Source: a bacterium
GTDB lineage: Bacteria > Bacteroidota > Ignavibacteria > Kapaibacteriales > UBA2268
NCBI GenBank assembly: GCA_024711295.1
Contig: JANJTB010000021.1
Location: forward strand, 62,001-126,000
Direction: 5' to 3'
Length of the DNA stretch: 64,000 nt
In this document: piece by piece, positions 1-64,000 of the stretch
How positions within the stretch are numbered: position 1 is the stretch's first letter
How the letters are laid out: the number at the start of each line of letters is the position of its first letter
The notes under the pieces: generated by a model
What the model saw: only the letters and a program-made list of their open reading frames with translations
Told to the model about the DNA's origin: nothing
Database searches by the model: none
Translations under genes and position numbers: made by a program

Positions 1-645
1 TAAATCATCCTGAATTTGAAAAGCTAGGCCAATATTGTGAGCAATATTTTTCATAGCATCAATTTCAATGCTGTCACCAAATCCAATATGAGCTCCAATC
101 ACAGCTGATGTTTCAATAAGGCGCGCTGTTTTTTTGTCAATCATATTAATATAGTCAGCGATTGTTACATCTTTCTTTTCATTGAACACCATGTCAAAAA
201 CCTGCCCCTCACAGACCTCAATTAATTCTTTAGAAAATATGCTTAATATTTCATCAGCTCTGGAATGATTAGTCGAACTTGGTAATAATTTATAAGCATA
301 TCCAATCATTACATCACCGGTCAGTATAGCAATTGCAGAGTTCCATTTTTCGTGGATTGTTTGCCGCCCTCTTCTTAGAGGTGAGTTATCCATAATATCA
401 TCGTGAACTAATGTAAAGTTATGTAAAATTTCGATAGCTACCGCAGAATCTAATGCTTTCAGCGGATCCTCACCCGAAATTCCGCAACCTATCAATGTAA
501 TAACAGGCCTTAGCCTTTTACCACCCTCTTTCATAATATAACGAAAGGGTTCATATAATTCATTAGGTGCACTTTGAGGAATAACTTCCAGAATTCTATT
601 TTCTATTTGCTGTAAAAAAAATGAGTATTGAGTTTTAAAATCCAT
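1..645 (-). CDS. Polyprenyl (isoprenoid) diphosphate synthase, partial
   Basis: The reading frame opens with ATG at 645 and runs 215 codons without a stop to the left window edge, so the C-terminal third is missing. It belongs to the trans-isoprenyl diphosphate synthase family, which condenses isopentenyl diphosphate onto allylic diphosphates to make quinone side chains, carotenoid precursors or lipid carriers in the cytoplasm. Visible hallmarks are GGKRLRP at about residues 41-47, the first Asp-rich motif HDDIMD at 81-86 followed by RRGR at 91-94, and QIQDDL at 210-215, where the second Asp-rich motif is cut by the edge. The stop of dprA lies 24 bases upstream, so the two are probably cotranscribed. 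Chain length (farnesyl, geranylgeranyl or longer) cannot be judged from the part seen. Confidence 0.93.
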   Translation of the reverse strand, partial: MDFKTQYSFFLQQIENRILEVIPQSAPNELYEPFRYIMKEGGKRLRPVITLIGCGISGEDPLKALDSAVAIEILHNFTLVHDDIMDNSPLRRGRQTIHEKWNSAIAILTGDVMIGYAYKLLPSSTNHSRADEILSIFSKELIEVCEGQVFDMVFNEKKDVTIADYINMIDKKTARLIETSAVIGAHIGFGDSIEIDAMKNIAHNIGLAFQIQDDL

Positions 646-668
646 ATTTTTATATCACTTATAAATAA

Positions 669-1772
669 TTAGCATTTGACGTAATACTTACCGGGAAGTT
701 GTTTTACCAAACCCCGAAATTCAAGTTCAAGCAGTCGGACCAATCCATCTGAAATTTCAACTCCACTATCATCAAGTATTTTATCTATATGAATAGGTTC
801 ATAAGTCAAAAGATTGTATATGTTTTCTTCATGAGGATGATTGAAAGTTATGTCTCGTTGAAATGAACCGTTTTTAACCAGGTCTAACCCTGAAAGTCCT
901 AAGTCTTCAAGTACCTGAGAGGGTGAATTAACTAAAATGGCCGAATTGCTTCTGATGAGATTATTGGTGCCTTCACTTTTTTCAGATGTGATATTCCCTG
1001 GGACAGCAAATACATCCCTTGACTCATTAGCAGCTAATCTTGCAGTTATTAAGGAACCACCTTTTGCCCCACTTTCAATTACAACTATAGCTTTTGATAT
1101 ACCGGCTATTATTCTATTCCTTTGGGGGAAAGAGCCTAAGTTGGCTAAATATCCACATCTGTATTCACTTATCAAAGCACCTCCATTCTCGACTATTTTT
1201 TCTGCATTTTTTCTTGACACATTCGGACTAATTGTATCTAAACCTGAAGCAAGAACAGCATAAGTGACCCCTTGTGCACGAAGTGTTGCGTGGTGAGCAA
1301 ATGTATCAACTCCGTGAGCAAGACCACTTACAACAACTATATCATTTGCTGCAAAATATTCTGCAAAACGCTCTGTAGCCAATTTTCCATATACAGTTGC
1401 ATTACGGGTTCCTACTATTCCAATGCAAACAGAATCGTTTTCCTGTAATTTACCTTTTACGAAAATATAGTTTGGCGGATAAGTTATTTGCTTTAATAAC
1501 TTAGGATATTCATCATCCCAAATACTAATTATACTTGTTTTACTCAACTCACATTTACTGATTAATGTATCAGCCTGCTTAACGATTTCGTCATTAATAT
1601 TGAATAAATCACCTTGAAGTTGTTGAATCTTTTTGGCTGCATCAGACTTAATAAAAGTAGTAAAATCAGAATATTTATCTACAACTTCTTTAGCTTTCGA
1701 AGCACTTAATCCTTTGATTAAGGATAATTTGATGACCTCTTGTAAGGTCCATTTATTTGGAAATTTATTCAT
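669..1772 (-). CDS. dprA: DNA processing protein DprA
   Basis: DprA binds incoming single-stranded DNA during natural transformation and loads RecA onto it. The 367-residue protein has an N-terminal helical SAM-like part (about 1-100), then the Rossmann-like DprA core starting at GIVGTRNATVYG (about 117-128) and including VVSGLAHGVDT, the FPQRNRIIAG loop, GAKGGSLITA, VFAVPGN and GTNNLIR, all diagnostic of the family. A C-terminal winged-helix part (about 300-367, ending in LPGKYYVK) is present, so the length is normal for the full three-part form. It sits between the TrmH-type methyltransferase (65-base gap) and the polyprenyl synthase. A candidate -7 box lies at 1809-1816. DprA also occurs in species not known to be competent, so transformation is only suggested. 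Confidence 0.95.
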   Translation of the reverse strand: MNKFPNKWTLQEVIKLSLIKGLSASKAKEVVDKYSDFTTFIKSDAAKKIQQLQGDLFNINDEIVKQADTLISKCELSKTSIISIWDDEYPKLLKQITYPPNYIFVKGKLQENDSVCIGIVGTRNATVYGKLATERFAEYFAANDIVVVSGLAHGVDTFAHHATLRAQGVTYAVLASGLDTISPNVSRKNAEKIVENGGALISEYRCGYLANLGSFPQRNRIIAGISKAIVVIESGAKGGSLITARLAANESRDVFAVPGNITSEKSEGTNNLIRSNSAILVNSPSQVLEDLGLSGLDLVKNGSFQRDITFNHPHEENIYNLLTYEPIHIDKILDDSGVEISDGLVRLLELEFRGLVKQLPGKYYVKC

Positions 1773-1808
1773 TTTAAATTATTATTTTTTAGTAAACAAT
1801 TTAATATA

Positions 1809-1816
1809 CAAATATA
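1809..1816 (-). promoter_or_regulatory. Candidate -7 promoter box for dprA
   Basis: Read on the minus strand this is TATATTTG, a perfect match to the Bacteroidota -7 consensus TAnnTTTG, 37 bases before the dprA start. No TTG is seen at the usual 19-21 base spacing upstream, so only half of the promoter is supported. Confidence 0.35.
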
Positions 1817-1837
1817 TACTAATTTTTTAATTATTTA

Positions 1838-2614
1838 CTAAAAAATTCTTGATAAAATTATTCCACTACTGACAGCTACATTAAGAGATTCAATATTTTT
1901 GCTAATAGGGATATGAACAATATGATCCGAAATCTGCAACAATTCCTGATTTACACCTTGAGATTCATTTCCAAAGATGATTACAAATTTATCAGGGAAC
2001 ACAAATTGACTAATATTCTGGGATTGGTTATGTATTTCAGATGCAATAATCTTATATCCATAACTCTTTAAAAGTAACAAATCAAATACAACATTTGTAC
2101 TTTTATAATAAGAGATATTAAAAATTGTACCCATTGATACTCTTACTGCTCTTCTTAGATATGGCGAACTGCATCCATTATCACAAATTATGGATTGAAT
2201 ACCAAATGCTCCACAATTTCTGACAATTGAACCTACATTTTCTGAGTCAATTATACTATTCATCAAAACAATTTTATCATTCAAATCATTTATTGATAAA
2301 TTTTCCGGCTTATAAGCCAAAGCCATAACACCGGTATGCATTCGAAATCCAATTATTTCAGTAAGTACTTCTTTATCTGCTGTTATCAATGTAATATCAG
2401 AACGATACTCAATAATTGTTTTGTATTCTTGAAAAAATGACTCTTTTGCTAGAATTGAAATAATTTTCAAATTACTTTTTAGTAGTTTAATTACAACTTT
2501 TTCTCCTTCAGATATGAACAGTGCATTGTTGTATCTATCTACCAAATTATCTTTCATAGATTTATAAGGAACTATTAAATCGGAATTTAAATCAAATATT
2601 TTTGTAACTTTCAA
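1838..2614 (-). CDS. TrmH/SpoU-family RNA 2'-O-methyltransferase
   Basis: SPOUT-fold enzyme that transfers methyl from S-adenosylmethionine to ribose 2'-OH of tRNA or rRNA. The 258-residue protein has an N-terminal substrate-binding part (about 1-100) and the knotted catalytic domain, with motif 1 around SENVGSIVRNCGAFG, motif 2 IIFGNESQGV and motif 3 ESLNVAVSSGIIL near the C terminus. The two-domain length resembles the RlmB/TsnR-like branch, but the exact RNA target cannot be read from the sequence. The start lies only 2 bases after the stop of the 1652-residue exported protein, so it is probably expressed from the same transcript, although the two products look functionally unrelated. Confidence 0.9.
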   Translation of the reverse strand: MKVTKIFDLNSDLIVPYKSMKDNLVDRYNNALFISEGEKVVIKLLKSNLKIISILAKESFFQEYKTIIEYRSDITLITADKEVLTEIIGFRMHTGVMALAYKPENLSINDLNDKIVLMNSIIDSENVGSIVRNCGAFGIQSIICDNGCSSPYLRRAVRVSMGTIFNISYYKSTNVVFDLLLLKSYGYKIIASEIHNQSQNISQFVFPDKFVIIFGNESQGVNQELLQISDHIVHIPISKNIESLNVAVSSGIILSRIF

Positions 2615-2616
2615 TT

Positions 2617-5600
2617 TTATTTTAGAATTGTTAACTTTTTTGAAACTGTAGTTGATGGTGTTTTTAATTGATAAATGTAATTCCCGGAACTTAAGAAACT
2701 TGTGTCAAAATCAACTTCATAATCACCGGCTTTTATGAAACCTGAAAATACTGTTTTTGCAACATTTCCGGCTAAGTTATATATAATAATCTCATGAAAT
2801 CCATTCTCAATACTCGAAAATTTAATTTGTGATTTGTCAACAACGGGATTAGGTGTATTTTGCTGAAGCCTCAATCTACCTGAATTACCAACCAACCTCA
2901 ACCCATTTTCTGTACTTTTACTATCTAAAACTATCATTCCATTTATTTCCATAATTCTGGTGTTCTCTGAAATACCCAAAATTTTAGAATTACTTAACTC
3001 AATTGAAGTAGAGTCTTCGTTGCCAAGAGTAACGAGCATTTTCAAAGAAGTAAGAGTACTATCGGTAAAAGGTGCAGGATTAAGTTCAAGCTGAATATAT
3101 CTCTTACCGTTTTTAACATAAGTATCGATATTATCAATTGGCACTAATGTAGTTGAATTAAAACTGATTGTAGTAATATATCCGGTTGCATCAGGTAAAG
3201 GTTTATCTCCATAATTAATCAAATAAATAGGTAAGTTAATTATCTCACCTGGCTTAGAAATTATATGAGGAATTTTTAGCCCTACAGAAGCAGTTCCATC
3301 AATAACAAATTTAACATTAACTGTATCACTTGAGTTACATGAATTTTCAAAAATCAATTGCTCGAAGTAAATTTGATTAAATTCTCCACCATTAAATGTA
3401 ATATAACACTTGGAAATTTCACCCGGCTGGATTATCGCTGGCACTATAGAATCAATAACAACTAAATTTGAATGAGGTAACTCAGACCATTGAAGAATTG
3501 AGTTACCAGTGTTTTGAATATTAACAGAAAATTTTAACTTCTCATGTTGGAACAAATTTGAGGATTCAAATATCTCAGGTTTAACACTAAATGCACTATT
3601 TGCAAAGAATGCAGCTAAAGGATATTTTGTAACTCCATCTATTGAATTTAAAGCATTTGAAGAAATAATCAATGTATCATAATTATTTCCAAAGTTTTGG
3701 GGATCAAACTGTATTTTAATTTCAACTGAATCATCAGGTATGATGATGATATTCTGAGATAAATCATCTAAAACAAAACTTCCGATGTTGCTTTGAATTT
3801 GAACATCGGAAAGGATTAGATTTGTTTTACCGGTATTTTTGATGAACAAAGAAGATTTGGAAATTTCATCACAGTAAACGACAGGGAAATCATTCATATT
3901 GGAGAAATCAATCTGTGATAGATTTGGGCCAACATAAGCAACAATATTAAGCTTTTTATTAATACCGCATGTATCTTCAAAAATATGTTCCAAGTTGTAA
4001 GTACCAAAAGAATCAGCACCTTTGAAAATCACTAAAACTTCTGAAGAATCTCCAGGCAAAGTTGTTTGAGGATAAATGGATTCAATAGTAAAATACTCAT
4101 AATTTACAGGAAACTCCCAAAAAAGTTTTGCATCACCTTTGTTTACAATCCAGAAACGTTTTTCTTCAGATTTATTAACTTCAAACAGATTAAATATTAT
4201 GCTGTTTTTAGATAATTCATAATTAAATTCTCTTTTTGATGCGTTTAATTTGATTATTTTTTCTGAGCTTTTATCCGTATTAACATTTGTTTTGATTATT
4301 AATTCTGATGTAAAATTACCTTTTTCTACGGATTCAAATATTAGCTTAATTGTAGTACTATCGCCGGGGACTAATCTCATTGAAGTATTTGACAAATCTA
4401 AGCTAAATTTGTCCTGTTCAGCAGCAAATATCACATTATTTATCAATAAGTCATCATTTCCTATATTGTAGATAATTATGTCATTTTTGCCTCCGGTTTC
4501 GCAAGTGAATGCTCCAAAATCAATAATCTCATCAACCTGAATTTGAGGACCTGCTCCTCTACCAATAAGTTGAATTAGATCATAGTCTTGCTTTCCATCA
4601 TACAAAATATCAAACATAGCACTTGTCAGATCATACTTATCCGGCTTGAATTTAATATTGAACTTAAATTCCTGAAGTGGATCAATAAAGGTAGGTTGAA
4701 AACCTATAATTTCAAAATTATTATCAGATTTGTTTAAATTAACAATATTTTCAACAAATAGAGATTCGGTGCTTAGGTTGGTTAATGTAATTTCTTTGAC
4801 TGAGTTTTCAGAACCAATTTTAACAATACCGAAATCATAATAAGGTGGAGATACTTGAAGTAATCTATTACTTGTAAAACCAATTAGCTGACATCTAAAT
4901 TCACGCATTCCGGTAACAAAAACTAGCGTATCCAATTTATTTGAAAATGTGGTTGGCGAAAACCTTATTGTTAAGTTCAACCAGTCCTGAGCATCAACTT
5001 CATATGGAAATCTTAAACTGTTGTCTAGTATGAAAAATGATTTACTAGCTCCCCTGATATATATTGTGTCAATACTTATGGCTGTGTTTGTATTATTTGC
5101 AAAAATTTGATTTATAAGAGAGTCCTTGATTGACCCTATCATAACATTTCCAAATACAACACTTTTAAGAGTCACATTTGGATTAATGATGCTCCAGATA
5201 TTATCAGATAAATCCTCCTGTAAAGTAGGTTTATTAAATGGAATATCTTCAGGAGACCATACAAAAACCTCACCCTGGATAGTCGAGGAAGCAACTTTGG
5301 AGCCATCAGCCCGCCAGGCAATTTTATTTACTAGGTTGTTGTGACCCCTAAATACATAATATTTTGAACCTGTTCCAGGTTGCCAAAGAGTTATAGATGA
5401 GTCTGCAGAAGAAGATGTTATGTGTTTAGCGCCGGGGTCCCAAGAAACTACATTTACAGGTTTCAAAAAGTTGTTAAACGAAGTAATGTTAGACAGTGAA
5501 TTAATATCCCATATATTAATGTACTCATTCATTGATGATGTAACAATGAATTTTGAAGTAGGATTAAAGTCTAATGATGTGACCTTTTGGTCACTGACTT

Positions 5601-7575
5601 TGAAACTTTTGACTAAATTTAATCCGTGGTTGTAGATCTTAACCCAACCGTTAGAAAGACTGATTATTAATTCATCACCTATCTTATTCCATAAAATATT
5701 GGTAATTGGTGATTCTTCCTTAATTTCACTTATAATCTCACGTGTTAAATTGTCATATATATATAAATTACCCTCATTGCTTGCTAATGCAATTAAATTA
5801 TTTACAGGATTCCAATCCAGGAGCTCAAGATTATTGTTACCAATTGAAATTTCGAATTCTTCAAACTCATTGTCAGGATTTTTAATTATAATTTTATTTG
5901 AATTATTTACAATGATAGCATATCTTGAAAAATCAATGTTAAAATCAAAATTAAGCAAATCTGGAATATTACCTGAGATCGTTTTTACAGGCTCTCCGTT
6001 TTGAGTATTCCAAAGTCTGATAAAACCATCGGTGCTTGCTGTATATATTTCATTATTGTTGTGTCTCCATATTAAATTTAATATTCTTCCCTGTATACCC
6101 TTTAATGAAATAATATTTTTACTTAAATCAAATAAAGATAAATGTTTTATCCTTAATAAGCAATTTGAATTAGGAGTAAATGGAATTGAAGTCCAAAGAT
6201 ACTTCAAACCTGATGCATTATTAGTAATATTTGTCCAATTATTCCCATTATCAGTTGAGAAATCAATACTTACTGTATCAGTAGGTAACACTCCATCCCA
6301 CTCTATAAGGTAATTTGTACCTACCACAAGTTGTTCTCCACCATTTGGAGAAATAATTCTTAATGTTTTGGGGATAGAATTATTTCTTAAAGAGCCACCG
6401 GACAATCTCAGTTTCTTTTCATCGCAAAAACTTCCTTCAAATACTATCTCTTCATAAACATAATTTGTGTCAAGAGGATTGTATTGAACTCGGATGTTGA
6501 CTGTTTCACCCTCATTTATTTGAATGGGCAAATCAGGTTCAATAATTTTAAATCTACTTGAATTACTGACATTTGAAATTACAATATCATCATTTTTAGC
6601 ACTAAGACGAAAAAGTTGTGTTGAGTTAAATGGCGGTTGAATAAGACCGTAGTAATGAAAATCTTTCTCCACAATTAAACTTGGCAACGCCGTAAAATTT
6701 ATTTCATAAGTGGATGAATCTTTCAAACTCAAGCTAGTAAAATCAAGTAATACTTCTTTGAAATCTGAACAAGTTGTTGACTTATAAACAATATTACTAA
6801 TCTTTTCATATTGAAAGTTCTTTACAAAAGCTCCTAGCTTGTTAAGTAAATGAAATTCATTGTTCGAATAAAATGACATACCATCGTCGATAAATTCACT
6901 AACTAATTTGGATGGTCTGGAATTAATAATAATTGAATGGAAATTTGCACTTATTTTACTTTTTTCAGATTTAATATAAGATATTTCTCCTGATTCAGTA
7001 CCATCAGTAATTAAGATAATATTACAAAGTTTATTGCCAATAATTTTTCTTAGGTTAAATTGATTTTCATTAAATAAAGAATTTAGATCAGCTTTCCCAG
7101 AGAAAATTGGGTTATTTAGATTATTCTTAATTTCATTATAATTTTCAGTAAAATCATTAATTAAAAACAAGTTTTCATTAAATGTTGCTAAGGCTATGCT
7201 CAAATCTCCGAATGAATTATTTTCAATCAGAGTTATTATGGATGGTTTTATAAATTTATCAAATTTGCCTCTGAATAATGAACTGCCATTAAATATAATA
7301 AGCAAGTTATTGCTATAGAATTTGTTCAATAATTCTTCAACGTTAAATTCATTTATTTTTTGATTATTTTCAATTATTTCGAAGGGAAAATTTGATAAAT
7401 CTTGGTATTTATGGTTTTCAGTCAACAAAGTTTCGATACTTACTATAGGGTAATTTTTTGTTTTAACCCCAAAAGAAAACACTTCCGCTGAATAGGTCTC
7501 TTGCAAAGAAAAAAATATTAAGGATAAAAATATACCCATAAAAAATTTTGCAATTTGAGATGAAATATGTCCCAA
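2617..7575 (-). CDS. Exported WD40 / HYDIN-repeat protein with type IX sorting domain
   Basis: A 1652-residue exported protein of unknown function. In order I see: a hydrophobic signal segment (about 9-30); a vWA-like domain (about 86-235) with NIILITDGTESGE but without a clean DxSxS MIDAS motif; an Ig-like domain of the surface-protein type beginning ISPNGGE (about 405-475); WD40-like repeats (about 490-775), with WD-type endings such as GFIRLWN, EYINIWD, SSITLWQ and GEVFVWS; a long run of HYDIN/ASPM (choice-of-anchor D) Ig-like repeats (about 800-1425); a cohesin-like segment (about 1450-1540); and a C-terminal Por sorting domain (about 1577-1652) beginning QNTPNPV and ending KKLTILK. That last domain predicts export by the type IX system and attachment to the cell surface. 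WD40 repeats in a secreted bacterial protein are uncommon. The frame is intact. Confidence 0.88.
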   Translation of the reverse strand: MGHISSQIAKFFMGIFLSLIFFSLQETYSAEVFSFGVKTKNYPIVSIETLLTENHKYQDLSNFPFEIIENNQKINEFNVEELLNKFYSNNLLIIFNGSSLFRGKFDKFIKPSIITLIENNSFGDLSIALATFNENLFLINDFTENYNEIKNNLNNPIFSGKADLNSLFNENQFNLRKIIGNKLCNIILITDGTESGEISYIKSEKSKISANFHSIIINSRPSKLVSEFIDDGMSFYSNNEFHLLNKLGAFVKNFQYEKISNIVYKSTTCSDFKEVLLDFTSLSLKDSSTYEINFTALPSLIVEKDFHYYGLIQPPFNSTQLFRLSAKNDDIVISNVSNSSRFKIIEPDLPIQINEGETVNIRVQYNPLDTNYVYEEIVFEGSFCDEKKLRLSGGSLRNNSIPKTLRIISPNGGEQLVVGTNYLIEWDGVLPTDTVSIDFSTDNGNNWTNITNNASGLKYLWTSIPFTPNSNCLLRIKHLSLFDLSKNIISLKGIQGRILNLIWRHNNNEIYTASTDGFIRLWNTQNGEPVKTISGNIPDLLNFDFNIDFSRYAIIVNNSNKIIIKNPDNEFEEFEISIGNNNLELLDWNPVNNLIALASNEGNLYIYDNLTREIISEIKEESPITNILWNKIGDELIISLSNGWVKIYNHGLNLVKSFKVSDQKVTSLDFNPTSKFIVTSSMNEYINIWDINSLSNITSFNNFLKPVNVVSWDPGAKHITSSSADSSITLWQPGTGSKYYVFRGHNNLVNKIAWRADGSKVASSTIQGEVFVWSPEDIPFNKPTLQEDLSDNIWSIINPNVTLKSVVFGNVMIGSIKDSLINQIFANNTNTAISIDTIYIRGASKSFFILDNSLRFPYEVDAQDWLNLTIRFSPTTFSNKLDTLVFVTGMREFRCQLIGFTSNRLLQVSPPYYDFGIVKIGSENSVKEITLTNLSTESLFVENIVNLNKSDNNFEIIGFQPTFIDPLQEFKFNIKFKPDKYDLTSAMFDILYDGKQDYDLIQLIGRGAGPQIQVDEIIDFGAFTCETGGKNDIIIYNIGNDDLLINNVIFAAEQDKFSLDLSNTSMRLVPGDSTTIKLIFESVEKGNFTSELIIKTNVNTDKSSEKIIKLNASKREFNYELSKNSIIFNLFEVNKSEEKRFWIVNKGDAKLFWEFPVNYEYFTIESIYPQTTLPGDSSEVLVIFKGADSFGTYNLEHIFEDTCGINKKLNIVAYVGPNLSQIDFSNMNDFPVVYCDEISKSSLFIKNTGKTNLILSDVQIQSNIGSFVLDDLSQNIIIIPDDSVEIKIQFDPQNFGNNYDTLIISSNALNSIDGVTKYPLAAFFANSAFSVKPEIFESSNLFQHEKLKFSVNIQNTGNSILQWSELPHSNLVVIDSIVPAIIQPGEISKCYITFNGGEFNQIYFEQLIFENSCNSSDTVNVKFVIDGTASVGLKIPHIISKPGEIINLPIYLINYGDKPLPDATGYITTISFNSTTLVPIDNIDTYVKNGKRYIQLELNPAPFTDSTLTSLKMLVTLGNEDSTSIELSNSKILGISENTRIMEINGMIVLDSKSTENGLRLVGNSGRLRLQQNTPNPVVDKSQIKFSSIENGFHEIIIYNLAGNVAKTVFSGFIKAGDYEVDFDTSFLSSGNYIYQLKTPSTTVSKKLTILK

Positions 7576-7620
7576 AGAATCCCTTTCAAAAAAAGAAATA
7601 ATTATCTCATTGTTATATTA

Positions 7621-7628
7621 CAAATTTA
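7621..7628 (-). promoter_or_regulatory. Candidate -7 promoter box for the 1652-residue protein
   Basis: On the minus strand the bases read TAAATTTG, matching TAnnTTTG, 46 bases before the start at 7575. No convincing -33 TTG is found at the expected distance. The divergent region 7576-7768 also holds the strong plus-strand promoter at 7704-7734. Confidence 0.35.
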
Positions 7629-7703
7629 CGAAATTACTCATTAACTATTGAATGAAAATAATTATTTATAAGGAATGTTAAATAAATCAAATCAAAAAAA
7701 TCT

Positions 7704-7734
7704 ATTGTTAAATGTTAATCTATAATTATCTTTG
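7704..7734 (+). promoter_or_regulatory. Bacteroidota-type promoter for the receiver-kinase gene
   Basis: The -33 element ATTG (7704-7707) is followed after exactly 19 bases by TATCTTTG (7727-7734), with a C next, as in the extended TAnnTTTGC consensus of the Bacteroidota primary sigma factor. The ATG of the downstream gene is 35 bases after the -7 box, which leaves a short leader. Confidence 0.65.
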
Positions 7735-7768
7735 CAAATGTTTTGGTAGAAGAATATATAAATAAATA

Positions 7769-8872
7769 ATGAAAAAAATTCTTGTAATTGATGATGCACA
7801 ATATATATTGGAAAGTACCTCCACACTTCTAGGTTTCGAAGGATTTGAAACTTTAACCTCTGACAATGGGTTTGATGGCGTGGAAAAGGCAATCAATGAA
7901 ATTCCTGACATGATTGTTTGTGATATATCTATGCCGGGTATGGATGGCTACGAAGTTTTGGAAGAAATTAGAAAGAATGAAAAAACAAAGACTATACCAT
8001 TTATATTTTTAACTGCATTTACAGATAAAACAAATATGCGTGCCGGCATGGAAAGAGGTGCTGATGATTATTTATTCAAACCATTTACCAGAGATGAGCT
8101 TTTAGCAGCTATTGAAGCACAGTTCAAAAAAAACAATATTATCAATGAGCATTACCAAGACAAAATTGATGAACTTTGCAAAAATATAACTACAGCTTTA
8201 CCTCATGAATTCAGAACAGTATTAAATCAAATAATTGGCAATTCAGGGCTTTTAAAGTCATCATCAAATAGTTTGACTCAAACAGAAATATCTGAAATCT
8301 CCGACGACATATATCAATCAGCTAAAAGACTGTTGAAAATATCTGAGAATTATTTGGTTTATGCACAAATTGCCACATTTGAAAAAAATAAAGTATCAAC
8401 TGAGCAGTTAAAAAGTTTCGAAAATAAAGAGCCATGCTCGATTTTGATTGACTTGGCTCAAAAAATCTCTGCTGATTACTCAAGAAGTGAAGACTTAATA
8501 ATTAATAAAATTGTAAACAACATTACAATATCTATTTCAGCAGAAAATTTTGATAAAATACTAAAAGAAGTACTTGATAATGCATTCAGATTTTCTGAAA
8601 TTGGAACTGAAGTGACAATTAACACTGAGCTTGTAAATCAAAGTCTAAAAGTTTCGGTGACCGACAAAGGACGAGGATTGACAAATGTTCAGATAAACAA
8701 AATTGGTGCATATATGCAATTTGACAGGAAAGTTTACGAGCAACAAGGAGTTGGTTTAGGTCTTTCGATAGCGAAGAAATTAACGGAATTGCATGATGGA
8801 ACATTCAACATTATTAGTGAAACAGATAAAGGTACTTCAATAGATATTTTTCTCCCTTGCAGAAGTATATAA
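7769..8872 (+). CDS. Receiver-histidine kinase fusion (soluble signalling protein)
   Basis: A 367-residue cytoplasmic protein with a response-regulator receiver domain first (about 1-120; acidic pair D8/D9, phosphoacceptor D52 in CDISMPG, T82, K104 in FKPF) and a histidine kinase after it. The H box is around H146 (LPHEFRT). The ATP-binding domain (about 245-365) has the N box EVLDNAFRFS, G1 DKGRGL and G2 GVGLGLSIA. No membrane segment or other sensor domain is seen, so input probably comes by phosphotransfer or protein contact with the receiver domain. Receiver-first kinases of this kind usually act as intermediate nodes in relays. No output regulator is adjacent. pepT and an OPT transporter follow on the same strand after 116 bases, so a role in sensing peptide supply is possible but is only inference from position. 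Confidence 0.9.
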   Translation: MKKILVIDDAQYILESTSTLLGFEGFETLTSDNGFDGVEKAINEIPDMIVCDISMPGMDGYEVLEEIRKNEKTKTIPFIFLTAFTDKTNMRAGMERGADDYLFKPFTRDELLAAIEAQFKKNNIINEHYQDKIDELCKNITTALPHEFRTVLNQIIGNSGLLKSSSNSLTQTEISEISDDIYQSAKRLLKISENYLVYAQIATFEKNKVSTEQLKSFENKEPCSILIDLAQKISADYSRSEDLIINKIVNNITISISAENFDKILKEVLDNAFRFSEIGTEVTINTELVNQSLKVSVTDKGRGLTNVQINKIGAYMQFDRKVYEQQGVGLGLSIAKKLTELHDGTFNIISETDKGTSIDIFLPCRSI

Positions 8873-8885
8873 AAAAAATAAATGA

Positions 8886-8908
8886 TTTTTTAGATAAAAT
8901 CTAAAAAA
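8886..8908. other. AT-rich hairpin after the receiver-kinase gene
   Basis: A perfect 10-bp inverted repeat TTTTTTAGAT / ATCTAAAAAA with a 3-base AAA loop begins 14 bases after the stop. It has no G+C-rich stem and no T-run after it on the plus strand, so it may be a weak terminator or mRNA end-protecting hairpin, or only chance in AT-rich DNA. Confidence 0.3.
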
Positions 8909-8988
8909 ACAATTTAAAATTTGTCAATTAATTTTTTAAAAGTTAATTTGGAATTTTTTTTATTACCAAAAATAAATAGGTTTTTAAA

Positions 8989-10245
8989 ATGATTAAACAA
9001 ACAGTTCAAGAGAAACTCTTAAGATATGTTAAAATTGATACTCAATCAGACCCAACAAGTAATGAAACCCCAAGTACACAAAAACAATTTGATTTGGCAA
9101 ATTTGTTGGTTGATGAATTAAGAGCAATGGGCATCAAAAATGTTGAAATTGATGAAAAATGCTATGTTTATGCAACACTACCATCAAACATACCATCTGA
9201 TGATACAGCATTTGGGAAAGTACCAGCTGTAGGATTTATAGCACATGTTGATACATCTCCTGATACAACAGGAACTGATGTTAAGCCTCAAATAATTCAG
9301 AATTACCAAGGTGGAGACATTGTTCTTCCTGCTGATAATAATGTAGTTATTAAAGTATCTGAATGTCCTTCACTTAATAAATGCATAGGACATACTCTAA
9401 TTACTACCGACGGTACAACTCTTTTAGGTTCTGACGACAAATCAGGTGTAGCAGCAATCATGACTGCTGTGGAGTATCTAATTAATAATCCTCAAATAAT
9501 TCATGGAGATATCAGAATCGGATTTACTCCCGATGAAGAAATTGGTAAAGGCGCAAATTTCTTTGATGTAACAAAATTCAATTGTGAATATGCCTACACT
9601 ATTGATGGTGAAATGCCAGGTGAAATAAACAAGGAAACCTTTAGTGCTAATGCATGTATTGTTAGGGCTTATGGTCGTGACATTCATCCTGGATTTGGCA
9701 AAAATATAATGGTAAATTCACTAAGAGCTATTGCTGACGTCATTGCAATGACTCCAAGAGATATGGCGCCTGAAACTACTGAAGGTTATGAACCATATAT
9801 CCATCCACATAAACTAAGCGGAACAGTAGATTATTCTGAAGTTCAGATGCTATTCAGAGATTTTAAAACTGAAGGACTAGACGTACAAAAACAGATGATT
9901 GAAGACATAGTTGCAAAAGTACAGGAAAATCATCCTAAAGTAAGATTTGAAATAGAAGTGATTGAATATTACAGAAATATGCTGGACCTTTTGGAAGCTC
10001 AACCTCATGGCCTTGATTATTTATGGGAGGCAGCAACAAGATCAGGTGTCGAACCTTATTGGAATCCTATAAGAGGCGGAACTGATGGAAGCAGGCTTAC
10101 AGCAATGGGACTTCCTACACCAAATATTTATACTGGTGGACAAAATTTCCACAGCAAAACAGAATGGTGCTCTATTGATGCATTGACAAAATCAGTTGAG
10201 ACAATTATTAATCTTGCTCAAATTTGGGTTGAAAAAAAAAGATAA
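8989..10245 (+). CDS. pepT: Peptidase T (tripeptide aminopeptidase)
   Basis: M20-family zinc exopeptidase that removes the N-terminal residue from tripeptides in the cytoplasm. The 418-residue length is that of PepT. Metal and catalytic motifs are in place: GFIAHVDTSPD (first metal His and catalytic Asp), LLGSDDKSGVAA (bridging Asp), FTPDEEIGKGA (catalytic Glu pair), the YTIDGE segment, and the C-terminal NFHSKTEW carrying the last metal His. The lid domain with the substrate loop lies between (about 205-320). It is followed 34 bases later by an oligopeptide transporter, a direct pairing of peptide uptake and breakdown. Confidence 0.95.
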   Translation: MIKQTVQEKLLRYVKIDTQSDPTSNETPSTQKQFDLANLLVDELRAMGIKNVEIDEKCYVYATLPSNIPSDDTAFGKVPAVGFIAHVDTSPDTTGTDVKPQIIQNYQGGDIVLPADNNVVIKVSECPSLNKCIGHTLITTDGTTLLGSDDKSGVAAIMTAVEYLINNPQIIHGDIRIGFTPDEEIGKGANFFDVTKFNCEYAYTIDGEMPGEINKETFSANACIVRAYGRDIHPGFGKNIMVNSLRAIADVIAMTPRDMAPETTEGYEPYIHPHKLSGTVDYSEVQMLFRDFKTEGLDVQKQMIEDIVAKVQENHPKVRFEIEVIEYYRNMLDLLEAQPHGLDYLWEAATRSGVEPYWNPIRGGTDGSRLTAMGLPTPNIYTGGQNFHSKTEWCSIDALTKSVETIINLAQIWVEKKR

Positions 10246-10279
10246 TATAAAATTTTGATTACAATAATACGGAGTTTGA

Positions 10280-12304
10280 ATGGAACATAGCTCAATCGAT
10301 AAAAGTGGATTACCGGAAAATGCTTACCGGGAGTTAAACCCCGGCGAAGAGTACACACCGGTAATGCCTGCAAATAAAGTCTTTCCTGAGGTTACACCCT
10401 GGTCTGTGGGTATGGGTTTGATTATGGCTGTAATTTTTTCAGCTGCTGCTGCTTTTTCGGGATTAAAAATTGGACAGGTTTTCGAAGCTGCAATACCAAT
10501 ATCAATCATAGCAGTAGGTGCTTCAACATTTTTCAAAGTAAAAAATCCTTTAGGGCAGAATATAATTATTCAATCTATAGGAGCTTCATCAGGGGTTATT
10601 GTTGCAGGTGCAATATTCACTATACCCGGACTTTACATTTTGCAATATAAATACCCTGAAATACAAGTAAGCTTTTTTCAAATATTTTTCTCGTCATTAC
10701 TTGGTGGATTTCTAGGAATTTTATTTTTAATACCGTTTCGTAAGTATTTCGTAAAAGATATGCATGGAAAATTTCCTTTTCCTGAAGCCACAGCAACAAC
10801 AGAAATATTAATCACTGGTGAAAAAGGCGGATCACAAGCCGGTATTCTTATCACAAGTGGCTTAATCGGCGGATTGTTTGATTTTATGTTTGGCACACTG
10901 AAATTATGGGCAGAAGTAATTACTTCTAAAATGCTTCCAATTGGTGCTGCTTTAGCAGAAAAATCAAAAATTGTTCTGAAAATGAATGTCAGTGCATTAA
11001 TTTTCAGCTTTGGATATTTAGTTGGTCTTAAATTTTCTACAATTATTGTTGTTGGTTCATTGCTTTCCTGGCTCGTGTTTATTCCGTTATTGAATGCAAT
11101 AGGTGGTATTATTGCAGGGGCGGGTGGTACTAACTTTTTTGCAGCAATGAGCCCTGAAGAGATATTTCGCTCTTATGTTAGACCAATAGGCATCGGAGCA
11201 ATTGCAATGGCAGGAATAATTGGAATTATCAGGTCATCTGGTGTCATAGGCAAAGCTTTCAAATTAGCAGTTTCAGGAATTTTCGGAAAATCTTCGGGTG
11301 CTGCTGAAGAAGAAGTTCGTACTCAAAAAGATTTAAAAATGTCCTTTGTTATTATTCTTTCTGTTTTAACTGTTATTTTAGTTTTTATTTTCCTTCTTAC
11401 AGGTGTTGAAATAACACTCAATCAGGCATTAATTGCTTTGGCTACTTTAGTGATAATTTCATTTTTGTTCACTACAGTAGCTGCAAATGCAATTGCAATA
11501 GTTGGAACAAATCCAGTATCAGGTATGACGCTAATGACGTTAATTATCTCTTCCATAGTCCTGGTACAAGCAGGATTACAAGGTCCTCAAGGTATGGTAA
11601 GTGCACTAATTATTGGTGGTATTGTTTGTACAGCACTATCTATGGCAGGTGGATTTATTACTGACCTAAAAGTAGGTTACTGGTTAGGCTCATCACCACA
11701 AAAGCAGGAATCCTGGAAATTCCTAGGAACATTAGTTTCTGCTGCAACAGTGGGCATAGTAATTTACATTTTAAGCCAAGCTTATGGCTTTGTAAAATCC
11801 GATATGTATCCCGACCCTTTGGTTGCTCCACAGGCTAATGCAATGGCTGCAGTCATCGAGCCTTTAATGTTACCCGGTGCAGAAATTCATTGGATGCTTT
11901 TTGTTGTAGGAGCTATAATTTCATTGCTGGTATTTTGGCTTGGTATTTCACCACTTGCGTTTGCACTTGGTATGTTTATCCCATTAGACCTTAATACTCC
12001 ATTATTGATAGGTGGACTTTTATCGCATTACATAGGCAAGAGTTCGAAAGATGCAAAACTTGCTAATGCAAGAAGTCAAAGAGGTACCTTGATTGCCTCT
12101 GGATTTATTGCTGGTGCTGCTTTGTTTGGGGTATTTGGAGCTTTACTGCTATTTATTAACAATATGGGATGGGCATCAATAAATTTAAATATGAATATTT
12201 GGGAAGAAGGTGCAATTGGATCCGAAATAGTAGCTTTAATAGCATTTATAATTCTGATAGCATACTTTATCTGGGATACACTCAGAGCTAAAGTAGAAGA
12301 TTAA
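10280..12304 (+). CDS. OPT-family oligopeptide transporter
   Basis: A 674-residue polytopic inner-membrane protein of the OPT superfamily, which imports small peptides (or metal chelates in some branches) with protons. I count about 14-16 hydrophobic segments. Family-typical features are the N-terminal ELTPGE-like ELNPGEEYTPVMPA, GLKIGQVFEAAIP, KFPFPEATATTEILITGEKGG, the GTNPVSGMTLMTLIISS segment, and a LGISPLAFALGMFIPLDLNTPLLIGG segment near the end. A GGAG ribosome binding site lies 5 bases before the ATG. It follows pepT closely and a strong terminator ends the unit, so pepT and the transporter form a peptide-use operon. Prokaryotic OPT substrates are mostly untested; peptide is favoured here because of pepT. 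Confidence 0.92.
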   Translation: MEHSSIDKSGLPENAYRELNPGEEYTPVMPANKVFPEVTPWSVGMGLIMAVIFSAAAAFSGLKIGQVFEAAIPISIIAVGASTFFKVKNPLGQNIIIQSIGASSGVIVAGAIFTIPGLYILQYKYPEIQVSFFQIFFSSLLGGFLGILFLIPFRKYFVKDMHGKFPFPEATATTEILITGEKGGSQAGILITSGLIGGLFDFMFGTLKLWAEVITSKMLPIGAALAEKSKIVLKMNVSALIFSFGYLVGLKFSTIIVVGSLLSWLVFIPLLNAIGGIIAGAGGTNFFAAMSPEEIFRSYVRPIGIGAIAMAGIIGIIRSSGVIGKAFKLAVSGIFGKSSGAAEEEVRTQKDLKMSFVIILSVLTVILVFIFLLTGVEITLNQALIALATLVIISFLFTTVAANAIAIVGTNPVSGMTLMTLIISSIVLVQAGLQGPQGMVSALIIGGIVCTALSMAGGFITDLKVGYWLGSSPQKQESWKFLGTLVSAATVGIVIYILSQAYGFVKSDMYPDPLVAPQANAMAAVIEPLMLPGAEIHWMLFVVGAIISLLVFWLGISPLAFALGMFIPLDLNTPLLIGGLLSHYIGKSSKDAKLANARSQRGTLIASGFIAGAALFGVFGALLLFINNMGWASINLNMNIWEEGAIGSEIVALIAFIILIAYFIWDTLRAKVED

Positions 12305-12321
12305 TTTAATTCTATCTATTG

Positions 12322-12365
12322 AAGAAGCCCTACTTTTTTACTAAATAAGTAGGGCTTCTTTTTTG
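12322..12365 (+). terminator. Rho-independent terminator after the OPT transporter
   Basis: A perfect 14-bp stem (AAGAAGCCCTACTT at 12322-12335 with its complement at 12347-12360), an 11-base loop and a T-run straight after. It is the clearest terminator in the window and lies 18 bases past the transporter stop. It works mainly for the plus strand. Confidence 0.9.
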
Positions 12366-12432
12366 CTATTTATTGTGAGAAAATAATCATTTTTTTTTTG
12401 CAAATTTTGCTCAACTTTATGAATTACAAAAT

Positions 12433-12987
12433 TTAATCTAACTTATAGTTAAATGTCTCAATTATTTTGAATTCTTTACCTCCCTCATACTCATAAAGAG
12501 TATTCGTGAATGTATTAGAATCAATAAATTTGAAAACAATTTTAAATCGATTTTCGTTGAGAATTTTGTGAGGGTATATGCCTTCGAAAATTATTGACTT
12601 TTCGTCAAAAGAAAAAACTCCTTCTGCAGTAAGCGAGAAAGTTTCTACTCCTGTAAATTCATTGTATGTATATTTTTTTTTGATTCCGTCAAATCCTATG
12701 ATTATTTTCTTATGGACAGATTCATTTTGGAAAGATAAATTAGAATTGATTTCCAAATACCTTTCATTCAATATAATTTTATTCTCTGACTTTCCAGAAC
12801 CTCTTTCTTGCTTACCTTCGTGGGGCGTAGCAAAGAAAATCTGTCTGTAATTACCCGAAAATGATTTTAATATATCATGATACTGTGTAATTAGAATTGC
12901 ATCACCCTGCACTCTCAATTGGTGATAATCATCAGCATTAGCGACATTTAATATTAGTAATGAAATCAAAATAATATAATTTCTCAT
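12433..12987 (-). CDS. Exported protein, DUF1579-like
   Basis: A 184-residue protein with an N-terminal signal peptide (about 1-18, ending in NVANA before DDYHQL), so periplasmic. No catalytic motif is evident. The remaining sequence (LKSFSGNY, GFDGIKKKYTYNEFTG, FKIVFKFIDSNTFTNTLYEY) has the predicted beta-strand pattern of DUF1579-type proteins, a beta-barrel fold of unknown role. The assignment rests on resemblance by eye. The gene overlaps the end of the upstream permease gene by 4 bases (ATGA), so the two are translationally coupled. Function unknown. Confidence 0.72.
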   Translation of the reverse strand: MRNYIILISLLILNVANADDYHQLRVQGDAILITQYHDILKSFSGNYRQIFFATPHEGKQERGSGKSENKIILNERYLEINSNLSFQNESVHKKIIIGFDGIKKKYTYNEFTGVETFSLTAEGVFSFDEKSIIFEGIYPHKILNENRFKIVFKFIDSNTFTNTLYEYEGGKEFKIIETFNYKLD

Positions 12988-14027
12988 TTGGCTTTGTCCG
13001 GGAACCCCATCATTCTTGCAATAACACTAAACTCAGGTGAGCGCTCAAGCAATATTTTCATAATTACGAGAAGAGGGACTGACAAAATCATTCCAGGAAT
13101 TCCCCAAATATAACCCCAAAAGACCAAACCAAAAAGTACTGTAAGAGTATTGATTCTTAATCTGTTACCCATGATTATCGGCTCTATAAGATTGCCCATC
13201 AAAAACTGCATTACTATCAGTAAAAAAGAAAATATAAATATATCTTTAAATTGGTCCAATTGAATTATTGACATCAAAATTGGCAATATTGTTCCGAATA
13301 TTGAGCCAACGTTTGGAATAAAGTTAAGAATGAATGCTAAAAATCCCCAAAAAATACCGAATTTAATTTCAAAGATTAAACAGAAAAAGTAAGTCAAAAG
13401 ACCAGTTATTAAGCTTATAATAACCTTAATCCACATGTAAGAAAATATAGATTTTGTAATGTTTTGGTATTCTTTAATCAATCCTGCTTTTCTATCACCA
13501 CCGACATAGGCTAAATAATCTTCTGAATTAGCTATTCCAGCAAGTAGCATAACATAATATAAAGAAAAGAATAGAAATGAGCTAAAAAAAGAACCTAATC
13601 CTGATGCAAATCCTGATATTGCCTCAGGTACTCCTCCCTCTCCCAAATATGAGTAAAGCTGACTGACGAGTAAGGTCGAATCGAGCTTGGCTCCAAATAT
13701 ATGATTAATCCAAATTAAAGCTGCATCTACCTTGAGCAATAACCTTGACAAGAGATAACTTTGTTCGTCAACAATTTGAGACACTGTGTTGGATATAATC
13801 AATCCGATTCCGAATAGAACGGCTAATGAAAGGATAGAAAATGTTGGCAAAACCAGCCATTTAGGCAACCCTTTACGCAAAGTGAAGTTAATAAAGGGTT
13901 GTACCAATACCGTCATTAACAATGCTAAAACCAAAGGTAATAGGATCGTAGAAAGAAGACTAAGCAGGTAAAATATTAATACTGCTGCAAAAAAAAGTAA
14001 AATATTTTTTTCAGAAATTTCTGACAT
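12984..14027 (-). CDS. AI-2E family transporter (permease)
   Basis: A 347-residue inner-membrane protein with about seven or eight hydrophobic segments and the layout of the AI-2E/PerM family: paired N-terminal helices (about 8-40 and 56-85), an amphipathic middle part (about 85-150), then the conserved block around GFLAFILNFIPNVGSIFGTILP and the C-terminal GNLIEPIIMGNRLRINTLTV and WGIPGMILSVPLLVI segments. Family members export autoinducer-2 or ions in some species, and the substrate here is unknown. It begins 5 bases after alaS and overlaps the DUF1579-like gene by 4 bases, so it belongs to the alaS operon. Confidence 0.9.
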   Translation of the reverse strand: MSEISEKNILLFFAAVLIFYLLSLLSTILLPLVLALLMTVLVQPFINFTLRKGLPKWLVLPTFSILSLAVLFGIGLIISNTVSQIVDEQSYLLSRLLLKVDAALIWINHIFGAKLDSTLLVSQLYSYLGEGGVPEAISGFASGLGSFFSSFLFFSLYYVMLLAGIANSEDYLAYVGGDRKAGLIKEYQNITKSIFSYMWIKVIISLITGLLTYFFCLIFEIKFGIFWGFLAFILNFIPNVGSIFGTILPILMSIIQLDQFKDIFIFSFLLIVMQFLMGNLIEPIIMGNRLRINTLTVLFGLVFWGYIWGIPGMILSVPLLVIMKILLERSPEFSVIARMMGFPDKAK

Positions 14028-14032
14028 AAAAA

Positions 14033-16576
14033 TTAGTTATAATTTTTAACGATTTCATAAAAAGTATCTAACAATGATTTTAACTTATCAATTTCCTTGC
14101 CACCTGCAGTAGCCAAATGATTTTTTCCACCACCGCCTCCACCAATTTGTTTAGCAGCTAAACCTACCAATTTCCCCGCAGGATAATTATCTTTTATGTC
14201 GTCAGTGACGACACAGATTATTTGTGCTTTATCTTCAATTACAGTAGCTAACAAGCCAATTGATGACTTATCCAGCATATCTCTGAAATTATCTCCAAGG
14301 TTTCTTAGCTCATCTAGTGAAGATATATTGAGTTGACCACTTATTACATTAATACCGTTTATAATTTTTGGACTTTTTATCAAACTTTCTAATTCGCTTG
14401 ATAGATTGCTTACTTTTGCTTCGGTAATTGATTTTTCAAGGGATTTTATTTGTCTGTGCAAATCTTCTATATTATTTTCTTTCTCGATAAATTTTGTATT
14501 TAATTTAGTAATATAATCTAAAACTCCTTTACCGGTAACAGCTTCAATTCTTCGCACTCCTGCAGCTACTGAGCTTTCGGAAACAATTTTAAACAATGCT
14601 ATGTCAGTAGTTTTGCTTACGTGTGTACCACCACAAAGTTCAATTGAATATTTTGGGTCCATAGTAATTACCCTAACTTTGTCACCATATTTATCACCAA
14701 AAAACATCTTAATTTTTGGGTTCTTCTTTGCATCATCAAGCATTTTTTCATCAATATTTACATCAATTCCTTCAAGGATTTTTTCGTTAACCATGTTTTC
14801 AATTTGAATAATTTCGTCATGATTTACTTTTTGAAAATGATTGAAATCAAATCTCAGATAATCAGGTGCAACTAATGATCCTGCTTGCTGAACATGATTA
14901 CCTAATACAGTCCGAAGTGCTTCGTGAAGTAAATGTGTAGCAGAGTGATTTCTCATAATATTCATTCTTCTAACAGAATCAACTTTCATGATAGCTTTAG
15001 TACCTACAATCTGTTCTACATCTCTGTCACAAATGTGAAATATTGAATTGCCCTGTTTCTTCATGTCTATAACATTATAAACTTCACCTGCCAAAGTTAT
15101 AGTACCTGTATCCGAAACTTGACCACCACTCTCAGTATAAAAAGGTGTTTCAGCAGTTACAACCAAATTCGAATCAACAAATAACACTTCAGATTCATAC
15201 TCTAAATTATCATACCCAACAAAAATTGATTTGATATCAATTGCAGGTAATTCTGTTTCGTGGCTGGTTGATTTTCTTGCTGCTCTTGAACGTTCCTTCT
15301 GCTGTTGCATCAAGTTGTCAAACAAATTCTTGTCAATGCTAAGACCTTTTTCACGCGCAAGTAATTCTGTTAAGTCGTAGGGAAATCCATAAGTATCATA
15401 AAGTAAGAAAGCATCTTCACCTGATAGTACATTACTTCCGGAATCAATCATTAATGACGATTTCACTTCAAATATTTCGATACCTCTTTCTAAGGTTTGC
15501 AAGAAACTCTCTTCTTCACCTCTAATAATCCTTTCAATGGTGATAGCCTGTGATTTAAGTTCAGGAAATGTATCTCCCATTGTGTCTATCAAAACAGGTA
15601 AAAGCTTATAAATAACCGGCTCTGTAAATCCTAAGTTACGTGCAAATCGACACCCACGACGCAAAATTCTTCTGAGAACATAGCCCCTACCTTCATTACC
15701 AGGTAAGGCGCCATCTGCAATAGCAAATGATAATGTACGAATGTGATCGGCAATAACTCTCATAGATATTGAGTTTTTAGAATCCAATTTACCATCATAA
15801 TCTATACCGCTAAGTTCAACAATTTTGTTTATTAATGGCATAAATACATCGGTATCATAGTTAGAGTTTTTACCCTGAATTACAGCGCAAATTCTTTCGA
15901 ATCCCATACCTGTATCAACATGAGTATTCTTTAAAGGCTCTAATTCACCATTAGTCTTTCTATTGTACTGAATAAAAACTAAATTCCATATTTCAATGAC
16001 TTCTGGAACACCTGCATTCACCATACTTCCACCAGACAAGTCAGGTGTTCTGTCAAAATGAATTTCACTACAGGGTCCACAAGGACCGGTCTCACCCATC
16101 TCCCAAAAATTATCTTTTTCGGCAAATCTATGAATTCTGGATTCAGGAAGATAATTCTTCCAAATTTCGAATGCTTCATCATCAGTTTTGTAAACTGTAG
16201 CATGTAGTCTTTCTTCGGGCAGTTTCCAAATTTTTGTCAGTAATTCCCAAGCCCATGCAATAGCTTCATTTTTGTAGTAGTCACCAAAACTCCAATTACC
16301 TAACATCTCAAAAAAAGTATGGTGATAAGTATCAACACCTACCTCTTCCAAATCGTTGTGTTTACCACTAACCCTGATACATTTCTGAGTATCGGCAGCA
16401 CGAACGTAATCTCTATTCCCGATACCAAGGAAAACATCTTTAAATTGATTCATACCTGCGTTAGTAAAAAGCAATGTTGGGTCGCCATGTGGTATTACTG
16501 GAGCACTTGTTACTATTCTATGCTCTTTTTCTTTAAAAAAGTCTAAAAATGATTGTCTTATTTCTTGAGAAGTCAT
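14033..16576 (-). CDS. alaS: Alanine--tRNA ligase
   Basis: Class II aminoacyl-tRNA synthetase that charges tRNA-Ala. At 847 residues it is full length. Visible are motif 1 with LLFTNAGMNQFKDVFLG, the TQKCIRVSGKHNDLEEVG block, motif 2 with HHTFFEMLGNWSFGDYYK, motif 3 around NEGRGYVLRRILRR, the editing-domain zinc ligands (HSATHLLHEAL and CGGTH), a coiled-coil linker (about 690-730) and the C-Ala domain with the glycine-rich QIGGGGGGKNHLATAGG. AlaS, the AI-2E permease and the DUF1579-like gene run together with 5-base spacing and a 4-base overlap. Confidence 0.98.
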   Translation of the reverse strand: MTSQEIRQSFLDFFKEKEHRIVTSAPVIPHGDPTLLFTNAGMNQFKDVFLGIGNRDYVRAADTQKCIRVSGKHNDLEEVGVDTYHHTFFEMLGNWSFGDYYKNEAIAWAWELLTKIWKLPEERLHATVYKTDDEAFEIWKNYLPESRIHRFAEKDNFWEMGETGPCGPCSEIHFDRTPDLSGGSMVNAGVPEVIEIWNLVFIQYNRKTNGELEPLKNTHVDTGMGFERICAVIQGKNSNYDTDVFMPLINKIVELSGIDYDGKLDSKNSISMRVIADHIRTLSFAIADGALPGNEGRGYVLRRILRRGCRFARNLGFTEPVIYKLLPVLIDTMGDTFPELKSQAITIERIIRGEEESFLQTLERGIEIFEVKSSLMIDSGSNVLSGEDAFLLYDTYGFPYDLTELLAREKGLSIDKNLFDNLMQQQKERSRAARKSTSHETELPAIDIKSIFVGYDNLEYESEVLFVDSNLVVTAETPFYTESGGQVSDTGTITLAGEVYNVIDMKKQGNSIFHICDRDVEQIVGTKAIMKVDSVRRMNIMRNHSATHLLHEALRTVLGNHVQQAGSLVAPDYLRFDFNHFQKVNHDEIIQIENMVNEKILEGIDVNIDEKMLDDAKKNPKIKMFFGDKYGDKVRVITMDPKYSIELCGGTHVSKTTDIALFKIVSESSVAAGVRRIEAVTGKGVLDYITKLNTKFIEKENNIEDLHRQIKSLEKSITEAKVSNLSSELESLIKSPKIINGINVISGQLNISSLDELRNLGDNFRDMLDKSSIGLLATVIEDKAQIICVVTDDIKDNYPAGKLVGLAAKQIGGGGGGKNHLATAGGKEIDKLKSLLDTFYEIVKNYN

Positions 16577-16651
16577 CCTTTAATCCTAAGTTCAGTTTGA
16601 TTTTAAAAAATATTATAATGATGAAAAAAATGAATGTTTATTTTAAATAAA

Positions 16652-17053
16652 TTAGTCAAAATCTCTTGGCTCCCATTGCATACCTTCGCAAGGAATATGG
16701 TTTTTACTTACATGTACATCATAAATTTGGCATGTTTGAGCTCCAGAATTAAAATGTCTGCATTTACCACATAGAGTTTCTTCAGAGAGTTCCTTCATTC
16801 TGTCCTGAAATTTTTGATATTGTCTATATGCTGGAAATCCAACAAAAAACCATATGGCGAAAAATGAATACCACCAATATTCATAAAAGTCAAATCGTCG
16901 AACTAAAAATAGTGTCAGAATTATTACGATCGAACTACGCAATATTACGCCCCATACTATAGAGCCGGTGGTAACAGTCGGATTATCACTTAAATTATCC
17001 TCTTCACTTCCTTCTCTAAACATCAAATAATCAAGAATTCGTTCAAATTTCAT
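16652..17053 (-). CDS. Small membrane protein with C-terminal four-cysteine motif
   Basis: A 133-residue protein not recognised as a known family. The N-terminal 30 residues are acidic and hydrophilic. Two hydrophobic segments follow (about 31-50 and 57-75). A cytoplasmic or periplasmic tail then carries C95-x2-C98, C108 and C122 in a layout (CGKCRHFN, TCQIYD, PCEGMQW) that could bind zinc or an iron-sulfur centre, and that resembles short CxxC-x9-C-x13-C tails seen in other bacterial proteins. It lies 75 bases upstream of alaS on the same strand and may be cotranscribed. No function can be assigned. Confidence 0.75.
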   Translation of the reverse strand: MKFERILDYLMFREGSEEDNLSDNPTVTTGSIVWGVILRSSIVIILTLFLVRRFDFYEYWWYSFFAIWFFVGFPAYRQYQKFQDRMKELSEETLCGKCRHFNSGAQTCQIYDVHVSKNHIPCEGMQWEPRDFD

Positions 17054-17139
17054 ATAAAAGAATTATAAATTATAAGAGACGAATTAAACTTAATTGATTG
17101 AAATTTAGTTTAAATACTTTAAATTAGTTAAATTATAGT

Positions 17140-17147
17140 TATATTTG
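17140..17147 (+). promoter_or_regulatory. Candidate -7 promoter box for the DEAD-box helicase
   Basis: TATATTTG matches TAnnTTTG and lies 39 bases before the helicase ATG in the divergent region 17054-17186. There is no clear TTG at the -33 position. Nothing else is recognised in this gap. Confidence 0.4.
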
Positions 17148-17186
17148 AAGTTATATTTTTTACATTTTTCATAAAAGATTCTTTAA

Positions 17187-18863
17187 ATGACATTTCAGGA
17201 AACGGGCTTATCGTCCGAAATAATCAAGTCAGTGAGTGAACTTGGTTTCATTAATCCCACCCCTATTCAGGAAAAAGTAATATCTCAAATTTTGCAATAT
17301 AACAGGGATATCATTGCATTATCACAAACCGGAACCGGAAAGACAGCAGCATACGGGCTTCCTATTTTACAACACATAGACGTAAAGAACCACAAACCTC
17401 AGGCTTTGGTACTATGCCCAACCAGAGAACTTTGTATTCAAATTTCAAACGATTTGATTGATTATTCAAAGTACCTTGACAATCTAAAGATAGCTCCTGT
17501 TTATGGTGGATCAAGTATTGAAACTCAAATAAGAGCTCTAAAGCAGGGTGTGCAAATTATTGTTGCCACTCCAGGTAGGTTAGTAGATTTGATTGATAGG
17601 AAAGTAGCAAAGTTGGAAACCATCAAGTATTTAGTTTTGGATGAAGCCGACGAGATGTTGAATATGGGATTCTCGGAAAGTATAAATACTATAATGGGAA
17701 AACTTAGTGAAGAGAGAACTAATTTGCTCTTCTCAGCAACAATGCCACCGGAGATCAGCAAAATTGCAAAAAAATATATGGTTAACCCTGTTGAATTAAC
17801 CGTAGGAACAAAAAACTCAGGTGCTGATAACGTAAAACATTATTGTTATACTGTACATGCAAAAGACAAATATGAAACTTTAAAAAGACTTATTGATTAT
17901 TATCCGGAAACTTACGGTATTATCTTTTGCAGAACAAGGGCTGAAACACAGGAAATCGCAGACAGACTGATTGCTGATGGATTCAACTCAGAACCTTTAC
18001 ATGGAGATTTGTCGCAACAGCAAAGAGATATAGTAATGTCGAAGTTCAGGAGCAAAACTATTAAACTACTCGTTGCAACTGATATTGCTGCACGCGGTAT
18101 TGATGTTGATGACTTGACGCACATCTTTAATTACAACTTGCCTGACGATATTGATGCTTATACACACAGAAGCGGACGTACAGGCAGAGCAGGTAAAGCA
18201 GGTGTTTCGATTGCCATTACAAATTTAAAAGAAAAATATCGAATCAAGCAAATTGAAGGTAAAATTGGTAAGCAGTTTATTCAATCGAATGTACCTTCGG
18301 GCAAAGAAGTTTGCGAAAAGCAATTATTCCACTTAATCGAAAGAATTGAACACATTGAAATTGAACACGAAGAGATAAATCCTTATTTGCCTATAATAAA
18401 TAAGAAACTTGGCTGGCTTGACAAGGAAGATTTAATAAAAAGACTTGTATCAGTTGAATTCAACAGATTTTTGCAATTCTACAAAGACGCTGTTGACCTT
18501 AATGAAAAGGAAAGTTCATTCAAGAAAGACAAATCAAAATCGGACAAAAAATCTTCAAGTAAATTTGAAAATTCTGATTTTGTTAAGATTTTTATAAATT
18601 TGGGTAAAGCTGATGAATTTTATCCGGGCTTACTTATTGAAATGCTTAACAAAACAAATAGAAGACTAAAATTCCAAATTGGAAAAATTGAACTTTATAA
18701 GAAACATACTATTTTTGAAATAGACTCAGCTAATGCCGGTCAGATAATTAAGAGTATGTCCGGCATGATGTTCGATGACAGACAATTGGTGCTAAAAATA
18801 GACAATGCACCATCTAAGAGTAACGAAAAAGATAACGACAGGAAAAGGTCGCGTAGAAAATAA
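17187..18863 (+). CDS. DEAD-box ATP-dependent RNA helicase (CsdA/DbpA type)
   Basis: A 558-residue RNA-unwinding ATPase used in ribosome assembly and mRNA turnover, often important in the cold. All helicase motifs are visible: Q motif NPTPIQEKV, motif I SQTGTGKT, PTRELCIQI, VLDEADEML, LFSATMP, the second RecA domain with IIFCRTRAET, and HRSGRTGRAG. After about residue 380 comes a linker with a dimerisation-like helical part (about 385-440), a Lys/Ser-rich stretch (about 450-470) and a DbpA-like RNA-binding fold (about 473-545), then a basic tail (KDNDRKRSRRK). This is the standard build of CsdA/DeaD relatives. The stop abuts the stop of the convergent glycosidase gene with no spacer (TAATTA). 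Confidence 0.95.
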   Translation: MTFQETGLSSEIIKSVSELGFINPTPIQEKVISQILQYNRDIIALSQTGTGKTAAYGLPILQHIDVKNHKPQALVLCPTRELCIQISNDLIDYSKYLDNLKIAPVYGGSSIETQIRALKQGVQIIVATPGRLVDLIDRKVAKLETIKYLVLDEADEMLNMGFSESINTIMGKLSEERTNLLFSATMPPEISKIAKKYMVNPVELTVGTKNSGADNVKHYCYTVHAKDKYETLKRLIDYYPETYGIIFCRTRAETQEIADRLIADGFNSEPLHGDLSQQQRDIVMSKFRSKTIKLLVATDIAARGIDVDDLTHIFNYNLPDDIDAYTHRSGRTGRAGKAGVSIAITNLKEKYRIKQIEGKIGKQFIQSNVPSGKEVCEKQLFHLIERIEHIEIEHEEINPYLPIINKKLGWLDKEDLIKRLVSVEFNRFLQFYKDAVDLNEKESSFKKDKSKSDKKSSSKFENSDFVKIFINLGKADEFYPGLLIEMLNKTNRRLKFQIGKIELYKKHTIFEIDSANAGQIIKSMSGMMFDDRQLVLKIDNAPSKSNEKDNDRKRSRRK

Positions 18864-20801
18864 TTATTTTACAAGCCAAGGTGCTAAATAGCTCGAAGGT
18901 CTCTTTTTAACAGTTGGCGTTGATGGAATGAATTCAATATTTATTTGTTCTGCAACGCCATCTTTTATTTTATACAATAATGATTGATATGGTTTAAATC
19001 TAAGGCTAAGCTCAGTTAACCGTCCTTCAATATTAACTCCCACATAAAAACTATAAGTGCTGTTATTAAATGATTGCCCATATTCCATCGGAAATTTTAT
19101 GCTATTTGAAAGTGGATTTGCAAAAAATATGTAGTAAGTATCTTTATCTTTTCGAGTATAAAATTTTAGTTTATTTTCTGAAACTATAAAAGGTTTTACA
19201 AAAATTGGTACTTGCCTATGCACATTACTATTATCGAGAAGCTTCTCTAATATTTCCTTATACTCCTTTGCACTTACATAACCCGGATGACTTGGAATTT
19301 TCTTGAGGATAATACTCCCTCCTTCATTTGCAATTCTAAGCAATTCCTTAATAGTTGAGTTGCTTACATAATCAGAATTGATGTATACGGCTTCAAATAT
19401 ATTACTTCCGATATGTATTTTACCATTTATTACTTTTGATTTTGTTAAAAAATCATTATTTACCCAACAATTGTTAAACCCTTTCAGTTCATCAGGGAAA
19501 TAAACATACCTCATTTCGTAGTATCCCCAAGCCCATTTAAATTGCAGTTCTTTTGGCATAACTCCTTTTATCCAAGCATCCTCGGTTGGTAAGTACACAG
19601 CAATATTGAAATAAGGATTTCCTAATCGCATATTTGTCTGGACTTTTTCAAGGTAAAAATTAAACTGTTTAATTTCTTTATTTAAAAAAGAATTAGTTCC
19701 AATGTGGGTAGTAGCATAAAAGTTTGTTGAATCTGAATTAGCTTTGTTGTGTGGTTTGCCATGCCAAATAATGTGATTTATTCCGTTAGCAAACAAAGCA
19801 TCTGCTACCAGTTTCAAGTCGGCAGCTTGTTCTTCTCTTAAGTAATCACGAGGCCAACCATAAATACAAGTAAATGTCTCACTTGAAACTATACTTTTGC
19901 CGCTCAAGGCTGCAGCAGATGATGGAATGGCGCAAAACTCAGGCTCGAATAACATTGACTCTCCTTCTGGAATATCAAGTATTGAATAACCTGATATTAA
20001 GTCACAGGGTGCTCCTGATACTTGTCCTCTCGATAACACTCCAGCTGAGTTAAGGGCAGAATCAAAATCTTTATAAAATCGAACAACTTTTTCTGATACG
20101 AGACTCATATAATCAAAAAGTTGCATTTTGTAAGCAGGTCTGTAGATAGAATCCATGAATTTTGTGATATCATAACCATATTTTTTGACAAAATCCTTAT
20201 CAAAGTTGTCGCACCATAATTTTTCGGTTTCTACTTCCCAACTGTCAATAAAAAATGATCTGTCTAGTTTTGATTTTGGTCTTGGAAAAGCTTTCAATAG
20301 TCGGTTAAAATAAGGCAAGTAATTTTTTGGAGTTAAATGATCTATAACATAGCCTACTTTCGGGTATTCCCAGGAAAGTTTAATTTGTTGCCTCCACGTG
20401 GGATCACCAAATTTTTGTGTAGCTTCCTCATACTTCACTTTAGTATCTCCAAAGGGCCATAAGGTACCAAAAGTCATATCACATCCCAACCCTATTGAAT
20501 CTGCATACTTAGCAGTAAAATGAACTATTTTGCTCCATTCTGGACTAAGCCATTCTTGTCTGGGAGTGTAATTTGTGTCACCCGGGTTAAATCTATTCAT
20601 AGGATAAACCCAAGCAAGCTCAACTCCTCCAAATCCATGATCTCTTAACCAATTTAAGTTATATCTGACATCATCCTCGCTGATTTTTGAAGCGAACCAC
20701 CAATATCGTGTATATGGCTTATCAGAGATGTTGTAGCTTTGAGCTAAAATATTATGTGATACTACAATCAATAGTATAAGAAATAGAATTATTTTTTTCA
20801 T
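18864..20801 (-). CDS. GH106-like glycoside hydrolase, exported
   Basis: I start this gene at the ATG at 20799-20801, because it gives a standard signal peptide (MKKIILFLILLIVVSHNILAQ). The open frame extends 21 codons further to 20864, but that would bury the signal. The 645-residue protein resembles glycoside hydrolase family 106 (alpha-L-rhamnosidases and relatives): YTRYWWFASKISEDDV near the mature N terminus, GFGGVELAWVYP, DMTFGTLWPFGD, FFIDSWEVETEKLW, and SSETFTCIYGWP with NGINHIIWHG. Substrate is unproven; rhamnose-bearing glycan is the guess from the family. It is shorter than many GH106 enzymes (around 800-1100 residues), lacking obvious extra beta domains. It lies 75 bases downstream of an outer-membrane barrel gene and may degrade or process surface glycan. 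Confidence 0.82.
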   Translation of the reverse strand: MKKIILFLILLIVVSHNILAQSYNISDKPYTRYWWFASKISEDDVRYNLNWLRDHGFGGVELAWVYPMNRFNPGDTNYTPRQEWLSPEWSKIVHFTAKYADSIGLGCDMTFGTLWPFGDTKVKYEEATQKFGDPTWRQQIKLSWEYPKVGYVIDHLTPKNYLPYFNRLLKAFPRPKSKLDRSFFIDSWEVETEKLWCDNFDKDFVKKYGYDITKFMDSIYRPAYKMQLFDYMSLVSEKVVRFYKDFDSALNSAGVLSRGQVSGAPCDLISGYSILDIPEGESMLFEPEFCAIPSSAAALSGKSIVSSETFTCIYGWPRDYLREEQAADLKLVADALFANGINHIIWHGKPHNKANSDSTNFYATTHIGTNSFLNKEIKQFNFYLEKVQTNMRLGNPYFNIAVYLPTEDAWIKGVMPKELQFKWAWGYYEMRYVYFPDELKGFNNCWVNNDFLTKSKVINGKIHIGSNIFEAVYINSDYVSNSTIKELLRIANEGGSIILKKIPSHPGYVSAKEYKEILEKLLDNSNVHRQVPIFVKPFIVSENKLKFYTRKDKDTYYIFFANPLSNSIKFPMEYGQSFNNSTYSFYVGVNIEGRLTELSLRFKPYQSLLYKIKDGVAEQINIEFIPSTPTVKKRPSSYLAPWLVK

Positions 20802-20876
20802 ACAAAAATTAAGAATATTGTTTATTAAACAAATACTAAAATAAACATAACTTAATAAATGCAATAATGTATTTTA

Positions 20877-21482
20877 TTACCAAGCGTAACCAATATCAAA
20901 TCTTATTGCGGGTGATGTGCCATTATAGCTGGAGAAAATTCCAACATCACTTCCAGAACCTGACATGAAATACTGGTCAATACCAATACCCAAGCCTATT
21001 GCAAAATCATCAGAAGGAAACCATTGCCAACCGACTAAAGCACCGATCGAAAAAACTGAAACTTTTGAGTCGTAATCAGGATTATATGCGGTTACTTGAT
21101 TAAATGACACATTAGGTGCAAAATAAAATCCTCTAGGTGCCTTACTCGATGGATGTAATCTAATTTCTGCATTTACTCCTATCCCACCAACATCAGAAAT
21201 TGTAGGTGTTTGAATTCCGAATCCAATTACTGAAACATCACTAATTTTGCCATAATATGAGATGTTGTAAAATAGAAAAAACTTGAGTGGATTAATGATA
21301 AACATGTTGTTAATCGGTGTAATATCTTCTGATTTTGATATTATTTCACTTTTTGTTACCGTCACAACTCCTGTTGTAGAGTCAACCGTTCTCTTTGTTT
21401 CTTCTGTCTTTGTCTGAGCAAAGATTTTTGATGCACAGAACATCAGAATCAGTATTACCATAAATGGAATTTTGTTTAACAT
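20877..21482 (-). CDS. Outer-membrane beta-barrel-like protein
   Basis: A 201-residue protein with a signal peptide (about 1-22, ending KIFAQ). After a Thr/Ser/Lys-rich linker (about 23-55) it shows alternating hydrophobic strands typical of small outer-membrane barrels (FFLFYNISYYGKISDVSVIGFGI, GIGVNAEIRLHP, GFYFAPNVSFNQV, SIGALVGWQWFPSDDFAIGLGIGIDQYF), ending in IRFDIGYAW, a terminal aromatic residue as expected for BAM substrates. Function is unknown. Its start lies opposite the first SBBP protein gene across a 128-base divergent region with a palindromic promoter-like element. Confidence 0.8.
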   Translation of the reverse strand: MLNKIPFMVILILMFCASKIFAQTKTEETKRTVDSTTGVVTVTKSEIISKSEDITPINNMFIINPLKFFLFYNISYYGKISDVSVIGFGIQTPTISDVGGIGVNAEIRLHPSSKAPRGFYFAPNVSFNQVTAYNPDYDSKVSVFSIGALVGWQWFPSDDFAIGLGIGIDQYFMSGSGSDVGIFSSYNGTSPAIRFDIGYAW

Positions 21483-21529
21483 CTTTTTTTCCCCAATATC
21501 CTTAATGTATTAAAAAAACGCATTATTTT

Positions 21530-21548
21530 TATTTTTGTTACAAAAATA
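21530..21548. promoter_or_regulatory. 19-bp palindrome formed by back-to-back -7 boxes
   Basis: TATTTTTGT-T-ACAAAAATA is a perfect inverted repeat with 9-base arms. The left arm contains TATTTTTG on the plus strand and the right arm the same octamer on the minus strand, each matching TAnnTTTG, facing the SBBP gene (start 21611) and the barrel gene (start 21482). It may be a bidirectional promoter core or an operator. Clear -33 elements are not seen on either side. Confidence 0.45.
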
Positions 21549-21610
21549 CTTTTTTCCTTGTTTATTTATCACATTTTAATTAATTTTGATAAAAAAGTGG
21601 AGCAGGGATT

Positions 21611-24600
21611 ATGAAATTTATTGTAACAACATTTCTTTTAATATTTTATTTGCTATCTTTTTCAATTTCCAAAGAAGAGATTTCAATCTCAGGCAATCAA
21701 TATTTTATCAAAAATAATGGACAGATTCAAAATGATGAAGTATTATATTATCTTACCTCAAAAAATCTGAATATCTACTTTCTCAAGGATCGAATTTCAT
21801 ATCAATTAATTAAATCAAGTTTAAATGATTTTGCCCAAGAGTCCGGTAGTTACAGATTTGATCTTAAGTTTAACACCTCAATTTCTACCATAAAAGCTCT
21901 TAAAAATTCAAAAACAAGGTTAAATTATTATAATCCTGATTACCCGGGTGGTCTGATTGATGTTCCAACATTCGAAGAAATTATATATGAAAATATTGTT
22001 GAAGGGATCAATTTAAGTTTTAGATATAATAAAAGTGAGCTTATCTATAATTTTGAAGGAAAGTTGAGCAATTTAAATAAACTTCAACTTGAATTTGATG
22101 GTATAAAATCAAGTGAAATACTAAATAATGAGTTATTTATTAGCACTATTTCAGGCAACCTAATTTTTAAACTTGATAATCAAAATTCAAAGTCGATAAT
22201 TTTGTCAGACAAAAGCAAAGTTAATTTTAATTCAGAGTCTTTTAAAAGCATAACAAAAGAGCAGTTCCAAAATAAAAATCTAACATGGATAACATATTTG
22301 GGAGGATCAAGTTTTGACCATTTGTATTGTATTCATGCTGACGAAAATTCTGATTTGTTGCTCTGTGGGTTAACAAACAGCGCTGATATTCCTACAACTG
22401 TTGGCTCTTTCCAACCACAAAAGAAGGGTAGTGAAGATGCAATTATTGTAAAACTAGATAAAGATTCTAAAATTGACTGGTGTACATACGCAGGAGGAAG
22501 TCAAGCGGACAGAGCAATAAATATTTTCAAAAGGGATGATATAATCTGGGTTTCAGGTGAGTCTCTCAGTAACGATTTCCCGATTACCGCTAATGCACAT
22601 CAAAAGAGTAATGGAGGTGGGTCGGCTGATATATTGATGATGCGTCTAGACAATAAGGGGCATATAATGCACGCAACTTATCATGGAGGAAGTGCTTATG
22701 ATTCATCACCTGATTTAGCTGTTGACAGCAAGCATAATGTTTGGCTCATTGGTAGAACTTTCAGTACAAACTTCCCTACAACTGCAAATGCTCAATACCC
22801 TTTTAAAGGTAATTTTTACGATGCATTTATGGTGTGTTTAGACAAAAATGGGAATTTAAGATATTCTAGTTTTTTCCCTGCTGATCAGGATATTTTTGGA
22901 GAAGGGATTGCAATAGATTCAAACGATAATGTGTGTGTTACAGGCTATACCTTAAGTCAGAATCTTCCTGTAACAAATAATGCCTACCAAAATTCAAAAA
23001 ATAACCAATATGATGCCTATTTAGCAAAATTTAATAACAACGGCAAATTAATTTGGTGTACTTATTTTGGAGGAAATGCCCAGGATTATGGTTCGAATTT
23101 AACTGTTGACCCTTATGGCAATTTCTTTATATTTGGATTTACAAACAGTACAGATTTACCGACGAATGAAAATGTTTATCAAAAAAATATAAAAGGACAG
23201 TTTGACTCATACATCGCGAAATTCAATAATGATGGTGAATTCCAATGGGTATCCTATTTTGGTGGTACAAATCTTGAAGGTATCGGAGAGAGTATTCTAT
23301 ATCAAATAGGCGGAGTTAAGTCGGATAAATATGGAAACATATTAGTTTCGGGACAAACCTCAAGTTCAGATTTCCCAACTACTGCTGATGCATTTCAAAG
23401 TAACTTGAAAGGAAAAACAGATGCATTTATTGCAAAATTTGATGTGAATGGAAAATTGATTTACTCATCTTTTCTGGGCGGTTCAAATAATGACAGAGGT
23501 TATGATGTAGTAATTGATAATCAGGGTTATTTGGTTAATGTAGGCTGGACAGAAAGTTCGGATTTTCCTGTTACAGAAAATGCATATCAAAAAAATTATG
23601 CCGGTGCAATTGATGCATATATATTCAGGACTCGTGAATGTGATGAATTTTATGAATTAGAATTGTCAATGCCAAATGATACAGTATTTCTTGCAGCTAA
23701 AAACAATACAATACCATTGTGGCTAGGAGCAAATGGAAATGATATCTCTTTAAGTAACGCAAACATTAAGCTACGATTCAATGAAAAGTATTTTTCAAAT
23801 TTAACCATAAATGGAGCAATAATAAAAAGTAAATCAAATTTCGATAAATATGTGATTTACGAACTTGAGTTTAATTCTATAAATGTTAGTAATAATAAAG
23901 TTAAAATTTGCGATATAAATTTTGATTCAAAATTACCTTCAGATTTTAAAACTAAGATTGAAATTATAGATTTCAACTGGAATATTGATTGTTCAAATAC
24001 TATAATAAAAGATTCCGAAATTTTGTCAATCTGTAATAGCACAATAAAAACAAAATTATTAATTAAAGATATGAAAATTCCTTCAAAAAAAGAAGTTGAT
24101 ATTCCAATTTATATTGAAACTCTTGATTTAGACAAAATATTTATTAATTACAATAATGTGCTTACTATATCTTACCCTTATGCTAATGCTGAATTATTGA
24201 GTCTGACTAATGGTGTAATACTTTCGAAGACCAAAATAAATGAATTTGAAGAATGCCTTATCAAGATTAATGATGTAAAGATAATTGATAATAGTAATAT
24301 CATCAGCATGTTAAAGTTTCAAATTAATAACTTTGAAAAAACATCATTCACTATTGACATAAAGAACGTTAAATGGTACGAGCCATGTATAGAATCTTCA
24401 CTACAAAAAGGTATCGTAGAAATTGGTTGCGATGAACACGAGTTCAACTTAGTCATCAATCCTAGTGAATTTAGCATTAATGATGGAACTAACAATATTG
24501 ACGTCAACCTAGAAAGAATAAAAGGTAACAATGAAGCTATTAACTTTACGATTAATGAGTTAGTTCTTTCGATTAGTGACTTTATCAAAGTTCTTTCTTT

Positions 24601-25516
24601 TGATGATTTTCAGATTATAAGCACAACCAATACTAATGGATTCAATATTTTTAAATTGAGAAAATCAACTGATTCTTATGATGAAAATAAACAGTTCATT
24701 TCAATCAAATTTAATTTTCTTGAAAACAGCGATAAACCAATTAATTTAAATTTTCAATCTATTCAAATTTCTGAAGATTGTATAACTATAAATCCACATT
24801 TGAAAGAATTTAGTGTAAACTGTTTTAAACCAATCATTTCTTTTAGTCATTCTGATACAATTGTTTCAATAGGTTCTAATCTTGACAGACATATTTACAT
24901 TAATTTAAACAAAAAACTACCGTTCATTGACTCATTAGACCTAAGTTTCAAAATCACTTCAAAATTCAATAATTTGAAGATATTGAATATATCGAATGTA
25001 GATCGTTATGAAGAATTAACAGGTAATTTTCATTCAACATTTCAAATCAGTAAAAGGATCTCTGCAGATCCTACTACAGATTTTATAAAAATTAATATAT
25101 TATCATTGTTGGATACAGCAGACTTTGGATCAATAATAATTTCAGATGTAATTGCTGATTATCAATGTTTAGAATTTGATACCGAACATTTGGGAAAAAT
25201 TGAGTTTGAAGAACTCTGCACAGAAGACATCCGGCATATCAATCTTATAAAAATTAATTCCATTCAGGTATCTCCAAACCCAACATCAGATATGTTAAAT
25301 ATAGTAGTAAAATCAGTTGACAAAGGAGTCATTAAGGTGATTTTATTAAATTCAAATGGTAATATTTGCGATTCAAGAGAATTCAATAATAACTCTACCG
25401 ATCAATTTATTGAATCCATACATATTAATACAAATTATTTAAATTCAGGCACTTATATCATTAAAATGCAAACAGACAAGAATGTTTTATCAAAGAAAAT
25501 AATTATTAACAAATAA
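21611..25516 (+). CDS. SBBP beta-propeller surface protein with four Cys-bounded modules and Por sorting domain
   Basis: A 1301-residue exported protein. A signal peptide (about 1-20) is followed by a conserved N-terminal domain with FIKNNGQ and EGINLSFRYN (about 25-200). Seven SBBP repeats follow; their GG-type anchors fall at residues 231, 295, 359, 423, 487, 551 and 623, a 64-residue period that predicts a seven-bladed propeller. The fourth anchor is degenerate (FFPADQ). Residues about 677-1203 form four ~131-residue beta-rich, cohesin-like modules punctuated by cysteines. Residues about 1215-1301 are a C-terminal Por sorting domain (SPNPTSDMLN to KKIIINK), so the protein should be exported by the type IX system. 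The next gene, 9 bases downstream, is a paralogue of the first 680 residues. Role unknown; adhesion or matrix binding is inferred. Confidence 0.9.
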   Translation: MKFIVTTFLLIFYLLSFSISKEEISISGNQYFIKNNGQIQNDEVLYYLTSKNLNIYFLKDRISYQLIKSSLNDFAQESGSYRFDLKFNTSISTIKALKNSKTRLNYYNPDYPGGLIDVPTFEEIIYENIVEGINLSFRYNKSELIYNFEGKLSNLNKLQLEFDGIKSSEILNNELFISTISGNLIFKLDNQNSKSIILSDKSKVNFNSESFKSITKEQFQNKNLTWITYLGGSSFDHLYCIHADENSDLLLCGLTNSADIPTTVGSFQPQKKGSEDAIIVKLDKDSKIDWCTYAGGSQADRAINIFKRDDIIWVSGESLSNDFPITANAHQKSNGGGSADILMMRLDNKGHIMHATYHGGSAYDSSPDLAVDSKHNVWLIGRTFSTNFPTTANAQYPFKGNFYDAFMVCLDKNGNLRYSSFFPADQDIFGEGIAIDSNDNVCVTGYTLSQNLPVTNNAYQNSKNNQYDAYLAKFNNNGKLIWCTYFGGNAQDYGSNLTVDPYGNFFIFGFTNSTDLPTNENVYQKNIKGQFDSYIAKFNNDGEFQWVSYFGGTNLEGIGESILYQIGGVKSDKYGNILVSGQTSSSDFPTTADAFQSNLKGKTDAFIAKFDVNGKLIYSSFLGGSNNDRGYDVVIDNQGYLVNVGWTESSDFPVTENAYQKNYAGAIDAYIFRTRECDEFYELELSMPNDTVFLAAKNNTIPLWLGANGNDISLSNANIKLRFNEKYFSNLTINGAIIKSKSNFDKYVIYELEFNSINVSNNKVKICDINFDSKLPSDFKTKIEIIDFNWNIDCSNTIIKDSEILSICNSTIKTKLLIKDMKIPSKKEVDIPIYIETLDLDKIFINYNNVLTISYPYANAELLSLTNGVILSKTKINEFEECLIKINDVKIIDNSNIISMLKFQINNFEKTSFTIDIKNVKWYEPCIESSLQKGIVEIGCDEHEFNLVINPSEFSINDGTNNIDVNLERIKGNNEAINFTINELVLSISDFIKVLSFDDFQIISTTNTNGFNIFKLRKSTDSYDENKQFISIKFNFLENSDKPINLNFQSIQISEDCITINPHLKEFSVNCFKPIISFSHSDTIVSIGSNLDRHIYINLNKKLPFIDSLDLSFKITSKFNNLKILNISNVDRYEELTGNFHSTFQISKRISADPTTDFIKINILSLLDTADFGSIIISDVIADYQCLEFDTEHLGKIEFEELCTEDIRHINLIKINSIQVSPNPTSDMLNIVVKSVDKGVIKVILLNSNGNICDSREFNNNSTDQFIESIHINTNYLNSGTYIIKMQTDKNVLSKKIIINK

Positions 25517-25525
25517 GATATAAAT

Positions 25526-28500
25526 ATGAAAAAGGTTTTCTATAGTACTATTATTATTACAATTAGCCTGATAATATTACAGGTCAATTTGATTTATTCT
25601 CTGAATAATTTTAGCCAGGAATTTATTCAAAACAATGGTCAATTAAAAAACTCAAATGGCTCAATCAATGATTACATACAATTTTATCGCCATTTCGATG
25701 ATGTTGCTTATTATTTAACTAACAACAAAATCTGCATTGTTAATAATATTAAAGATGGATCATTCTTTTCAATTGATAATGCAAAAACATTCTCATATAG
25801 ATATGATATTTCTTTTGTAGGATCGAATCCAAATACTTCAATTCAATCATATAAACAAAAACCACATAAACATTATTATTTTCAAAGCAGTACTAAAAGA
25901 ATAGAAGCAGAGTCCTTTGAGAATTTGGTTTGTAGTGATATTTATGAGGGGATTAATATTAAATATCACTCTGTAAAAGACAAATTCAAATATGATTTTA
26001 TAATTAAAGCTGGGCATAATTACAAAAAAATCAGAATGAAATTTGACGGTGTAAACTCATTATATATTTCATCAACCGGTGAATTGATAATAGAAACTCC
26101 TTTTGGAACTTATGCAAAGCCCAAACCACTTGTTTATCAATATGGAAATAATAATCAAATTATTTTTTACGATACCGATTACGATATAGTTAATAATGAA
26201 TTAGGATTCGTAATCAATCAAAACATTCTTACTGACAGAGATTTAATAATTGACCCCGAAATTGGTTTAATAAGTTATTGTGGAGGCGAGAGAGAAGACA
26301 TACTCAATACAGTGAAGCAAGATTACAATGGTGATTATTACATTACCGGATACTCCAGAAGTGATAATTTCCCAGTTACAACTGGAGCTTTGTTCGAACA
26401 ATACAATTCAGGCAATGAAGCAGTCATATTAAAATTCAACTCTAATTGGGAGCCTTTATGGATTTCATACTTTGGAGGTAATGGCAATGATGTATTTATG
26501 GATATTAACATTGGAAGTGATTATATTTGGCTTTCAGGTGAAACAACATCCTACGACTTCCCTGTTTCATTTAATGCATATCAGAATCAATATGCAGGAG
26601 GTTCTGCTGATATTGTTTTAACAAAATTGTCAAAAAATTGTGAATTACTTTATTCTACCTACTTTGGAGCCGGAAACTATGACTCTTCACCTGAAGCTGT
26701 TCTGGACTCTCAGGAAAATTTGTGGTTGACTGGAAGGACAAACAGCAATTTCACAACTACTACTAACGCTGAAGACAAAATAGGTGGTGGATCAGTTTAT
26801 GATGGAATAATTGTTAAATTTGACAAATACGGTGATTTGAAATATTCTTCATATTTATCAACAACGGCAAATACTTACGGTGAAGGTATTGCAATAGATA
26901 AAAATGACAATATATATGTTGTAGGTTATACAGACGGAGAAAATTTACCTAATTTCGACAAAGGTTATTATATGAATTTTTCTGGTAAGTATGATTCGTT
27001 CATAACAAAATTTAATCCTTCAGGATATAGTGAATGGTCAACTTACTTTGGTGGCTCTAAAGAAGATTTTTGTTCAAATATTACTGTTGACGAAAACAAT
27101 AATATATATATATTCGGGCATACCGCAAGTTATGATATCCCTTTGATTGGTAATTCATTTCAAAATAAAAATAACGGCTCATTTGATTCATTCATTGCAA
27201 AACTAAATTCTGATGGAAAACCTTTATGGTCAACATATTTTGGAGGTAATGAGTTTGAAGGTTTCGAAAATTCAATTTTGTATCAACTCGCCGGTATTTC
27301 AGTCAATGGTAACAAACTCGCAGTTGCAGCAAAGACAATAAGTACTGATCTTTATGTAACATCCAACGCATTCCAAAGTAAAAAAAGTAGCCGGTCTGAT
27401 GCATTTTTTGCTGTTTTTAATACAAATAGTGGTATGCTTGAGTATTCTACATATTTTGGTGGAAATGGTGATGAAAGACCTTATGACATTTTAATTGATA
27501 ACAAGGGATATTTAATAAATGTAGGATATACCGGTAGCAGTGATCTACCAACTATGAAAGGTGTGTTTCAGGAAAAGAACGCAGGATCGCTGGACGGCTA
27601 TATATTCGGGACGGTTGCAAATGTATGTAACTCTGTAATTTCGTATCCAACATTTGACAATGTAGATAAAATATTTCTTAATGGTAATGCAATTTATATT
27701 GATGATTATATCAGAATGACAAACAATTATCCTTATCAATCATCATCGTTGTGGTACATTGATAAAATAGGAATAGAAAAAGGATTCGAAACTACTTTTT
27801 CATTCTCTATAAGTGATGCAAAAGATTATGCCGGACATACTGATACACCATATCCCGGTGCAGATGGTTTAGCTTTTGTAATTCAGAACAATTCTCTGAC
27901 CACTACAGGTGATGCCGGTGGTAGCATAGGCTATGAGGGAATTCCGTCTGCAATTGCAGTTGAATATGATATGTATTATAATGGAGAAACAAATATCAAA
28001 GACCCTAATGGTAATCACATTGCCGTATTTTCGGGAGGTAAATCAGCAATAACAGCAAACCATAGAAGTACCCATCTAATAGATTCAACAAGTGAAATAT
28101 TTGATTTTGATGTAGATGGTAGTATTTACTACTCAAAAATTAAGTACGACGGCACTATTAGTAAACTTTACATTTATTTAGCTCAAAACCCATTCAAACT
28201 TAATGATCCAATTTTGGAGATAGAAGATTTTGATATAAAAAAAATCCTCGAACTTGGAATCAACCCTTCTGTCTGGGTAGGATTTACATCAGCAACTGGC
28301 GGTTCTTATCAAAAGCACAATATTCATAGTTGGGAGTTATGCTCATTTGATGATAATCCTGCGAACGTAAATGATAATTTAGATCAATGCGAATTTACAA
28401 TTACCCCAAATCCTGTTGATGATTTAATGCATATATACACAGATAGGCAATATGCCAATTTACAAATTGAAATTTATAATATACTTGGAACTAAATTAAT

Positions 28501-28630
28501 AGAGCTACCCCGTGCATATTCAGATAGTGATTTGATTACTATCAATACTAATGGATTAGCAAGGGGTGTGTATATTCTAAAAATATACAACTCAGATATG
28601 GTTAAATCATTGAAATTTATAAAGTATTAA
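25526..28630 (+). CDS. SBBP beta-propeller protein with L-type lectin domain and Por sorting domain
   Basis: A 1034-residue exported protein, evident paralogue of its upstream neighbour. It has a signal peptide (about 1-25), the same N-terminal domain (FIQNNGQ, EGINIKYHSV), and seven SBBP units with anchors at 253, 317, 381, 445, 509, 573 and 645, the same 64-residue spacing and final 72 as in the neighbour; the fourth anchor is again degenerate. The C-terminal part differs: residues about 702-940 form an L-type (legume-like) lectin fold with GADGLAFVIQ, AVEYDMYYN and GNHIAVF, which carry the family's metal and sugar-site residues. A Por sorting domain (about 956-1034, TPNPVDD to KSLKFIKY) ends the protein. 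Carbohydrate binding at the cell surface is likely; the sugar is unknown. Confidence 0.9.
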   Translation: MKKVFYSTIIITISLIILQVNLIYSLNNFSQEFIQNNGQLKNSNGSINDYIQFYRHFDDVAYYLTNNKICIVNNIKDGSFFSIDNAKTFSYRYDISFVGSNPNTSIQSYKQKPHKHYYFQSSTKRIEAESFENLVCSDIYEGINIKYHSVKDKFKYDFIIKAGHNYKKIRMKFDGVNSLYISSTGELIIETPFGTYAKPKPLVYQYGNNNQIIFYDTDYDIVNNELGFVINQNILTDRDLIIDPEIGLISYCGGEREDILNTVKQDYNGDYYITGYSRSDNFPVTTGALFEQYNSGNEAVILKFNSNWEPLWISYFGGNGNDVFMDINIGSDYIWLSGETTSYDFPVSFNAYQNQYAGGSADIVLTKLSKNCELLYSTYFGAGNYDSSPEAVLDSQENLWLTGRTNSNFTTTTNAEDKIGGGSVYDGIIVKFDKYGDLKYSSYLSTTANTYGEGIAIDKNDNIYVVGYTDGENLPNFDKGYYMNFSGKYDSFITKFNPSGYSEWSTYFGGSKEDFCSNITVDENNNIYIFGHTASYDIPLIGNSFQNKNNGSFDSFIAKLNSDGKPLWSTYFGGNEFEGFENSILYQLAGISVNGNKLAVAAKTISTDLYVTSNAFQSKKSSRSDAFFAVFNTNSGMLEYSTYFGGNGDERPYDILIDNKGYLINVGYTGSSDLPTMKGVFQEKNAGSLDGYIFGTVANVCNSVISYPTFDNVDKIFLNGNAIYIDDYIRMTNNYPYQSSSLWYIDKIGIEKGFETTFSFSISDAKDYAGHTDTPYPGADGLAFVIQNNSLTTTGDAGGSIGYEGIPSAIAVEYDMYYNGETNIKDPNGNHIAVFSGGKSAITANHRSTHLIDSTSEIFDFDVDGSIYYSKIKYDGTISKLYIYLAQNPFKLNDPILEIEDFDIKKILELGINPSVWVGFTSATGGSYQKHNIHSWELCSFDDNPANVNDNLDQCEFTITPNPVDDLMHIYTDRQYANLQIEIYNILGTKLIELPRAYSDSDLITINTNGLARGVYILKIYNSDMVKSLKFIKY

Positions 28631-28653
28631 TTTAAGATCAATTCAAATATTAT

Positions 28654-28684
28654 TTTGATTATTAGAAAAAATAAGCTAAATTTG
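28654..28684 (+). promoter_or_regulatory. Bacteroidota-type promoter for the LVIVD lipoprotein
   Basis: TTTG (28654-28657), a 19-base spacer and TAAATTTG (28677-28684) match the TTTG-N19-TAnnTTTG consensus in full. The ATG is 45 bases downstream. This suggests the lipoprotein gene has its own promoter although it follows the two SBBP genes. Confidence 0.65.
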
Positions 28685-28729
28685 AATGATATTGATTACT
28701 AAAATATAAAATGTTTTTAGAGGAAGAAA

Positions 28730-30016
28730 ATGAAAAATAGAAGTTTATTAATTTGGGTTATCTTAATCTTGATAACTATTCTCTTAGGCTCGTGTTGCTC
28801 AACCAGATATGTTGAGTATAAATCAAAAACTTATGTTCCGGTATATAAAGATCTAAATGAGATTAGAAGTGGCTTGAAAAATTCTTCACCAAGGGATTTA
28901 ATGAATACCGGTAAAATTTATTTTTATGGTAACTACATACTAATCAATGAAAAGAACGAAGGTATTCACATCATTGACAACTCAAATCCATCAAACCCAA
29001 GAAATATTACTTTCGTGAATATCCCGGGTAATGGTGATATGGCTGTAAAAAATAATATTCTTTACGCCAATAGCTATGTTGATCTCGTTGCACTGGACAT
29101 TTCCAACACAACTTCCCCAACACTGGTAAAACGGGTAAATAATATATTCCCAAATTTACTGGAAATTAACAACAACGCATATTTAGATCCCGAAAAAGGT
29201 CTTTTAGTTGATTTCATTGAGAAGGATACTGTTATAAAATATTCTTATAGGGATTGTGGTGATATGGTTACATCACCTGTTGACTCTCGAGAATTTGACA
29301 ATACAGGCAGAGATGTCAGTAATGATGGTGCAAAGGGAAGTGCAGGCAGTACCGGCGGTGTAGGTAAAGGGGGTTCAATGGCTCGGTTTACTATTTATGA
29401 TAACTACCTTTATTCAGTTGACAGGACATCTTTACAGTTGTTTGACATTCAAAATGTAAGTGACCCTAAAGTATGGTCTAAAGTAAATATTGGATGGGAC
29501 ATAGAAACAATATTTCCTTTTAGAAACAGACTATTTATTGGTTCGACAACAGGAATGTTTATATATGATGTTTCAACACCGTGGAACCCACTATTATTAT
29601 CCCAGTTCTCACATGCTCGTGCTTGTGACCCTGTTGTTGCAGATGATAATTACGCTTATGTAACATTAAGAACTGGAACCAGATGCGGTGGAGCCCAAAA
29701 TCAACTAGACATTCTTGACATCAGCAATCTTACTTCACCCAAATTAATAAAATCGTATCCAATGCAAGGACCTGCAGGATTAGGTATTGATAATGGTATT
29801 TTGTTTATTTGTGATGGACCTGCAGGATTAAAAGTATTTGATGCTAAAAATCCAAATGATATCAAGCTAATTGATTGGAAAAGCGATATGATAGCATTCG
29901 ACGTAATACCACTCGGCAACACTCTTCTTATGATAGCTGAAGATGGATTCTATCAATATGATTACTCAAATCCAAAAGATTTGAAACTGTTAAGTAAAAT
30001 CCCTGTAAAAAAATAA
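28730..30016 (+). CDS. LVIVD-repeat beta-propeller lipoprotein
   Basis: A 428-residue lipoprotein. The signal peptide ends in a lipobox (LLGSC at about 18-22), so the mature protein starts at a lipidated Cys. The body consists of repeats of the LVIVD type, seen as IHIIDNSNPSNPRN, LVALDISNTTSPTLV, LQLFDIQNVSDPKVW, MFIYDVSTPWNPLLL, LDILDISNLTSPKLI and LKVFDAKNPNDIKLI, a predicted propeller of about seven blades on the outer or inner membrane face. An acidic residue does not follow the Cys (C-C-S), so sorting to the outer membrane is possible. A Gly/Ser-rich insertion lies at about 195-215. No enzyme motif is evident. The stop directly abuts that of the convergent PASTA gene. Function unknown. 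Confidence 0.85.
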   Translation: MKNRSLLIWVILILITILLGSCCSTRYVEYKSKTYVPVYKDLNEIRSGLKNSSPRDLMNTGKIYFYGNYILINEKNEGIHIIDNSNPSNPRNITFVNIPGNGDMAVKNNILYANSYVDLVALDISNTTSPTLVKRVNNIFPNLLEINNNAYLDPEKGLLVDFIEKDTVIKYSYRDCGDMVTSPVDSREFDNTGRDVSNDGAKGSAGSTGGVGKGGSMARFTIYDNYLYSVDRTSLQLFDIQNVSDPKVWSKVNIGWDIETIFPFRNRLFIGSTTGMFIYDVSTPWNPLLLSQFSHARACDPVVADDNYAYVTLRTGTRCGGAQNQLDILDISNLTSPKLIKSYPMQGPAGLGIDNGILFICDGPAGLKVFDAKNPNDIKLIDWKSDMIAFDVIPLGNTLLMIAEDGFYQYDYSNPKDLKLLSKIPVKK

Positions 30017-30853
30017 TTATTTTGAAATTATCAAATCAATTGGGGTGGATTTACTTGTAAGTCCGCCCCCTATTGGGGTTTGATATATTACAGTATTTGG
30101 TGTAAATGTTTCGCTGTCTTTATATGTAACATTTCCAACTACCAATCCCAATTGATTAATAACTTCAAAAATCTCATCGTATCTCAGACCAACTAAATTA
30201 GGCATTTCAATTTGTTGATTCGAACCTAAACTTACTACAACATCAACCACTGAGCCATAAGGTACAAGTTTTCCCCCGGGCATACTTTGAGACATAATGG
30301 TATCTTTAGGGATATATTCACTATTCTCGAAATTAATTTCACCCATTTCCAAGCCAAATTTCATTAATTCTACTCTTGCTTTGCTCAAAGGGAATCCTAT
30401 CAATTGGGGTACTGAAACCATTTCTCTTCCTTTACTCAAAGTTAAATAGATGGTTCTACCCTGTTTAACACTTTTGCCTGAAAAAGGGACTTGTTTAACG
30501 ATATGTTGGGACTGATATTCCTCGCTGAAAACCTGTTGATTGACTTTGTATTTTAAATTATGATTCGCAAGAATTCGGGCAGCATCATTTATTGGTTTGC
30601 CTGTAATATCGGGCACTTTGGTCATATCCTTAGAGTGCACCAAAGCGGGCATAATTATCCCATCAAAAAGTAAAAAGAAAAAATATAAGCTTAAAAAAAA
30701 TATTAATATTACTATACCATAGGGTGCTAACTTTCTGCCATCCAGGGATATTTTAAATTTAAAGTTATTATCATCAATTTCCCTAAATTTGCTGTATGGC
30801 TTGTGCACTTTTTGATTTTTTTGAGATTCTTCGTTATGGGATTGTATATTCAC
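30017..30853 (-). CDS. Membrane-anchored PASTA-domain protein without kinase
   Basis: A 278-residue protein with a 40-residue basic cytoplasmic start, one membrane helix (about 45-68) and three PASTA domains outside (about 78-142, 145-210 and 214-278; the starts are VPDITGKP, VPQLIGFP and MPNLVGLR). PASTA domains bind peptidoglycan fragments and occur in Ser/Thr kinases and penicillin-binding proteins, but this protein has neither partner domain. Stand-alone PASTA proteins of this size occur in the Bacteroidota group; a role in cell-wall sensing or division is inference. It is transcribed alone, divergent from msrB, and its stop abuts the LVIVD lipoprotein stop. Confidence 0.88.
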   Translation of the reverse strand: MNIQSHNEESQKNQKVHKPYSKFREIDDNNFKFKISLDGRKLAPYGIVILIFFLSLYFFFLLFDGIIMPALVHSKDMTKVPDITGKPINDAARILANHNLKYKVNQQVFSEEYQSQHIVKQVPFSGKSVKQGRTIYLTLSKGREMVSVPQLIGFPLSKARVELMKFGLEMGEINFENSEYIPKDTIMSQSMPGGKLVPYGSVVDVVVSLGSNQQIEMPNLVGLRYDEIFEVINQLGLVVGNVTYKDSETFTPNTVIYQTPIGGGLTSKSTPIDLIISK

Positions 30854-31024
30854 TATTATTTAATTATTAACCGAAAATGTTTAAAATTAAAAGTAACAAT
30901 TTTTTGATTAATAATAAAAAAAATCTTATTATTTTAAGAATATTTGCATCTTGAACAAAATATTTTAACAATATACATGTTATAAATGTCCGAAATAAAA
31001 TAGAATGATAAAAGGTTAGGAAGT

Positions 31025-31534
31025 ATGAAGAGAATATTGAATTTAATTATGATAATCTTTTTTGTTATATTTGTAAGTTATTGTAGTGCAGAAAATATAA
31101 ACAAGATTAAAGATAATCAAAAAACTGATTCAATGGAATTTGAGGTAAATAAAACAAAGGAAGAATGGCAAAAAGTACTTTCAGCTGAAGAATTCAGAGT
31201 ACTAAGAGAGAAAGGAACTGAAAGACCTTTTACCGGCAAATATGATGCGCATTTCGAAGATGGAATTTATACTTGCAAAGGTTGTGGTAATAAATTGTTC
31301 GAAAGCGACACCAAATTTAATTCACATTGTGGATGGCCCAGTTTTTATGATGTATCAAATAAATCAGCTATCAAAGAAATTACTGATACCAGCCATGGTA
31401 TGATAAGAACAGAAGTTGTATGTTCAAAATGTGGTGGGCATTTAGGTCACGTTTTTGATGATGGTCCAAGACCAACTGGACTAAGATACTGCATTAACTC
31501 AGTTTCAATTGATTTTAAAAGTGAAGAAAAATGA
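31025..31534 (+). CDS. msrB: Peptide-methionine (R)-S-oxide reductase MsrB, exported
   Basis: MsrB reduces the R form of methionine sulfoxide in proteins. The 169-residue protein carries an N-terminal hydrophobic signal (about 1-22), so the enzyme acts in the periplasm. The catalytic core (about 45-163) shows zinc ligands C84, C87, C133 and C136, the HCGWPSF motif with C102, HLGHVFDDG, and catalytic C156 in RYCINS. The sequence VSYC at 17-20 is not a good lipobox. The stop overlaps the start of the next gene by 4 bases (ATGA), so the two are translationally coupled. The reductant for periplasmic MsrB here is unknown; an MsrQ-like membrane protein lies 25 kb away. Confidence 0.95.
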
Positions 31535-32160
31535 AAAAGATCGACAGAAGTAAATTGACCGATGATTTTATAGCTAAACTAATTAATACTAAGCCTGATA
31601 TTGAGGAAGGGAAAAAAATGATTTTTGATGCAGTAAAGCAAATCATTCCTGCTTATAATATTGCATCCCTGAAAGGCTTAGATTTCGACAGAACTCTCAT
31701 TGAATTTGAAAATTGGTTAGTACAGACCATTACAACCGATCCAATTCCGATTTCTGTAAAATCGCTATGGTTTGGATTAGCTGATACTACCAACAAAGAA
31801 GATGCTGCAACAGGTGTTGGTGGAGAGATCCAAATGACTATAAAAGGTACAAAGTATCTCCCACAGACAAGACCCAAAGACTGGTTTAAAAAAGATTTAT
31901 GGGATGCTTCGAGTAAAACTTCAGAAATCAAAGCATATAAAACTATATCAAATTCGTTAAAGAATTATGCAGATGATGCTCAGGATATTCAATCATTAGT
32001 TTTGGTATCACTTACAGTACTTTTGATAATAAATGGATTTGATATTATAAAGCATGAATTTCTGATATATCAAAACTCTTTAGTTATTGGTTGCGGTTAC
32101 GAAACCGGGAACCAATATATCGTTGGAAAGCTTGTTGAAGATGGTATGGTCAATTGTTGA
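31531..32160 (+). CDS. Unrecognised protein coupled to msrB
   Basis: A 209-residue, probably cytoplasmic protein that I cannot place in a family. There is no signal peptide. A mostly helical N-terminal half (about 1-80, including [29 protein letters not shown]) is followed by [25 protein letters not shown], a region with charged and glycine-rich turns, and a C-terminal hydrophobic stretch (about 155-175, [17 protein letters not shown]). It overlaps msrB by 4 bases and ends 17 bases before trhO, so the three genes appear to form one operon. The conserved context suggests a stress or repair role, which is inference only. Confidence 0.7.
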
Positions 32161-32177
32161 AAAACTAAATATTTGAA

Positions 32178-33251
32178 ATGAATAAAAAACCTAATTATAA
32201 ACTCCTGACTTTTTATAAATTTGTTGATTTAAAAAGACCAAAAGAAATAGTTGAAGAGCATAAGTCATTCTGCAATGATATTGGCCTGAGAGGAAGAATT
32301 TTTATTGGTGAAGAGGGTATTAATGCTACTTTATCAGGTAATTTTGGTCAGATAAAAGCATACAGATTATTTCTTGAGACAATTCCTGAATTCAAGGATA
32401 TACCAGACATTGATGATAAAACAACAATTGTTGATTCACATCAATTCCCAAAAATGATAGTACGCTATCGCAAAGAAATTGTTGCTCTTGGTGAGGTGTT
32501 CAATTCATCACTAATCGGACAATCAACTCATAAAATCAGTGTTGACGAATTTAAACAGTTAATGGAAACTAACCGGGATGAATTTGTATTATTAGATATG
32601 CGCAATGATTACGAGTATGATTTAGGCCATTTTAAAGGAGCAATTCCTGCAGGTACTGTCTATTTTAGAGAATTAAAAAATGTACTAGATGATTATAAAC
32701 GACAATTTGACAACAAAAAAATCATAATGTATTGTACCGGTGGTATTAGATGTGAAAAAGCCGGTGCTTTATTGGAAAGAGAAGGCATTCAGGGTGTTTA
32801 TCAACTTGATGGAGGAGTTGTTAAATATGTTAATAGGTTTAATGATACAAATTGGGTTGGGAATCTTTACACTTTCGACAATAGAATAAGTACTAAGGTT
32901 GGAGACGATAACACTCATTCTGTTATATCTAAATGCCATTACACAGGTCAACCTGCAGAGGAATATTACAATTGCCGCTATTCAGTATGCAATGACCAAA
33001 TCATAACTACTAAAGATCAATATGAGAAACATTTTGGGTTTTGCAGTGAAGAGTGTTACCATAAGAGCAAAAAAACCTTATTGGTCAGAAACGAGTATTT
33101 TGATAAGTTAGATTATAAAATGTTAAGGGGTAAGATAAAATCTGACCCCTCAAAAAAAGATGAAATTTCTTCTGTTATTGCTACTCATTTAGACAGACAA
33201 CTTCTCAATGTTGAATTTAACAAAAAATATTCGAAAAAACTCACAAAGTAA
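32178..33251 (+). CDS. trhO: tRNA uridine(34) hydroxylase TrhO (rhodanese family)
   Basis: TrhO (YceA family) uses oxygen to hydroxylate U34 of tRNA to ho5U. The 357-residue protein has the family's N-terminal acylphosphatase-like domain (about 1-105; GLRGRIFIGEEGINATLSG), then a rhodanese domain (about 120-225) with LLDMRNDYEYDLGHFKGAI and the active-site loop MYCTGGIRCEKAG, in which C186 is the catalytic cysteine. A Cys-rich C-terminal part (about 265-325: CHYTG, YNCRYSVC, GFCSEEC) is also typical. It is last in the msrB operon, and its stop is 3 bases from the convergent carB stop. Confidence 0.95.
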   Translation: MNKKPNYKLLTFYKFVDLKRPKEIVEEHKSFCNDIGLRGRIFIGEEGINATLSGNFGQIKAYRLFLETIPEFKDIPDIDDKTTIVDSHQFPKMIVRYRKEIVALGEVFNSSLIGQSTHKISVDEFKQLMETNRDEFVLLDMRNDYEYDLGHFKGAIPAGTVYFRELKNVLDDYKRQFDNKKIIMYCTGGIRCEKAGALLEREGIQGVYQLDGGVVKYVNRFNDTNWVGNLYTFDNRISTKVGDDNTHSVISKCHYTGQPAEEYYNCRYSVCNDQIITTKDQYEKHFGFCSEECYHKSKKTLLVRNEYFDKLDYKMLRGKIKSDPSKKDEISSVIATHLDRQLLNVEFNKKYSKKLTK

Positions 33252-33254
33252 TTA

Positions 33255-36200
33255 TTATAATTTGCCCATCTTAATTGGTTGGGAAATTGTAATCTGATGT
33301 CTTTGCAACCAATCAATTCCGTCTGCAGCAGCTTTTGCCGCTGAGAGATTGGTTATACATAATACTTTTTTGCTTAATGCTACAGATCTGATTAACAAAT
33401 CATCCTGATATGCCTTACGACCAAGTGGTGTATTAATTATCAATTGAATATTTCCACTGTGGATCATTTCTACTACGTTTGGATGTCCTTGGTCAATTTT
33501 GTGTATAAGATTTACTGGAACACCATTTACATGAAGAATACTATAAGTTCCTAATGTTGCATAAATATTGTAACCTAAACTATTTAGTTTCTGAGCTATT
33601 GGAACTACAGAGTTTTTGTCATAATCATTAACACTTATAAATACATTTCCGCTAAGTGGAAAGCTATTACCGGCAGAAATTTGAGATTTCACATAAGCTT
33701 CACCAAAAAACTCTGAAGTCCCCATCACTTCACCGGTAGAGCGCATTTCAGGTCCTAATACTGTATCAACACCAGGAAATTTCCCAAATGAAAACACCGG
33801 TGTCTTAACAGAATAGAAATCGTTAATACTAGTTTTTGAAACATTTAGATCTCTCAATTTTTCACCAAGCATTGCACGTATTGCTAATTCTGTCATTGGT
33901 ATCCCTGTAGTCTTTGATACAAAAGGTACCGTCCTTGAAGCGCGTGGATTAATCTCAATTAAATAAACCTGATTATTAAAAACTGCGTATTGAATATTCA
34001 TAAATCCAACCACATTAAGTAGTTTTGCAAGCTTATAGGTTGTTTCTCTAATTTCGTCTCTTATCTGAGGTGTAATCGAAAATGATGGCAATACTGAACA
34101 ACTATCTCCTGAATGAACTCCAGCTTCTTCGATATGTTCCATAATACCGGCAATAATCGTATATTCACCGTCAGAAACAGCATCAACATCAATTTCAATT
34201 GCATTCTCGAGAAATTTGTCTATTAATATGGGATGATTATTACTTACTCTGACAGCTTCTTTAAGATAATTCAGAAACTCTTCATCATTGTAAACAATTG
34301 CCATACCTCTTCCACCAAGGACATAAGAAGGCCTCACTATAACCGGATATCCAATAACGTGAGCATAATTTAGTGCCTCCGACTCATTGACAGCAATATT
34401 TCCTTTAGGATATCTGATATTGCTTTTATCTAAAAGCTCAATCAGTTTACCTCTATCCTCTGCTAAATCAATACTTTCCTGGGATGTACCGAAAATTTTT
34501 ACTCCATACTCCTGTAACTGTTTGGATAATTTAAGTGGAGTCTGTCCACCCAACTGAAGAATAACACCATCAACCTTCTCTAAATCAAGTACATTGAGTA
34601 CATCTTCGATGTAAACAGGTTCAAAATACAGTTTATCTGACGTGTCATAATCAGTAGAAACCGTTTCAGGATTACAATTTACCATAATAGTCTCAATACC
34701 TGATTTTTTCAGTATCATTGCAGCTTGAGAGCAACAGTAATCAAATTCCAGCCCCTGCCCTATTCTAAAAGGTCCACCACCTAAAATTGCAATTTTCTTT
34801 TTGTCAGAGCTCTCTGACTCATTTTCTTTCAAATATGTTGAATAAAAGTATGGCGTATAAGCTTCGAACTCACCTGCACAAGTATCAACGCTTTTGTATG
34901 TGGGAATGATTTTTTGAGATATTCTTAAGTTGCGGATATCTCTTGGCTTGGTATTTCTGATTTTAGCAATCTGTGCATCAGAAAATCCATTTAGTTTTAG
35001 TTCTTTAAGATATTCGTTTGAAATTGACTCTTTTGATGCAATTTCAAATTCGAAGTCAACAATTTTCTTTATGTTAGCTAAAAACCATTTGTCAATTTTT
35101 GTAATTTTATAAATTTGATTGATGTCGGCACCCTTGACAAAAGCTTCTTTTACAAGAAACGGAGTTTCAGGAGTAGGCATTGACAATTTTATAAATAAAT
35201 CATTAAGATTCAGGTCTGTGTATTTATTTGACTCAAAACCTGTAGCACCAATCTCAAGCGAACGATAAGCTTTTTGGAATGCTTCTCTAAAATTTGAACC
35301 AATTGCCATTACTTCACCAACAGATTTCATCTGTGTAGTCAATACTGGCTCAACTTTAAATTTTTCAAAATCCCAACGTGGAATTTTTACAACAATATAG
35401 TCCATTACAGGTTCAAAAGATGCAGGAGTAGTAATAGTAATATCATTTTTTATTTCATCCAAAGTAAAACCAACCGCAAGCTTGGCAGCTATTTTTGCAA
35501 TCGGAAAACCGGTAGCTTTTGAAACAAGTGCTGAACTTCTTGAAACTCTAGGATTCATCTCAATGACTCTTATCTCACCATTTTCGGGATTAACAGCAAA
35601 TTGAATATTTGAACCACCTGTTTCAACACCAATTTCACGAATAACAGCAATTGAATAATCTCTAAGCTGTTGATACTGAATATCACTCAGAGTTTGTGCC
35701 GGAGCTACTGTGATGCTATCTCCGGTATGAACGCCCATAGGGTCAAAATTTTCTATGCTTGCAACAATAATTGCATTGTCTTTGTTGTCTCTGATAACTT
35801 CAAATTCAAATTCCTTCCAACCTAACAAGGATTCTTCAACAAGTACCTCATCAATAGGAGATAATGAAAGACCATTGATAATTATATTTGTAAATTCTTC
35901 CATATTTGTTGCTATTCCGCCACCACTACCACCTAAAGTTAACGAAGGTCTGATAATAGCCGGAAAACCAATTTCTTGTTGAAATTCTAAGGCATCTTTC
36001 AAAGTATTTATAGTCTTACCTTTAGGAGACTTAATTCCAATATGCTCCATAGCTTTACGAAACAATTCTCTTCTTTCAGCTTTCTCTATCGACTCCCTAT
36101 TTACTCCAAGCAATTCAATATTATATTTTTCAATAATACCCTTTTCGTAGAGATCCAAAGCAGCATTTAAAGCAGTTTGACCACCAACAGTAGGTAAAAT

Positions 36201-36455
36201 TGAATCAATCTTTTCTTTTTGGATAATTTGTTCAATGATTTCAGAGCTGATAGGTTCAATATACACTTTGTCAGAAAGAGATGGGTCAGTCATTATTGTG
36301 GCTGGATTGCTATTTAAAACAACTACATAATAGTCGAGTGACTTTAGAGCTTTTACAGCTTGACTTCCTGAATAATCAAATTCTCCGGCTTGTCCAATGA
36401 CAATTGGACCTGAGCCAATTACTAAAATCCTGCTGATATCATTTCTTCTTGGCAT
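33255..36455 (-). CDS. carB: Carbamoyl-phosphate synthase large subunit
   Basis: Makes carbamoyl phosphate from ammonia (delivered by CarA), bicarbonate and two ATP for pyrimidine and arginine synthesis. The 1066-residue protein shows the duplicated ATP-grasp halves: [18 protein letters not shown] (about 11) and [17 protein letters not shown] in the second half, [13 protein letters not shown] and [12 protein letters not shown], and [19 protein letters not shown] and [21 protein letters not shown]-terminal MGS-like allosteric domain follows (about 925-1060). It starts inside carA (17-base overlap). carB ends 3 bases from trhO, convergent. Confidence 0.98.
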
Positions 36456-37545
36456 AATTATCTATTAAATTATAAAAATCACTAAAAACTATTTTATTAA
36501 CATCGTTAGGACCCGGTGATGCTTCAGGATGGAATTGTACTGACTGGATGGGTAAGAACTTATGTTTTATCCCACTTACAGTGTTATCATACAAATGCAA
36601 CCATGTCAGTTCCCAATCATCATTATTTAATAAATCTTCATAATTAATAGCATAATTATGATTTTGTGATGAAATATATACATTACTGTTTGGTATATAT
36701 TTTACGGGGTGATTTCCACCATGGTGGCCAAAAGTTAGCTTGTCTATCTTGAGTCCGAATGATTTACCAATTAACTGATGACCAAAACAAATCCCTGTAA
36801 CAGGAATATTATTCATTGCGTAATTATTAATAAATTCTATTTGATTTACAATTCTTGGGTCACCCGGTCCATTGGATAAAAATATACCATCAAACTCGAA
36901 TTTTCTTATATTATCTTCTAAATTATTATTAAAAGGTAATAAAATTACTTTTTTGAAATACCTTAATAAGTCATTGATAATGCTTTTCTTAATACCAAAA
37001 TCCACAGCAAGTACAGTGTAATTATTATCATGCTCAGATTCAAATATCTGAACATCTTTACCAATTACTTCTTCGAAAATGTTAGTATCAGAAATTGATG
37101 GAGAATTCTTAACAATCTGAACAAATTCTTCAGGGTCTGAAATTAATGTAGATATACCTCCTTTTATAGCTCCAAATTGTCTGATTTGCTTAGTAAGTGC
37201 ACGATTGTCAAGTTTATGAATTCCAATAATATTTTGTCTATCCAAATAATCACTAAAGCTAAATTTAGAACCAAAATTGGAGTCAATCAATGATAACTCC
37301 CTTATAATAACTGCTTCAGTCATAATTTTATCTGATTGGGCGTTTTCGTTTGTAACACCATAATTACCAATCAAAGGATAAGTAAAATTAATAATCTGAC
37401 CTTTGTAGGAAGGATCAGTCAATATTTCTTCGTACCCAGTCATTGCAGTATTAAAAACTACTTCTCCAAATACAGTTCCATCACCTGAAAAACACTCAAC
37501 ATGATCATAGTAACCATTTTCAAGTGCAAGAATGGCTTTTCTCAT
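36439..37545 (-). CDS. carA: Carbamoyl-phosphate synthase small subunit
   Basis: The glutamine amidotransferase subunit that supplies ammonia to CarB. At 368 residues it is full length. The N-terminal CarA-specific domain includes [25 protein letters not shown] and [11 protein letters not shown]. The class I amidotransferase domain has the nucleophile in [14 protein letters not shown] and the His-Glu pair in [11 protein letters not shown], along with LSNGPGDP. It overlaps carB by 17 bases and the upstream YfhO-family gene by 4 bases (ATGA), so carbamoyl-phosphate synthesis is coupled to a membrane glycan-type gene in one operon. Confidence 0.98.
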
Positions 37546-39857
37546 TCCTTTCTTTTTCCAATATTAATTACTAAAAATGGGATTGACAATAATAAAGTAA
37601 CAATAGTAATCCACTGGCCTAGAGCAAAACGTTCGGATGCAAATCGCAACTCTACTTTTGATGCACCTTTGGGGATTTCTATTGCTCTTAGGCTATAATT
37701 TGCTCTGTAAAGTTTGGCAGGTAAACCATCAACAAATACTTTCCATTCAGGATACCAAATCTCGCTAAGTACTAAAAACATATTTTGGTCAGGGTTAATA
37801 ATTTCGTACCGTAGATAATTTGCTTTATAGTCCCTGCACTTAACTTCAGCCCTGATTTCAGTTGTAGAATTATAACTCAATTTAGGTGTTTCTTCGACCA
37901 GCACTTCTTTTCTATAATCAAAAATACCTGATTTCATTTTATCACCAATTTCACTTTCGTTAAATAAACGGAACTTATTAACTAACCAAGCCTGAGGTAA
38001 TTTATCAATGTTTTCTTCGAAATAAGGCTGATTATTCTGCGGATTTACTTTAAGTACATATTTTACATTAAGCAAGTCATAGATGTCATCGTTTGTGTTA
38101 AGAGAAGGGTTGACCCTTTGCAAAACAAGAGGATTATATCCTTCGGTATTCATAAATTTGTCAACCATACCTTGGTTACGCTTTGTAGCCATAAATGGCG
38201 GTGAGTAAGAGCGTGTATTTACCCTGAATATATCATTTGGATATACAGGTCGAAACTTTTCGACCATGTTTTGCTCAAGTTGATATTGATTCTGTGGGTT
38301 ATCTTTTGATGAATTAAAGTTACTCCCAGATAAATAAAGATCAAGGAAAAGAGTTAGAATTAAAATAAGTCCACCAATTGCATAGTTAAGCTTTTGCTTT
38401 GTTACAAGTATAATAATTGAAGTAGCAACTGCAAAATATAGCAGTCCCAATAAAGCGGAGTTCTGAGAAACATCTCCAGCTTTCGAACTTACAATTGCTA
38501 TTAATACAAATAATCCAACAATTCCAAGTGGAATAAAAAGTTTCTTAAATGATATGTTAAGAAAGCTTTTTATGATATAATCAAAGCCAAATCCTGATAA
38601 AATACTAATACCAAATACTACGTAAATCATCATTCTTGCAGGGTTTCTGAATTGTCCGAAAAAAGGTAAGTTATAAAAAAGACCATGTAAAAAGAAATTT
38701 GAGCCTAAGGAATACAGTAACCCAAATACTATGATACCAATCATGAATTGAGTAAATCCGGACCTATAAGTGAACAAAATGCCAATTAGCCCAAAAACCA
38801 GTGTAATAATGCCAAAATAGAAAGCCGTTTCCCAATAGTAAAAATATGGAGCAGGAGTGCCATCTGAAAGCTCAAGCAAGAACTTCGATTCAATCTCCTG
38901 ATTACCACTAATACTACCGAATTGATGCGGATTAACAAAATTTAAGATTTGTGAAAACTCTAATGAACCTTCAGCACTTTTCTCGACAGTCATCTCAGCA
39001 CGTAGTGATAGTTCTGCAAGCTCACTAGAAGCTAAAAATTGAATTTGAAAAACACCAAGTGCTATAATAAAAGTAATCATCCCAGAAATGAGTGAAGCAA
39101 TCGGAAATTTCGAGTCAGAATCAATTTCTTTTTTGCCAATAAATAAATACCACAAATAGTACAAGCCAAGCAATAATGCTAAAAATAAAGTTGTTTGGGG
39201 GTGCCCGGACAGCATTACAATACCTAAAATCAATCCTGCTGCAATTCCATATTTATAGTTTTGTTTTTCGAGACTTTTTGCAAAGAACATAAATATTAAT
39301 GGGAACCAAGCTAAATGGTAAACTATCATAGGATGAATCACATGACAGACCAACATCATCGAAAAGCTGTATCCTATTGCACCAATAGAACTTCCAATTT
39401 GAGTTATCCCCTTGTAACGCATCATGAAATAGAAAGTCATTTGTGCAATAAAAAAATGAATTATAATTACAAATTGAAGCCACCATACAGATAAATGACC
39501 ATCTGTACCAACAAATAACGACAGTATTCTATTGAAAGGGTAGAAAAAACCTACCTGTATGTCGGCAAGAAATGGCATCCCACTAAATGTATATGGATTC
39601 CAAAAAGGAAAAGAACCATCAAGCACAGCTTTAGCAGCATAAGACTGAACGGGATAAACATATTCAACAAAATCTTCCCAGAAAAATGAAGTCCCAAAAA
39701 TTTGGCCCGAAAAAAATATCAATGTAAATAATGCAAACATTGATAAAAACAACCAATCACTAAATTCTTTAATGTTGGTATTTTTACTGCCTAAGTTATT
39801 AGCTTCTTTTTTGTTTTTCATTTTTTTTTCTACGTTATTTTCAATATTTTTTGGCAA
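37542..39857 (-). CDS. YfhO-family multipass membrane protein
   Basis: A 771-residue inner-membrane protein with about 12 hydrophobic segments and a C-terminal extracytoplasmic domain (about 560-745), the layout of the YfhO family of GT-C-like glycosyltransferases. In Bacillus, YfhO relatives glycosylate lipoteichoic acid; in Gram-negatives the substrate is unknown. Typical features are the early loop FFWEDFVEYVYPVQSYAAKAVL with the acidic pair, FWNPYTFSGMPFLADIQVGFFYP, and GHPQTTLFLALLLGLYY. The C-terminal part includes LVLSEIWYPEWKVFVDG, common in this family. An alternative start (MKNKKEANN, 39821) would remove the 17-base overlap with the upstream methyltransferase. It precedes carA with a 4-base overlap. 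Confidence 0.87.
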   Translation of the reverse strand: MPKNIENNVEKKMKNKKEANNLGSKNTNIKEFSDWLFLSMFALFTLIFFSGQIFGTSFFWEDFVEYVYPVQSYAAKAVLDGSFPFWNPYTFSGMPFLADIQVGFFYPFNRILSLFVGTDGHLSVWWLQFVIIIHFFIAQMTFYFMMRYKGITQIGSSIGAIGYSFSMMLVCHVIHPMIVYHLAWFPLIFMFFAKSLEKQNYKYGIAAGLILGIVMLSGHPQTTLFLALLLGLYYLWYLFIGKKEIDSDSKFPIASLISGMITFIIALGVFQIQFLASSELAELSLRAEMTVEKSAEGSLEFSQILNFVNPHQFGSISGNQEIESKFLLELSDGTPAPYFYYWETAFYFGIITLVFGLIGILFTYRSGFTQFMIGIIVFGLLYSLGSNFFLHGLFYNLPFFGQFRNPARMMIYVVFGISILSGFGFDYIIKSFLNISFKKLFIPLGIVGLFVLIAIVSSKAGDVSQNSALLGLLYFAVATSIIILVTKQKLNYAIGGLILILTLFLDLYLSGSNFNSSKDNPQNQYQLEQNMVEKFRPVYPNDIFRVNTRSYSPPFMATKRNQGMVDKFMNTEGYNPLVLQRVNPSLNTNDDIYDLLNVKYVLKVNPQNNQPYFEENIDKLPQAWLVNKFRLFNESEIGDKMKSGIFDYRKEVLVEETPKLSYNSTTEIRAEVKCRDYKANYLRYEIINPDQNMFLVLSEIWYPEWKVFVDGLPAKLYRANYSLRAIEIPKGASKVELRFASERFALGQWITIVTLLLSIPFLVINIGKRKE

Positions 39858-40578
39858 TTATTAAAATTGATAACCCAAATGGTAAAGAAACATTTGGAAT
39901 TAATTTTCGTTCTGAAAGAAAGATTGTAGTAAATATTTTATTCATCAATGGTGAGACTTCATCAATTGGAGAATCATTCGATTTGTCTTGTCCAGTCAAT
40001 TTGTCAAGGAATCTCTTTAAAACAGCAGGTATAAAAAGCAAAGAGTTAAAATAGGATGTATAAATAATCTTAAATCCAGAATCTTGAAATAATTTTTTGA
40101 AGTTCTTTATTGAGTACCGCCTGTAATGCATGTGAATTTCATCATGTTTACTCCATAACCATTGATAAGCAGGTACTGTTGCAAATACATAAGAATCATT
40201 TGCTAAAACATCGTAGATTTGAGATACAACTTCTTTGTCATCTTCAATATGCTCGATGACATCAAAAATTGTGACTGCATTAATATGACCGTAAGGCGTT
40301 TTGTCGAAATCTTTAAGAATTACATTATGGAGATTTTTGATTCCTCTTTTTGAAGCATAATCAAGCGCCGTTTCTGATGTGTCAATGCCAATTACGTTGC
40401 ATTTATTTATAAGATGATGAGAGAAACCTCCATTTCCACAACCTACATCTAGCAAGTTAAAGTCAGAGTTTAAATTACAAAACTCACTAACAACCTTGTT
40501 TAAAATTTGATTTCTAGCAACAAACCAAAAGTAAGAATTTTCGAGTTGATACTGAGTATGGTAAACAATTTCCTGCAT
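39841..40578 (-). CDS. Class I SAM-dependent methyltransferase
   Basis: A 245-residue cytoplasmic methyltransferase. It has an N-terminal helical part (about 1-30; HTQYQLENSYFWFVARNQIL, seen in many glycan-linked methyltransferases), motif I LLDVGCGNGGFS (about 42-53), VIGIDTSETAL with the acidic ribose ligand, and a post-II block NAVTIFDVIEHIEDDKEV. A C-terminal hydrophobic segment (about 185-215) may attach it to the membrane. The substrate is unknown; position next to a YfhO-type gene and divergent from a flippase suggests lipid or polysaccharide. It begins a four-gene overlapping run ending in carB. Confidence 0.88.
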   Translation of the reverse strand: MQEIVYHTQYQLENSYFWFVARNQILNKVVSEFCNLNSDFNLLDVGCGNGGFSHHLINKCNVIGIDTSETALDYASKRGIKNLHNVILKDFDKTPYGHINAVTIFDVIEHIEDDKEVVSQIYDVLANDSYVFATVPAYQWLWSKHDEIHMHYRRYSIKNFKKLFQDSGFKIIYTSYFNSLLFIPAVLKRFLDKLTGQDKSNDSPIDEVSPLMNKIFTTIFLSERKLIPNVSLPFGLSILIIAKKY

Positions 40579-40705
40579 TTAGTTTATGTATTTTTTTGAA
40601 AGATTTTGAAGAACTTGAATGATAAATCTATGCAATATAATAGTATTTATTCAAACGACAAAAAATAGATTTCCACATTTTGATTTTAATTGTGATATAA
40701 TTTCT

Positions 40706-40713
40706 TATTTTTG
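40706..40713 (+). promoter_or_regulatory. Candidate -7 promoter box for the flippase gene
   Basis: TATTTTTG matches TAnnTTTG and lies 41 bases before the TTG start of the flippase gene. A TTTG at 40679-40682 would give a 23-base spacer, longer than ideal. A run of ten T residues (40725-40734) lies between the box and the start. Confidence 0.38.
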
Positions 40714-40754
40714 TTGAATATAGATTTTTTTTTTCAAAAAACACCTTTTATTAC

Positions 40755-42218
40755 TTGAACGAACAAGCAAATATCAAAGAAAAAGCAATCAGTGGTTTTT
40801 TATGGAGTATGGCCGAAAACGGAGGCAACTACTTTCTTAATTTTCTTATTGGTCTTGTACTTATCAGATTAATTGAGCCATATAATTACGGCTTAATTGG
40901 TATGATGACTTTTTTTATTGCCATTTCCACTTTGCTTGTTGATTTTGGTCTTTCTGTAGCAATTGTACAGAAAAAAGATCCCACAGATGAAGATTACTCA
41001 ACAGCTTTTTGGGTTAATATTATAATTTCTATTGCTTGTTATGCAATAATATTTCTATTATCAGGGCTTGTTGCCGATTTTTACTCAGAGCAAATCCTTG
41101 AAATTGCACTCAAGATATTCTCGCTGAATTTTGTCTTTGCTGCATTTGGAGTAGTGCACATGACAAAAATCACCAGAACTCTAAACTATAAGTTATGGGC
41201 AAGAATCCATTTAACCAGCGTATTCATTGCCGGAGTTACTGCTATAGTTATTGCTTGGAATGGATATGGTTTTTGGGCTTTAGTTGCTATTCAATTGATA
41301 ATAAATTTTTTAAATACTCTACAGCTTTGGATACTTGGTAATTATAACCATGGATTTAAATTCTCGTTTCAATCGTTAAAATCTCTTACAAGATTTTCGA
41401 ACAATATATTATATATTAATCTAATTAATGAAATTTATAAAGAGTTATACAAAATTCTCATCGGAAAATTCTTTAAAACCGAGCAATTGGCATACTACCT
41501 GAGAGCCAAGGAAACATCTGAAATCTTTGCCATGCAATTTACAAATACAATCAGCAAGGTTATGTTTCCTGTTTTATCAAATTTTCAAGACGATATTCCC
41601 AATTTAAAAGCTGTTTATAAAAAAATATTGATAATGACAGGCTTCATAAACTTTAGTGTATTATCATTTTTATCAGCCAATGGAGAAGCGTTATTTGTAC
41701 TTTTATATACTGAAAAATGGCTTATGGCTGTTCCATACTTTCAAGTTTTGTGTATTGAAGTAATGTTATTGCCTATTCATGTAATTTCCGGGCATTATTT
41801 ACTTGCAATGGGAAAATCTAAGACATTTTTACAAATTGAGTTAAGTAAAAGAATAATTCAAACAATTATCATTTTACTTACATTTTCCAGCATAGAATTT
41901 TTAATTATTGGCCAGGTAATAACAGCAATAATTTACACAGGAATTGCAATGAAAATAATTCAATCACAAATAGGAATAAATTGGTATCATCAAATTAAAA
42001 TACTTGCTCCATACATATTACTTGCCGCAGGAATTTATGTAATAAATTTATTATTTGTGAAAATCTTTTTTGATTTTGGATATTTGATTAACATTTTTTC
42101 AAACTTATTAATCAGTTTATTTGTTTATATCTCTATTTCACAAATATTTAAATTCGAAGCATTCTTATACACAAAGAATGTACTGATAGAGAAACTATCA
42201 AAAAGAATAAAAAAATAG
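40755..42218 (+). CDS. Polysaccharide flippase (MOP/Wzx family)
   Basis: A 487-residue inner-membrane protein with about 12-14 hydrophobic segments, of the O-antigen/lipopolysaccharide exporter type that turns lipid-linked oligosaccharides across the membrane. The conserved N-terminal start (KAISGFLWSMAENGGNYFLNFLIGLVLIRLI) and LIGMMTFFIAISTLLVDFGLSVAIVQK are typical. It begins with TTG, since no ATG is found upstream before the start and the next Met (residue 19) would cut the first conserved helix. It stands alone between divergent methyltransferase and convergent ruvC, whose stop directly abuts its own (TAGCTA). Confidence 0.9.
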   Translation: MNEQANIKEKAISGFLWSMAENGGNYFLNFLIGLVLIRLIEPYNYGLIGMMTFFIAISTLLVDFGLSVAIVQKKDPTDEDYSTAFWVNIIISIACYAIIFLLSGLVADFYSEQILEIALKIFSLNFVFAAFGVVHMTKITRTLNYKLWARIHLTSVFIAGVTAIVIAWNGYGFWALVAIQLIINFLNTLQLWILGNYNHGFKFSFQSLKSLTRFSNNILYINLINEIYKELYKILIGKFFKTEQLAYYLRAKETSEIFAMQFTNTISKVMFPVLSNFQDDIPNLKAVYKKILIMTGFINFSVLSFLSANGEALFVLLYTEKWLMAVPYFQVLCIEVMLLPIHVISGHYLLAMGKSKTFLQIELSKRIIQTIIILLTFSSIEFLIIGQVITAIIYTGIAMKIIQSQIGINWYHQIKILAPYILLAAGIYVINLLFVKIFFDFGYLINIFSNLLISLFVYISISQIFKFEAFLYTKNVLIEKLSKRIKK

Positions 42219-42764
42219 CTATTGAAATATTTTTATTTTTTCAGGATTTGATTTAATGTATTGTTCCCAGGAAGATGTTTTTTTATTGCCTGAATTTTTT
42301 CTGAAATAATGACAAATAGCTGTAGCTAAAGCATCCGTAGCATCAAAAAAATTATGGTTCTCCGAAATATTCAGAATTTTCTTTACCATAAACCTCACCT
42401 GTTCTTTGCTTGCACTACCGAGCCCGGTAACCGATTTTTTTATTTCGCGCGGGGCATATTCATTAATTGGAATGTTATTCAAAGTGGCTGCAAGAATTGC
42501 AACAGCTCTGGCGTGCGACAACTTCATCATTGACTGCACATTTTTTCCGTAAAATATTGTTTCGAATGATGATTCATCGGGCTTGCACCTTTTGATTACA
42601 CTATCTATTCTTAAATATATTTCTTTTAACCTTAGATTAAAATCTTCTTCTTTTTGCGCAACTTTAATTACACCATACTCAATCAATTGGAGTTTATTAT
42701 TATTTGATTCAATTACTCCATAACCACAAACTAAAGAGCCGGGGTCTATACCTAAAATAATCAT
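42219..42764 (-). CDS. ruvC: Holliday junction endonuclease RuvC
   Basis: Resolves four-way DNA junctions at the end of recombination. I place the start at the ATG at 42762-42764, giving MIILGIDPGS, the standard RuvC N terminus and 181 residues; the open frame runs back to 42806, but those 14 codons overlap a terminator-like hairpin. Catalytic acids are visible: D in GIDPG, E in ETIFYGKN, and the aspartates in FDATDALATAICH near residue 140. HARAVAI and EYAPREIKKSVTGLGSASKEQV are also family motifs. The gene lies downstream of yebC, a widespread pairing (yebC-ruvC) linked to recombination. Confidence 0.95.
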   Translation of the reverse strand: MIILGIDPGSLVCGYGVIESNNNKLQLIEYGVIKVAQKEEDFNLRLKEIYLRIDSVIKRCKPDESSFETIFYGKNVQSMMKLSHARAVAILAATLNNIPINEYAPREIKKSVTGLGSASKEQVRFMVKKILNISENHNFFDATDALATAICHYFRKNSGNKKTSSWEQYIKSNPEKIKIFQ

Positions 42765-42765
42765 A

Positions 42766-42796
42766 AAAATGGGCTGCCTTTTTGAGATGGCAACCC
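42766..42796 (-). terminator. Terminator-like hairpin between yebC and ruvC
   Basis: In minus-strand RNA, GGGUUGCC pairs with GGCAGCCC over 8 bp (including one G-U pair) with a 10-base loop, and a T-run follows at once. The ruvC ATG comes straight after this run. On the plus strand the same position would be a C-A mismatch, which supports function on the minus strand. It may stop or attenuate ftsY-panC-yebC transcription before ruvC. Confidence 0.6.
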
Positions 42797-42809
42797 AAAT
42801 ATACAAATA

Positions 42810-43559
42810 CTAATCAATTTGGTCAGCAATTGAATCATCAATTTCCATGTTATGATATAAGTTCTGAACATCATCGTGGTCTTCGAATGCATCAATAAAT
42901 TTCAATATTTTTTTTGCATCATCAATATTGTTAACCTTAACATAATTTTGAGGAATGTACTCTAATTTACCTTCACTAATTTCAAAACTATTCTCTTCGA
43001 AATATTTCATCACATTACCAAACTCCGTCATAGCGCAAACTATTCTTGTTGTTTCATCATCCCATTCCAAATCATCTGCACCTGATTCGAGAACATGCTC
43101 AAGCAAATCCTCTTCACTTTTGCCATTGGTTTTGATGTTAACAACACCTTTCCTTTCAAAATTCCAGGCAACAGAATTTGTTTCACCCATATTACCGCCC
43201 ATTTTACCAAAAAGTGCTCTAACCTCAGCAACAGTTCTGATTTTTTTATCAGTTACTGTTTCAAGTATAATTGCAACACCATTCGGAGCGTAACCTTCAT
43301 ATGTAATTTCTTCGTATTGAACTCCTTCAATCTCACCTGTACCTTTTTTAATCGCACGGGTAATGTTATCATTAGGCATATTAACAGCTTTTGCATTCTG
43401 TACAGCTAACCTAAGTCTTGGATTTGCATTAATATCTCCCCCGCCTTCTTTAGCTGATACAGTAATTTCTTTTGCAAGACGAGTAAATATTTTGCCACGA
43501 ATAGCATCTTGTCTTCCTTTTCTATGCTTGATGTTCGCCCATTTGCTATGACCTGCCAT
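42810..43559 (-). CDS. yebC: YebC/PmpR-family protein
   Basis: A 249-residue protein of the YebC/PmpR family, earlier described as DNA-binding transcriptional regulators and in some recent work as translation factors that relieve ribosome stalling. The N terminus AGHSKWANIKHRKGRQDA is the family signature, followed by FTRLAKEITVSAKEGG, NPRLRLAVQNAKAVNMPNDNI and the EGYAPNGVAIILETVTDKKIRT block. The three-domain length is normal. It lies 44 bases after panC and 45 bases before ruvC. Confidence 0.95.
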   Translation of the reverse strand: MAGHSKWANIKHRKGRQDAIRGKIFTRLAKEITVSAKEGGGDINANPRLRLAVQNAKAVNMPNDNITRAIKKGTGEIEGVQYEEITYEGYAPNGVAIILETVTDKKIRTVAEVRALFGKMGGNMGETNSVAWNFERKGVVNIKTNGKSEEDLLEHVLESGADDLEWDDETTRIVCAMTEFGNVMKYFEENSFEISEGKLEYIPQNYVKVNNIDDAKKILKFIDAFEDHDDVQNLYHNMEIDDSIADQID

Positions 43560-43603
43560 TTTTTCTTTCTTTTTATTATTTTAACAAATTTTTCTTCAAT
43601 AAT

Positions 43604-44494
43604 TTATGTTATTATAAAATTCTCTTCATTTAATTTGTATGGAATTTTTACAATCTCGTTGTCAATAAGTCTGGTTTTACCTAAATATGCTGCAATTAAA
43701 ATTACGACCGAATCACCCGGGAAAAAAGATTCAGGTTCGTCTAAAGTATCGGCTAAAGCTGATGCAGCATAATCAATTTTTATTTCAGGTATAGTCCTGA
43801 GTGCTTTATGTAAAGATGTATTAATTCTTAATCGGTTTGTTTCCCCTTCAGAAATAATCTTTCTTGCCTCATTCAAAGCATAAAAAAGAACTCCGGCTTT
43901 TTTCCTTATTTCAATATCCAGATAAGTATTTCTCGAACTCATGGCAAGGCCGTCAATTTCTCTGATAGTGGGTGCAATAACAATTTCAATCGGGAAATTT
44001 AAATCTTTGGTTAATTTCTTGATTAATAGAGTTTGCTGATAATCTTTCTGACCAAATACAGCATAATCAGGCAATGTAGAATTAAATAATTTTGCTACTA
44101 CTGTTGCCACTCCATCAAAATGTCCAGGTCTGAACTCACCCTCAAACTTATCAGTAACACCACTTATTTTGATACTGGTATTGAAACCTTTTGGATACAT
44201 ATCAAGCACCTCAGGATTGAAAAGATATTTTGAACCGGCTTGATTGCATAAATCCAAATCCCTTTCGAAGTTTCTTGGATACCTGTTATAATCTTCATTT
44301 GGTCCGAATTGAGATGGATTGACAAATAAAGTAGTGACTACTGATTCTGTAAATTCTCTTGCCTTTCGAATCAAACTGAGATGACCTTCATGCAGAAAGC
44401 CCATGGTTGGTACAACTGCAATTTTATCTCCTTTGAGTTTGTGCTCTAAGGAAATTTTTTGCATGTCAATGATATTTTTGACTACCTTGATCAA
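43604..44494 (-). CDS. panC: Pantothenate synthetase
   Basis: Joins pantoate and beta-alanine with ATP to make pantothenate, the coenzyme A precursor. The 296-residue protein has the nucleotidylyltransferase HIGH-like motif in PTMGFLHEGHLSLIRKA (about 30-46), FVNPSQFGPNEDYNRYPR, VFGQKDYQQTLLIKKL, and AMSSRNTYL. The full length is preserved. The start overlaps the ftsY stop by 4 bases, so ftsY and panC are translationally coupled. Confidence 0.97.
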   Translation of the reverse strand: MIKVVKNIIDMQKISLEHKLKGDKIAVVPTMGFLHEGHLSLIRKAREFTESVVTTLFVNPSQFGPNEDYNRYPRNFERDLDLCNQAGSKYLFNPEVLDMYPKGFNTSIKISGVTDKFEGEFRPGHFDGVATVVAKLFNSTLPDYAVFGQKDYQQTLLIKKLTKDLNFPIEIVIAPTIREIDGLAMSSRNTYLDIEIRKKAGVLFYALNEARKIISEGETNRLRINTSLHKALRTIPEIKIDYAASALADTLDEPESFFPGDSVVILIAAYLGKTRLIDNEIVKIPYKLNEENFIIT

Positions 44495-45546
44495 GCGGAT
44501 TCATCCTCGATTTCGTCTTCGTTAATTCCAAACAATGCTTCTACAAATAGTCCTGGTTCGAATACTTGCAAATCATCGATTTTTTCACCAACACCAATAT
44601 ACCTTACAGGAATTTTCAATTCATTCGCTATCGGGATTACAACGCCACCCTTTGCAGTTCCATCAAGCTTGGTTAATACAATCCCGGTGATATTTGCTAC
44701 TTTCGAAAATTCTTTAGCCTGTTGAATTGCGTTCTGACCAGTAGTTGCATCTAAAACCAAAAACACTTCATTTGGTGCATTTAATTTAATTTTCTTCATA
44801 ACTCTGCTGAGTTTCTCAAGTTCCTGCATCAAATTTACCTTATTGTGCAATCGCCCGGCAGTATCAATTATCACAACATCTTTATTATTTGCAACAGCAG
44901 ACTTAAGTGTATCAAAAACAACAGCACCGGGGTCAGCACCATGTAATTGCTGAACAATATCAACACCAGCCCTTTGAGCCCATACTTCTAACTGCTCATT
45001 TGCTGCAGCTCTGAATGTATCTGCAGCACCTATGATAACATTTTTGCCTGCTTTTTTGTAGTTATGTGCTAATTTTCCGATTGTTGTAGTTTTTCCAGCA
45101 CCATTAACACCAATAACCATAATTACATGTGGCAAATCAGCAGTATCTATTTCGTAAATGCTATCGTTATGCGATGAAGGTGATTTAAGTAATATATCGT
45201 AAATCTCTTCCTTAAGAATTTGGTATAAATCTTCTGCTTCTTCAAATCCTTCCTTTTTTACTCTCTTTCGCAACTTTTCAATTATTTCTTCAGAGGTGTT
45301 GACTCCAATATCAGCTGTTATCAAAATCTCTTCAATTTCGTCAATAAGGTTATCATCTATCTTGCGTCCTGAGCCCAATAAAACTTGAAATTTGTCAATA
45401 AATGATTTTCTGGTTTTTTGGAGTCCATCTTTAATTTTGTCAAACTTAATGGCTTCACCAGCCTGACTAATAACACTGCTGACTTTTTCTTGTACCTTAT
45501 CTACTTGCTCAGTAAATTTCTCTTTTAATTTTGAGAAAAATCCCAT
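44491..45546 (-). CDS. ftsY: Signal recognition particle receptor FtsY
   Basis: The SRP receptor GTPase that delivers membrane proteins to the translocon. The 351-residue form has a short charged N-terminal region (about 1-60) without the long acidic A domain of enterobacteria, followed by the helical N domain and the G domain: G1 GVNGAGKTTTIGKLA, IGAADTFRAAANEQLE, IIDTAGRLHNK, VLTKLDGTAKGG, and YIGVGEKIDDLQVFEP near the end. It heads the ftsY-panC-yebC-ruvC run. Confidence 0.97.
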   Translation of the reverse strand: MGFFSKLKEKFTEQVDKVQEKVSSVISQAGEAIKFDKIKDGLQKTRKSFIDKFQVLLGSGRKIDDNLIDEIEEILITADIGVNTSEEIIEKLRKRVKKEGFEEAEDLYQILKEEIYDILLKSPSSHNDSIYEIDTADLPHVIMVIGVNGAGKTTTIGKLAHNYKKAGKNVIIGAADTFRAAANEQLEVWAQRAGVDIVQQLHGADPGAVVFDTLKSAVANNKDVVIIDTAGRLHNKVNLMQELEKLSRVMKKIKLNAPNEVFLVLDATTGQNAIQQAKEFSKVANITGIVLTKLDGTAKGGVVIPIANELKIPVRYIGVGEKIDDLQVFEPGLFVEALFGINEDEIEDESA

Positions 45547-45578
45547 TAATTTTTTCCAGATTTCATAATTATAATCTA

Positions 45579-45586
45579 CAAAAATA
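45579..45586 (-). promoter_or_regulatory. Candidate -7 promoter box for ftsY
   Basis: The minus strand reads TATTTTTG (TAnnTTTG), 33 bases before the ftsY start. No TTG occurs at 19-21 bases; the nearest is at about 27. Confidence 0.35.
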
Positions 45587-45633
45587 CAAATTTTTTACCT
45601 ATTATCGTTCTGACAACTCAAATATGAGGACAT

Positions 45634-45675
45634 AAAAAATAAATCCTTTGACATTTAACTATACCAAAGGATTTA
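45634..45675 (-). terminator. Rho-independent terminator after paaZ
   Basis: An 11-bp perfect stem (45640-45650 with 45665-45675, read TAAATCCTTTG / CAAAGGATTTA) encloses a 14-base loop, with TTTTTT directly after on the minus strand. It lies 24 bases past the paaZ stop. Confidence 0.75.
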
Positions 45676-45698
45676 CTAAATATTCAAATAATTGCTAA

Positions 45699-47738
45699 TT
45701 AATTCTTCTTTGCAACTAAAGTAAGGATAGAAGCTTGCATTACCTGCTCTTTATTTTGGTTGAAAACTTCAACATCCCATTTTACGACACCATGGGGTGG
45801 CATACCTTCTTTATCTTCCTTGTCAATTTTTTCCAAAACAGTAAGGTTAACTCTGATTGTATCACCCACATATACAGGTTGGGTAAATCTAAGTTCGTCT
45901 ATCCCATAATTTGCAAGTACAGGTCCTTTTTTAGGGTCAACAAATAAACCGGCTGCAGCTGACATTACAAAATATCCATGAGCAACCCTACTTGTAAAGA
46001 AAGTTCCTTCGAGTGATGTTACATCTGTATGTGCATAGAAATTGTCCCCACTTACTCCTGTGAAATTAACTATATCTGTTTCTGTTACAGTTCTACCGTG
46101 AGTAGACAAAGTATCACCAATTTTTAATTCTTCAAAATACTTTCGGAATGGATGAACATTATCTTCATTTTTTTCAGCACCTTTCAACCATTTGTTGCCA
46201 ATAGCAGAAATTGTCGTAGGATGCCCCTGTATAGCAGTTCTTTGCATGTAATGGGTTACAGACCTTATACCACCAAGTTCTTCACCTCCACCAGCTCTTC
46301 CGGGACCACCATGTACAAGGTGAGGCATTGGTGAACCGTGACCTGTTGACTCTTTGGCAGAATCTTTGTTAATAATCATTAACCTTCCATGATAAGATGC
46401 AGTTCCAAAAAATAATTCTCTGGCAACATCATCTGAATTTGTGAAAATTGAGCCGACTAATGATCCTTTACCTCTTTTGGCTAATTCAATTGCTTCTGCA
46501 GTAGTTTTGTAAGGAATGATAGTGCTTACGGGACCAAATGCTTCAATATCATGCACTTGATTTGAACTAAAAGGATTACTGCAATATAGCAATGTAGTTG
46601 GAAAAAATGCACCATCAGTTTTGTTTGCTCCAATCACATCAAATTCATCAACCGAGCCTGAAACTAATTCGCAGGAAGACATTAATTCAAGTACTCTGGA
46701 TCTAACCTCTTCAACCTGAGGTTTACCTGCTAAGGGTCCCATCCTTACATTCTCTAGTTCAGGGTTTCCAACAGTATTTTTATTAAGTTTCGTTTTAACA
46801 GCATTGATCACAGACTCAACCATATTTTCGGGTACTAAAGCTCTTCGAATAGCTGTACATTTCTGGCCTGCCTTAACAGTCATTTCTCTAACAATCTCCT
46901 TGACATAAAGATCAAATTCCTCTTTATCAGGTGTTACATCAATACCTAAAATCGAGCAATTCAAAGAGTCAGCTTCCATATTAAATCTTACAGAGTTTTC
47001 AACGATGGATTTACTTGTTTTTAACATTTTTCCGGTACCCGCAGAGCCTGTAAAAGTTACAATATCCTGACAGTCAACATGATCGAGCAAATCACCGGAA
47101 CTTCCACAAATCAATTGCAATGCTCCTTCAGGCAATATTTTTGAATCAATTATCTCTTTTACGACACTTTCAGTCAAATAAGCGGTTAATGAAGCAGGCT
47201 TTATAATTGCAGGTACTCCCGCCAATATTGTTGGAGAGAGTTTTTCGAGCATTCCCCAAACTGGAAAATTAAACGCATTAATATGAATGGCAGCACCTTC
47301 TAAAGGAACACAAATATGATGTCCGATGAATGTACCATTTTTTGATAACGCTTCAGGATTGCCTTCAAGTAAAAATGACTCATTTGGCAATTCTCTTCTG
47401 CCTTTACTCGCATAAGTAAACAAGGTTCCAATACCACCTTCAATATCAATCCAGGAGTCTACTCTTGTCGCACCAGTAGCTTTCGAAACATCATAAAACA
47501 GTTCTTTTCTGCTCATTAAGAACTGTGCCAAAGCCTTAAGCATTCTTGCCCTTTCGTGAAAAGTCATTTTTCTTAATTTTGGGCCACCTATATTTTTGGC
47601 ATAATTCAGCATTTGCTTAAAATCTATACCTTTACTGCTAATTTCTCCAATCGGAGTACCATTGACCGCATGGTACAGAATTGTCCCTGAGCCATCTCCT
47701 TCAATCCAATTCCCTGCTGCATAACTTCTTAATTTCAT
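45699..47738 (-). CDS. paaZ: PaaZ-type bifunctional aldehyde dehydrogenase / enoyl-CoA hydratase
   Basis: In the phenylacetate pathway PaaZ opens the oxepin-CoA ring with its hydratase domain and oxidises the resulting aldehyde with its dehydrogenase domain. The 679-residue length nearly equals that of E. coli PaaZ. The dehydrogenase domain (about 1-520) has E255 in FNMEADSLN and catalytic C294 in AGQKCTAIRRA, and the MaoC-like hydratase domain (about 535-679) has FTGVSGDNFYAHTD with its Asp-His pair and FTSRVAHGYFVMSAAAGLF. No other paa gene is in the window. It is followed by a strong terminator and lies 82 bases after the cupin gene. Confidence 0.93.
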   Translation of the reverse strand: MKLRSYAAGNWIEGDGSGTILYHAVNGTPIGEISSKGIDFKQMLNYAKNIGGPKLRKMTFHERARMLKALAQFLMSRKELFYDVSKATGATRVDSWIDIEGGIGTLFTYASKGRRELPNESFLLEGNPEALSKNGTFIGHHICVPLEGAAIHINAFNFPVWGMLEKLSPTILAGVPAIIKPASLTAYLTESVVKEIIDSKILPEGALQLICGSSGDLLDHVDCQDIVTFTGSAGTGKMLKTSKSIVENSVRFNMEADSLNCSILGIDVTPDKEEFDLYVKEIVREMTVKAGQKCTAIRRALVPENMVESVINAVKTKLNKNTVGNPELENVRMGPLAGKPQVEEVRSRVLELMSSCELVSGSVDEFDVIGANKTDGAFFPTTLLYCSNPFSSNQVHDIEAFGPVSTIIPYKTTAEAIELAKRGKGSLVGSIFTNSDDVARELFFGTASYHGRLMIINKDSAKESTGHGSPMPHLVHGGPGRAGGGEELGGIRSVTHYMQRTAIQGHPTTISAIGNKWLKGAEKNEDNVHPFRKYFEELKIGDTLSTHGRTVTETDIVNFTGVSGDNFYAHTDVTSLEGTFFTSRVAHGYFVMSAAAGLFVDPKKGPVLANYGIDELRFTQPVYVGDTIRVNLTVLEKIDKEDKEGMPPHGVVKWDVEVFNQNKEQVMQASILTLVAKKN

Positions 47739-47820
47739 TTAAATTTCCGATTATTTGACTTCATAAATAGTTATTTTAGTTAAAACGAAATGTTGTAAAA
47801 AGTGTTGTTTATTTAAATTA

Positions 47821-48183
47821 CTATAAAGTATTCAAATTGTAAATAGTTTTATCATTTATAACATCGCCGGTATTTACAGTACTCGTTGGCTCAATCAACA
47901 TTAATAATACTTCTTCATGAGCTATTGGTTTGTGATACACACCTTTGGGTACAATGATCATTTCATTCTCGGATAGCTCTATTTTTTTGTCATCAAATTC
48001 AATTTGCAATTTACCTTTGATAACAAAAAATAGTTCATCTTCATTTTCATGCTTGTGTCTAACAAATTCACCCTGAATCTTTGCAATTTTTACTAGTTGT
48101 TCATTAGATTCGGCTATTATATTAGGTTGCCAATAATTTGTTATTAAATTAAACTTTTCTATCAGACTTATTTTATCAATCAC
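47821..48183 (-). CDS. Small cupin-domain protein
   Basis: A 120-residue single cupin. Its first cupin motif reads HKHENEDELFFVIKGKLQIEF (about 38-58), with the two His and one Glu metal ligands, and the second is PKGVYHKPIAHEEV (about 74-87) with the third His. A metal ion (Fe, Mn or Zn) is likely bound. Substrate is unknown; such short cupins are often sugar, amino-acid or quercetin-type dioxygenase/isomerase relatives or ligand binders. It overlaps the M1 peptidase gene by 4 bases, which ties it to that operon. Confidence 0.9.
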   Translation of the reverse strand: MIDKISLIEKFNLITNYWQPNIIAESNEQLVKIAKIQGEFVRHKHENEDELFFVIKGKLQIEFDDKKIELSENEMIIVPKGVYHKPIAHEEVLLMLIEPTSTVNTGDVINDKTIYNLNTL

Positions 48184-50612
48184 GGCAACTCCAGTCTGGA
48201 TAATAGACTTTGAATTTTGGTTTTTTGTTTCACAGAATAACTTGTTTCATTAATAATCTTATCTATCAAAATTCTACCTCTAAATTGACTATGTACATAT
48301 TTTAAATATACCCATGCCCCGTCACGGAGTTTGAAATTCCAATGCAAATAAGCATCCAAAGCATTTGATATTATTCTTTCGTCAAGAAAATTAAGATTTT
48401 TTGCCACATCAAAAGAGTTGATTCTTGTTTCAAATTCATAACTTTTTGAGGTATAGTCAACCAGCTCGTCAAAGTCTTTCTCATTAAAATTTCTTAACAT
48501 CGAGATTTCGAGCCAAGCCATTCTTATATTTTTACCCCTCCAACCAATTTCATCTTTTGTCAAAGTAAGAAAGTCATCTTTGGGAAATGAGGAGGCAAGA
48601 TTCCTGAGAGCTAATTCAACATTAATAAAACAAGTATCTTTCAGTAGTACTAAATAGTCATTTTTCAGCGTTTTAGGTACTACTTTTAGAGATTCAACAA
48701 CAGCCCTTCTAACCCAAGTATCTGAATCTTTAATTGCTTGTTTGATTAAATCAAAAGATAAAGAATCATTTGACAACTGCTTAATTATCTCAGATTTATT
48801 AAGGTGAAACTTTTCTTTAGAGAAAATTCTTTTGTAAGTTTCCCTTTTTTGTGTTAAATCAACATTCTTTAATTCAATAAGTGCATCAAATCTGTCAATC
48901 ATGTTCTTAGCAAATTCTGCCTGTGCCAGCAATTCTTCTGCATTTCGCTGGTAACTTACTTTTTTGATTATTTTTCGATTTGGGTCAAATATTACAAATT
49001 TTATTTTTTTACCCATTGGATTAGGTACATATATGATGCTCTTTTGCCCACTAATCCACTTTTTGACAGAATCAACAGAACCATCAGCGTAATAAATATG
49101 TATGTTTGCAGGTACTCTAAAGTATTTAATTAAATTATCTACTTTATGTATTTGCTCAATATCTACTATTGTAACTTGATTGTTTTGAGAATTTTGTGCG
49201 TTGGATTTATATTCAATTTTGAAATGAGGCTCACCACCACGCAAAATCCATTGGTCAAAAAACCAGTCCAAAGCAACACCGGTTTTCTCTCTGATAGATT
49301 TCAACAAATCGTTTGTTTCTACTACTTGATGCGCATATTTTTCTGAATAATATTTGAAAGAATAATGAAAGAGGGTATCCCCCAAAACATCTCTCATCAT
49401 GTCAAGTACTAGTGATCCTTTAGGGTACCAGCGGTCAGTACCGGCTTGGGAGTGACTGACAGGATTATTATTTACTTTAGCAGCATTAAATACTCGGTTT
49501 AATTCTTTTTCTCTTTCCCATTGATAATAATCTTCGCCAAAAATATCTTTCTCAAATAGTTTTGCATAGTATGTTGCAAAACTTTCAGTTAGCCAGGTAT
49601 GCCTATTATTTAGGTGAGATAAATAATTGCCAAACCACTGGTGATTCAATTCATGTGAATTAACATTTACATAATTTCTCATCCACCAAGCTCTTGGAGG
49701 AATGTGCATATAATCTCCGAATACAGTAGCTGTAGTGGTTTCCATACCTCCATACATATAATTAACCATCGGTGCTTGTCTATATACAGACCATGGATAG
49801 TCTATACCGATCTCGTTCTCAAAAAAGTCAATCATATACTCAGAGTAAATATATGTTGAGTTAAAATATTCAGATTGATCGGGATAATACCATAATTCCA
49901 TGGGTGTGCCTTTGGCTGATTTTGTATATTTTATGTCATATTCTCCTATCGCCAAACAAACCAAATATATTACATGTGGTTTTTCAATCTTGTAATGCCA
50001 GGTCTTGGTTCCATCTTTATTATCATGTTCCAGAATTCTATCACCATTTGAAAAAACTTTGAATTTATTATCAAAACTTAATTTAATCTCAGAAGTCAAT
50101 AAATCATGTTTTTGATTTATGAAAGGCATCCACCCCTGAGGGCTATGAGCCCAAATCTGCTTGCGATGTCTGTTTGTGGTATCATCCCAACCAGAGAAGT
50201 ATAATCCTTCTGTAGGATTTCCATAAAACTCAATAACCAATTCATAACTTTTATTATATTCTAAATCTGATTCAACAATAACAATATGTTCAATCCCACG
50301 TTTAAAAAACTTCTGAGGTCTATTGTTTATTTGTACATTGATAAAATCCATTTCAGGAGAATAAAATATTAATGAGTCAGTTTTTTGTCTAAGTGTTTTA
50401 AAAGTTAAAATTTGGTAACCTTCAATTTTTTGGAGGTATGGTTCGATTTTTAGGTTTAAGTTAATATGCTGAACATCAACAATCATATCAACTGGCTGAC
50501 TCCAGTTATCCTCTAGAAGAGAATTAAGCCTGTCTTGTGAAAAACTTATAAATGTTGCCAAAAAGAATATTATAACTATGTACATAAAATACCTAAAATA
50601 ACTAATTTTCAT
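48180..50612 (-). CDS. M1-family metallo-aminopeptidase, exported
   Basis: An 810-residue zinc aminopeptidase with an N-terminal signal-like helix (about 9-25). The N-terminal beta domain is followed by the substrate-binding motif in the variant GGMETTTATVF (in place of GAMEN) and the zinc site HELNHQWFGNYLS with the third ligand Glu in WLTESFATYYAKLF about 18 residues later. The C-terminal part (about 560-810) looks like a HEAT-type helical domain. A signal peptide places it in the periplasm or outside. The start at 50612 overlaps the symporter gene by 11 bases; an internal ATG at 50585 also gives a good signal peptide without overlap. It lies between an amino-acid symporter and a cupin, so external peptide breakdown followed by uptake is likely. 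Confidence 0.93.
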   Translation of the reverse strand: MKISYFRYFMYIVIIFFLATFISFSQDRLNSLLEDNWSQPVDMIVDVQHINLNLKIEPYLQKIEGYQILTFKTLRQKTDSLIFYSPEMDFINVQINNRPQKFFKRGIEHIVIVESDLEYNKSYELVIEFYGNPTEGLYFSGWDDTTNRHRKQIWAHSPQGWMPFINQKHDLLTSEIKLSFDNKFKVFSNGDRILEHDNKDGTKTWHYKIEKPHVIYLVCLAIGEYDIKYTKSAKGTPMELWYYPDQSEYFNSTYIYSEYMIDFFENEIGIDYPWSVYRQAPMVNYMYGGMETTTATVFGDYMHIPPRAWWMRNYVNVNSHELNHQWFGNYLSHLNNRHTWLTESFATYYAKLFEKDIFGEDYYQWEREKELNRVFNAAKVNNNPVSHSQAGTDRWYPKGSLVLDMMRDVLGDTLFHYSFKYYSEKYAHQVVETNDLLKSIREKTGVALDWFFDQWILRGGEPHFKIEYKSNAQNSQNNQVTIVDIEQIHKVDNLIKYFRVPANIHIYYADGSVDSVKKWISGQKSIIYVPNPMGKKIKFVIFDPNRKIIKKVSYQRNAEELLAQAEFAKNMIDRFDALIELKNVDLTQKRETYKRIFSKEKFHLNKSEIIKQLSNDSLSFDLIKQAIKDSDTWVRRAVVESLKVVPKTLKNDYLVLLKDTCFINVELALRNLASSFPKDDFLTLTKDEIGWRGKNIRMAWLEISMLRNFNEKDFDELVDYTSKSYEFETRINSFDVAKNLNFLDERIISNALDAYLHWNFKLRDGAWVYLKYVHSQFRGRILIDKIINETSYSVKQKTKIQSLLSRLELP

Positions 50613-52071
50613 TTTTTGAAACGGCTAAAGCAACAGTTGCATCGCCAGTTATATTATTTATGGTTCGAGCCATATCCAGCAACCTGTCAACTCCAATTAT
50701 CAAAGCTATACCCTCGGGTGGTATGTGAACAGCTTGCAAAATCATAACAAGCATTATTATTCCAACTCCAGGCACAGGGGCTGTACCTATAGATGCTAAT
50801 ACTGCAGTTAATACTATGGTCAGTTGTTCTGTAATTCCTAAATTTATTCCATAAACCTGCGCTATAAAGACCGCTGCAACTCCTTGATACAGGGCTGTTC
50901 CGTCCATATTAATTGTGGCTCCTAAAGGCAACACAAATCCTGAGATTTTTTTCGGAACTTTTAAGTTTACTTCAACACATTCCATTGTTACAGGTAATGT
51001 AGCTGCGCTTGAACTTGTAGAAAAAGCTATAGCCTGAGCATTTTGCATTCCTTTGAAAAATTCTCTTACTGAAAACTTACACCAAAATTTTATAATTGGT
51101 ATATAGATAAGGCATAAATGAAGTAAAAGACCTAATAATACAGCAAAAATATACCAAAACAGAGTGGATAGAATTGAAAACCCGAAATCAGCTACGGTCG
51201 CAGATATTAAAGCAAAGACTCCATATGGAGCTATTTTCATAACAAAATCGACCATCTTAATTAATGTATCTGATGATGCGTCAAAAAAAGTTACTATCAC
51301 ATTCCTTTTGGATTCTTCAATAAAGGTAAGTACAATGCCAAAGAATACAGCAAAAAAAACAATTTGGAGCATATTGCCGCTCGATATTGCCTGGAAGGGA
51401 TTTTTGGGTACAATATCAACAAAAAAATCTACTATATCAACATCTAAATTCTTAGTAATGTCTGTTGGAGTGCTTGTTGATAAATCAGCTGAAAGAAGTT
51501 TGCTTTTAGCCTGAGATGACAATTTATTTCCGGGTTGTATAATGTTTGCTACCACCAATCCAATAGTAATAGCGATTGCTGTAGTTGCCATATACAAAGC
51601 AAATGTTTTGAGACCGATTCTACCTAATTTCTTTACATCGCCTAAGCTTGCAGCACCTACAACCAATGATGCAATTACTAAAGGTATAGCAAGAAAACTC
51701 AAAAGTCTGATAAATATATCACCAATTGGTTTGATAACTGTAGCCGGTGTCGAAGGTTTAGAAATGTTAGTAACATTTTTGATTTTAATTTCTCTATCTC
51801 TGGAAATAAATCTTATACTAACATTATTTTCATTCTTAATTTTTTCGAATAACCTTACGATTTTTGATTGGTCATCTTTCCCGAATGATGTTGTAATTTC
51901 GTTGTAATAAATTTCGAGGTCAGACCAATCTTTGATAATTGTAGATTTCTCCTGATTATTTTTTTTATAATCAATTTCTAACTTATTTGTATCAATGCTA
52001 AAAAATGAGCCAAAAAATGCTCCAACTATCAAGGCAATTATTATCTGTACATGTAATGGGATTTTTTTCAT
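50602..52071 (-). CDS. DAACS-family dicarboxylate/amino acid:cation symporter
   Basis: A 489-residue inner-membrane importer of glutamate, aspartate or C4-dicarboxylates, driven by Na+ or H+. The family's Ser-rich hairpin loop (AIAFSTSSSAATLPVTMECVEVN) and the GATINMDGTALYQGVAAVFIAQVYG helix are intact, and so is the last TDRLLDMAR-like part (GVDRLLDMARTINNITGDATVA). An unusual insertion of about 70 hydrophilic residues (about 28-97: YKKNNQEKSTIIKDW onwards) lies between the first two membrane helices, facing the periplasm. Bacterial relatives are usually around 420 residues. It begins the operon with the M1 peptidase and cupin. Confidence 0.92.
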   Translation of the reverse strand: MKKIPLHVQIIIALIVGAFFGSFFSIDTNKLEIDYKKNNQEKSTIIKDWSDLEIYYNEITTSFGKDDQSKIVRLFEKIKNENNVSIRFISRDREIKIKNVTNISKPSTPATVIKPIGDIFIRLLSFLAIPLVIASLVVGAASLGDVKKLGRIGLKTFALYMATTAIAITIGLVVANIIQPGNKLSSQAKSKLLSADLSTSTPTDITKNLDVDIVDFFVDIVPKNPFQAISSGNMLQIVFFAVFFGIVLTFIEESKRNVIVTFFDASSDTLIKMVDFVMKIAPYGVFALISATVADFGFSILSTLFWYIFAVLLGLLLHLCLIYIPIIKFWCKFSVREFFKGMQNAQAIAFSTSSSAATLPVTMECVEVNLKVPKKISGFVLPLGATINMDGTALYQGVAAVFIAQVYGINLGITEQLTIVLTAVLASIGTAPVPGVGIIMLVMILQAVHIPPEGIALIIGVDRLLDMARTINNITGDATVALAVSKNEN

Positions 52072-52153
52072 GATTATTTTATCAAAATTGCATTTAGAAA
52101 GAATACAATTTTAATAAATAAATATTGAATCATCAAAATAAATTCACCAAAAA

Positions 52154-52939
52154 TCATTTCCACCATACTTCTTTTTCTAATTTTAGCGCCCTATTCTTAA
52201 TATCAGCTTTTGTACCATCAGTAAAAGCATCAAAATAATTTTGCCAGTGTTTGTCAATTATTTCCGGAGAAACTGCAGTTTTTCCAGATATACCATAGTA
52301 AAAATCTTCCAATTCTTCAAAAAGGTAATTTTCTCCCCATAAAACAGGATAATTCAAAATTCCTGATTTTGAAGTCCAATAACCGGCAAAAGTGTAATTT
52401 TGCAAAAATTTAGGTATTGCCTTAGGATACCTGATCTCTTCAACTACCTTCGATAGTACCAAATAATAATAGCCCTTAAAAGTACCGGTATGTTCGCTAT
52501 TTCCAGTTTCGGTTAAATCCGTTTTAAAAGCACAAATAACTAATCCATGTTGTGTTAAGGGTTCCTTGAATGAATAAACATTTTGTAACTTCATCTCTCC
52601 TTTGAAAGATTGAATATTATTACTCACTTTGGTTTTGCCAGTAATTAAATACAATTGGGAATCCCCTTTGCTTTGTTCAACTTTTGAAACATTTACTTTA
52701 ATTCTTTGCAGGTCAGGACCGATAAAACCAAAAATATTTACCGGATCATATTTTGTAAAAAAACTTGATAAATTGTGTTTTTTTGCAAATTGTTTTGCAT
52801 CAATATCTTCGTATTTAGCTCTGTTGAGTGATTTAATCAAAAATTTATTAAAATTATCACCAAATTTTGTGTCTTGTGAATAAATAAACGAATTGAAGTT
52901 AAAAAACAAAATCCCCATAAGAAATAAAATTATTCTCAT
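52154..52939 (-). CDS. Exported protein of unknown function
   Basis: A 261-residue protein with a clear signal peptide (about 1-21, ending FIYSQ). I recognise no family. Features seen are a mixed helix and strand pattern, two conserved-looking regions (LQRIKVNVSKVEQSKGDSQLYLITGKTKVSNN, about 75-106, and a Tyr/Trp-rich block TFAGYWTSKSGILNYPVLWGENYLFEEL at about 188-215), and a KHWQNYFDAFTDGT segment near the end. The gene lies 82 bases upstream of the DAACS symporter and may belong to its operon. Periplasmic or secreted. Confidence 0.75.
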   Translation of the reverse strand: MRIILFLMGILFFNFNSFIYSQDTKFGDNFNKFLIKSLNRAKYEDIDAKQFAKKHNLSSFFTKYDPVNIFGFIGPDLQRIKVNVSKVEQSKGDSQLYLITGKTKVSNNIQSFKGEMKLQNVYSFKEPLTQHGLVICAFKTDLTETGNSEHTGTFKGYYYLVLSKVVEEIRYPKAIPKFLQNYTFAGYWTSKSGILNYPVLWGENYLFEELEDFYYGISGKTAVSPEIIDKHWQNYFDAFTDGTKADIKNRALKLEKEVWWK

Positions 52940-53020
52940 TTTTAATAGACCTTGGACAACAATAAAAATATTTAGACGAATTTTGTGACTATTATTTCAG
53001 TTTTTTTATATATTTCACCA

Positions 53021-53056
53021 TTGTTGAAAAATATTTAAATAAATTTGTTACATTTG
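53021..53056 (+). promoter_or_regulatory. Candidate promoter for the Lon-like protease
   Basis: The octamer TACATTTG (53049-53056) matches TAnnTTTG. TTG at 53024-53026 gives a 22-base spacer, slightly long. The TTG start codon of the protease is 39 bases after the -7 box. Confidence 0.4.
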
Positions 53057-53095
53057 TTTTTGTTCTTACTTATCAAATAAAAAAAGTCAATAAAA

Positions 53096-55585
53096 TTGAA
53101 AGCAAAGCTCGAACCCAGCAAATACGAATTAATGCCCAGTCAACTTAGGTGGAGTTGTCCTGAAGAAATTTTCAATTTCAAATCAACATCAGAATTAGAA
53201 CCTCTTGACCAAATTGTTGGACAAGAACGTGCCATTGAGGCAATCAAATTAGGAGCTGAGTTAAAAGCAAAAGGGTATAATATTTTCGTTACAGGTCTTT
53301 CGGGTACAGGCAGAACTTCCACAGTTAAGCAAATTGTAGAAGACAACGCTAAATCATGCCCAATAACTTATGACTATTGCTACGTAAACAATTTTGACTC
53401 ACCAGATAACCCTATATTACTTAGGCTTCAAAAAGGTAAAGCAAAATTCCTGAGTAATTTGATGAAAGAAACAATCTCATTCATACGCTCAAGATTGCCA
53501 AAATTATTTGAGGAAGAAAGTTATCACCTTTCAAGAAAAAGAATTATTGATGAATATCAGGAGCGGGAAAGGGAGATTCTAAATGAATTTGACCGGAAAG
53601 TTAAACCTTTGGGATTTATACGTGGTCAGCTCGAAAATGAACAAGGTTTTGTTCAACCTGAGGTGTTTCCACTGATTGATAATCAAGCAGTTCCAATTGA
53701 CGCACTAGATGAACTTGTAGATTCAGGAAAAATTACTGCAAAGAAAGGTCAGGGGCTTAAAGCAACATGGAAGATTTTGCATGATGAAGTATTTGGTTTG
53801 AATCGAAAAAGTGTAAAATTGATTCAGGAATTTAGAAAAGAACTTCAAAATCACGATAAAATGTCTGCAGAAATTGTTTTATCTTCATCAATTCACGATT
53901 TGGTTTCTGCTTACGACGACCCAAAATGGCTTGAATATATCCAGAAGGTAAAAGATAACATTCTTGATAATCTTACTTTATTTGTATCATCCGGTGCCTC
54001 TCTGCCACAATTAACTGAACCAGTCGAGAAGAATGATAACTCAGACTACTTCAATCTTTTTGAAATAAACGTCATTTTAGACAATTCGGAAACAAACCAA
54101 ACACCTATTGTAATTGAAACAACTCCAAATTATAACAATTTATTTGGAACTATAGAAAAAACATTAGACCAAAGAGGAATTTGGAAAACAGATTTTACCA
54201 AAATCAAAGCAGGTTCTTTGCTTAAAGCTGATCAAGGATTTTTAATAGTTAATGCAAATGACTTATTTTCAGAACAATTGGTATGGTCAGCTTTAAAAAG
54301 GGTATTGTTATATGATAAATTAGAAATCCAACCATTTGATTCATATTTTCAAATTTCACAAACTTCTCTTAAACCTGAACCAATTCAAATAAATGTAAAA
54401 GTCATCATTATAGGTGGTCAAACACTATACCGATGGCTTTATAGTTATGAAAAGGAGTTTAAGAAAATCTTTAAAGTTAATGCTCAATTTGATTATGAAA
54501 CTAAAAACACTAATAAAATGCTGCAGGATTATGCCAAATTTATTAGTAAAGTAACTCGAGAAGAAGACCTTACACATTGTTCACCATCAGGAGTAGCAAG
54601 TGTTCTCGAATGGAGCGCCGAACAGTCAGGTTCACAACAAAAATTATCTCTTAAATTTTCTGATCTAACAGATTTGCTCCGCGAAGCATCGTTCTATTCA
54701 AAAGAAGGTAACACTTCATTGATTAATAGAGAAGATGTCGAAAAAGCATTGCTATGGCGCAGAAATAGAAATGATATGATTGATGAAAAAATCAGAGAAG
54801 ACATAATCAAAGGAACCATTTTAATTGAGACTAAAGGGTCTCGAATAGGAATAATAAATGGTTTGACAATATACAACAATGGTATTTTTGCATTTGGTAA
54901 ACCTGCTCGTATTTCAGCTAATGTCTCTGCTGGTAGCTCAGGAATCATAAACATTGAAAGAGAAGCTGATATGAGTGGGAAAATTCACAATAAAGGAGTA
55001 TTGATAATTTCTGGTTTCTTAAGAGAAAAATTTGCGCAATCAAATCTTCTTTCATTAACAGCCTCAATTGCATTCGAACAGAACTATGGTGGCATTGATG
55101 GTGATAGTGCATCAGCTGCTGAAATTTATTCAATACTTTCTGCAATTTCTGAAAAACCCATTAACCAAAGTATAGCAATTACCGGTTCAGTAAACCAGAA
55201 GGGTGAAATTCAACCTATTGGAGGAGTAAACGAAAAAATCACGGGATTTTACGAAATTTGTAAATCGAGGGGACTCAATAAAGATAACGGCTGTATCATT
55301 CCCATTCAAAATGTAAATGACCTGATGCTTCATCATGACATAATAAATGATTGTAAATCAGGCTTATTCCATATTTGGGCAATTTCTAATATTGATGAAG
55401 GTGTTGAATTACTTTTCAACTTACAACCTGGAAAATCAGACTCTAAAGGTTTCTATTCTAAGAATTCCCTCTACGGACTCGTTCAGGAAAAAATTAAAAA
55501 ATATGTCGAAGTTATTAAACCAACTAAAAAAAGTTCTACTAATCAAATAAAAAGAAAAAATAAAGAAAATGAATCACAAAATTAA
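53096..55585 (+). CDS. Lon-like ATP-dependent serine protease (AAA_32 type)
   Basis: An 829-residue cytoplasmic protease of the LonB/LonC-like branch, without the classical Lon N-terminal LAN domain. The Walker A loop reads GLSGTGRTS (67-75), where the usual lysine is Arg73. A long helical insertion (about 130-290) separates it from the rest of the AAA module. The C-terminal Lon protease domain has the catalytic Ser-Lys dyad, S671 in GIDGDSASAAE and K714 in GGVNEKITG, 43 residues apart as in classical Lon. I use TTG at 53096 as start because no upstream ATG exists and the N-terminal residues fit the family; Met13 is an alternative. It overlaps rpe by 17 bases. Confidence 0.9.
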   Translation: MKAKLEPSKYELMPSQLRWSCPEEIFNFKSTSELEPLDQIVGQERAIEAIKLGAELKAKGYNIFVTGLSGTGRTSTVKQIVEDNAKSCPITYDYCYVNNFDSPDNPILLRLQKGKAKFLSNLMKETISFIRSRLPKLFEEESYHLSRKRIIDEYQEREREILNEFDRKVKPLGFIRGQLENEQGFVQPEVFPLIDNQAVPIDALDELVDSGKITAKKGQGLKATWKILHDEVFGLNRKSVKLIQEFRKELQNHDKMSAEIVLSSSIHDLVSAYDDPKWLEYIQKVKDNILDNLTLFVSSGASLPQLTEPVEKNDNSDYFNLFEINVILDNSETNQTPIVIETTPNYNNLFGTIEKTLDQRGIWKTDFTKIKAGSLLKADQGFLIVNANDLFSEQLVWSALKRVLLYDKLEIQPFDSYFQISQTSLKPEPIQINVKVIIIGGQTLYRWLYSYEKEFKKIFKVNAQFDYETKNTNKMLQDYAKFISKVTREEDLTHCSPSGVASVLEWSAEQSGSQQKLSLKFSDLTDLLREASFYSKEGNTSLINREDVEKALLWRRNRNDMIDEKIREDIIKGTILIETKGSRIGIINGLTIYNNGIFAFGKPARISANVSAGSSGIINIEREADMSGKIHNKGVLIISGFLREKFAQSNLLSLTASIAFEQNYGGIDGDSASAAEIYSILSAISEKPINQSIAITGSVNQKGEIQPIGGVNEKITGFYEICKSRGLNKDNGCIIPIQNVNDLMLHHDIINDCKSGLFHIWAISNIDEGVELLFNLQPGKSDSKGFYSKNSLYGLVQEKIKKYVEVIKPTKKSSTNQIKRKNKENESQN

Positions 55586-56231
55586 AATAGCTCCCTCATT
55601 GCTTTCAGCAGACTTTTCAATACTCAAAGATCAGATTCTTGAGTGCGAAAATGCAGGTGCTGATATTATACATCTAGATATTATGGATGGCCACTTTGTT
55701 CCCAATATTACTTTTGGCGCTCCAATCATAAAAAGTATAAGATCTGTAACTCATTTACCATTTGATGTTCACTTAATGATAGAAAATCCTGATTTTTATA
55801 TTTCAGACTTTGTAAATGCAGGTGCTGATATGATTTCTGTTCATGTAGAAGCAACTAAGCACTTACATCGGTCATTATCTTTGATTAAAAGTTTTGGCAT
55901 TAAGTCAGGAATTGTTTTAAACCCTGTTACACCATTAGAGTTCGTTTATGATGCATTGGAATACTGTGATTTTGTATTATTGATGTCAGTAAATCCCGGT
56001 TTTGGTGGTCAGAGTTTTATTTCCTCATTCATAAAAAAATGCGAAAGACTTGCAAATTTCATCAATAACAACAATTTAACTAATGTTGAAATTGAAGTTG
56101 ACGGTGGAATCAAAGCTGATAATATTAAACAAGTTGTAAATGCAGGTGCTAACATCATAGTTAGTGGTTCAGGTGTTTTTGAGGGAAACGTTGCACAAAA
56201 TATATTACAGTTGAAGCAGAATTCCATTTAA
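55569..56231 (+). CDS. rpe: Ribulose-phosphate 3-epimerase
   Basis: Interconverts ribulose 5-phosphate and xylulose 5-phosphate in the pentose phosphate pathway. The 220-residue TIM barrel carries APSLLSADF at the N terminus, the metal-binding HLDIMDGHFVPNITFG, DVHLMIENP, LLMSVNPGFGGQSF and EVDGGIKADN, with the phosphate-binding VSGSGVFEG at the end. It starts inside the Lon-like gene (17-base overlap), and its stop directly abuts the convergent stop of the MsrQ-like gene. Confidence 0.97.
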   Translation: MNHKIKIAPSLLSADFSILKDQILECENAGADIIHLDIMDGHFVPNITFGAPIIKSIRSVTHLPFDVHLMIENPDFYISDFVNAGADMISVHVEATKHLHRSLSLIKSFGIKSGIVLNPVTPLEFVYDALEYCDFVLLMSVNPGFGGQSFISSFIKKCERLANFINNNNLTNVEIEVDGGIKADNIKQVVNAGANIIVSGSGVFEGNVAQNILQLKQNSI

Positions 56232-56906
56232 CTATTTTTTGGAATGATATACAACTATGAATAACCTCATAACGAGTACAAAAAGAATTATCATTGCCAT
56301 TAATAGTGTTATAGGAGGCATACCACCTTGCCAAGACTCAAAATTACCCCATTTATCAAATCCGATTAATGAAGAATGGAGCATTACCACAAAAAAACCA
56401 TAGTATCCCATTCTCTGTAGGTTGATCCATTTTTTAGCTCCTAGTTTTTTCATAATATCACCAATAGATGATACTGCTGGAAACAACATAAAAAGAAAAG
56501 CAACTATACCCAACAAAATTACTAATTGTCCCCTAACTGCAATTTCACTGTTTAAATCATAAAATTGAGGCATATAACCGGGCTTAATCAATCTTACAGC
56601 AAAAAAAACATGAAAACAAATAAAATAAAATCCTGTTAAGCCAAAATATCTTTTGAATTCAACTTTCTTTTTAAAAAATTTAAATCCTGCTTTAGAAAAA
56701 ATTGAAATCATGTATGAAGTAGAAATCGATAAAACTGAAACGATAGTAAATGCTTTATTTAATATAAAATTAGCATCAGCTAAGAAATCATACTTACCAA
56801 ATTCAATATATCTTAGATAAGAATAAGTAAAGCCAATTATGAAGTACAATAAGACAATAAAAAAAGTTGTCATTTTTTTATTTGGAATTAGATTCATTTC
56901 ATTCAC
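56232..56906 (-). CDS. Ferric-reductase-like transmembrane protein (MsrQ-like)
   Basis: A 224-residue inner-membrane protein with about six hydrophobic helices and the heme-binding layout of the ferric reductase-like domain. RYFGLTGFYFICFHVFFAVRL carries the first histidine, the loop GYMPQFYD is followed by RGQLVILLGIVAFLFMLFPAVSS, and GAKKWINLQRMGYYGFFVVMLHSSLIG carries the second histidine site. This pattern matches MsrQ, the heme subunit that passes electrons to periplasmic MsrP, but no msrP is seen in this window. An exported msrB lies 25 kb away. Call is by motif; another heme b oxidoreductase is possible. It overlaps pcrA by 4 bases. Confidence 0.75.
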   Translation of the reverse strand: MNEMNLIPNKKMTTFFIVLLYFIIGFTYSYLRYIEFGKYDFLADANFILNKAFTIVSVLSISTSYMISIFSKAGFKFFKKKVEFKRYFGLTGFYFICFHVFFAVRLIKPGYMPQFYDLNSEIAVRGQLVILLGIVAFLFMLFPAVSSIGDIMKKLGAKKWINLQRMGYYGFFVVMLHSSLIGFDKWGNFESWQGGMPPITLLMAMIILFVLVMRLFIVVYHSKK

Positions 56907-59143
56907 ATTTTGGTAAGTTTAGCAAACTGAAGCATTAAAGACTTATTTCCAATTCCGTCAAAATTGACCACGACACGTTCCTGTGCCCCAAAACCGGTTT
57001 TTTGGATAATTTTACCTCTACCAAAATTACTGTGCTTGACCCAATCTCCTACTTTAAGTTCATTCGTAGCAATTGGTGGAAGCTGTGAATAATTTTCGTC
57101 AGGCATAATTTGGCTGTATTCATCTCGGTTAATGCCCTGAGGTTTTGACTTAAAGTAAGATTCTTGTCTTTGCGGAACAAATGAACCTCCGGTTGAGAAC
57201 GCTCTATTTGTGTACTCGACTGGTATTTCAGATACAAATTTTGAAGGTCCCTGAACACTTACATCACCGAACTTTGCCCTTCTCATGCAATATGATAGAG
57301 ATAATTTACTTTTTGCTCTTGTCACACCAACATAAAAAAGCCTTCTTTCTTCCTCAAGTTCTTCCTGATCTAGTCTGGTTCTTTCCAAAGGAAATAAACC
57401 TTTCTCAACACCTGTAATTATTACGATTGGATATTCTAATCCCTTAGCAGAATGTAAAGTCATAAGAGATACATTATTTCCGGTTAAATCCTTGTCATCT
57501 ATATCGGACACGAGTGTAATTTGCTGCAAATAGTCAGACAATGATGGGTTTTCATTTGTTTCAAAATAATTTTTTATGTCAAGCAAAAACTGTTCAATAT
57601 TTGTAATCCTGTCAAGAGCATCACTACTTCCAATTTCCTTGAACATCGAAATCAGATCAGTTCCGAGAATGTAGTCAAAAATTACATCATAACTTTGTTC
57701 ATTAATCAATTGACGACTGTATTCGTTTACTTTTGATGCAAATTCGATAGCTGATTTAGAAGCTTTACCCTTTATTTCGGGAATATTATCAACCTCAAAA
57801 CAAGCTTCAATTAAATTTAAGTTATTATATTCAGCGAATAATTCCAAGTTTCTTAATGAAGTAAGTCCTATACCCCTCGGAGGTTCATTAATTACTCTTC
57901 TGAAAGCTTCGTTGTCACTTGGATTTACTAATAATGTCAGATAAGCTAATGTATCCTTTATTTCCTTTCTTTTATAAAACGATGTTCCTCCTATGATTAA
58001 ATATGGAATTTTTTTGCTTCTGAGAGAGTTTTCTAAAACAAGTGATTGAGCATTAGTTCTATAAAGAATGGCAATATCTTTAAAATTATATCCATTTTCA
58101 ATTTCGTCATTAATCAAATTAGCAACCCTAGTAGCTTCTTCCCTATCATCTGCATATTGAAAAATGTCAATTTTATCACCAACTTGATTTTCTGTCCACA
58201 GTTTTTTGGGAATCTGCCTTTGATTATTGGAAATAACGCTATGAGCTGCATTCAAGATGTTTTTAGTTGATCTGTAATTTTGCTCCAACCTTACTACCCT
58301 ACAGTACGGAAATTCCTCTTGAAAATCCAAAATATTTGATATGTCAGCACCTCTCCACCTATAGATACTTTGAGCATCATCTCCTACAACACACAAGTTA
58401 TTGTGTGATTTCGATAAAAGTTTGATAGCTAAATATTGAGCTTTATTTGTATCCTGATACTCATCAATCAAGATATATTTAAATTGCTCCTGGTATTTTG
58501 TGAGTAAGTTTTTATCACTTCTCAGCATATTGATAAAATTCAACAATATATCATCAAAATCCATTGCATTATTATTCTTTAAATTGATCTCATATTTCTT
58601 ATAAATTTCAGCAACGAATTTTTCTTCGCTAGTTTCAGCTTTGAGAGCATAATCCATTGATGAAATCATTTTATTTTTTAAAGAAGAAATTTTATTTCTT
58701 ACAGCATTAATATTCAGGCTTTTTTCAGTCAGGTTTAGCGTTTTAATTATTTGTCTGATTACAGAAGCTGAATCATCAGTATCGTAAATAGAAAAATTAC
58801 TAGAATAATTGATACTTTTTGCCTCAATTCTCAATATTCTTGCAAATATTGAATGAAAAGTACCAGCCCATATATATTTAGCTTTAGATTCACCCACCAG
58901 GTTAGAAATTCGCTCTTTGAGTTCGTTTGCAGCTTTGTTAGTAAAAGTAAGAGCTAATATGTTGGATGGTCTTGTTCCATTATCAATAATATAAGCAATT
59001 CGGTGAGTTAGAACCTTTGTTTTTCCACTTCCTGCACCGGCTATTATCAAAAGAGGACCATTTATTATTTTGACTGCTTCAGTCTGTTTGTCGTTAAGCC
59101 CTTTTAATATAATGTCATTGTTGGAATTTAAATTCGAATTCAT
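56903..59143 (-). CDS. pcrA: ATP-dependent DNA helicase PcrA/UvrD
   Basis: A superfamily 1A 3'-5' DNA helicase used in nucleotide excision repair and in clearing recombination and transcription blocks. The 746-residue protein shows Walker A AGAGSGKTKVL, TFTNKAANELKERI, TFHSIFARIL, IDEYQDTN, GDDAQSIYRWRGAD, LEQNYRST, and LMTLHSAKGLEYPIVIITG with VGVTRAKSKL. The C terminus (WVKHSNFGRGKIIQ to LQFAKLTKM) is the PcrA-type RNA polymerase-binding tail. It lies 90 bases after trkH and overlaps the MsrQ-like gene by 4 bases. Confidence 0.95.
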   Translation of the reverse strand: MNSNLNSNNDIILKGLNDKQTEAVKIINGPLLIIAGAGSGKTKVLTHRIAYIIDNGTRPSNILALTFTNKAANELKERISNLVGESKAKYIWAGTFHSIFARILRIEAKSINYSSNFSIYDTDDSASVIRQIIKTLNLTEKSLNINAVRNKISSLKNKMISSMDYALKAETSEEKFVAEIYKKYEINLKNNNAMDFDDILLNFINMLRSDKNLLTKYQEQFKYILIDEYQDTNKAQYLAIKLLSKSHNNLCVVGDDAQSIYRWRGADISNILDFQEEFPYCRVVRLEQNYRSTKNILNAAHSVISNNQRQIPKKLWTENQVGDKIDIFQYADDREEATRVANLINDEIENGYNFKDIAILYRTNAQSLVLENSLRSKKIPYLIIGGTSFYKRKEIKDTLAYLTLLVNPSDNEAFRRVINEPPRGIGLTSLRNLELFAEYNNLNLIEACFEVDNIPEIKGKASKSAIEFASKVNEYSRQLINEQSYDVIFDYILGTDLISMFKEIGSSDALDRITNIEQFLLDIKNYFETNENPSLSDYLQQITLVSDIDDKDLTGNNVSLMTLHSAKGLEYPIVIITGVEKGLFPLERTRLDQEELEEERRLFYVGVTRAKSKLSLSYCMRRAKFGDVSVQGPSKFVSEIPVEYTNRAFSTGGSFVPQRQESYFKSKPQGINRDEYSQIMPDENYSQLPPIATNELKVGDWVKHSNFGRGKIIQKTGFGAQERVVVNFDGIGNKSLMLQFAKLTKM

Positions 59144-59223
59144 ATTAAAATTATCTGTAGATTATTTGTAATATCAAAAGACTAAAATAATAATACTCAT
59201 AATAGAGCATAAAATTTTAAATG

Positions 59224-59245
59224 TGGAAAAAAACTATTTTTTCCA
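59224..59245 (-). terminator. Possible hairpin terminator at the end of trkH
   Basis: TGGAAAAAA pairs with TTTTTTCCA over 9 bases with a 4-base loop that includes the trkH stop codon. The minus strand downstream is T-rich but has no clean T-run. Weak support only. Confidence 0.33.
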
Positions 59246-60676
59246 AAATGCAGGGGTTAACAAGATAACTATTGTATAAATTTCTAATCTGCCCAGCATC
59301 ATAAGAAGGGAAAGAATCCATTTAACAATATCCGGTAAAAAAGCAAAATTTTCTGTTGGACCAACTAATCCAAAACCCGGACCAATGTTATTGATTGTGG
59401 TTGCAACAGCACCAATTGAGGTTACAATATCAAGCCCAAATAAGGATATAACTATAGTACTAGAAGCCGTTATCAGGACATAAATCATAAAAAAACTACC
59501 AATGTTAGTTAACGTTTTTTTCTCTACTGTAACACCACCTAATTTTACATGTACAATAGCTTGAGGATGCATCAATCTTACTAATTCAGTGTAAATATAT
59601 CTTATTATGATAATTAATCTGACTACTTTTAATCCACCCCCAGTCGAGCCTGACGATCCACCGATAAACATAAGCGCCAACAGTATCAACTGTGAAGCTG
59701 CCGACCATTCTTCGTAATCAGCAGTTCCAAAACCGGTAGTTGTCATCAATGAAGCAACCTGAAAAATGGAATATCTAAAACTTTCAAAGAGGTTATATTG
59801 ATTATTTGAGAACAAAATAAATCCAATAACTACAGAAGAGCCCAGAATTATTGCAACATAGAACTTGAATTCTCCATTATTGAATAAATGTTTGATTTGT
59901 CCTTTGAGCAACCAGTAAAGTAACGAGAAATTTGTACCAGCGATTATCATAAAAACTGTAATAGTATAATCAATGTAAGCACTTGAGTAAAATCCTACAC
60001 TTTTATTTTTGGGAGAGAAACCCCCTGTTGCCAAGGTAGTGAATGAGTGACACATTGAGTCAAACAAATCCATACCTCCAAACATAAGTAGTACTATTTC
60101 TAGTGCTGTAAAAACAACATAAACTGTCCAAAGAATTTTGGCCGTTTGAGCAATTCTTGGTGACAACTTATCAACTACCGGACCAGGAACTTCTGCTTTG
60201 AATAACTGTAATCCACCAACTCCTAAAAATGGCAATATCGCTATAGTTAAAACTATTATTCCCATACCACCAAACCACTGAGTCAGAGAACGCCACATTA
60301 AAATTCCTTTGGGTAAGGCTTCAATATCAACGAAAATAGTTGCCCCGGTAGTTGTAATACCTGACATAGTTTCGAAAAATGCATCTGTCATACTAGTGGT
60401 TGCACCAGAAAATAAATAAGGTAAACTTCCAAAGAATGCAAATACCAACCAACCAAATCCGACAATTGCAAAGCCTTCCTTTGACCTTATGTCTTTTTGG
60501 ACTTTAGGTAATAAAATAATACCAGAAAATCCCAGAATCCAGCATAATCCCGTACTATACAGGAATCCTAAAGGAGACTCGTTATAATAGAAGCTAAAAG
60601 GTAAGGGCAATAATATAGCTCCACCAATAAAAACAAGCAAGAAGCTAAGTACCTTCAATACCAGTGAATGTCTCAT
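59234..60676 (-). CDS. trkH: Potassium uptake protein TrkH
   Basis: The membrane-embedded translocating subunit of the Trk potassium uptake system. The 480-residue protein has eight or more hydrophobic segments with the four-fold pore pattern, seen in the selectivity-filter-like TTTGATIF (first repeat), HSFTTLATGGFSP (second), MTTTGFGTADYEEW (third) and NNIGPGFGLVGP (fourth), together with GGSSGSTGGGLKVVR. It begins 6 bases after trkA and forms a complete uptake unit with it. A weak hairpin spans the stop codon. Confidence 0.96.
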   Translation of the reverse strand: MRHSLVLKVLSFLLVFIGGAILLPLPFSFYYNESPLGFLYSTGLCWILGFSGIILLPKVQKDIRSKEGFAIVGFGWLVFAFFGSLPYLFSGATTSMTDAFFETMSGITTTGATIFVDIEALPKGILMWRSLTQWFGGMGIIVLTIAILPFLGVGGLQLFKAEVPGPVVDKLSPRIAQTAKILWTVYVVFTALEIVLLMFGGMDLFDSMCHSFTTLATGGFSPKNKSVGFYSSAYIDYTITVFMIIAGTNFSLLYWLLKGQIKHLFNNGEFKFYVAIILGSSVVIGFILFSNNQYNLFESFRYSIFQVASLMTTTGFGTADYEEWSAASQLILLALMFIGGSSGSTGGGLKVVRLIIIIRYIYTELVRLMHPQAIVHVKLGGVTVEKKTLTNIGSFFMIYVLITASSTIVISLFGLDIVTSIGAVATTINNIGPGFGLVGPTENFAFLPDIVKWILSLLMMLGRLEIYTIVILLTPAFWKK

Positions 60677-60682
60677 CTATAC

Positions 60683-62011
60683 CTAAAATAATTTTTCAAT
60701 TTCTTTAATATTGCCCGGCAAATGGAAAACAACTACTTTATCACCAGATTCAATTTGTGTACTTCCTGTTGGTATTTCAAATTTGTTATTTCTCTTAAAA
60801 ACAGCACCAAAAATCAGGTTTTCAGGTAAATGTATTTCACTTAAAGACTTCTTAGTAATTTTTGAATTTTGCTTAACTTCCAGTTCCATTAGTACAGCAT
60901 CCAGCCCATAAATAGACGCAAACGAAGCGTTCTTTTTTCTTCTGATAAATTTTAATATAGTATTTACAGTAATTAATGGCTTACATATAATTGAATCAAT
61001 TCCAACAGCACTCGACATTTTCAAGTAATCAATGTTTTTGACCATAGTTATTCTTCGTTTAATATTCATTTGACTTGCGAGCATACTGGTAATGATATTA
61101 GTTTCATCATCACCTGAGCATGCAATAAACTCGTCCATATCAGTTAAGTCTTCACTTAACAAAAGCTCTATATCTGTACCATTTCCATGAATAACAAGAC
61201 TTTTGTTTAAATTATCAGCTAACAAATTAGCCTTTCTTTCATCGGACTCAATAATTCTGACAGAAATTTTCTTTTCAAGCTCGGAAGCAACATACTGTCC
61301 TATAAGACCACCACCTAAGATCATTACTTTGTCAACTTTTGCGTTTTGTCTTCCAAAAAAATTTAAAGCGTCTTTTAAGTGATTATTACTACATATAATA
61401 TAAATTTGGTCACCGCGAATAATTTCATCATCGCCCTTAGGTATTATTGTTCTTTCGTTTCTTTTAATGGCAAGTATTCTCAATGATAAATGAGTCATCA
61501 ACCTACCAAGTTGAAAAAGACTAACATTAAAGTACTCAAACTCTTCACCAAGTCTGATACCCACAATTTTAATTTGCCCACCTTCAAGTTCATAATAATC
61601 TGTCGCACTTGATTGTCTAACTAAATGAACTATAGCATCTGCAGCTTCTTTTTCAGGATGGACAATTAAATCAACACCATAATCTGTACTCTTAATGCTT
61701 ATGTATTCCTGATTTCTGATACGCGCTATTGTTGTAGCAACGCCGTGTTTTTTTGCAATCATACAAGCAACAACATTTAACTCATCGTTTTGAGTAACTG
61801 CAACAAAAACGTCTGTTGTGTCTATACTCGCTCTTTGTAATATTTTGATACTGGTAGCACTGCCTTCTATAACATTGCAGTCTAAATGCTCTCTAGCCTT
61901 TTGAGCAATGGCAGAATTTAGTTCTATAATAGTACAATTATTATTATCCTGGATCAGTTTGCTACATAGGTGAAATCCAATATCTCCTGCACCTACAATT
62001 ATGATGTTCAT
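60683..62011 (-). CDS. trkA: Trk potassium uptake regulatory subunit TrkA
   Basis: The cytoplasmic NAD(H)/ATP-binding subunit that gates TrkH. The 442-residue protein contains two tandem RCK units. The first begins with the Rossmann motif IIVGAGDIGFHLC (about 3-15) and continues through the TrkA-C part (about 140-220, GEEFEYFNVSLFQLGRL); the second begins with MILGGGLIGQYVASELE (about 228-244) and ends with a second TrkA-C domain (about 360-442). This two-unit length is that of classical TrkA. A candidate -7 box lies at 62044-62051. Confidence 0.95.
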   Translation of the reverse strand: MNIIIVGAGDIGFHLCSKLIQDNNNCTIIELNSAIAQKAREHLDCNVIEGSATSIKILQRASIDTTDVFVAVTQNDELNVVACMIAKKHGVATTIARIRNQEYISIKSTDYGVDLIVHPEKEAADAIVHLVRQSSATDYYELEGGQIKIVGIRLGEEFEYFNVSLFQLGRLMTHLSLRILAIKRNERTIIPKGDDEIIRGDQIYIICSNNHLKDALNFFGRQNAKVDKVMILGGGLIGQYVASELEKKISVRIIESDERKANLLADNLNKSLVIHGNGTDIELLLSEDLTDMDEFIACSGDDETNIITSMLASQMNIKRRITMVKNIDYLKMSSAVGIDSIICKPLITVNTILKFIRRKKNASFASIYGLDAVLMELEVKQNSKITKKSLSEIHLPENLIFGAVFKRNNKFEIPTGSTQIESGDKVVVFHLPGNIKEIEKLF

Positions 62012-62043
62012 ATATTTTTATAAATCACTTTAAAAAATAAGTT

Positions 62044-62051
62044 CAAAAATA
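62044..62051 (-). promoter_or_regulatory. Candidate -7 promoter box for trkA-trkH
   Basis: The minus strand reads TATTTTTG, matching TAnnTTTG, 33 bases before the trkA start. No TTG is found at the -33 position. The other side of this divergent gap (62012-62150) shows no recognised signal. Confidence 0.35.
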
Positions 62052-62150
62052 CTAAAATGTAAGCATATAGCTATTTCTATTTAAATAAAATATTTATAAA
62101 TTGTTCATTAATTCGTCAATAAAGTTTTTCAAAACATATCAATTGTTATA

Positions 62151-63611
62151 ATGATTAATATTAAATACGATAGTGAAGTTATTTACCCATATACCTATGA
62201 TTCATCTAATCTAAGAGGAAGTGCAGATTTGTTATTAATACCCAAAAGTATTGATGAGCTAAGTGAATCATTGAAATATTGCTTTGATAATAATATCAAA
62301 GTGACTATATCAGGAGCAGGTACAGGGATAACAGGTGCAAGAGTACCATTTGGTGGCGCTATTATTTCTACCGAAAGATATAAACAAATTGAAATTAGTA
62401 GTGATTTAAATTTTGTAAAATGTGGATCTGCAGTAACTCTAAAAGAATTAGAAGATTACCTTGAGCAGCTTAATAGATTTTTGCCTCCTAATCCAACAGA
62501 ATACAATGCTTCAATTGGTGGCAACACCGCTACAAATGCATCTGGTGCACGAACATTTAAATACGGTGCTATAAGACAATACATTCATTCATTAACAATT
62601 GTGCTTATGAATGGAGATATATTATACCTGACAAGAGGTCAGAATTTTGTTAATGATAACAATGCAACTATCATTTCAACAAATGGAAATAACTATAATT
62701 TCAATATCCCCAATTACCAAATGCCTAACATAAAAAATGCTTCAGGATATTATGTTAGAGAAAACATGGATGTCATTGATTTATTTATAGGTTCAGAAGG
62801 TACTCTAGGTGTATTCTATGAAATTGTTTTGAAAGTATTACCTAGACCGGAATATATTTTAGGTGGCGTGATATATTTCGACGATAACAATAAGTTATTT
62901 GAATTTGTTTCAAATTTAAGGAACTTAAGCAGGGGAGATAATTCCATAATAAATTCAAGATTAATAGAGTATTTTGACAGGAAATCACTTGATTTGCTTA
63001 AGCCCAAATATAATGAAATTCCTGATCTTGCAGTTGGTGCAATTTGGTTCGAACAAGAATATTCCAATGAAAATGAAGAAATTCTTCTGGAATCCTGGTA
63101 CGAATTTATTTCAAATTTCACCACACTTATTGATAATACTTGGTTTGCTATGAATAGTAAAGAACATGAACGATTGAAAGAATTTCGACACGAATTACCA
63201 CTCCAGGTCTACGAAAACCTTACAAATAACAGTCAGAAGAAAGTTGGTCTTGACACAGCAGTCCCTGATGATAAATTCAATATTTTATTTCAACATTATT
63301 TAGACAAATGTCCTGCTCTAAGTTTAGAATACGTAGTGTTTGGTCATATTGGAAATTCTCATTTACATGCAAATATATTCTGCAAAAATGATGAAGAATA
63401 TACTAAAGCAAAAATATTTTATGATGAAACAATCGAGTTATCACTATCATTAGGTGGGACTGTATCTGCCGAGCATGGCATCGGAAAACTTAAAACGGAT
63501 TACTTAGTGAAAATGTATGGAGACAAAGCTGTAGAATCAATGAGAAATTTAAAAAGGGATTTAGACTCCAAATATCTTTTGAATGTTAATACAATGTTTC
63601 TTGAAAATTAA
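62151..63611 (+). CDS. GlcD-type FAD-linked oxidase (glycolate/lactate dehydrogenase family)
   Basis: A 486-residue FAD-dependent 2-hydroxyacid dehydrogenase. The FAD-binding PCMH-type domain (about 1-220) shows SGAGTGITGARVPFGGAIIST, NPTEYNASIGGNTATNASGARTFKYG and LFIGSEGTLGVFYEIVLK. The C-terminal cap domain (about 220-486) has VFGHIGNSHLHANIF with the metal-binding histidines and LGGTVSAEHGIGKLKTDYL. It lacks the C-terminal 4Fe-4S domain that some fused D-lactate dehydrogenases carry. The natural substrate (glycolate, D-lactate or other) cannot be decided. It is divergent from trkA, with a lipoprotein gene following. Confidence 0.92.
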   Translation: MINIKYDSEVIYPYTYDSSNLRGSADLLLIPKSIDELSESLKYCFDNNIKVTISGAGTGITGARVPFGGAIISTERYKQIEISSDLNFVKCGSAVTLKELEDYLEQLNRFLPPNPTEYNASIGGNTATNASGARTFKYGAIRQYIHSLTIVLMNGDILYLTRGQNFVNDNNATIISTNGNNYNFNIPNYQMPNIKNASGYYVRENMDVIDLFIGSEGTLGVFYEIVLKVLPRPEYILGGVIYFDDNNKLFEFVSNLRNLSRGDNSIINSRLIEYFDRKSLDLLKPKYNEIPDLAVGAIWFEQEYSNENEEILLESWYEFISNFTTLIDNTWFAMNSKEHERLKEFRHELPLQVYENLTNNSQKKVGLDTAVPDDKFNILFQHYLDKCPALSLEYVVFGHIGNSHLHANIFCKNDEEYTKAKIFYDETIELSLSLGGTVSAEHGIGKLKTDYLVKMYGDKAVESMRNLKRDLDSKYLLNVNTMFLEN

Positions 63612-63612
63612 G

Positions 63613-63651
63613 AAAAAATCAAAATAATTTATTGAAATTAGATGATTTTTT
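63613..63651 (+). terminator. Possible hairpin after the GlcD-type gene
   Basis: AAAAAATCA (63613-63621) is complementary to TGATTTTTT (63643-63651), with a 21-base spacer, starting just past the stop. The stem is AT-rich and the loop long, so chance is possible. Confidence 0.28.
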
Positions 63652-63693
63652 ATTAAATTTATATTTTATATATTAACAATATTAAGGTTTATT

Positions 63694-64000
63694 ATGAGTA
63701 AAGTATTTTTAATTTTATCGATCTTTGTGTTTGTAACAATAATCGGTTGTGGAAGTGATAGTGACAATACTACCGGTCCAACAGGTGGATATGCAATATT
63801 AATGCAGATTACCGGCGACAAAACAATGGAATTTAAAACCAACACTTTTGTTGCATTACCTCCGGGAGAAAATCCTAATTATTTAGTAACTTTCACTATG
63901 ACAGAAGAAAAAATTAATCATATATTTTCAATGACTTTTGATGCTAAGTGGTTATCAAGCAAAGATATTGACCTTAGCAGAGATGACAACAAAGGCACAC
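63694..64000 (+). CDS. Lipoprotein of unknown function, partial
   Basis: The frame starts at ATG 63694 and remains open to the right window edge (102 codons seen). The signal peptide ends in the lipobox VTIIGCGSD (Cys at about residue 19), so the mature protein is lipidated. A short Asp/Ser/Thr/Gly linker (GSDSDNTTGPTGG) is followed by YAILMQITGDKTMEFKTN, beginning a beta-rich domain. No family is recognised from the part visible. It follows the GlcD-type gene after 82 bases with its own leader. Confidence 0.75.
   Translation, partial: MSKVFLILSIFVFVTIIGCGSDSDNTTGPTGGYAILMQITGDKTMEFKTNTFVALPPGENPNYLVTFTMTEEKINHIFSMTFDAKWLSSKDIDLSRDDNKGT

Follow-up and report, generated by a model that had tools for sequence, protein, structure and literature searches.

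Two neighbouring genes encode large proteins, P1 and P2, which share an N-terminal domain and a propeller and carry different tails (Table 1). Both lie on the + strand, separated by 9 nt, in the window, that is, the whole 64,000-nucleotide stretch of DNA that was analyzed. The explanation that we favor, with moderate confidence and based on sequences and structure models, is that P1 and P2 are old tandem duplicates which are exported by the type IX secretion system (T9SS) and bear propeller heads, and that the lectin tail of P2 and the stalk tail of P1 arose by exchange of parts in this lineage. The parts are of known kinds, their combination seems to be new and one module has no curated name.

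Under this explanation both proteins would be located on the surface of a cell of the Kapabacteria group, or be released from it. The exposed head would consist of DUF7948 and the propeller, and it may be kept rigid by Ca2+ between the blades, as in CylK. The P2 lectin would supply the predicted glycan binding, and the P1 module array would serve as a stalk, stiffened by disulfides, on which the propeller stands further away from the cell. The difference between the tails would stem from an exchange of parts at either end among the proteins of this lineage (propeller type, N-terminal domain, lectin, HYDIN-like or cohesin-like modules), rather than from a fixed scaffold that gained nothing but new binding ends.

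Table 1. Features of P1 and P2, with positions in the window.
Feature	Residues	Position	Strand	Evidence
P1, 1301 aa: hydrophobic N-terminus, DUF7948, SBBP propeller, four Cys-bounded modules, Por sorting domain		21611..25516	+	ORF
P1 DUF7948	32-186	21704..22168	+	Pfam 63.7 bits, cut-off 27
P1 SBBP propeller	223-675	22277..23635	+	Pfam; 42.7% identity to P2 propeller
P1 module M1, cohesin-fold-like	677-808	23639..24034	+	P1-free profile 48.5 bits; model Z 9.4-8.5
P1 module M2, cohesin-fold-like	808-940	24032..24430	+	P1-free profile 29.0 bits
P1 module M3, probably same kind	940-1071	24428..24823	+	Cys spacing; 5.5 bits, weak
P1 module M4, probably same kind	1071-1203	24821..25219	+	Cys spacing, position; 5.4 bits, weak
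P1 Por_Secre_tail	1221-1299	25271..25507	+	36.6 bits, cut-off 27
P2, 1034 aa: hydrophobic N-terminus, DUF7948, SBBP propeller, L-type lectin, Por sorting domain		25526..28630	+	ORF
P2 DUF7948	33-245	25622..26260	+	Pfam 123.9 bits, cut-off 27
P2 seven-bladed SBBP propeller	247-697	26264..27616	+	Model; Z 48.7 to CylK 7ron
P2 L-type (legume) lectin domain	705-949	27638..28372	+	Pfam 98.6 bits; own profile; Foldseek
P2 lectin metal-site motif EYDMYYN...DPNGNH; GADG at 778	813-831	27962..28018	+	Sequence motif
P2 Por_Secre_tail	961-1029	28406..28612	+	41.3 bits, cut-off 27

Duplication, propeller and predicted export

The first-pass annotation had proposed a tandem duplication on the basis of the shared signal, N-terminal domain and propeller. 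Both N-termini are hydrophobic with a Lys near the start, and this region is a helix in the P2 model. Alignment of the two proteins by BLASTP gives 256 identical columns out of 682 (38%). In its own genome P1 matches P2 with 401 bits, and the next best protein reaches 57.6 bits. In both the 32-row and the 61-row propeller trees (the latter with 61 of 121 homologues, selected for score and coverage apart from three that were added) the P1 and P2 propellers group as sisters with support of 100/94, which upholds the tandem duplication. Fourfold silent sites of the two genes agree in 35%, against 35% expected from composition; these sites are saturated and the duplication is thus old, so that a recent one was rejected. 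The P1 propeller even scores slightly higher with a protein from another genus (in genome G008; 365 bits, 41.5% identity) than with P2 (348 bits, 42.7%).

Both propellers are recognized by Pfam SBBP (PF06739; 67.3 bits in P1 and 91.2 bits in P2, cut-off 20.5), and their SBBP anchors are located where they had been placed, at residues 231, 295, 359, 423, 487, 551 and 623 of P1 and 253, 317, 381, 445, 509, 573 and 645 of P2, with a degenerate fourth anchor in both (FFPADQ in P1, YLSTTA in P2). The common register that had been pointed out, five intervals of 64 residues and one of 72, is indeed present in both proteins. A period of ~64 residues is, however, the norm in the SBBP family: the median intervals among 121 unique homologues (127 hits before removal of identical copies) are 64, 65, 64, 64, 64 and 65 residues (n = 102-120 per interval), and the last interval is longer (69-73) in 30 of 111. 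The exact series was found in the window pair alone among the 95 homologues with all six intervals measured. Yet homologous propellers are expected to share their register, which therefore adds no independent evidence; it was also rejected as a sign of recent duplication, given how general this period is in the family.

The AlphaFold model of P2 (pLDDT 81.9) contains the closed seven-bladed propeller that had been expected, with 28 strands (7 x 4). The pTM of this model is 0.56, so that the relative arrangement of the domains is not fixed by it. The propeller part (247-700) fits CylK (7ron) with Z 48.7 and 1.7 Å over 381 residues. By its ~43% identity to the modeled P2 propeller, that of P1 is predicted to be seven-bladed too.

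The Por sorting domain, which had been reported at the end of both proteins, was recovered in each by Por_Secre_tail (Table 1) and by the type A model TIGR04183 (30.3 bits in P1, 44.5 bits in P2, cut-off 23). SprA was the T9SS gene that we sought, and a gene of its family is present in the genome (TIGR04189, 737.2 bits, cut-off 200). Based on the type A sorting domain and the SprA homologue, P1 and P2 are predicted to be cargo of type IX secretion.

Two other ideas about the pair were dropped. No relatives of the propeller alignment were found in viral contigs, nor of the P1 DNA in plasmids by megablast, which argues against a viral or plasmid origin. The flanking LVIVD gene has homologues in six of eight genomes searched, and none of the other 12 window genes tested by tblastn (E 1e-8) was found in six stretches of 16-19 kb; a link with the LVIVD gene was not supported.

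The two tails

The L-type lectin that had been assigned to P2 is confirmed by Pfam Lectin_L-type_dom (PF18483, cut-off 78.3 bits), and the Foldseek matches of this domain are legume lectins and 7elv. Its metal motif has the form E.D.Y.N...D....H, whose residues we take to be Mn/Ca ligands as in concanavalin A. The strict motif is found in eight of the 12 lectin tails, P2 among them; three of the other four have Trp in place of Tyr/Phe and one has a shorter loop. In the lectin tree the lectins on SBBP propellers do not form a single group, and a lectin and Por tail of the same kind also occurs behind IgGFc_binding or VWA+WD40 N-parts. One row tagged with another N-part (L090_6929) overlaps a propeller ORF in another frame (L090_7780), so one of the six label changes in this tree may be an artefact. 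Based on the propeller tree it is plausible that the lectin is the ancestral tail and that P1 lost it, but the lectin tree, in which the branching has no resolution here, does not place the P2 lectin with the G008 lectin.

The four Cys-bounded modules noted in P1 were found as described, with Cys 677, 808, 940, 1071 and 1203 at a spacing of 131/132/131/132. Each of the last four boundary Cys is preceded by another Cys, 14, 14, 14 and 17 residues upstream, and Cys 767, 882 and 1253 of the tail are outside this pattern. Against a profile free of P1 sequences, the scores of M1 and M2 (Table 1) were reached by 0 of 200 shuffles for each, and the weak scores of M3 and M4 by two and three of 200, respectively.

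When the M1 model was compared with known structures by VIA-align, the top 23 rows and 26 of the top 28 were cohesins (Z 9.4-8.5, rmsd 2.6-3.9 Å). The margin is thin, with integrin beta-sandwiches following at Z 8.3 and 7.7, and models that have no clear relatives typically reach Z 7-8 at most. Foldseek gave no match for the M1 model at E ≤ 0.001; its first ranks (E 2.8e-3 or worse) are diphtheria toxin chains, carbohydrate-binding modules, integrins and cohesins, a mixture that may reflect a common beta-sandwich arrangement. A cohesin-type beta-sandwich is thus suggested by the model for M1 alone. A 24-row module profile (A4), with the four P1 modules among its rows and another row (window:2818-3201) that is off by 34 residues, matches the PDB cohesins 3ul4 (4.3e-6), 1g1k (6.5e-4) and 2vn5 (9.4e-4); in profile A8 this row was re-set to 2920-3303. 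A 4-row module profile gave nothing useful against the PDB. Pfam Cohesin (PF00963) has no match in P1 at E ≤ 10 or in M1 at E ≤ 1; in the module family it matches three of 24 at E < 1 (best 8.4e-5), and L095 reaches 18.5 bits, under the cut-off of 24.1. The module as such has no name in the Pfam and NCBIfam copies. From the P1-free profile, and for M1 also from the model, M1 and M2 are described here as cohesin-fold-like, and M3 and M4 are probably of the same kind.

The module is widespread, with A4 matches in all 80 genomes searched (its own genome, genus, family and order). Its last residue is Cys in 25 of 26 modules. Outside P1, all 21 complete ORFs that match it strongly have a single module 96-101 residues from the C-terminus, in a sample biased by loci fetched for their similarity and by near-copies (L123, L125, L126). 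M4 ends 98 residues from the P1 C-terminus. In the own genome another 16 open frames carry one copy each (E ≤ 0.01; one of them a 103-aa frame at 0.008), and weak matches in L106 and L136 (E ~1e-3) are located at the very C-terminus, not upstream of a sorting domain. Among the matches to P1 at E ≤ 1e-50 in 149 genomes, P1 itself aside, none extends past P1 residue 847. Judging from position, an expanded stalk before the sorting domain is a likelier role for the P1 tail than a second binding end.

Which part is exchanged

There are 15 pairs of neighboring propeller genes, three of which were dropped for a short or cut tail. In the other 12 (nine loci) the tails are unlike in two, the window pair and a pair in genome G026 (L117), both with a lectin versus a cohesin-like tail, and the tail is more conserved than the propeller in eight (five of nine loci). 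On the 61-row propeller tree the tail labels (four, of which one, 'cut', is no trait) change 21 times against a shuffled mean of 25.9, with 0 of 200 shuffles as low; the labels are clustered and the exchange of parts is thus far from free. The Pfam tail tally covers 98 of the 102 tails of at least 60 aa, leaving out L150, L198 and two L117 tails.

One reading of these counts, which we regard as doubtful, is that the propeller is a variable recognition head on a nearly constant tail in tandem arrays, and that the window pair is a rare exception whose tail was exchanged too. The constant tails (lectin, PKD-like or cohesin-like, with the sorting domain) would possibly be homogenized by gene conversion, and the propellers would diverge or be exchanged (SBBP, 58-residue SBBP-like, WD40) in a system of surface-receptor diversification. 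If tandem arrays do vary the propeller in this way, as the eight pairs suggest, the ligand should be sought at the propeller, and a vague 'surface protein' annotation would become testable.

The first-pass annotation had proposed the opposite, a constant propeller scaffold on which C-terminal binding modules are swapped, so that the two tails have different targets. Part of this stands. The P1 and P2 tails are non-homologous on sister propellers that are 43% identical, the same swap recurs in the G026 pair (propellers 57% identical), and L092 (lectin) and L095 (HYDIN-like and cohesin-like), from two genera, have sister propellers (100/100) with unlike tails. However, the P1 modules are not clearly a binding end, as a module that stands singly before the sorting domain is more in keeping with a spacer than with a specific binder; the propeller is the more variable part in most pairs, and lectin domains also occur behind unrelated N-parts. 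A fixed scaffold with new binding ends is therefore unlikely.

It is very improbable that the propellers act as secreted enzymes of CylK descent or kinship, with tails that serve just for anchoring or targeting. Among solved structures CylK is the closest to the propeller, and most CylK homologues are described as lacking its key residues; they 'may catalyze other reactions' (PMC8916777). Yet the active site is described there as lying between the two domains of CylK, its N-terminal Ca-binding domain has no sequence match in P1 and P2, with DUF7948 in its place, and Tyr473 aligns pairwise with T603 in P1 and S624 in P2. Very improbable as well is a scaffoldin-like P1 whose modules bind dockerin proteins and gather them at the cell surface: the fold of the M1 model, the distant cohesin signal, the four modules in tandem, as scaffoldins have, and a genomic Dockerin_1 protein (L209, 469 aa; 28.0 bits, cut-off 22.9; Por-like end by eye) would fit, but at E ≤ 0.001 the genome has no other dockerin match, Pfam Cohesin misses P1 and most of the module family, and the module is single in the 16 other frames.

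The favored explanation, old duplicates whose parts were exchanged at both ends, means that this lineage builds its surface proteins with propellers from exchangeable parts. The unnamed cohesin-like module gains a likely fold and a position.

Comparison with known systems

The propeller of CylK (7RON, 7FH6) has been solved and is seven-bladed with Ca2+ at the blade junctions (PMC8916777). P1 matches CylK in sequence with E 1e-19, and phmmer matches fall within the propeller only (402-647 in P1; best stretch 387-577 in P2). The SBBP repeat and the seven-bladed propeller are common to CylK and the P1/P2 pair; in contrast to CylK, P1 and P2 have DUF7948, tail domains and a T9SS sorting domain, and have no Tyr473. 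Arg105 of CylK is located in its N-terminal domain. The propeller regions also match the Leptospira LipL53-family SBBP lipoproteins (NF047494) with 75.5 and 64.3 bits, far below the cut-off of 400.

The same order as in P2, DUF7948, SBBP, L-type lectin and Por, is found in a G008 protein (L081 = L146) and in G020 proteins (L083 = L130, L082 = L131). These are 32-34% identical to P2 over its length, and none of them matches the P1 tail. G020 is Candidatus Kapaibacterium sp. SKW166.

Compared with L-type lectins (Methanocaldococcus jannaschii 7ELV, Pterocarpus angolensis), the P2 lectin has the fold and the metal-ligand motif in common, but is fused behind a propeller and upstream of a T9SS sorting domain. 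The cohesins of cellulosome scaffoldins (3UL4, 1G1K, 1ANU) resemble M1 in its predicted fold and are distantly similar to the module family by profile; unlike them, the module elsewhere in this lineage is present in one copy before a T9SS sorting domain and nearly always ends in Cys.

The gene pair and its propeller

The two propeller genes of the window lie on the same strand, only 9 nt apart. Based on Pfam, their products P1 and P2 have in common a DUF7948 domain, SBBP repeats and a Por_Secre_tail (the T9SS sorting domain, Por), and each has a hydrophobic N-terminus. P2 contains an additional L-type lectin domain, which scores above the cut-off. In their own 3.45-Mb genome P1 matches P2 with 401 bits and any other protein with 57.6 bits at most, and the pair makes up two of the three DUF7948 matches. 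The genome also encodes an SprA-family T9SS gene (737.2 bits).

Positions of the gene pair and of other features
Feature	Location	Positions	Strand	Length	Content
P1	window	21611-25516	+	1301 aa	
P2	window	25526-28630	+	1034 aa	
Protein near the pair	window	18864-20804	-		glycoside hydrolase family 106-like (alpha-L-rhamnosidase family), 61.4 bits, cut-off 29
Anchor-D protein	window	2617-7575	-	1652 aa	four choice-of-anchor-D stretches, one cohesin-like module before end, Por sorting domain
Third DUF7948 protein, own genome	L101 (G000:C26)	2570-7720		1717-aa frame	cohesin-like module before end
Its neighbour	L101	7769-11380			cohesin-like module
Dockerin protein	L209 (G000:C11)	841-2250		469 aa	Dockerin_1, 28.0 bits; Por-like end by eye
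IgGFc_binding-lectin gene	L083	10987-14106			L-type lectin and Por tail of P2 kind; adjoins an SBBP-lectin gene
Propeller array	L117 (G026:C36)	1-18000			VWA match and HYDIN-like domains in 3/4 proteins; WD40 or 58-residue-period SBBP-like propellers

The P2 structure was modelled from an alignment of P2, the N-terminal half of P1 and 22 relatives (mean pLDDT 81.9, pTM 0.56). The model has 28 strands within residues 248-697, which we group as seven predicted blades of four. It superimposes on the propeller of the enzyme CylK with Z 48.7 and 1.7 Å over 381 residues (26% identity); YncE and WD40 proteins, which are propellers too, come next at Z about 32. The CylK propeller is described as seven-bladed, solved experimentally and holding Ca2+ at blade junctions (PMC8916777).

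The SBBP anchor residues given for both proteins in the first-pass annotation are exact. The identical register that it stressed does hold for the pair, but the medians of the six anchor intervals over 121 unique homologues (64, 65, 64, 64, 64, 65) indicate that this register is a property of the SBBP family. The last interval is long (69-73) in 30 of 111 homologues, mostly in the nearest, Kapabacteria-group rows, and the exact pattern of five intervals of 64 and one of 72 is found in the window pair alone among 95 complete rows. Propellers of this family also occur in Heimdallarchaeota and Hodarchaeota records (L141, L147, L150, L152, L153, L155, L157, L158, L164 and L172), with 32-37% identity to P1.

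The proposed tandem duplication agrees with the trees of 32 and of 61 propellers, in which P1 and P2 are sisters (100/94). The next row, L081 of G008 (identical to L146), comes from another genus and has a lectin tail; it joins them at 87/63 and 92/70, which is not strong. The GG of the fourth anchor is lost in both window proteins, intact in L081 and L083, and GA in L082. By score the case is narrow, with the P1 propeller matching the G008 protein slightly better (365 bits, 41.5%) than P2 (348 bits, 42.7%). The refutation proposed at first reading, N-terminal halves no closer to each other than to distant SBBP proteins, is thus not borne out by the tree, and by score it is avoided narrowly. 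The duplication is judged to be old, because the propellers are 43% identical and agreement at 75 fourfold silent sites is 35%, the level expected from composition. At 1e-50, P1 has no match in either of the two genomes of its genus.

The two tails

The P1 tail consists of four Cys-bounded modules, M1 to M4, which show no significant BLAST similarity to one another (best E 0.71); P1 has no Pfam Cohesin match. Searched against 391 genomes, the tail found nothing but weak matches; at E<=0.01 eight genomes other than its own have them, the best at 2.9e-5. Two of the matched loci, L122 and L123, carry a module of this kind immediately before an apparent sorting domain. From 1,742 ORFs in the fetched loci, repeated rounds of profile search gathered 26 modules, each 126-139 residues long; four are from P1, and 25 have Cys as the last residue. 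The resulting profile (24 rows, four from P1, one row shifted by 34 residues) matched cohesins in the PDB: 3ul4 (E 4.3e-6), 1g1k (6.5e-4) and 2vn5 (9.4e-4).

In VIA-align 2 the M1 model (pLDDT 81.3, pTM 0.75) gave cohesins as the top 23 rows and 26 of the top 28 (Z 9.4-8.5, rmsd 2.6-3.9 Å), the other two being C. perfringens chitinase chains. The margin is thin, with integrin sandwiches right behind the cohesin rows at Z 8.3, and Foldseek alone was not decisive. As a control against circularity, a profile free of P1 gave M1 48.5 bits and M2 29.0 bits, scores that none of 200 shuffles reached, and only weak scores for M3 (5.5 bits, 2/200 shuffles as high) and M4 (5.4 bits, 3/200). By these profile scores M1 and M2 are shown to belong to the cohesin-like module family, whereas the putative assignment of M3 and M4 rests on Cys spacing, length and place.

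Besides P1, 22 ORFs have the module (E<1e-3), one copy each. In all 21 complete ORFs it ends 96-101 residues from the C-terminus, directly before the sorting domain, in a sample that is biased, having been fetched for similarity with near-copies included. M4 likewise ends 98 residues before the P1 C-terminus. In L106, L136 and L168, by contrast, the match is weak and sits at the extreme C-terminus of the ORF. The own genome has 20 module matches in 17 open frames, with more than one copy in P1 only, and all 80 genomes of the relatives search, own included, have matches to the 24-row profile (1-40 each among the matches listed). The module is widespread, and neither the Pfam nor the NCBIfam copy that was searched has a curated family name for it. 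Judging from its position, it may act as a collar or stalk beside the sorting domain, multiplied to four copies in P1.

The lectin domain after the P2 propeller was correctly recognized at first reading: besides its Pfam score it resembles legume lectins by sequence and by fold, with the metal motif E.D.Y.N...D....H at residues 813-831. Of 12 lectin tails, eight keep the strict motif; in the other four, Tyr/Phe is replaced by Trp (three tails) or the loop is shorter (one tail). Tails of this kind, lectin and Por, also follow IgGFc_binding domains in L083, L115 and L116.

Which part varies

The first-pass annotation saw the pair as one scaffold with a swapped binding end. In the fetched loci, 15 pairs of propeller genes are neighbours on the same strand at a distance of under 9 kb; both tails are long in 12 of these pairs, which come from nine loci. 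Unlike tails do occur, in the window pair and in L117 of G026 (one lectin, one cohesin-like, with a first stretch of 93 residues 30% alike), but these are a minority. In eight of the 12 pairs (five loci), identity is higher between the tails, sorting domain excluded, than between the propellers: 93-95% vs 41-42% in L197, 82-86% vs 41-45% in L183, 64% vs 32% in L187, 57% vs 43% in L163 and 99.6% vs 75% in L087. The remaining two (L171, L148) have homologous tails less alike than their propellers. Silent sites agree more in the tail than in the propeller in seven of the eight tail-conserving pairs, the exception being L187. The arrays of these five loci, which belong to other genomes, could possibly form a variable-head, constant-tail system.

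On the tree of 61 rows, 21 changes are needed for the four tail labels ('cut' included) and a mean of 25.9 for shuffled labels, so tails appear to be partly inherited with the propeller. In the lectin tree the lectins behind SBBP propellers need six label changes, two of them forced by supported branches. Two neighbouring proteins of L117 have very similar lectin tails, with very short branches between them; one lectin follows a propeller of WD40 type, the other an SBBP-like propeller with a 58-residue period. The tail and propeller comparisons, the lectin after other N-terminal parts and the label changes together suggest that this Kapabacteria-group lineage mixes protein parts at both ends.

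Possible function and known systems

P1 and P2 are most likely surface-displayed recognition proteins. P2 would be expected to bind glycans via its lectin and other partners via its propeller, while P1 would present the propeller on a longer stalk. The observation behind the first-pass annotation was confirmed and its interpretation supported in part. We consider it fairly probable that the two are old tandem duplicates, exported by the T9SS to the surface, with exchanged tails; our confidence is lowered by the thin Z margin of M1 and the biased sample of module positions.

A scaffoldin-like role of P1, to which the one dockerin-bearing protein of the genome (L209, its sole dockerin match at E<=0.001) would lend some support, is unlikely. 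CylK-like enzymes are also unlikely despite the close propeller match, because the partner domain differs from that of CylK and its Tyr473 is replaced by T603 in P1 and S624 in P2. The parts of P1 and P2 are of known kinds, and their combination is new.
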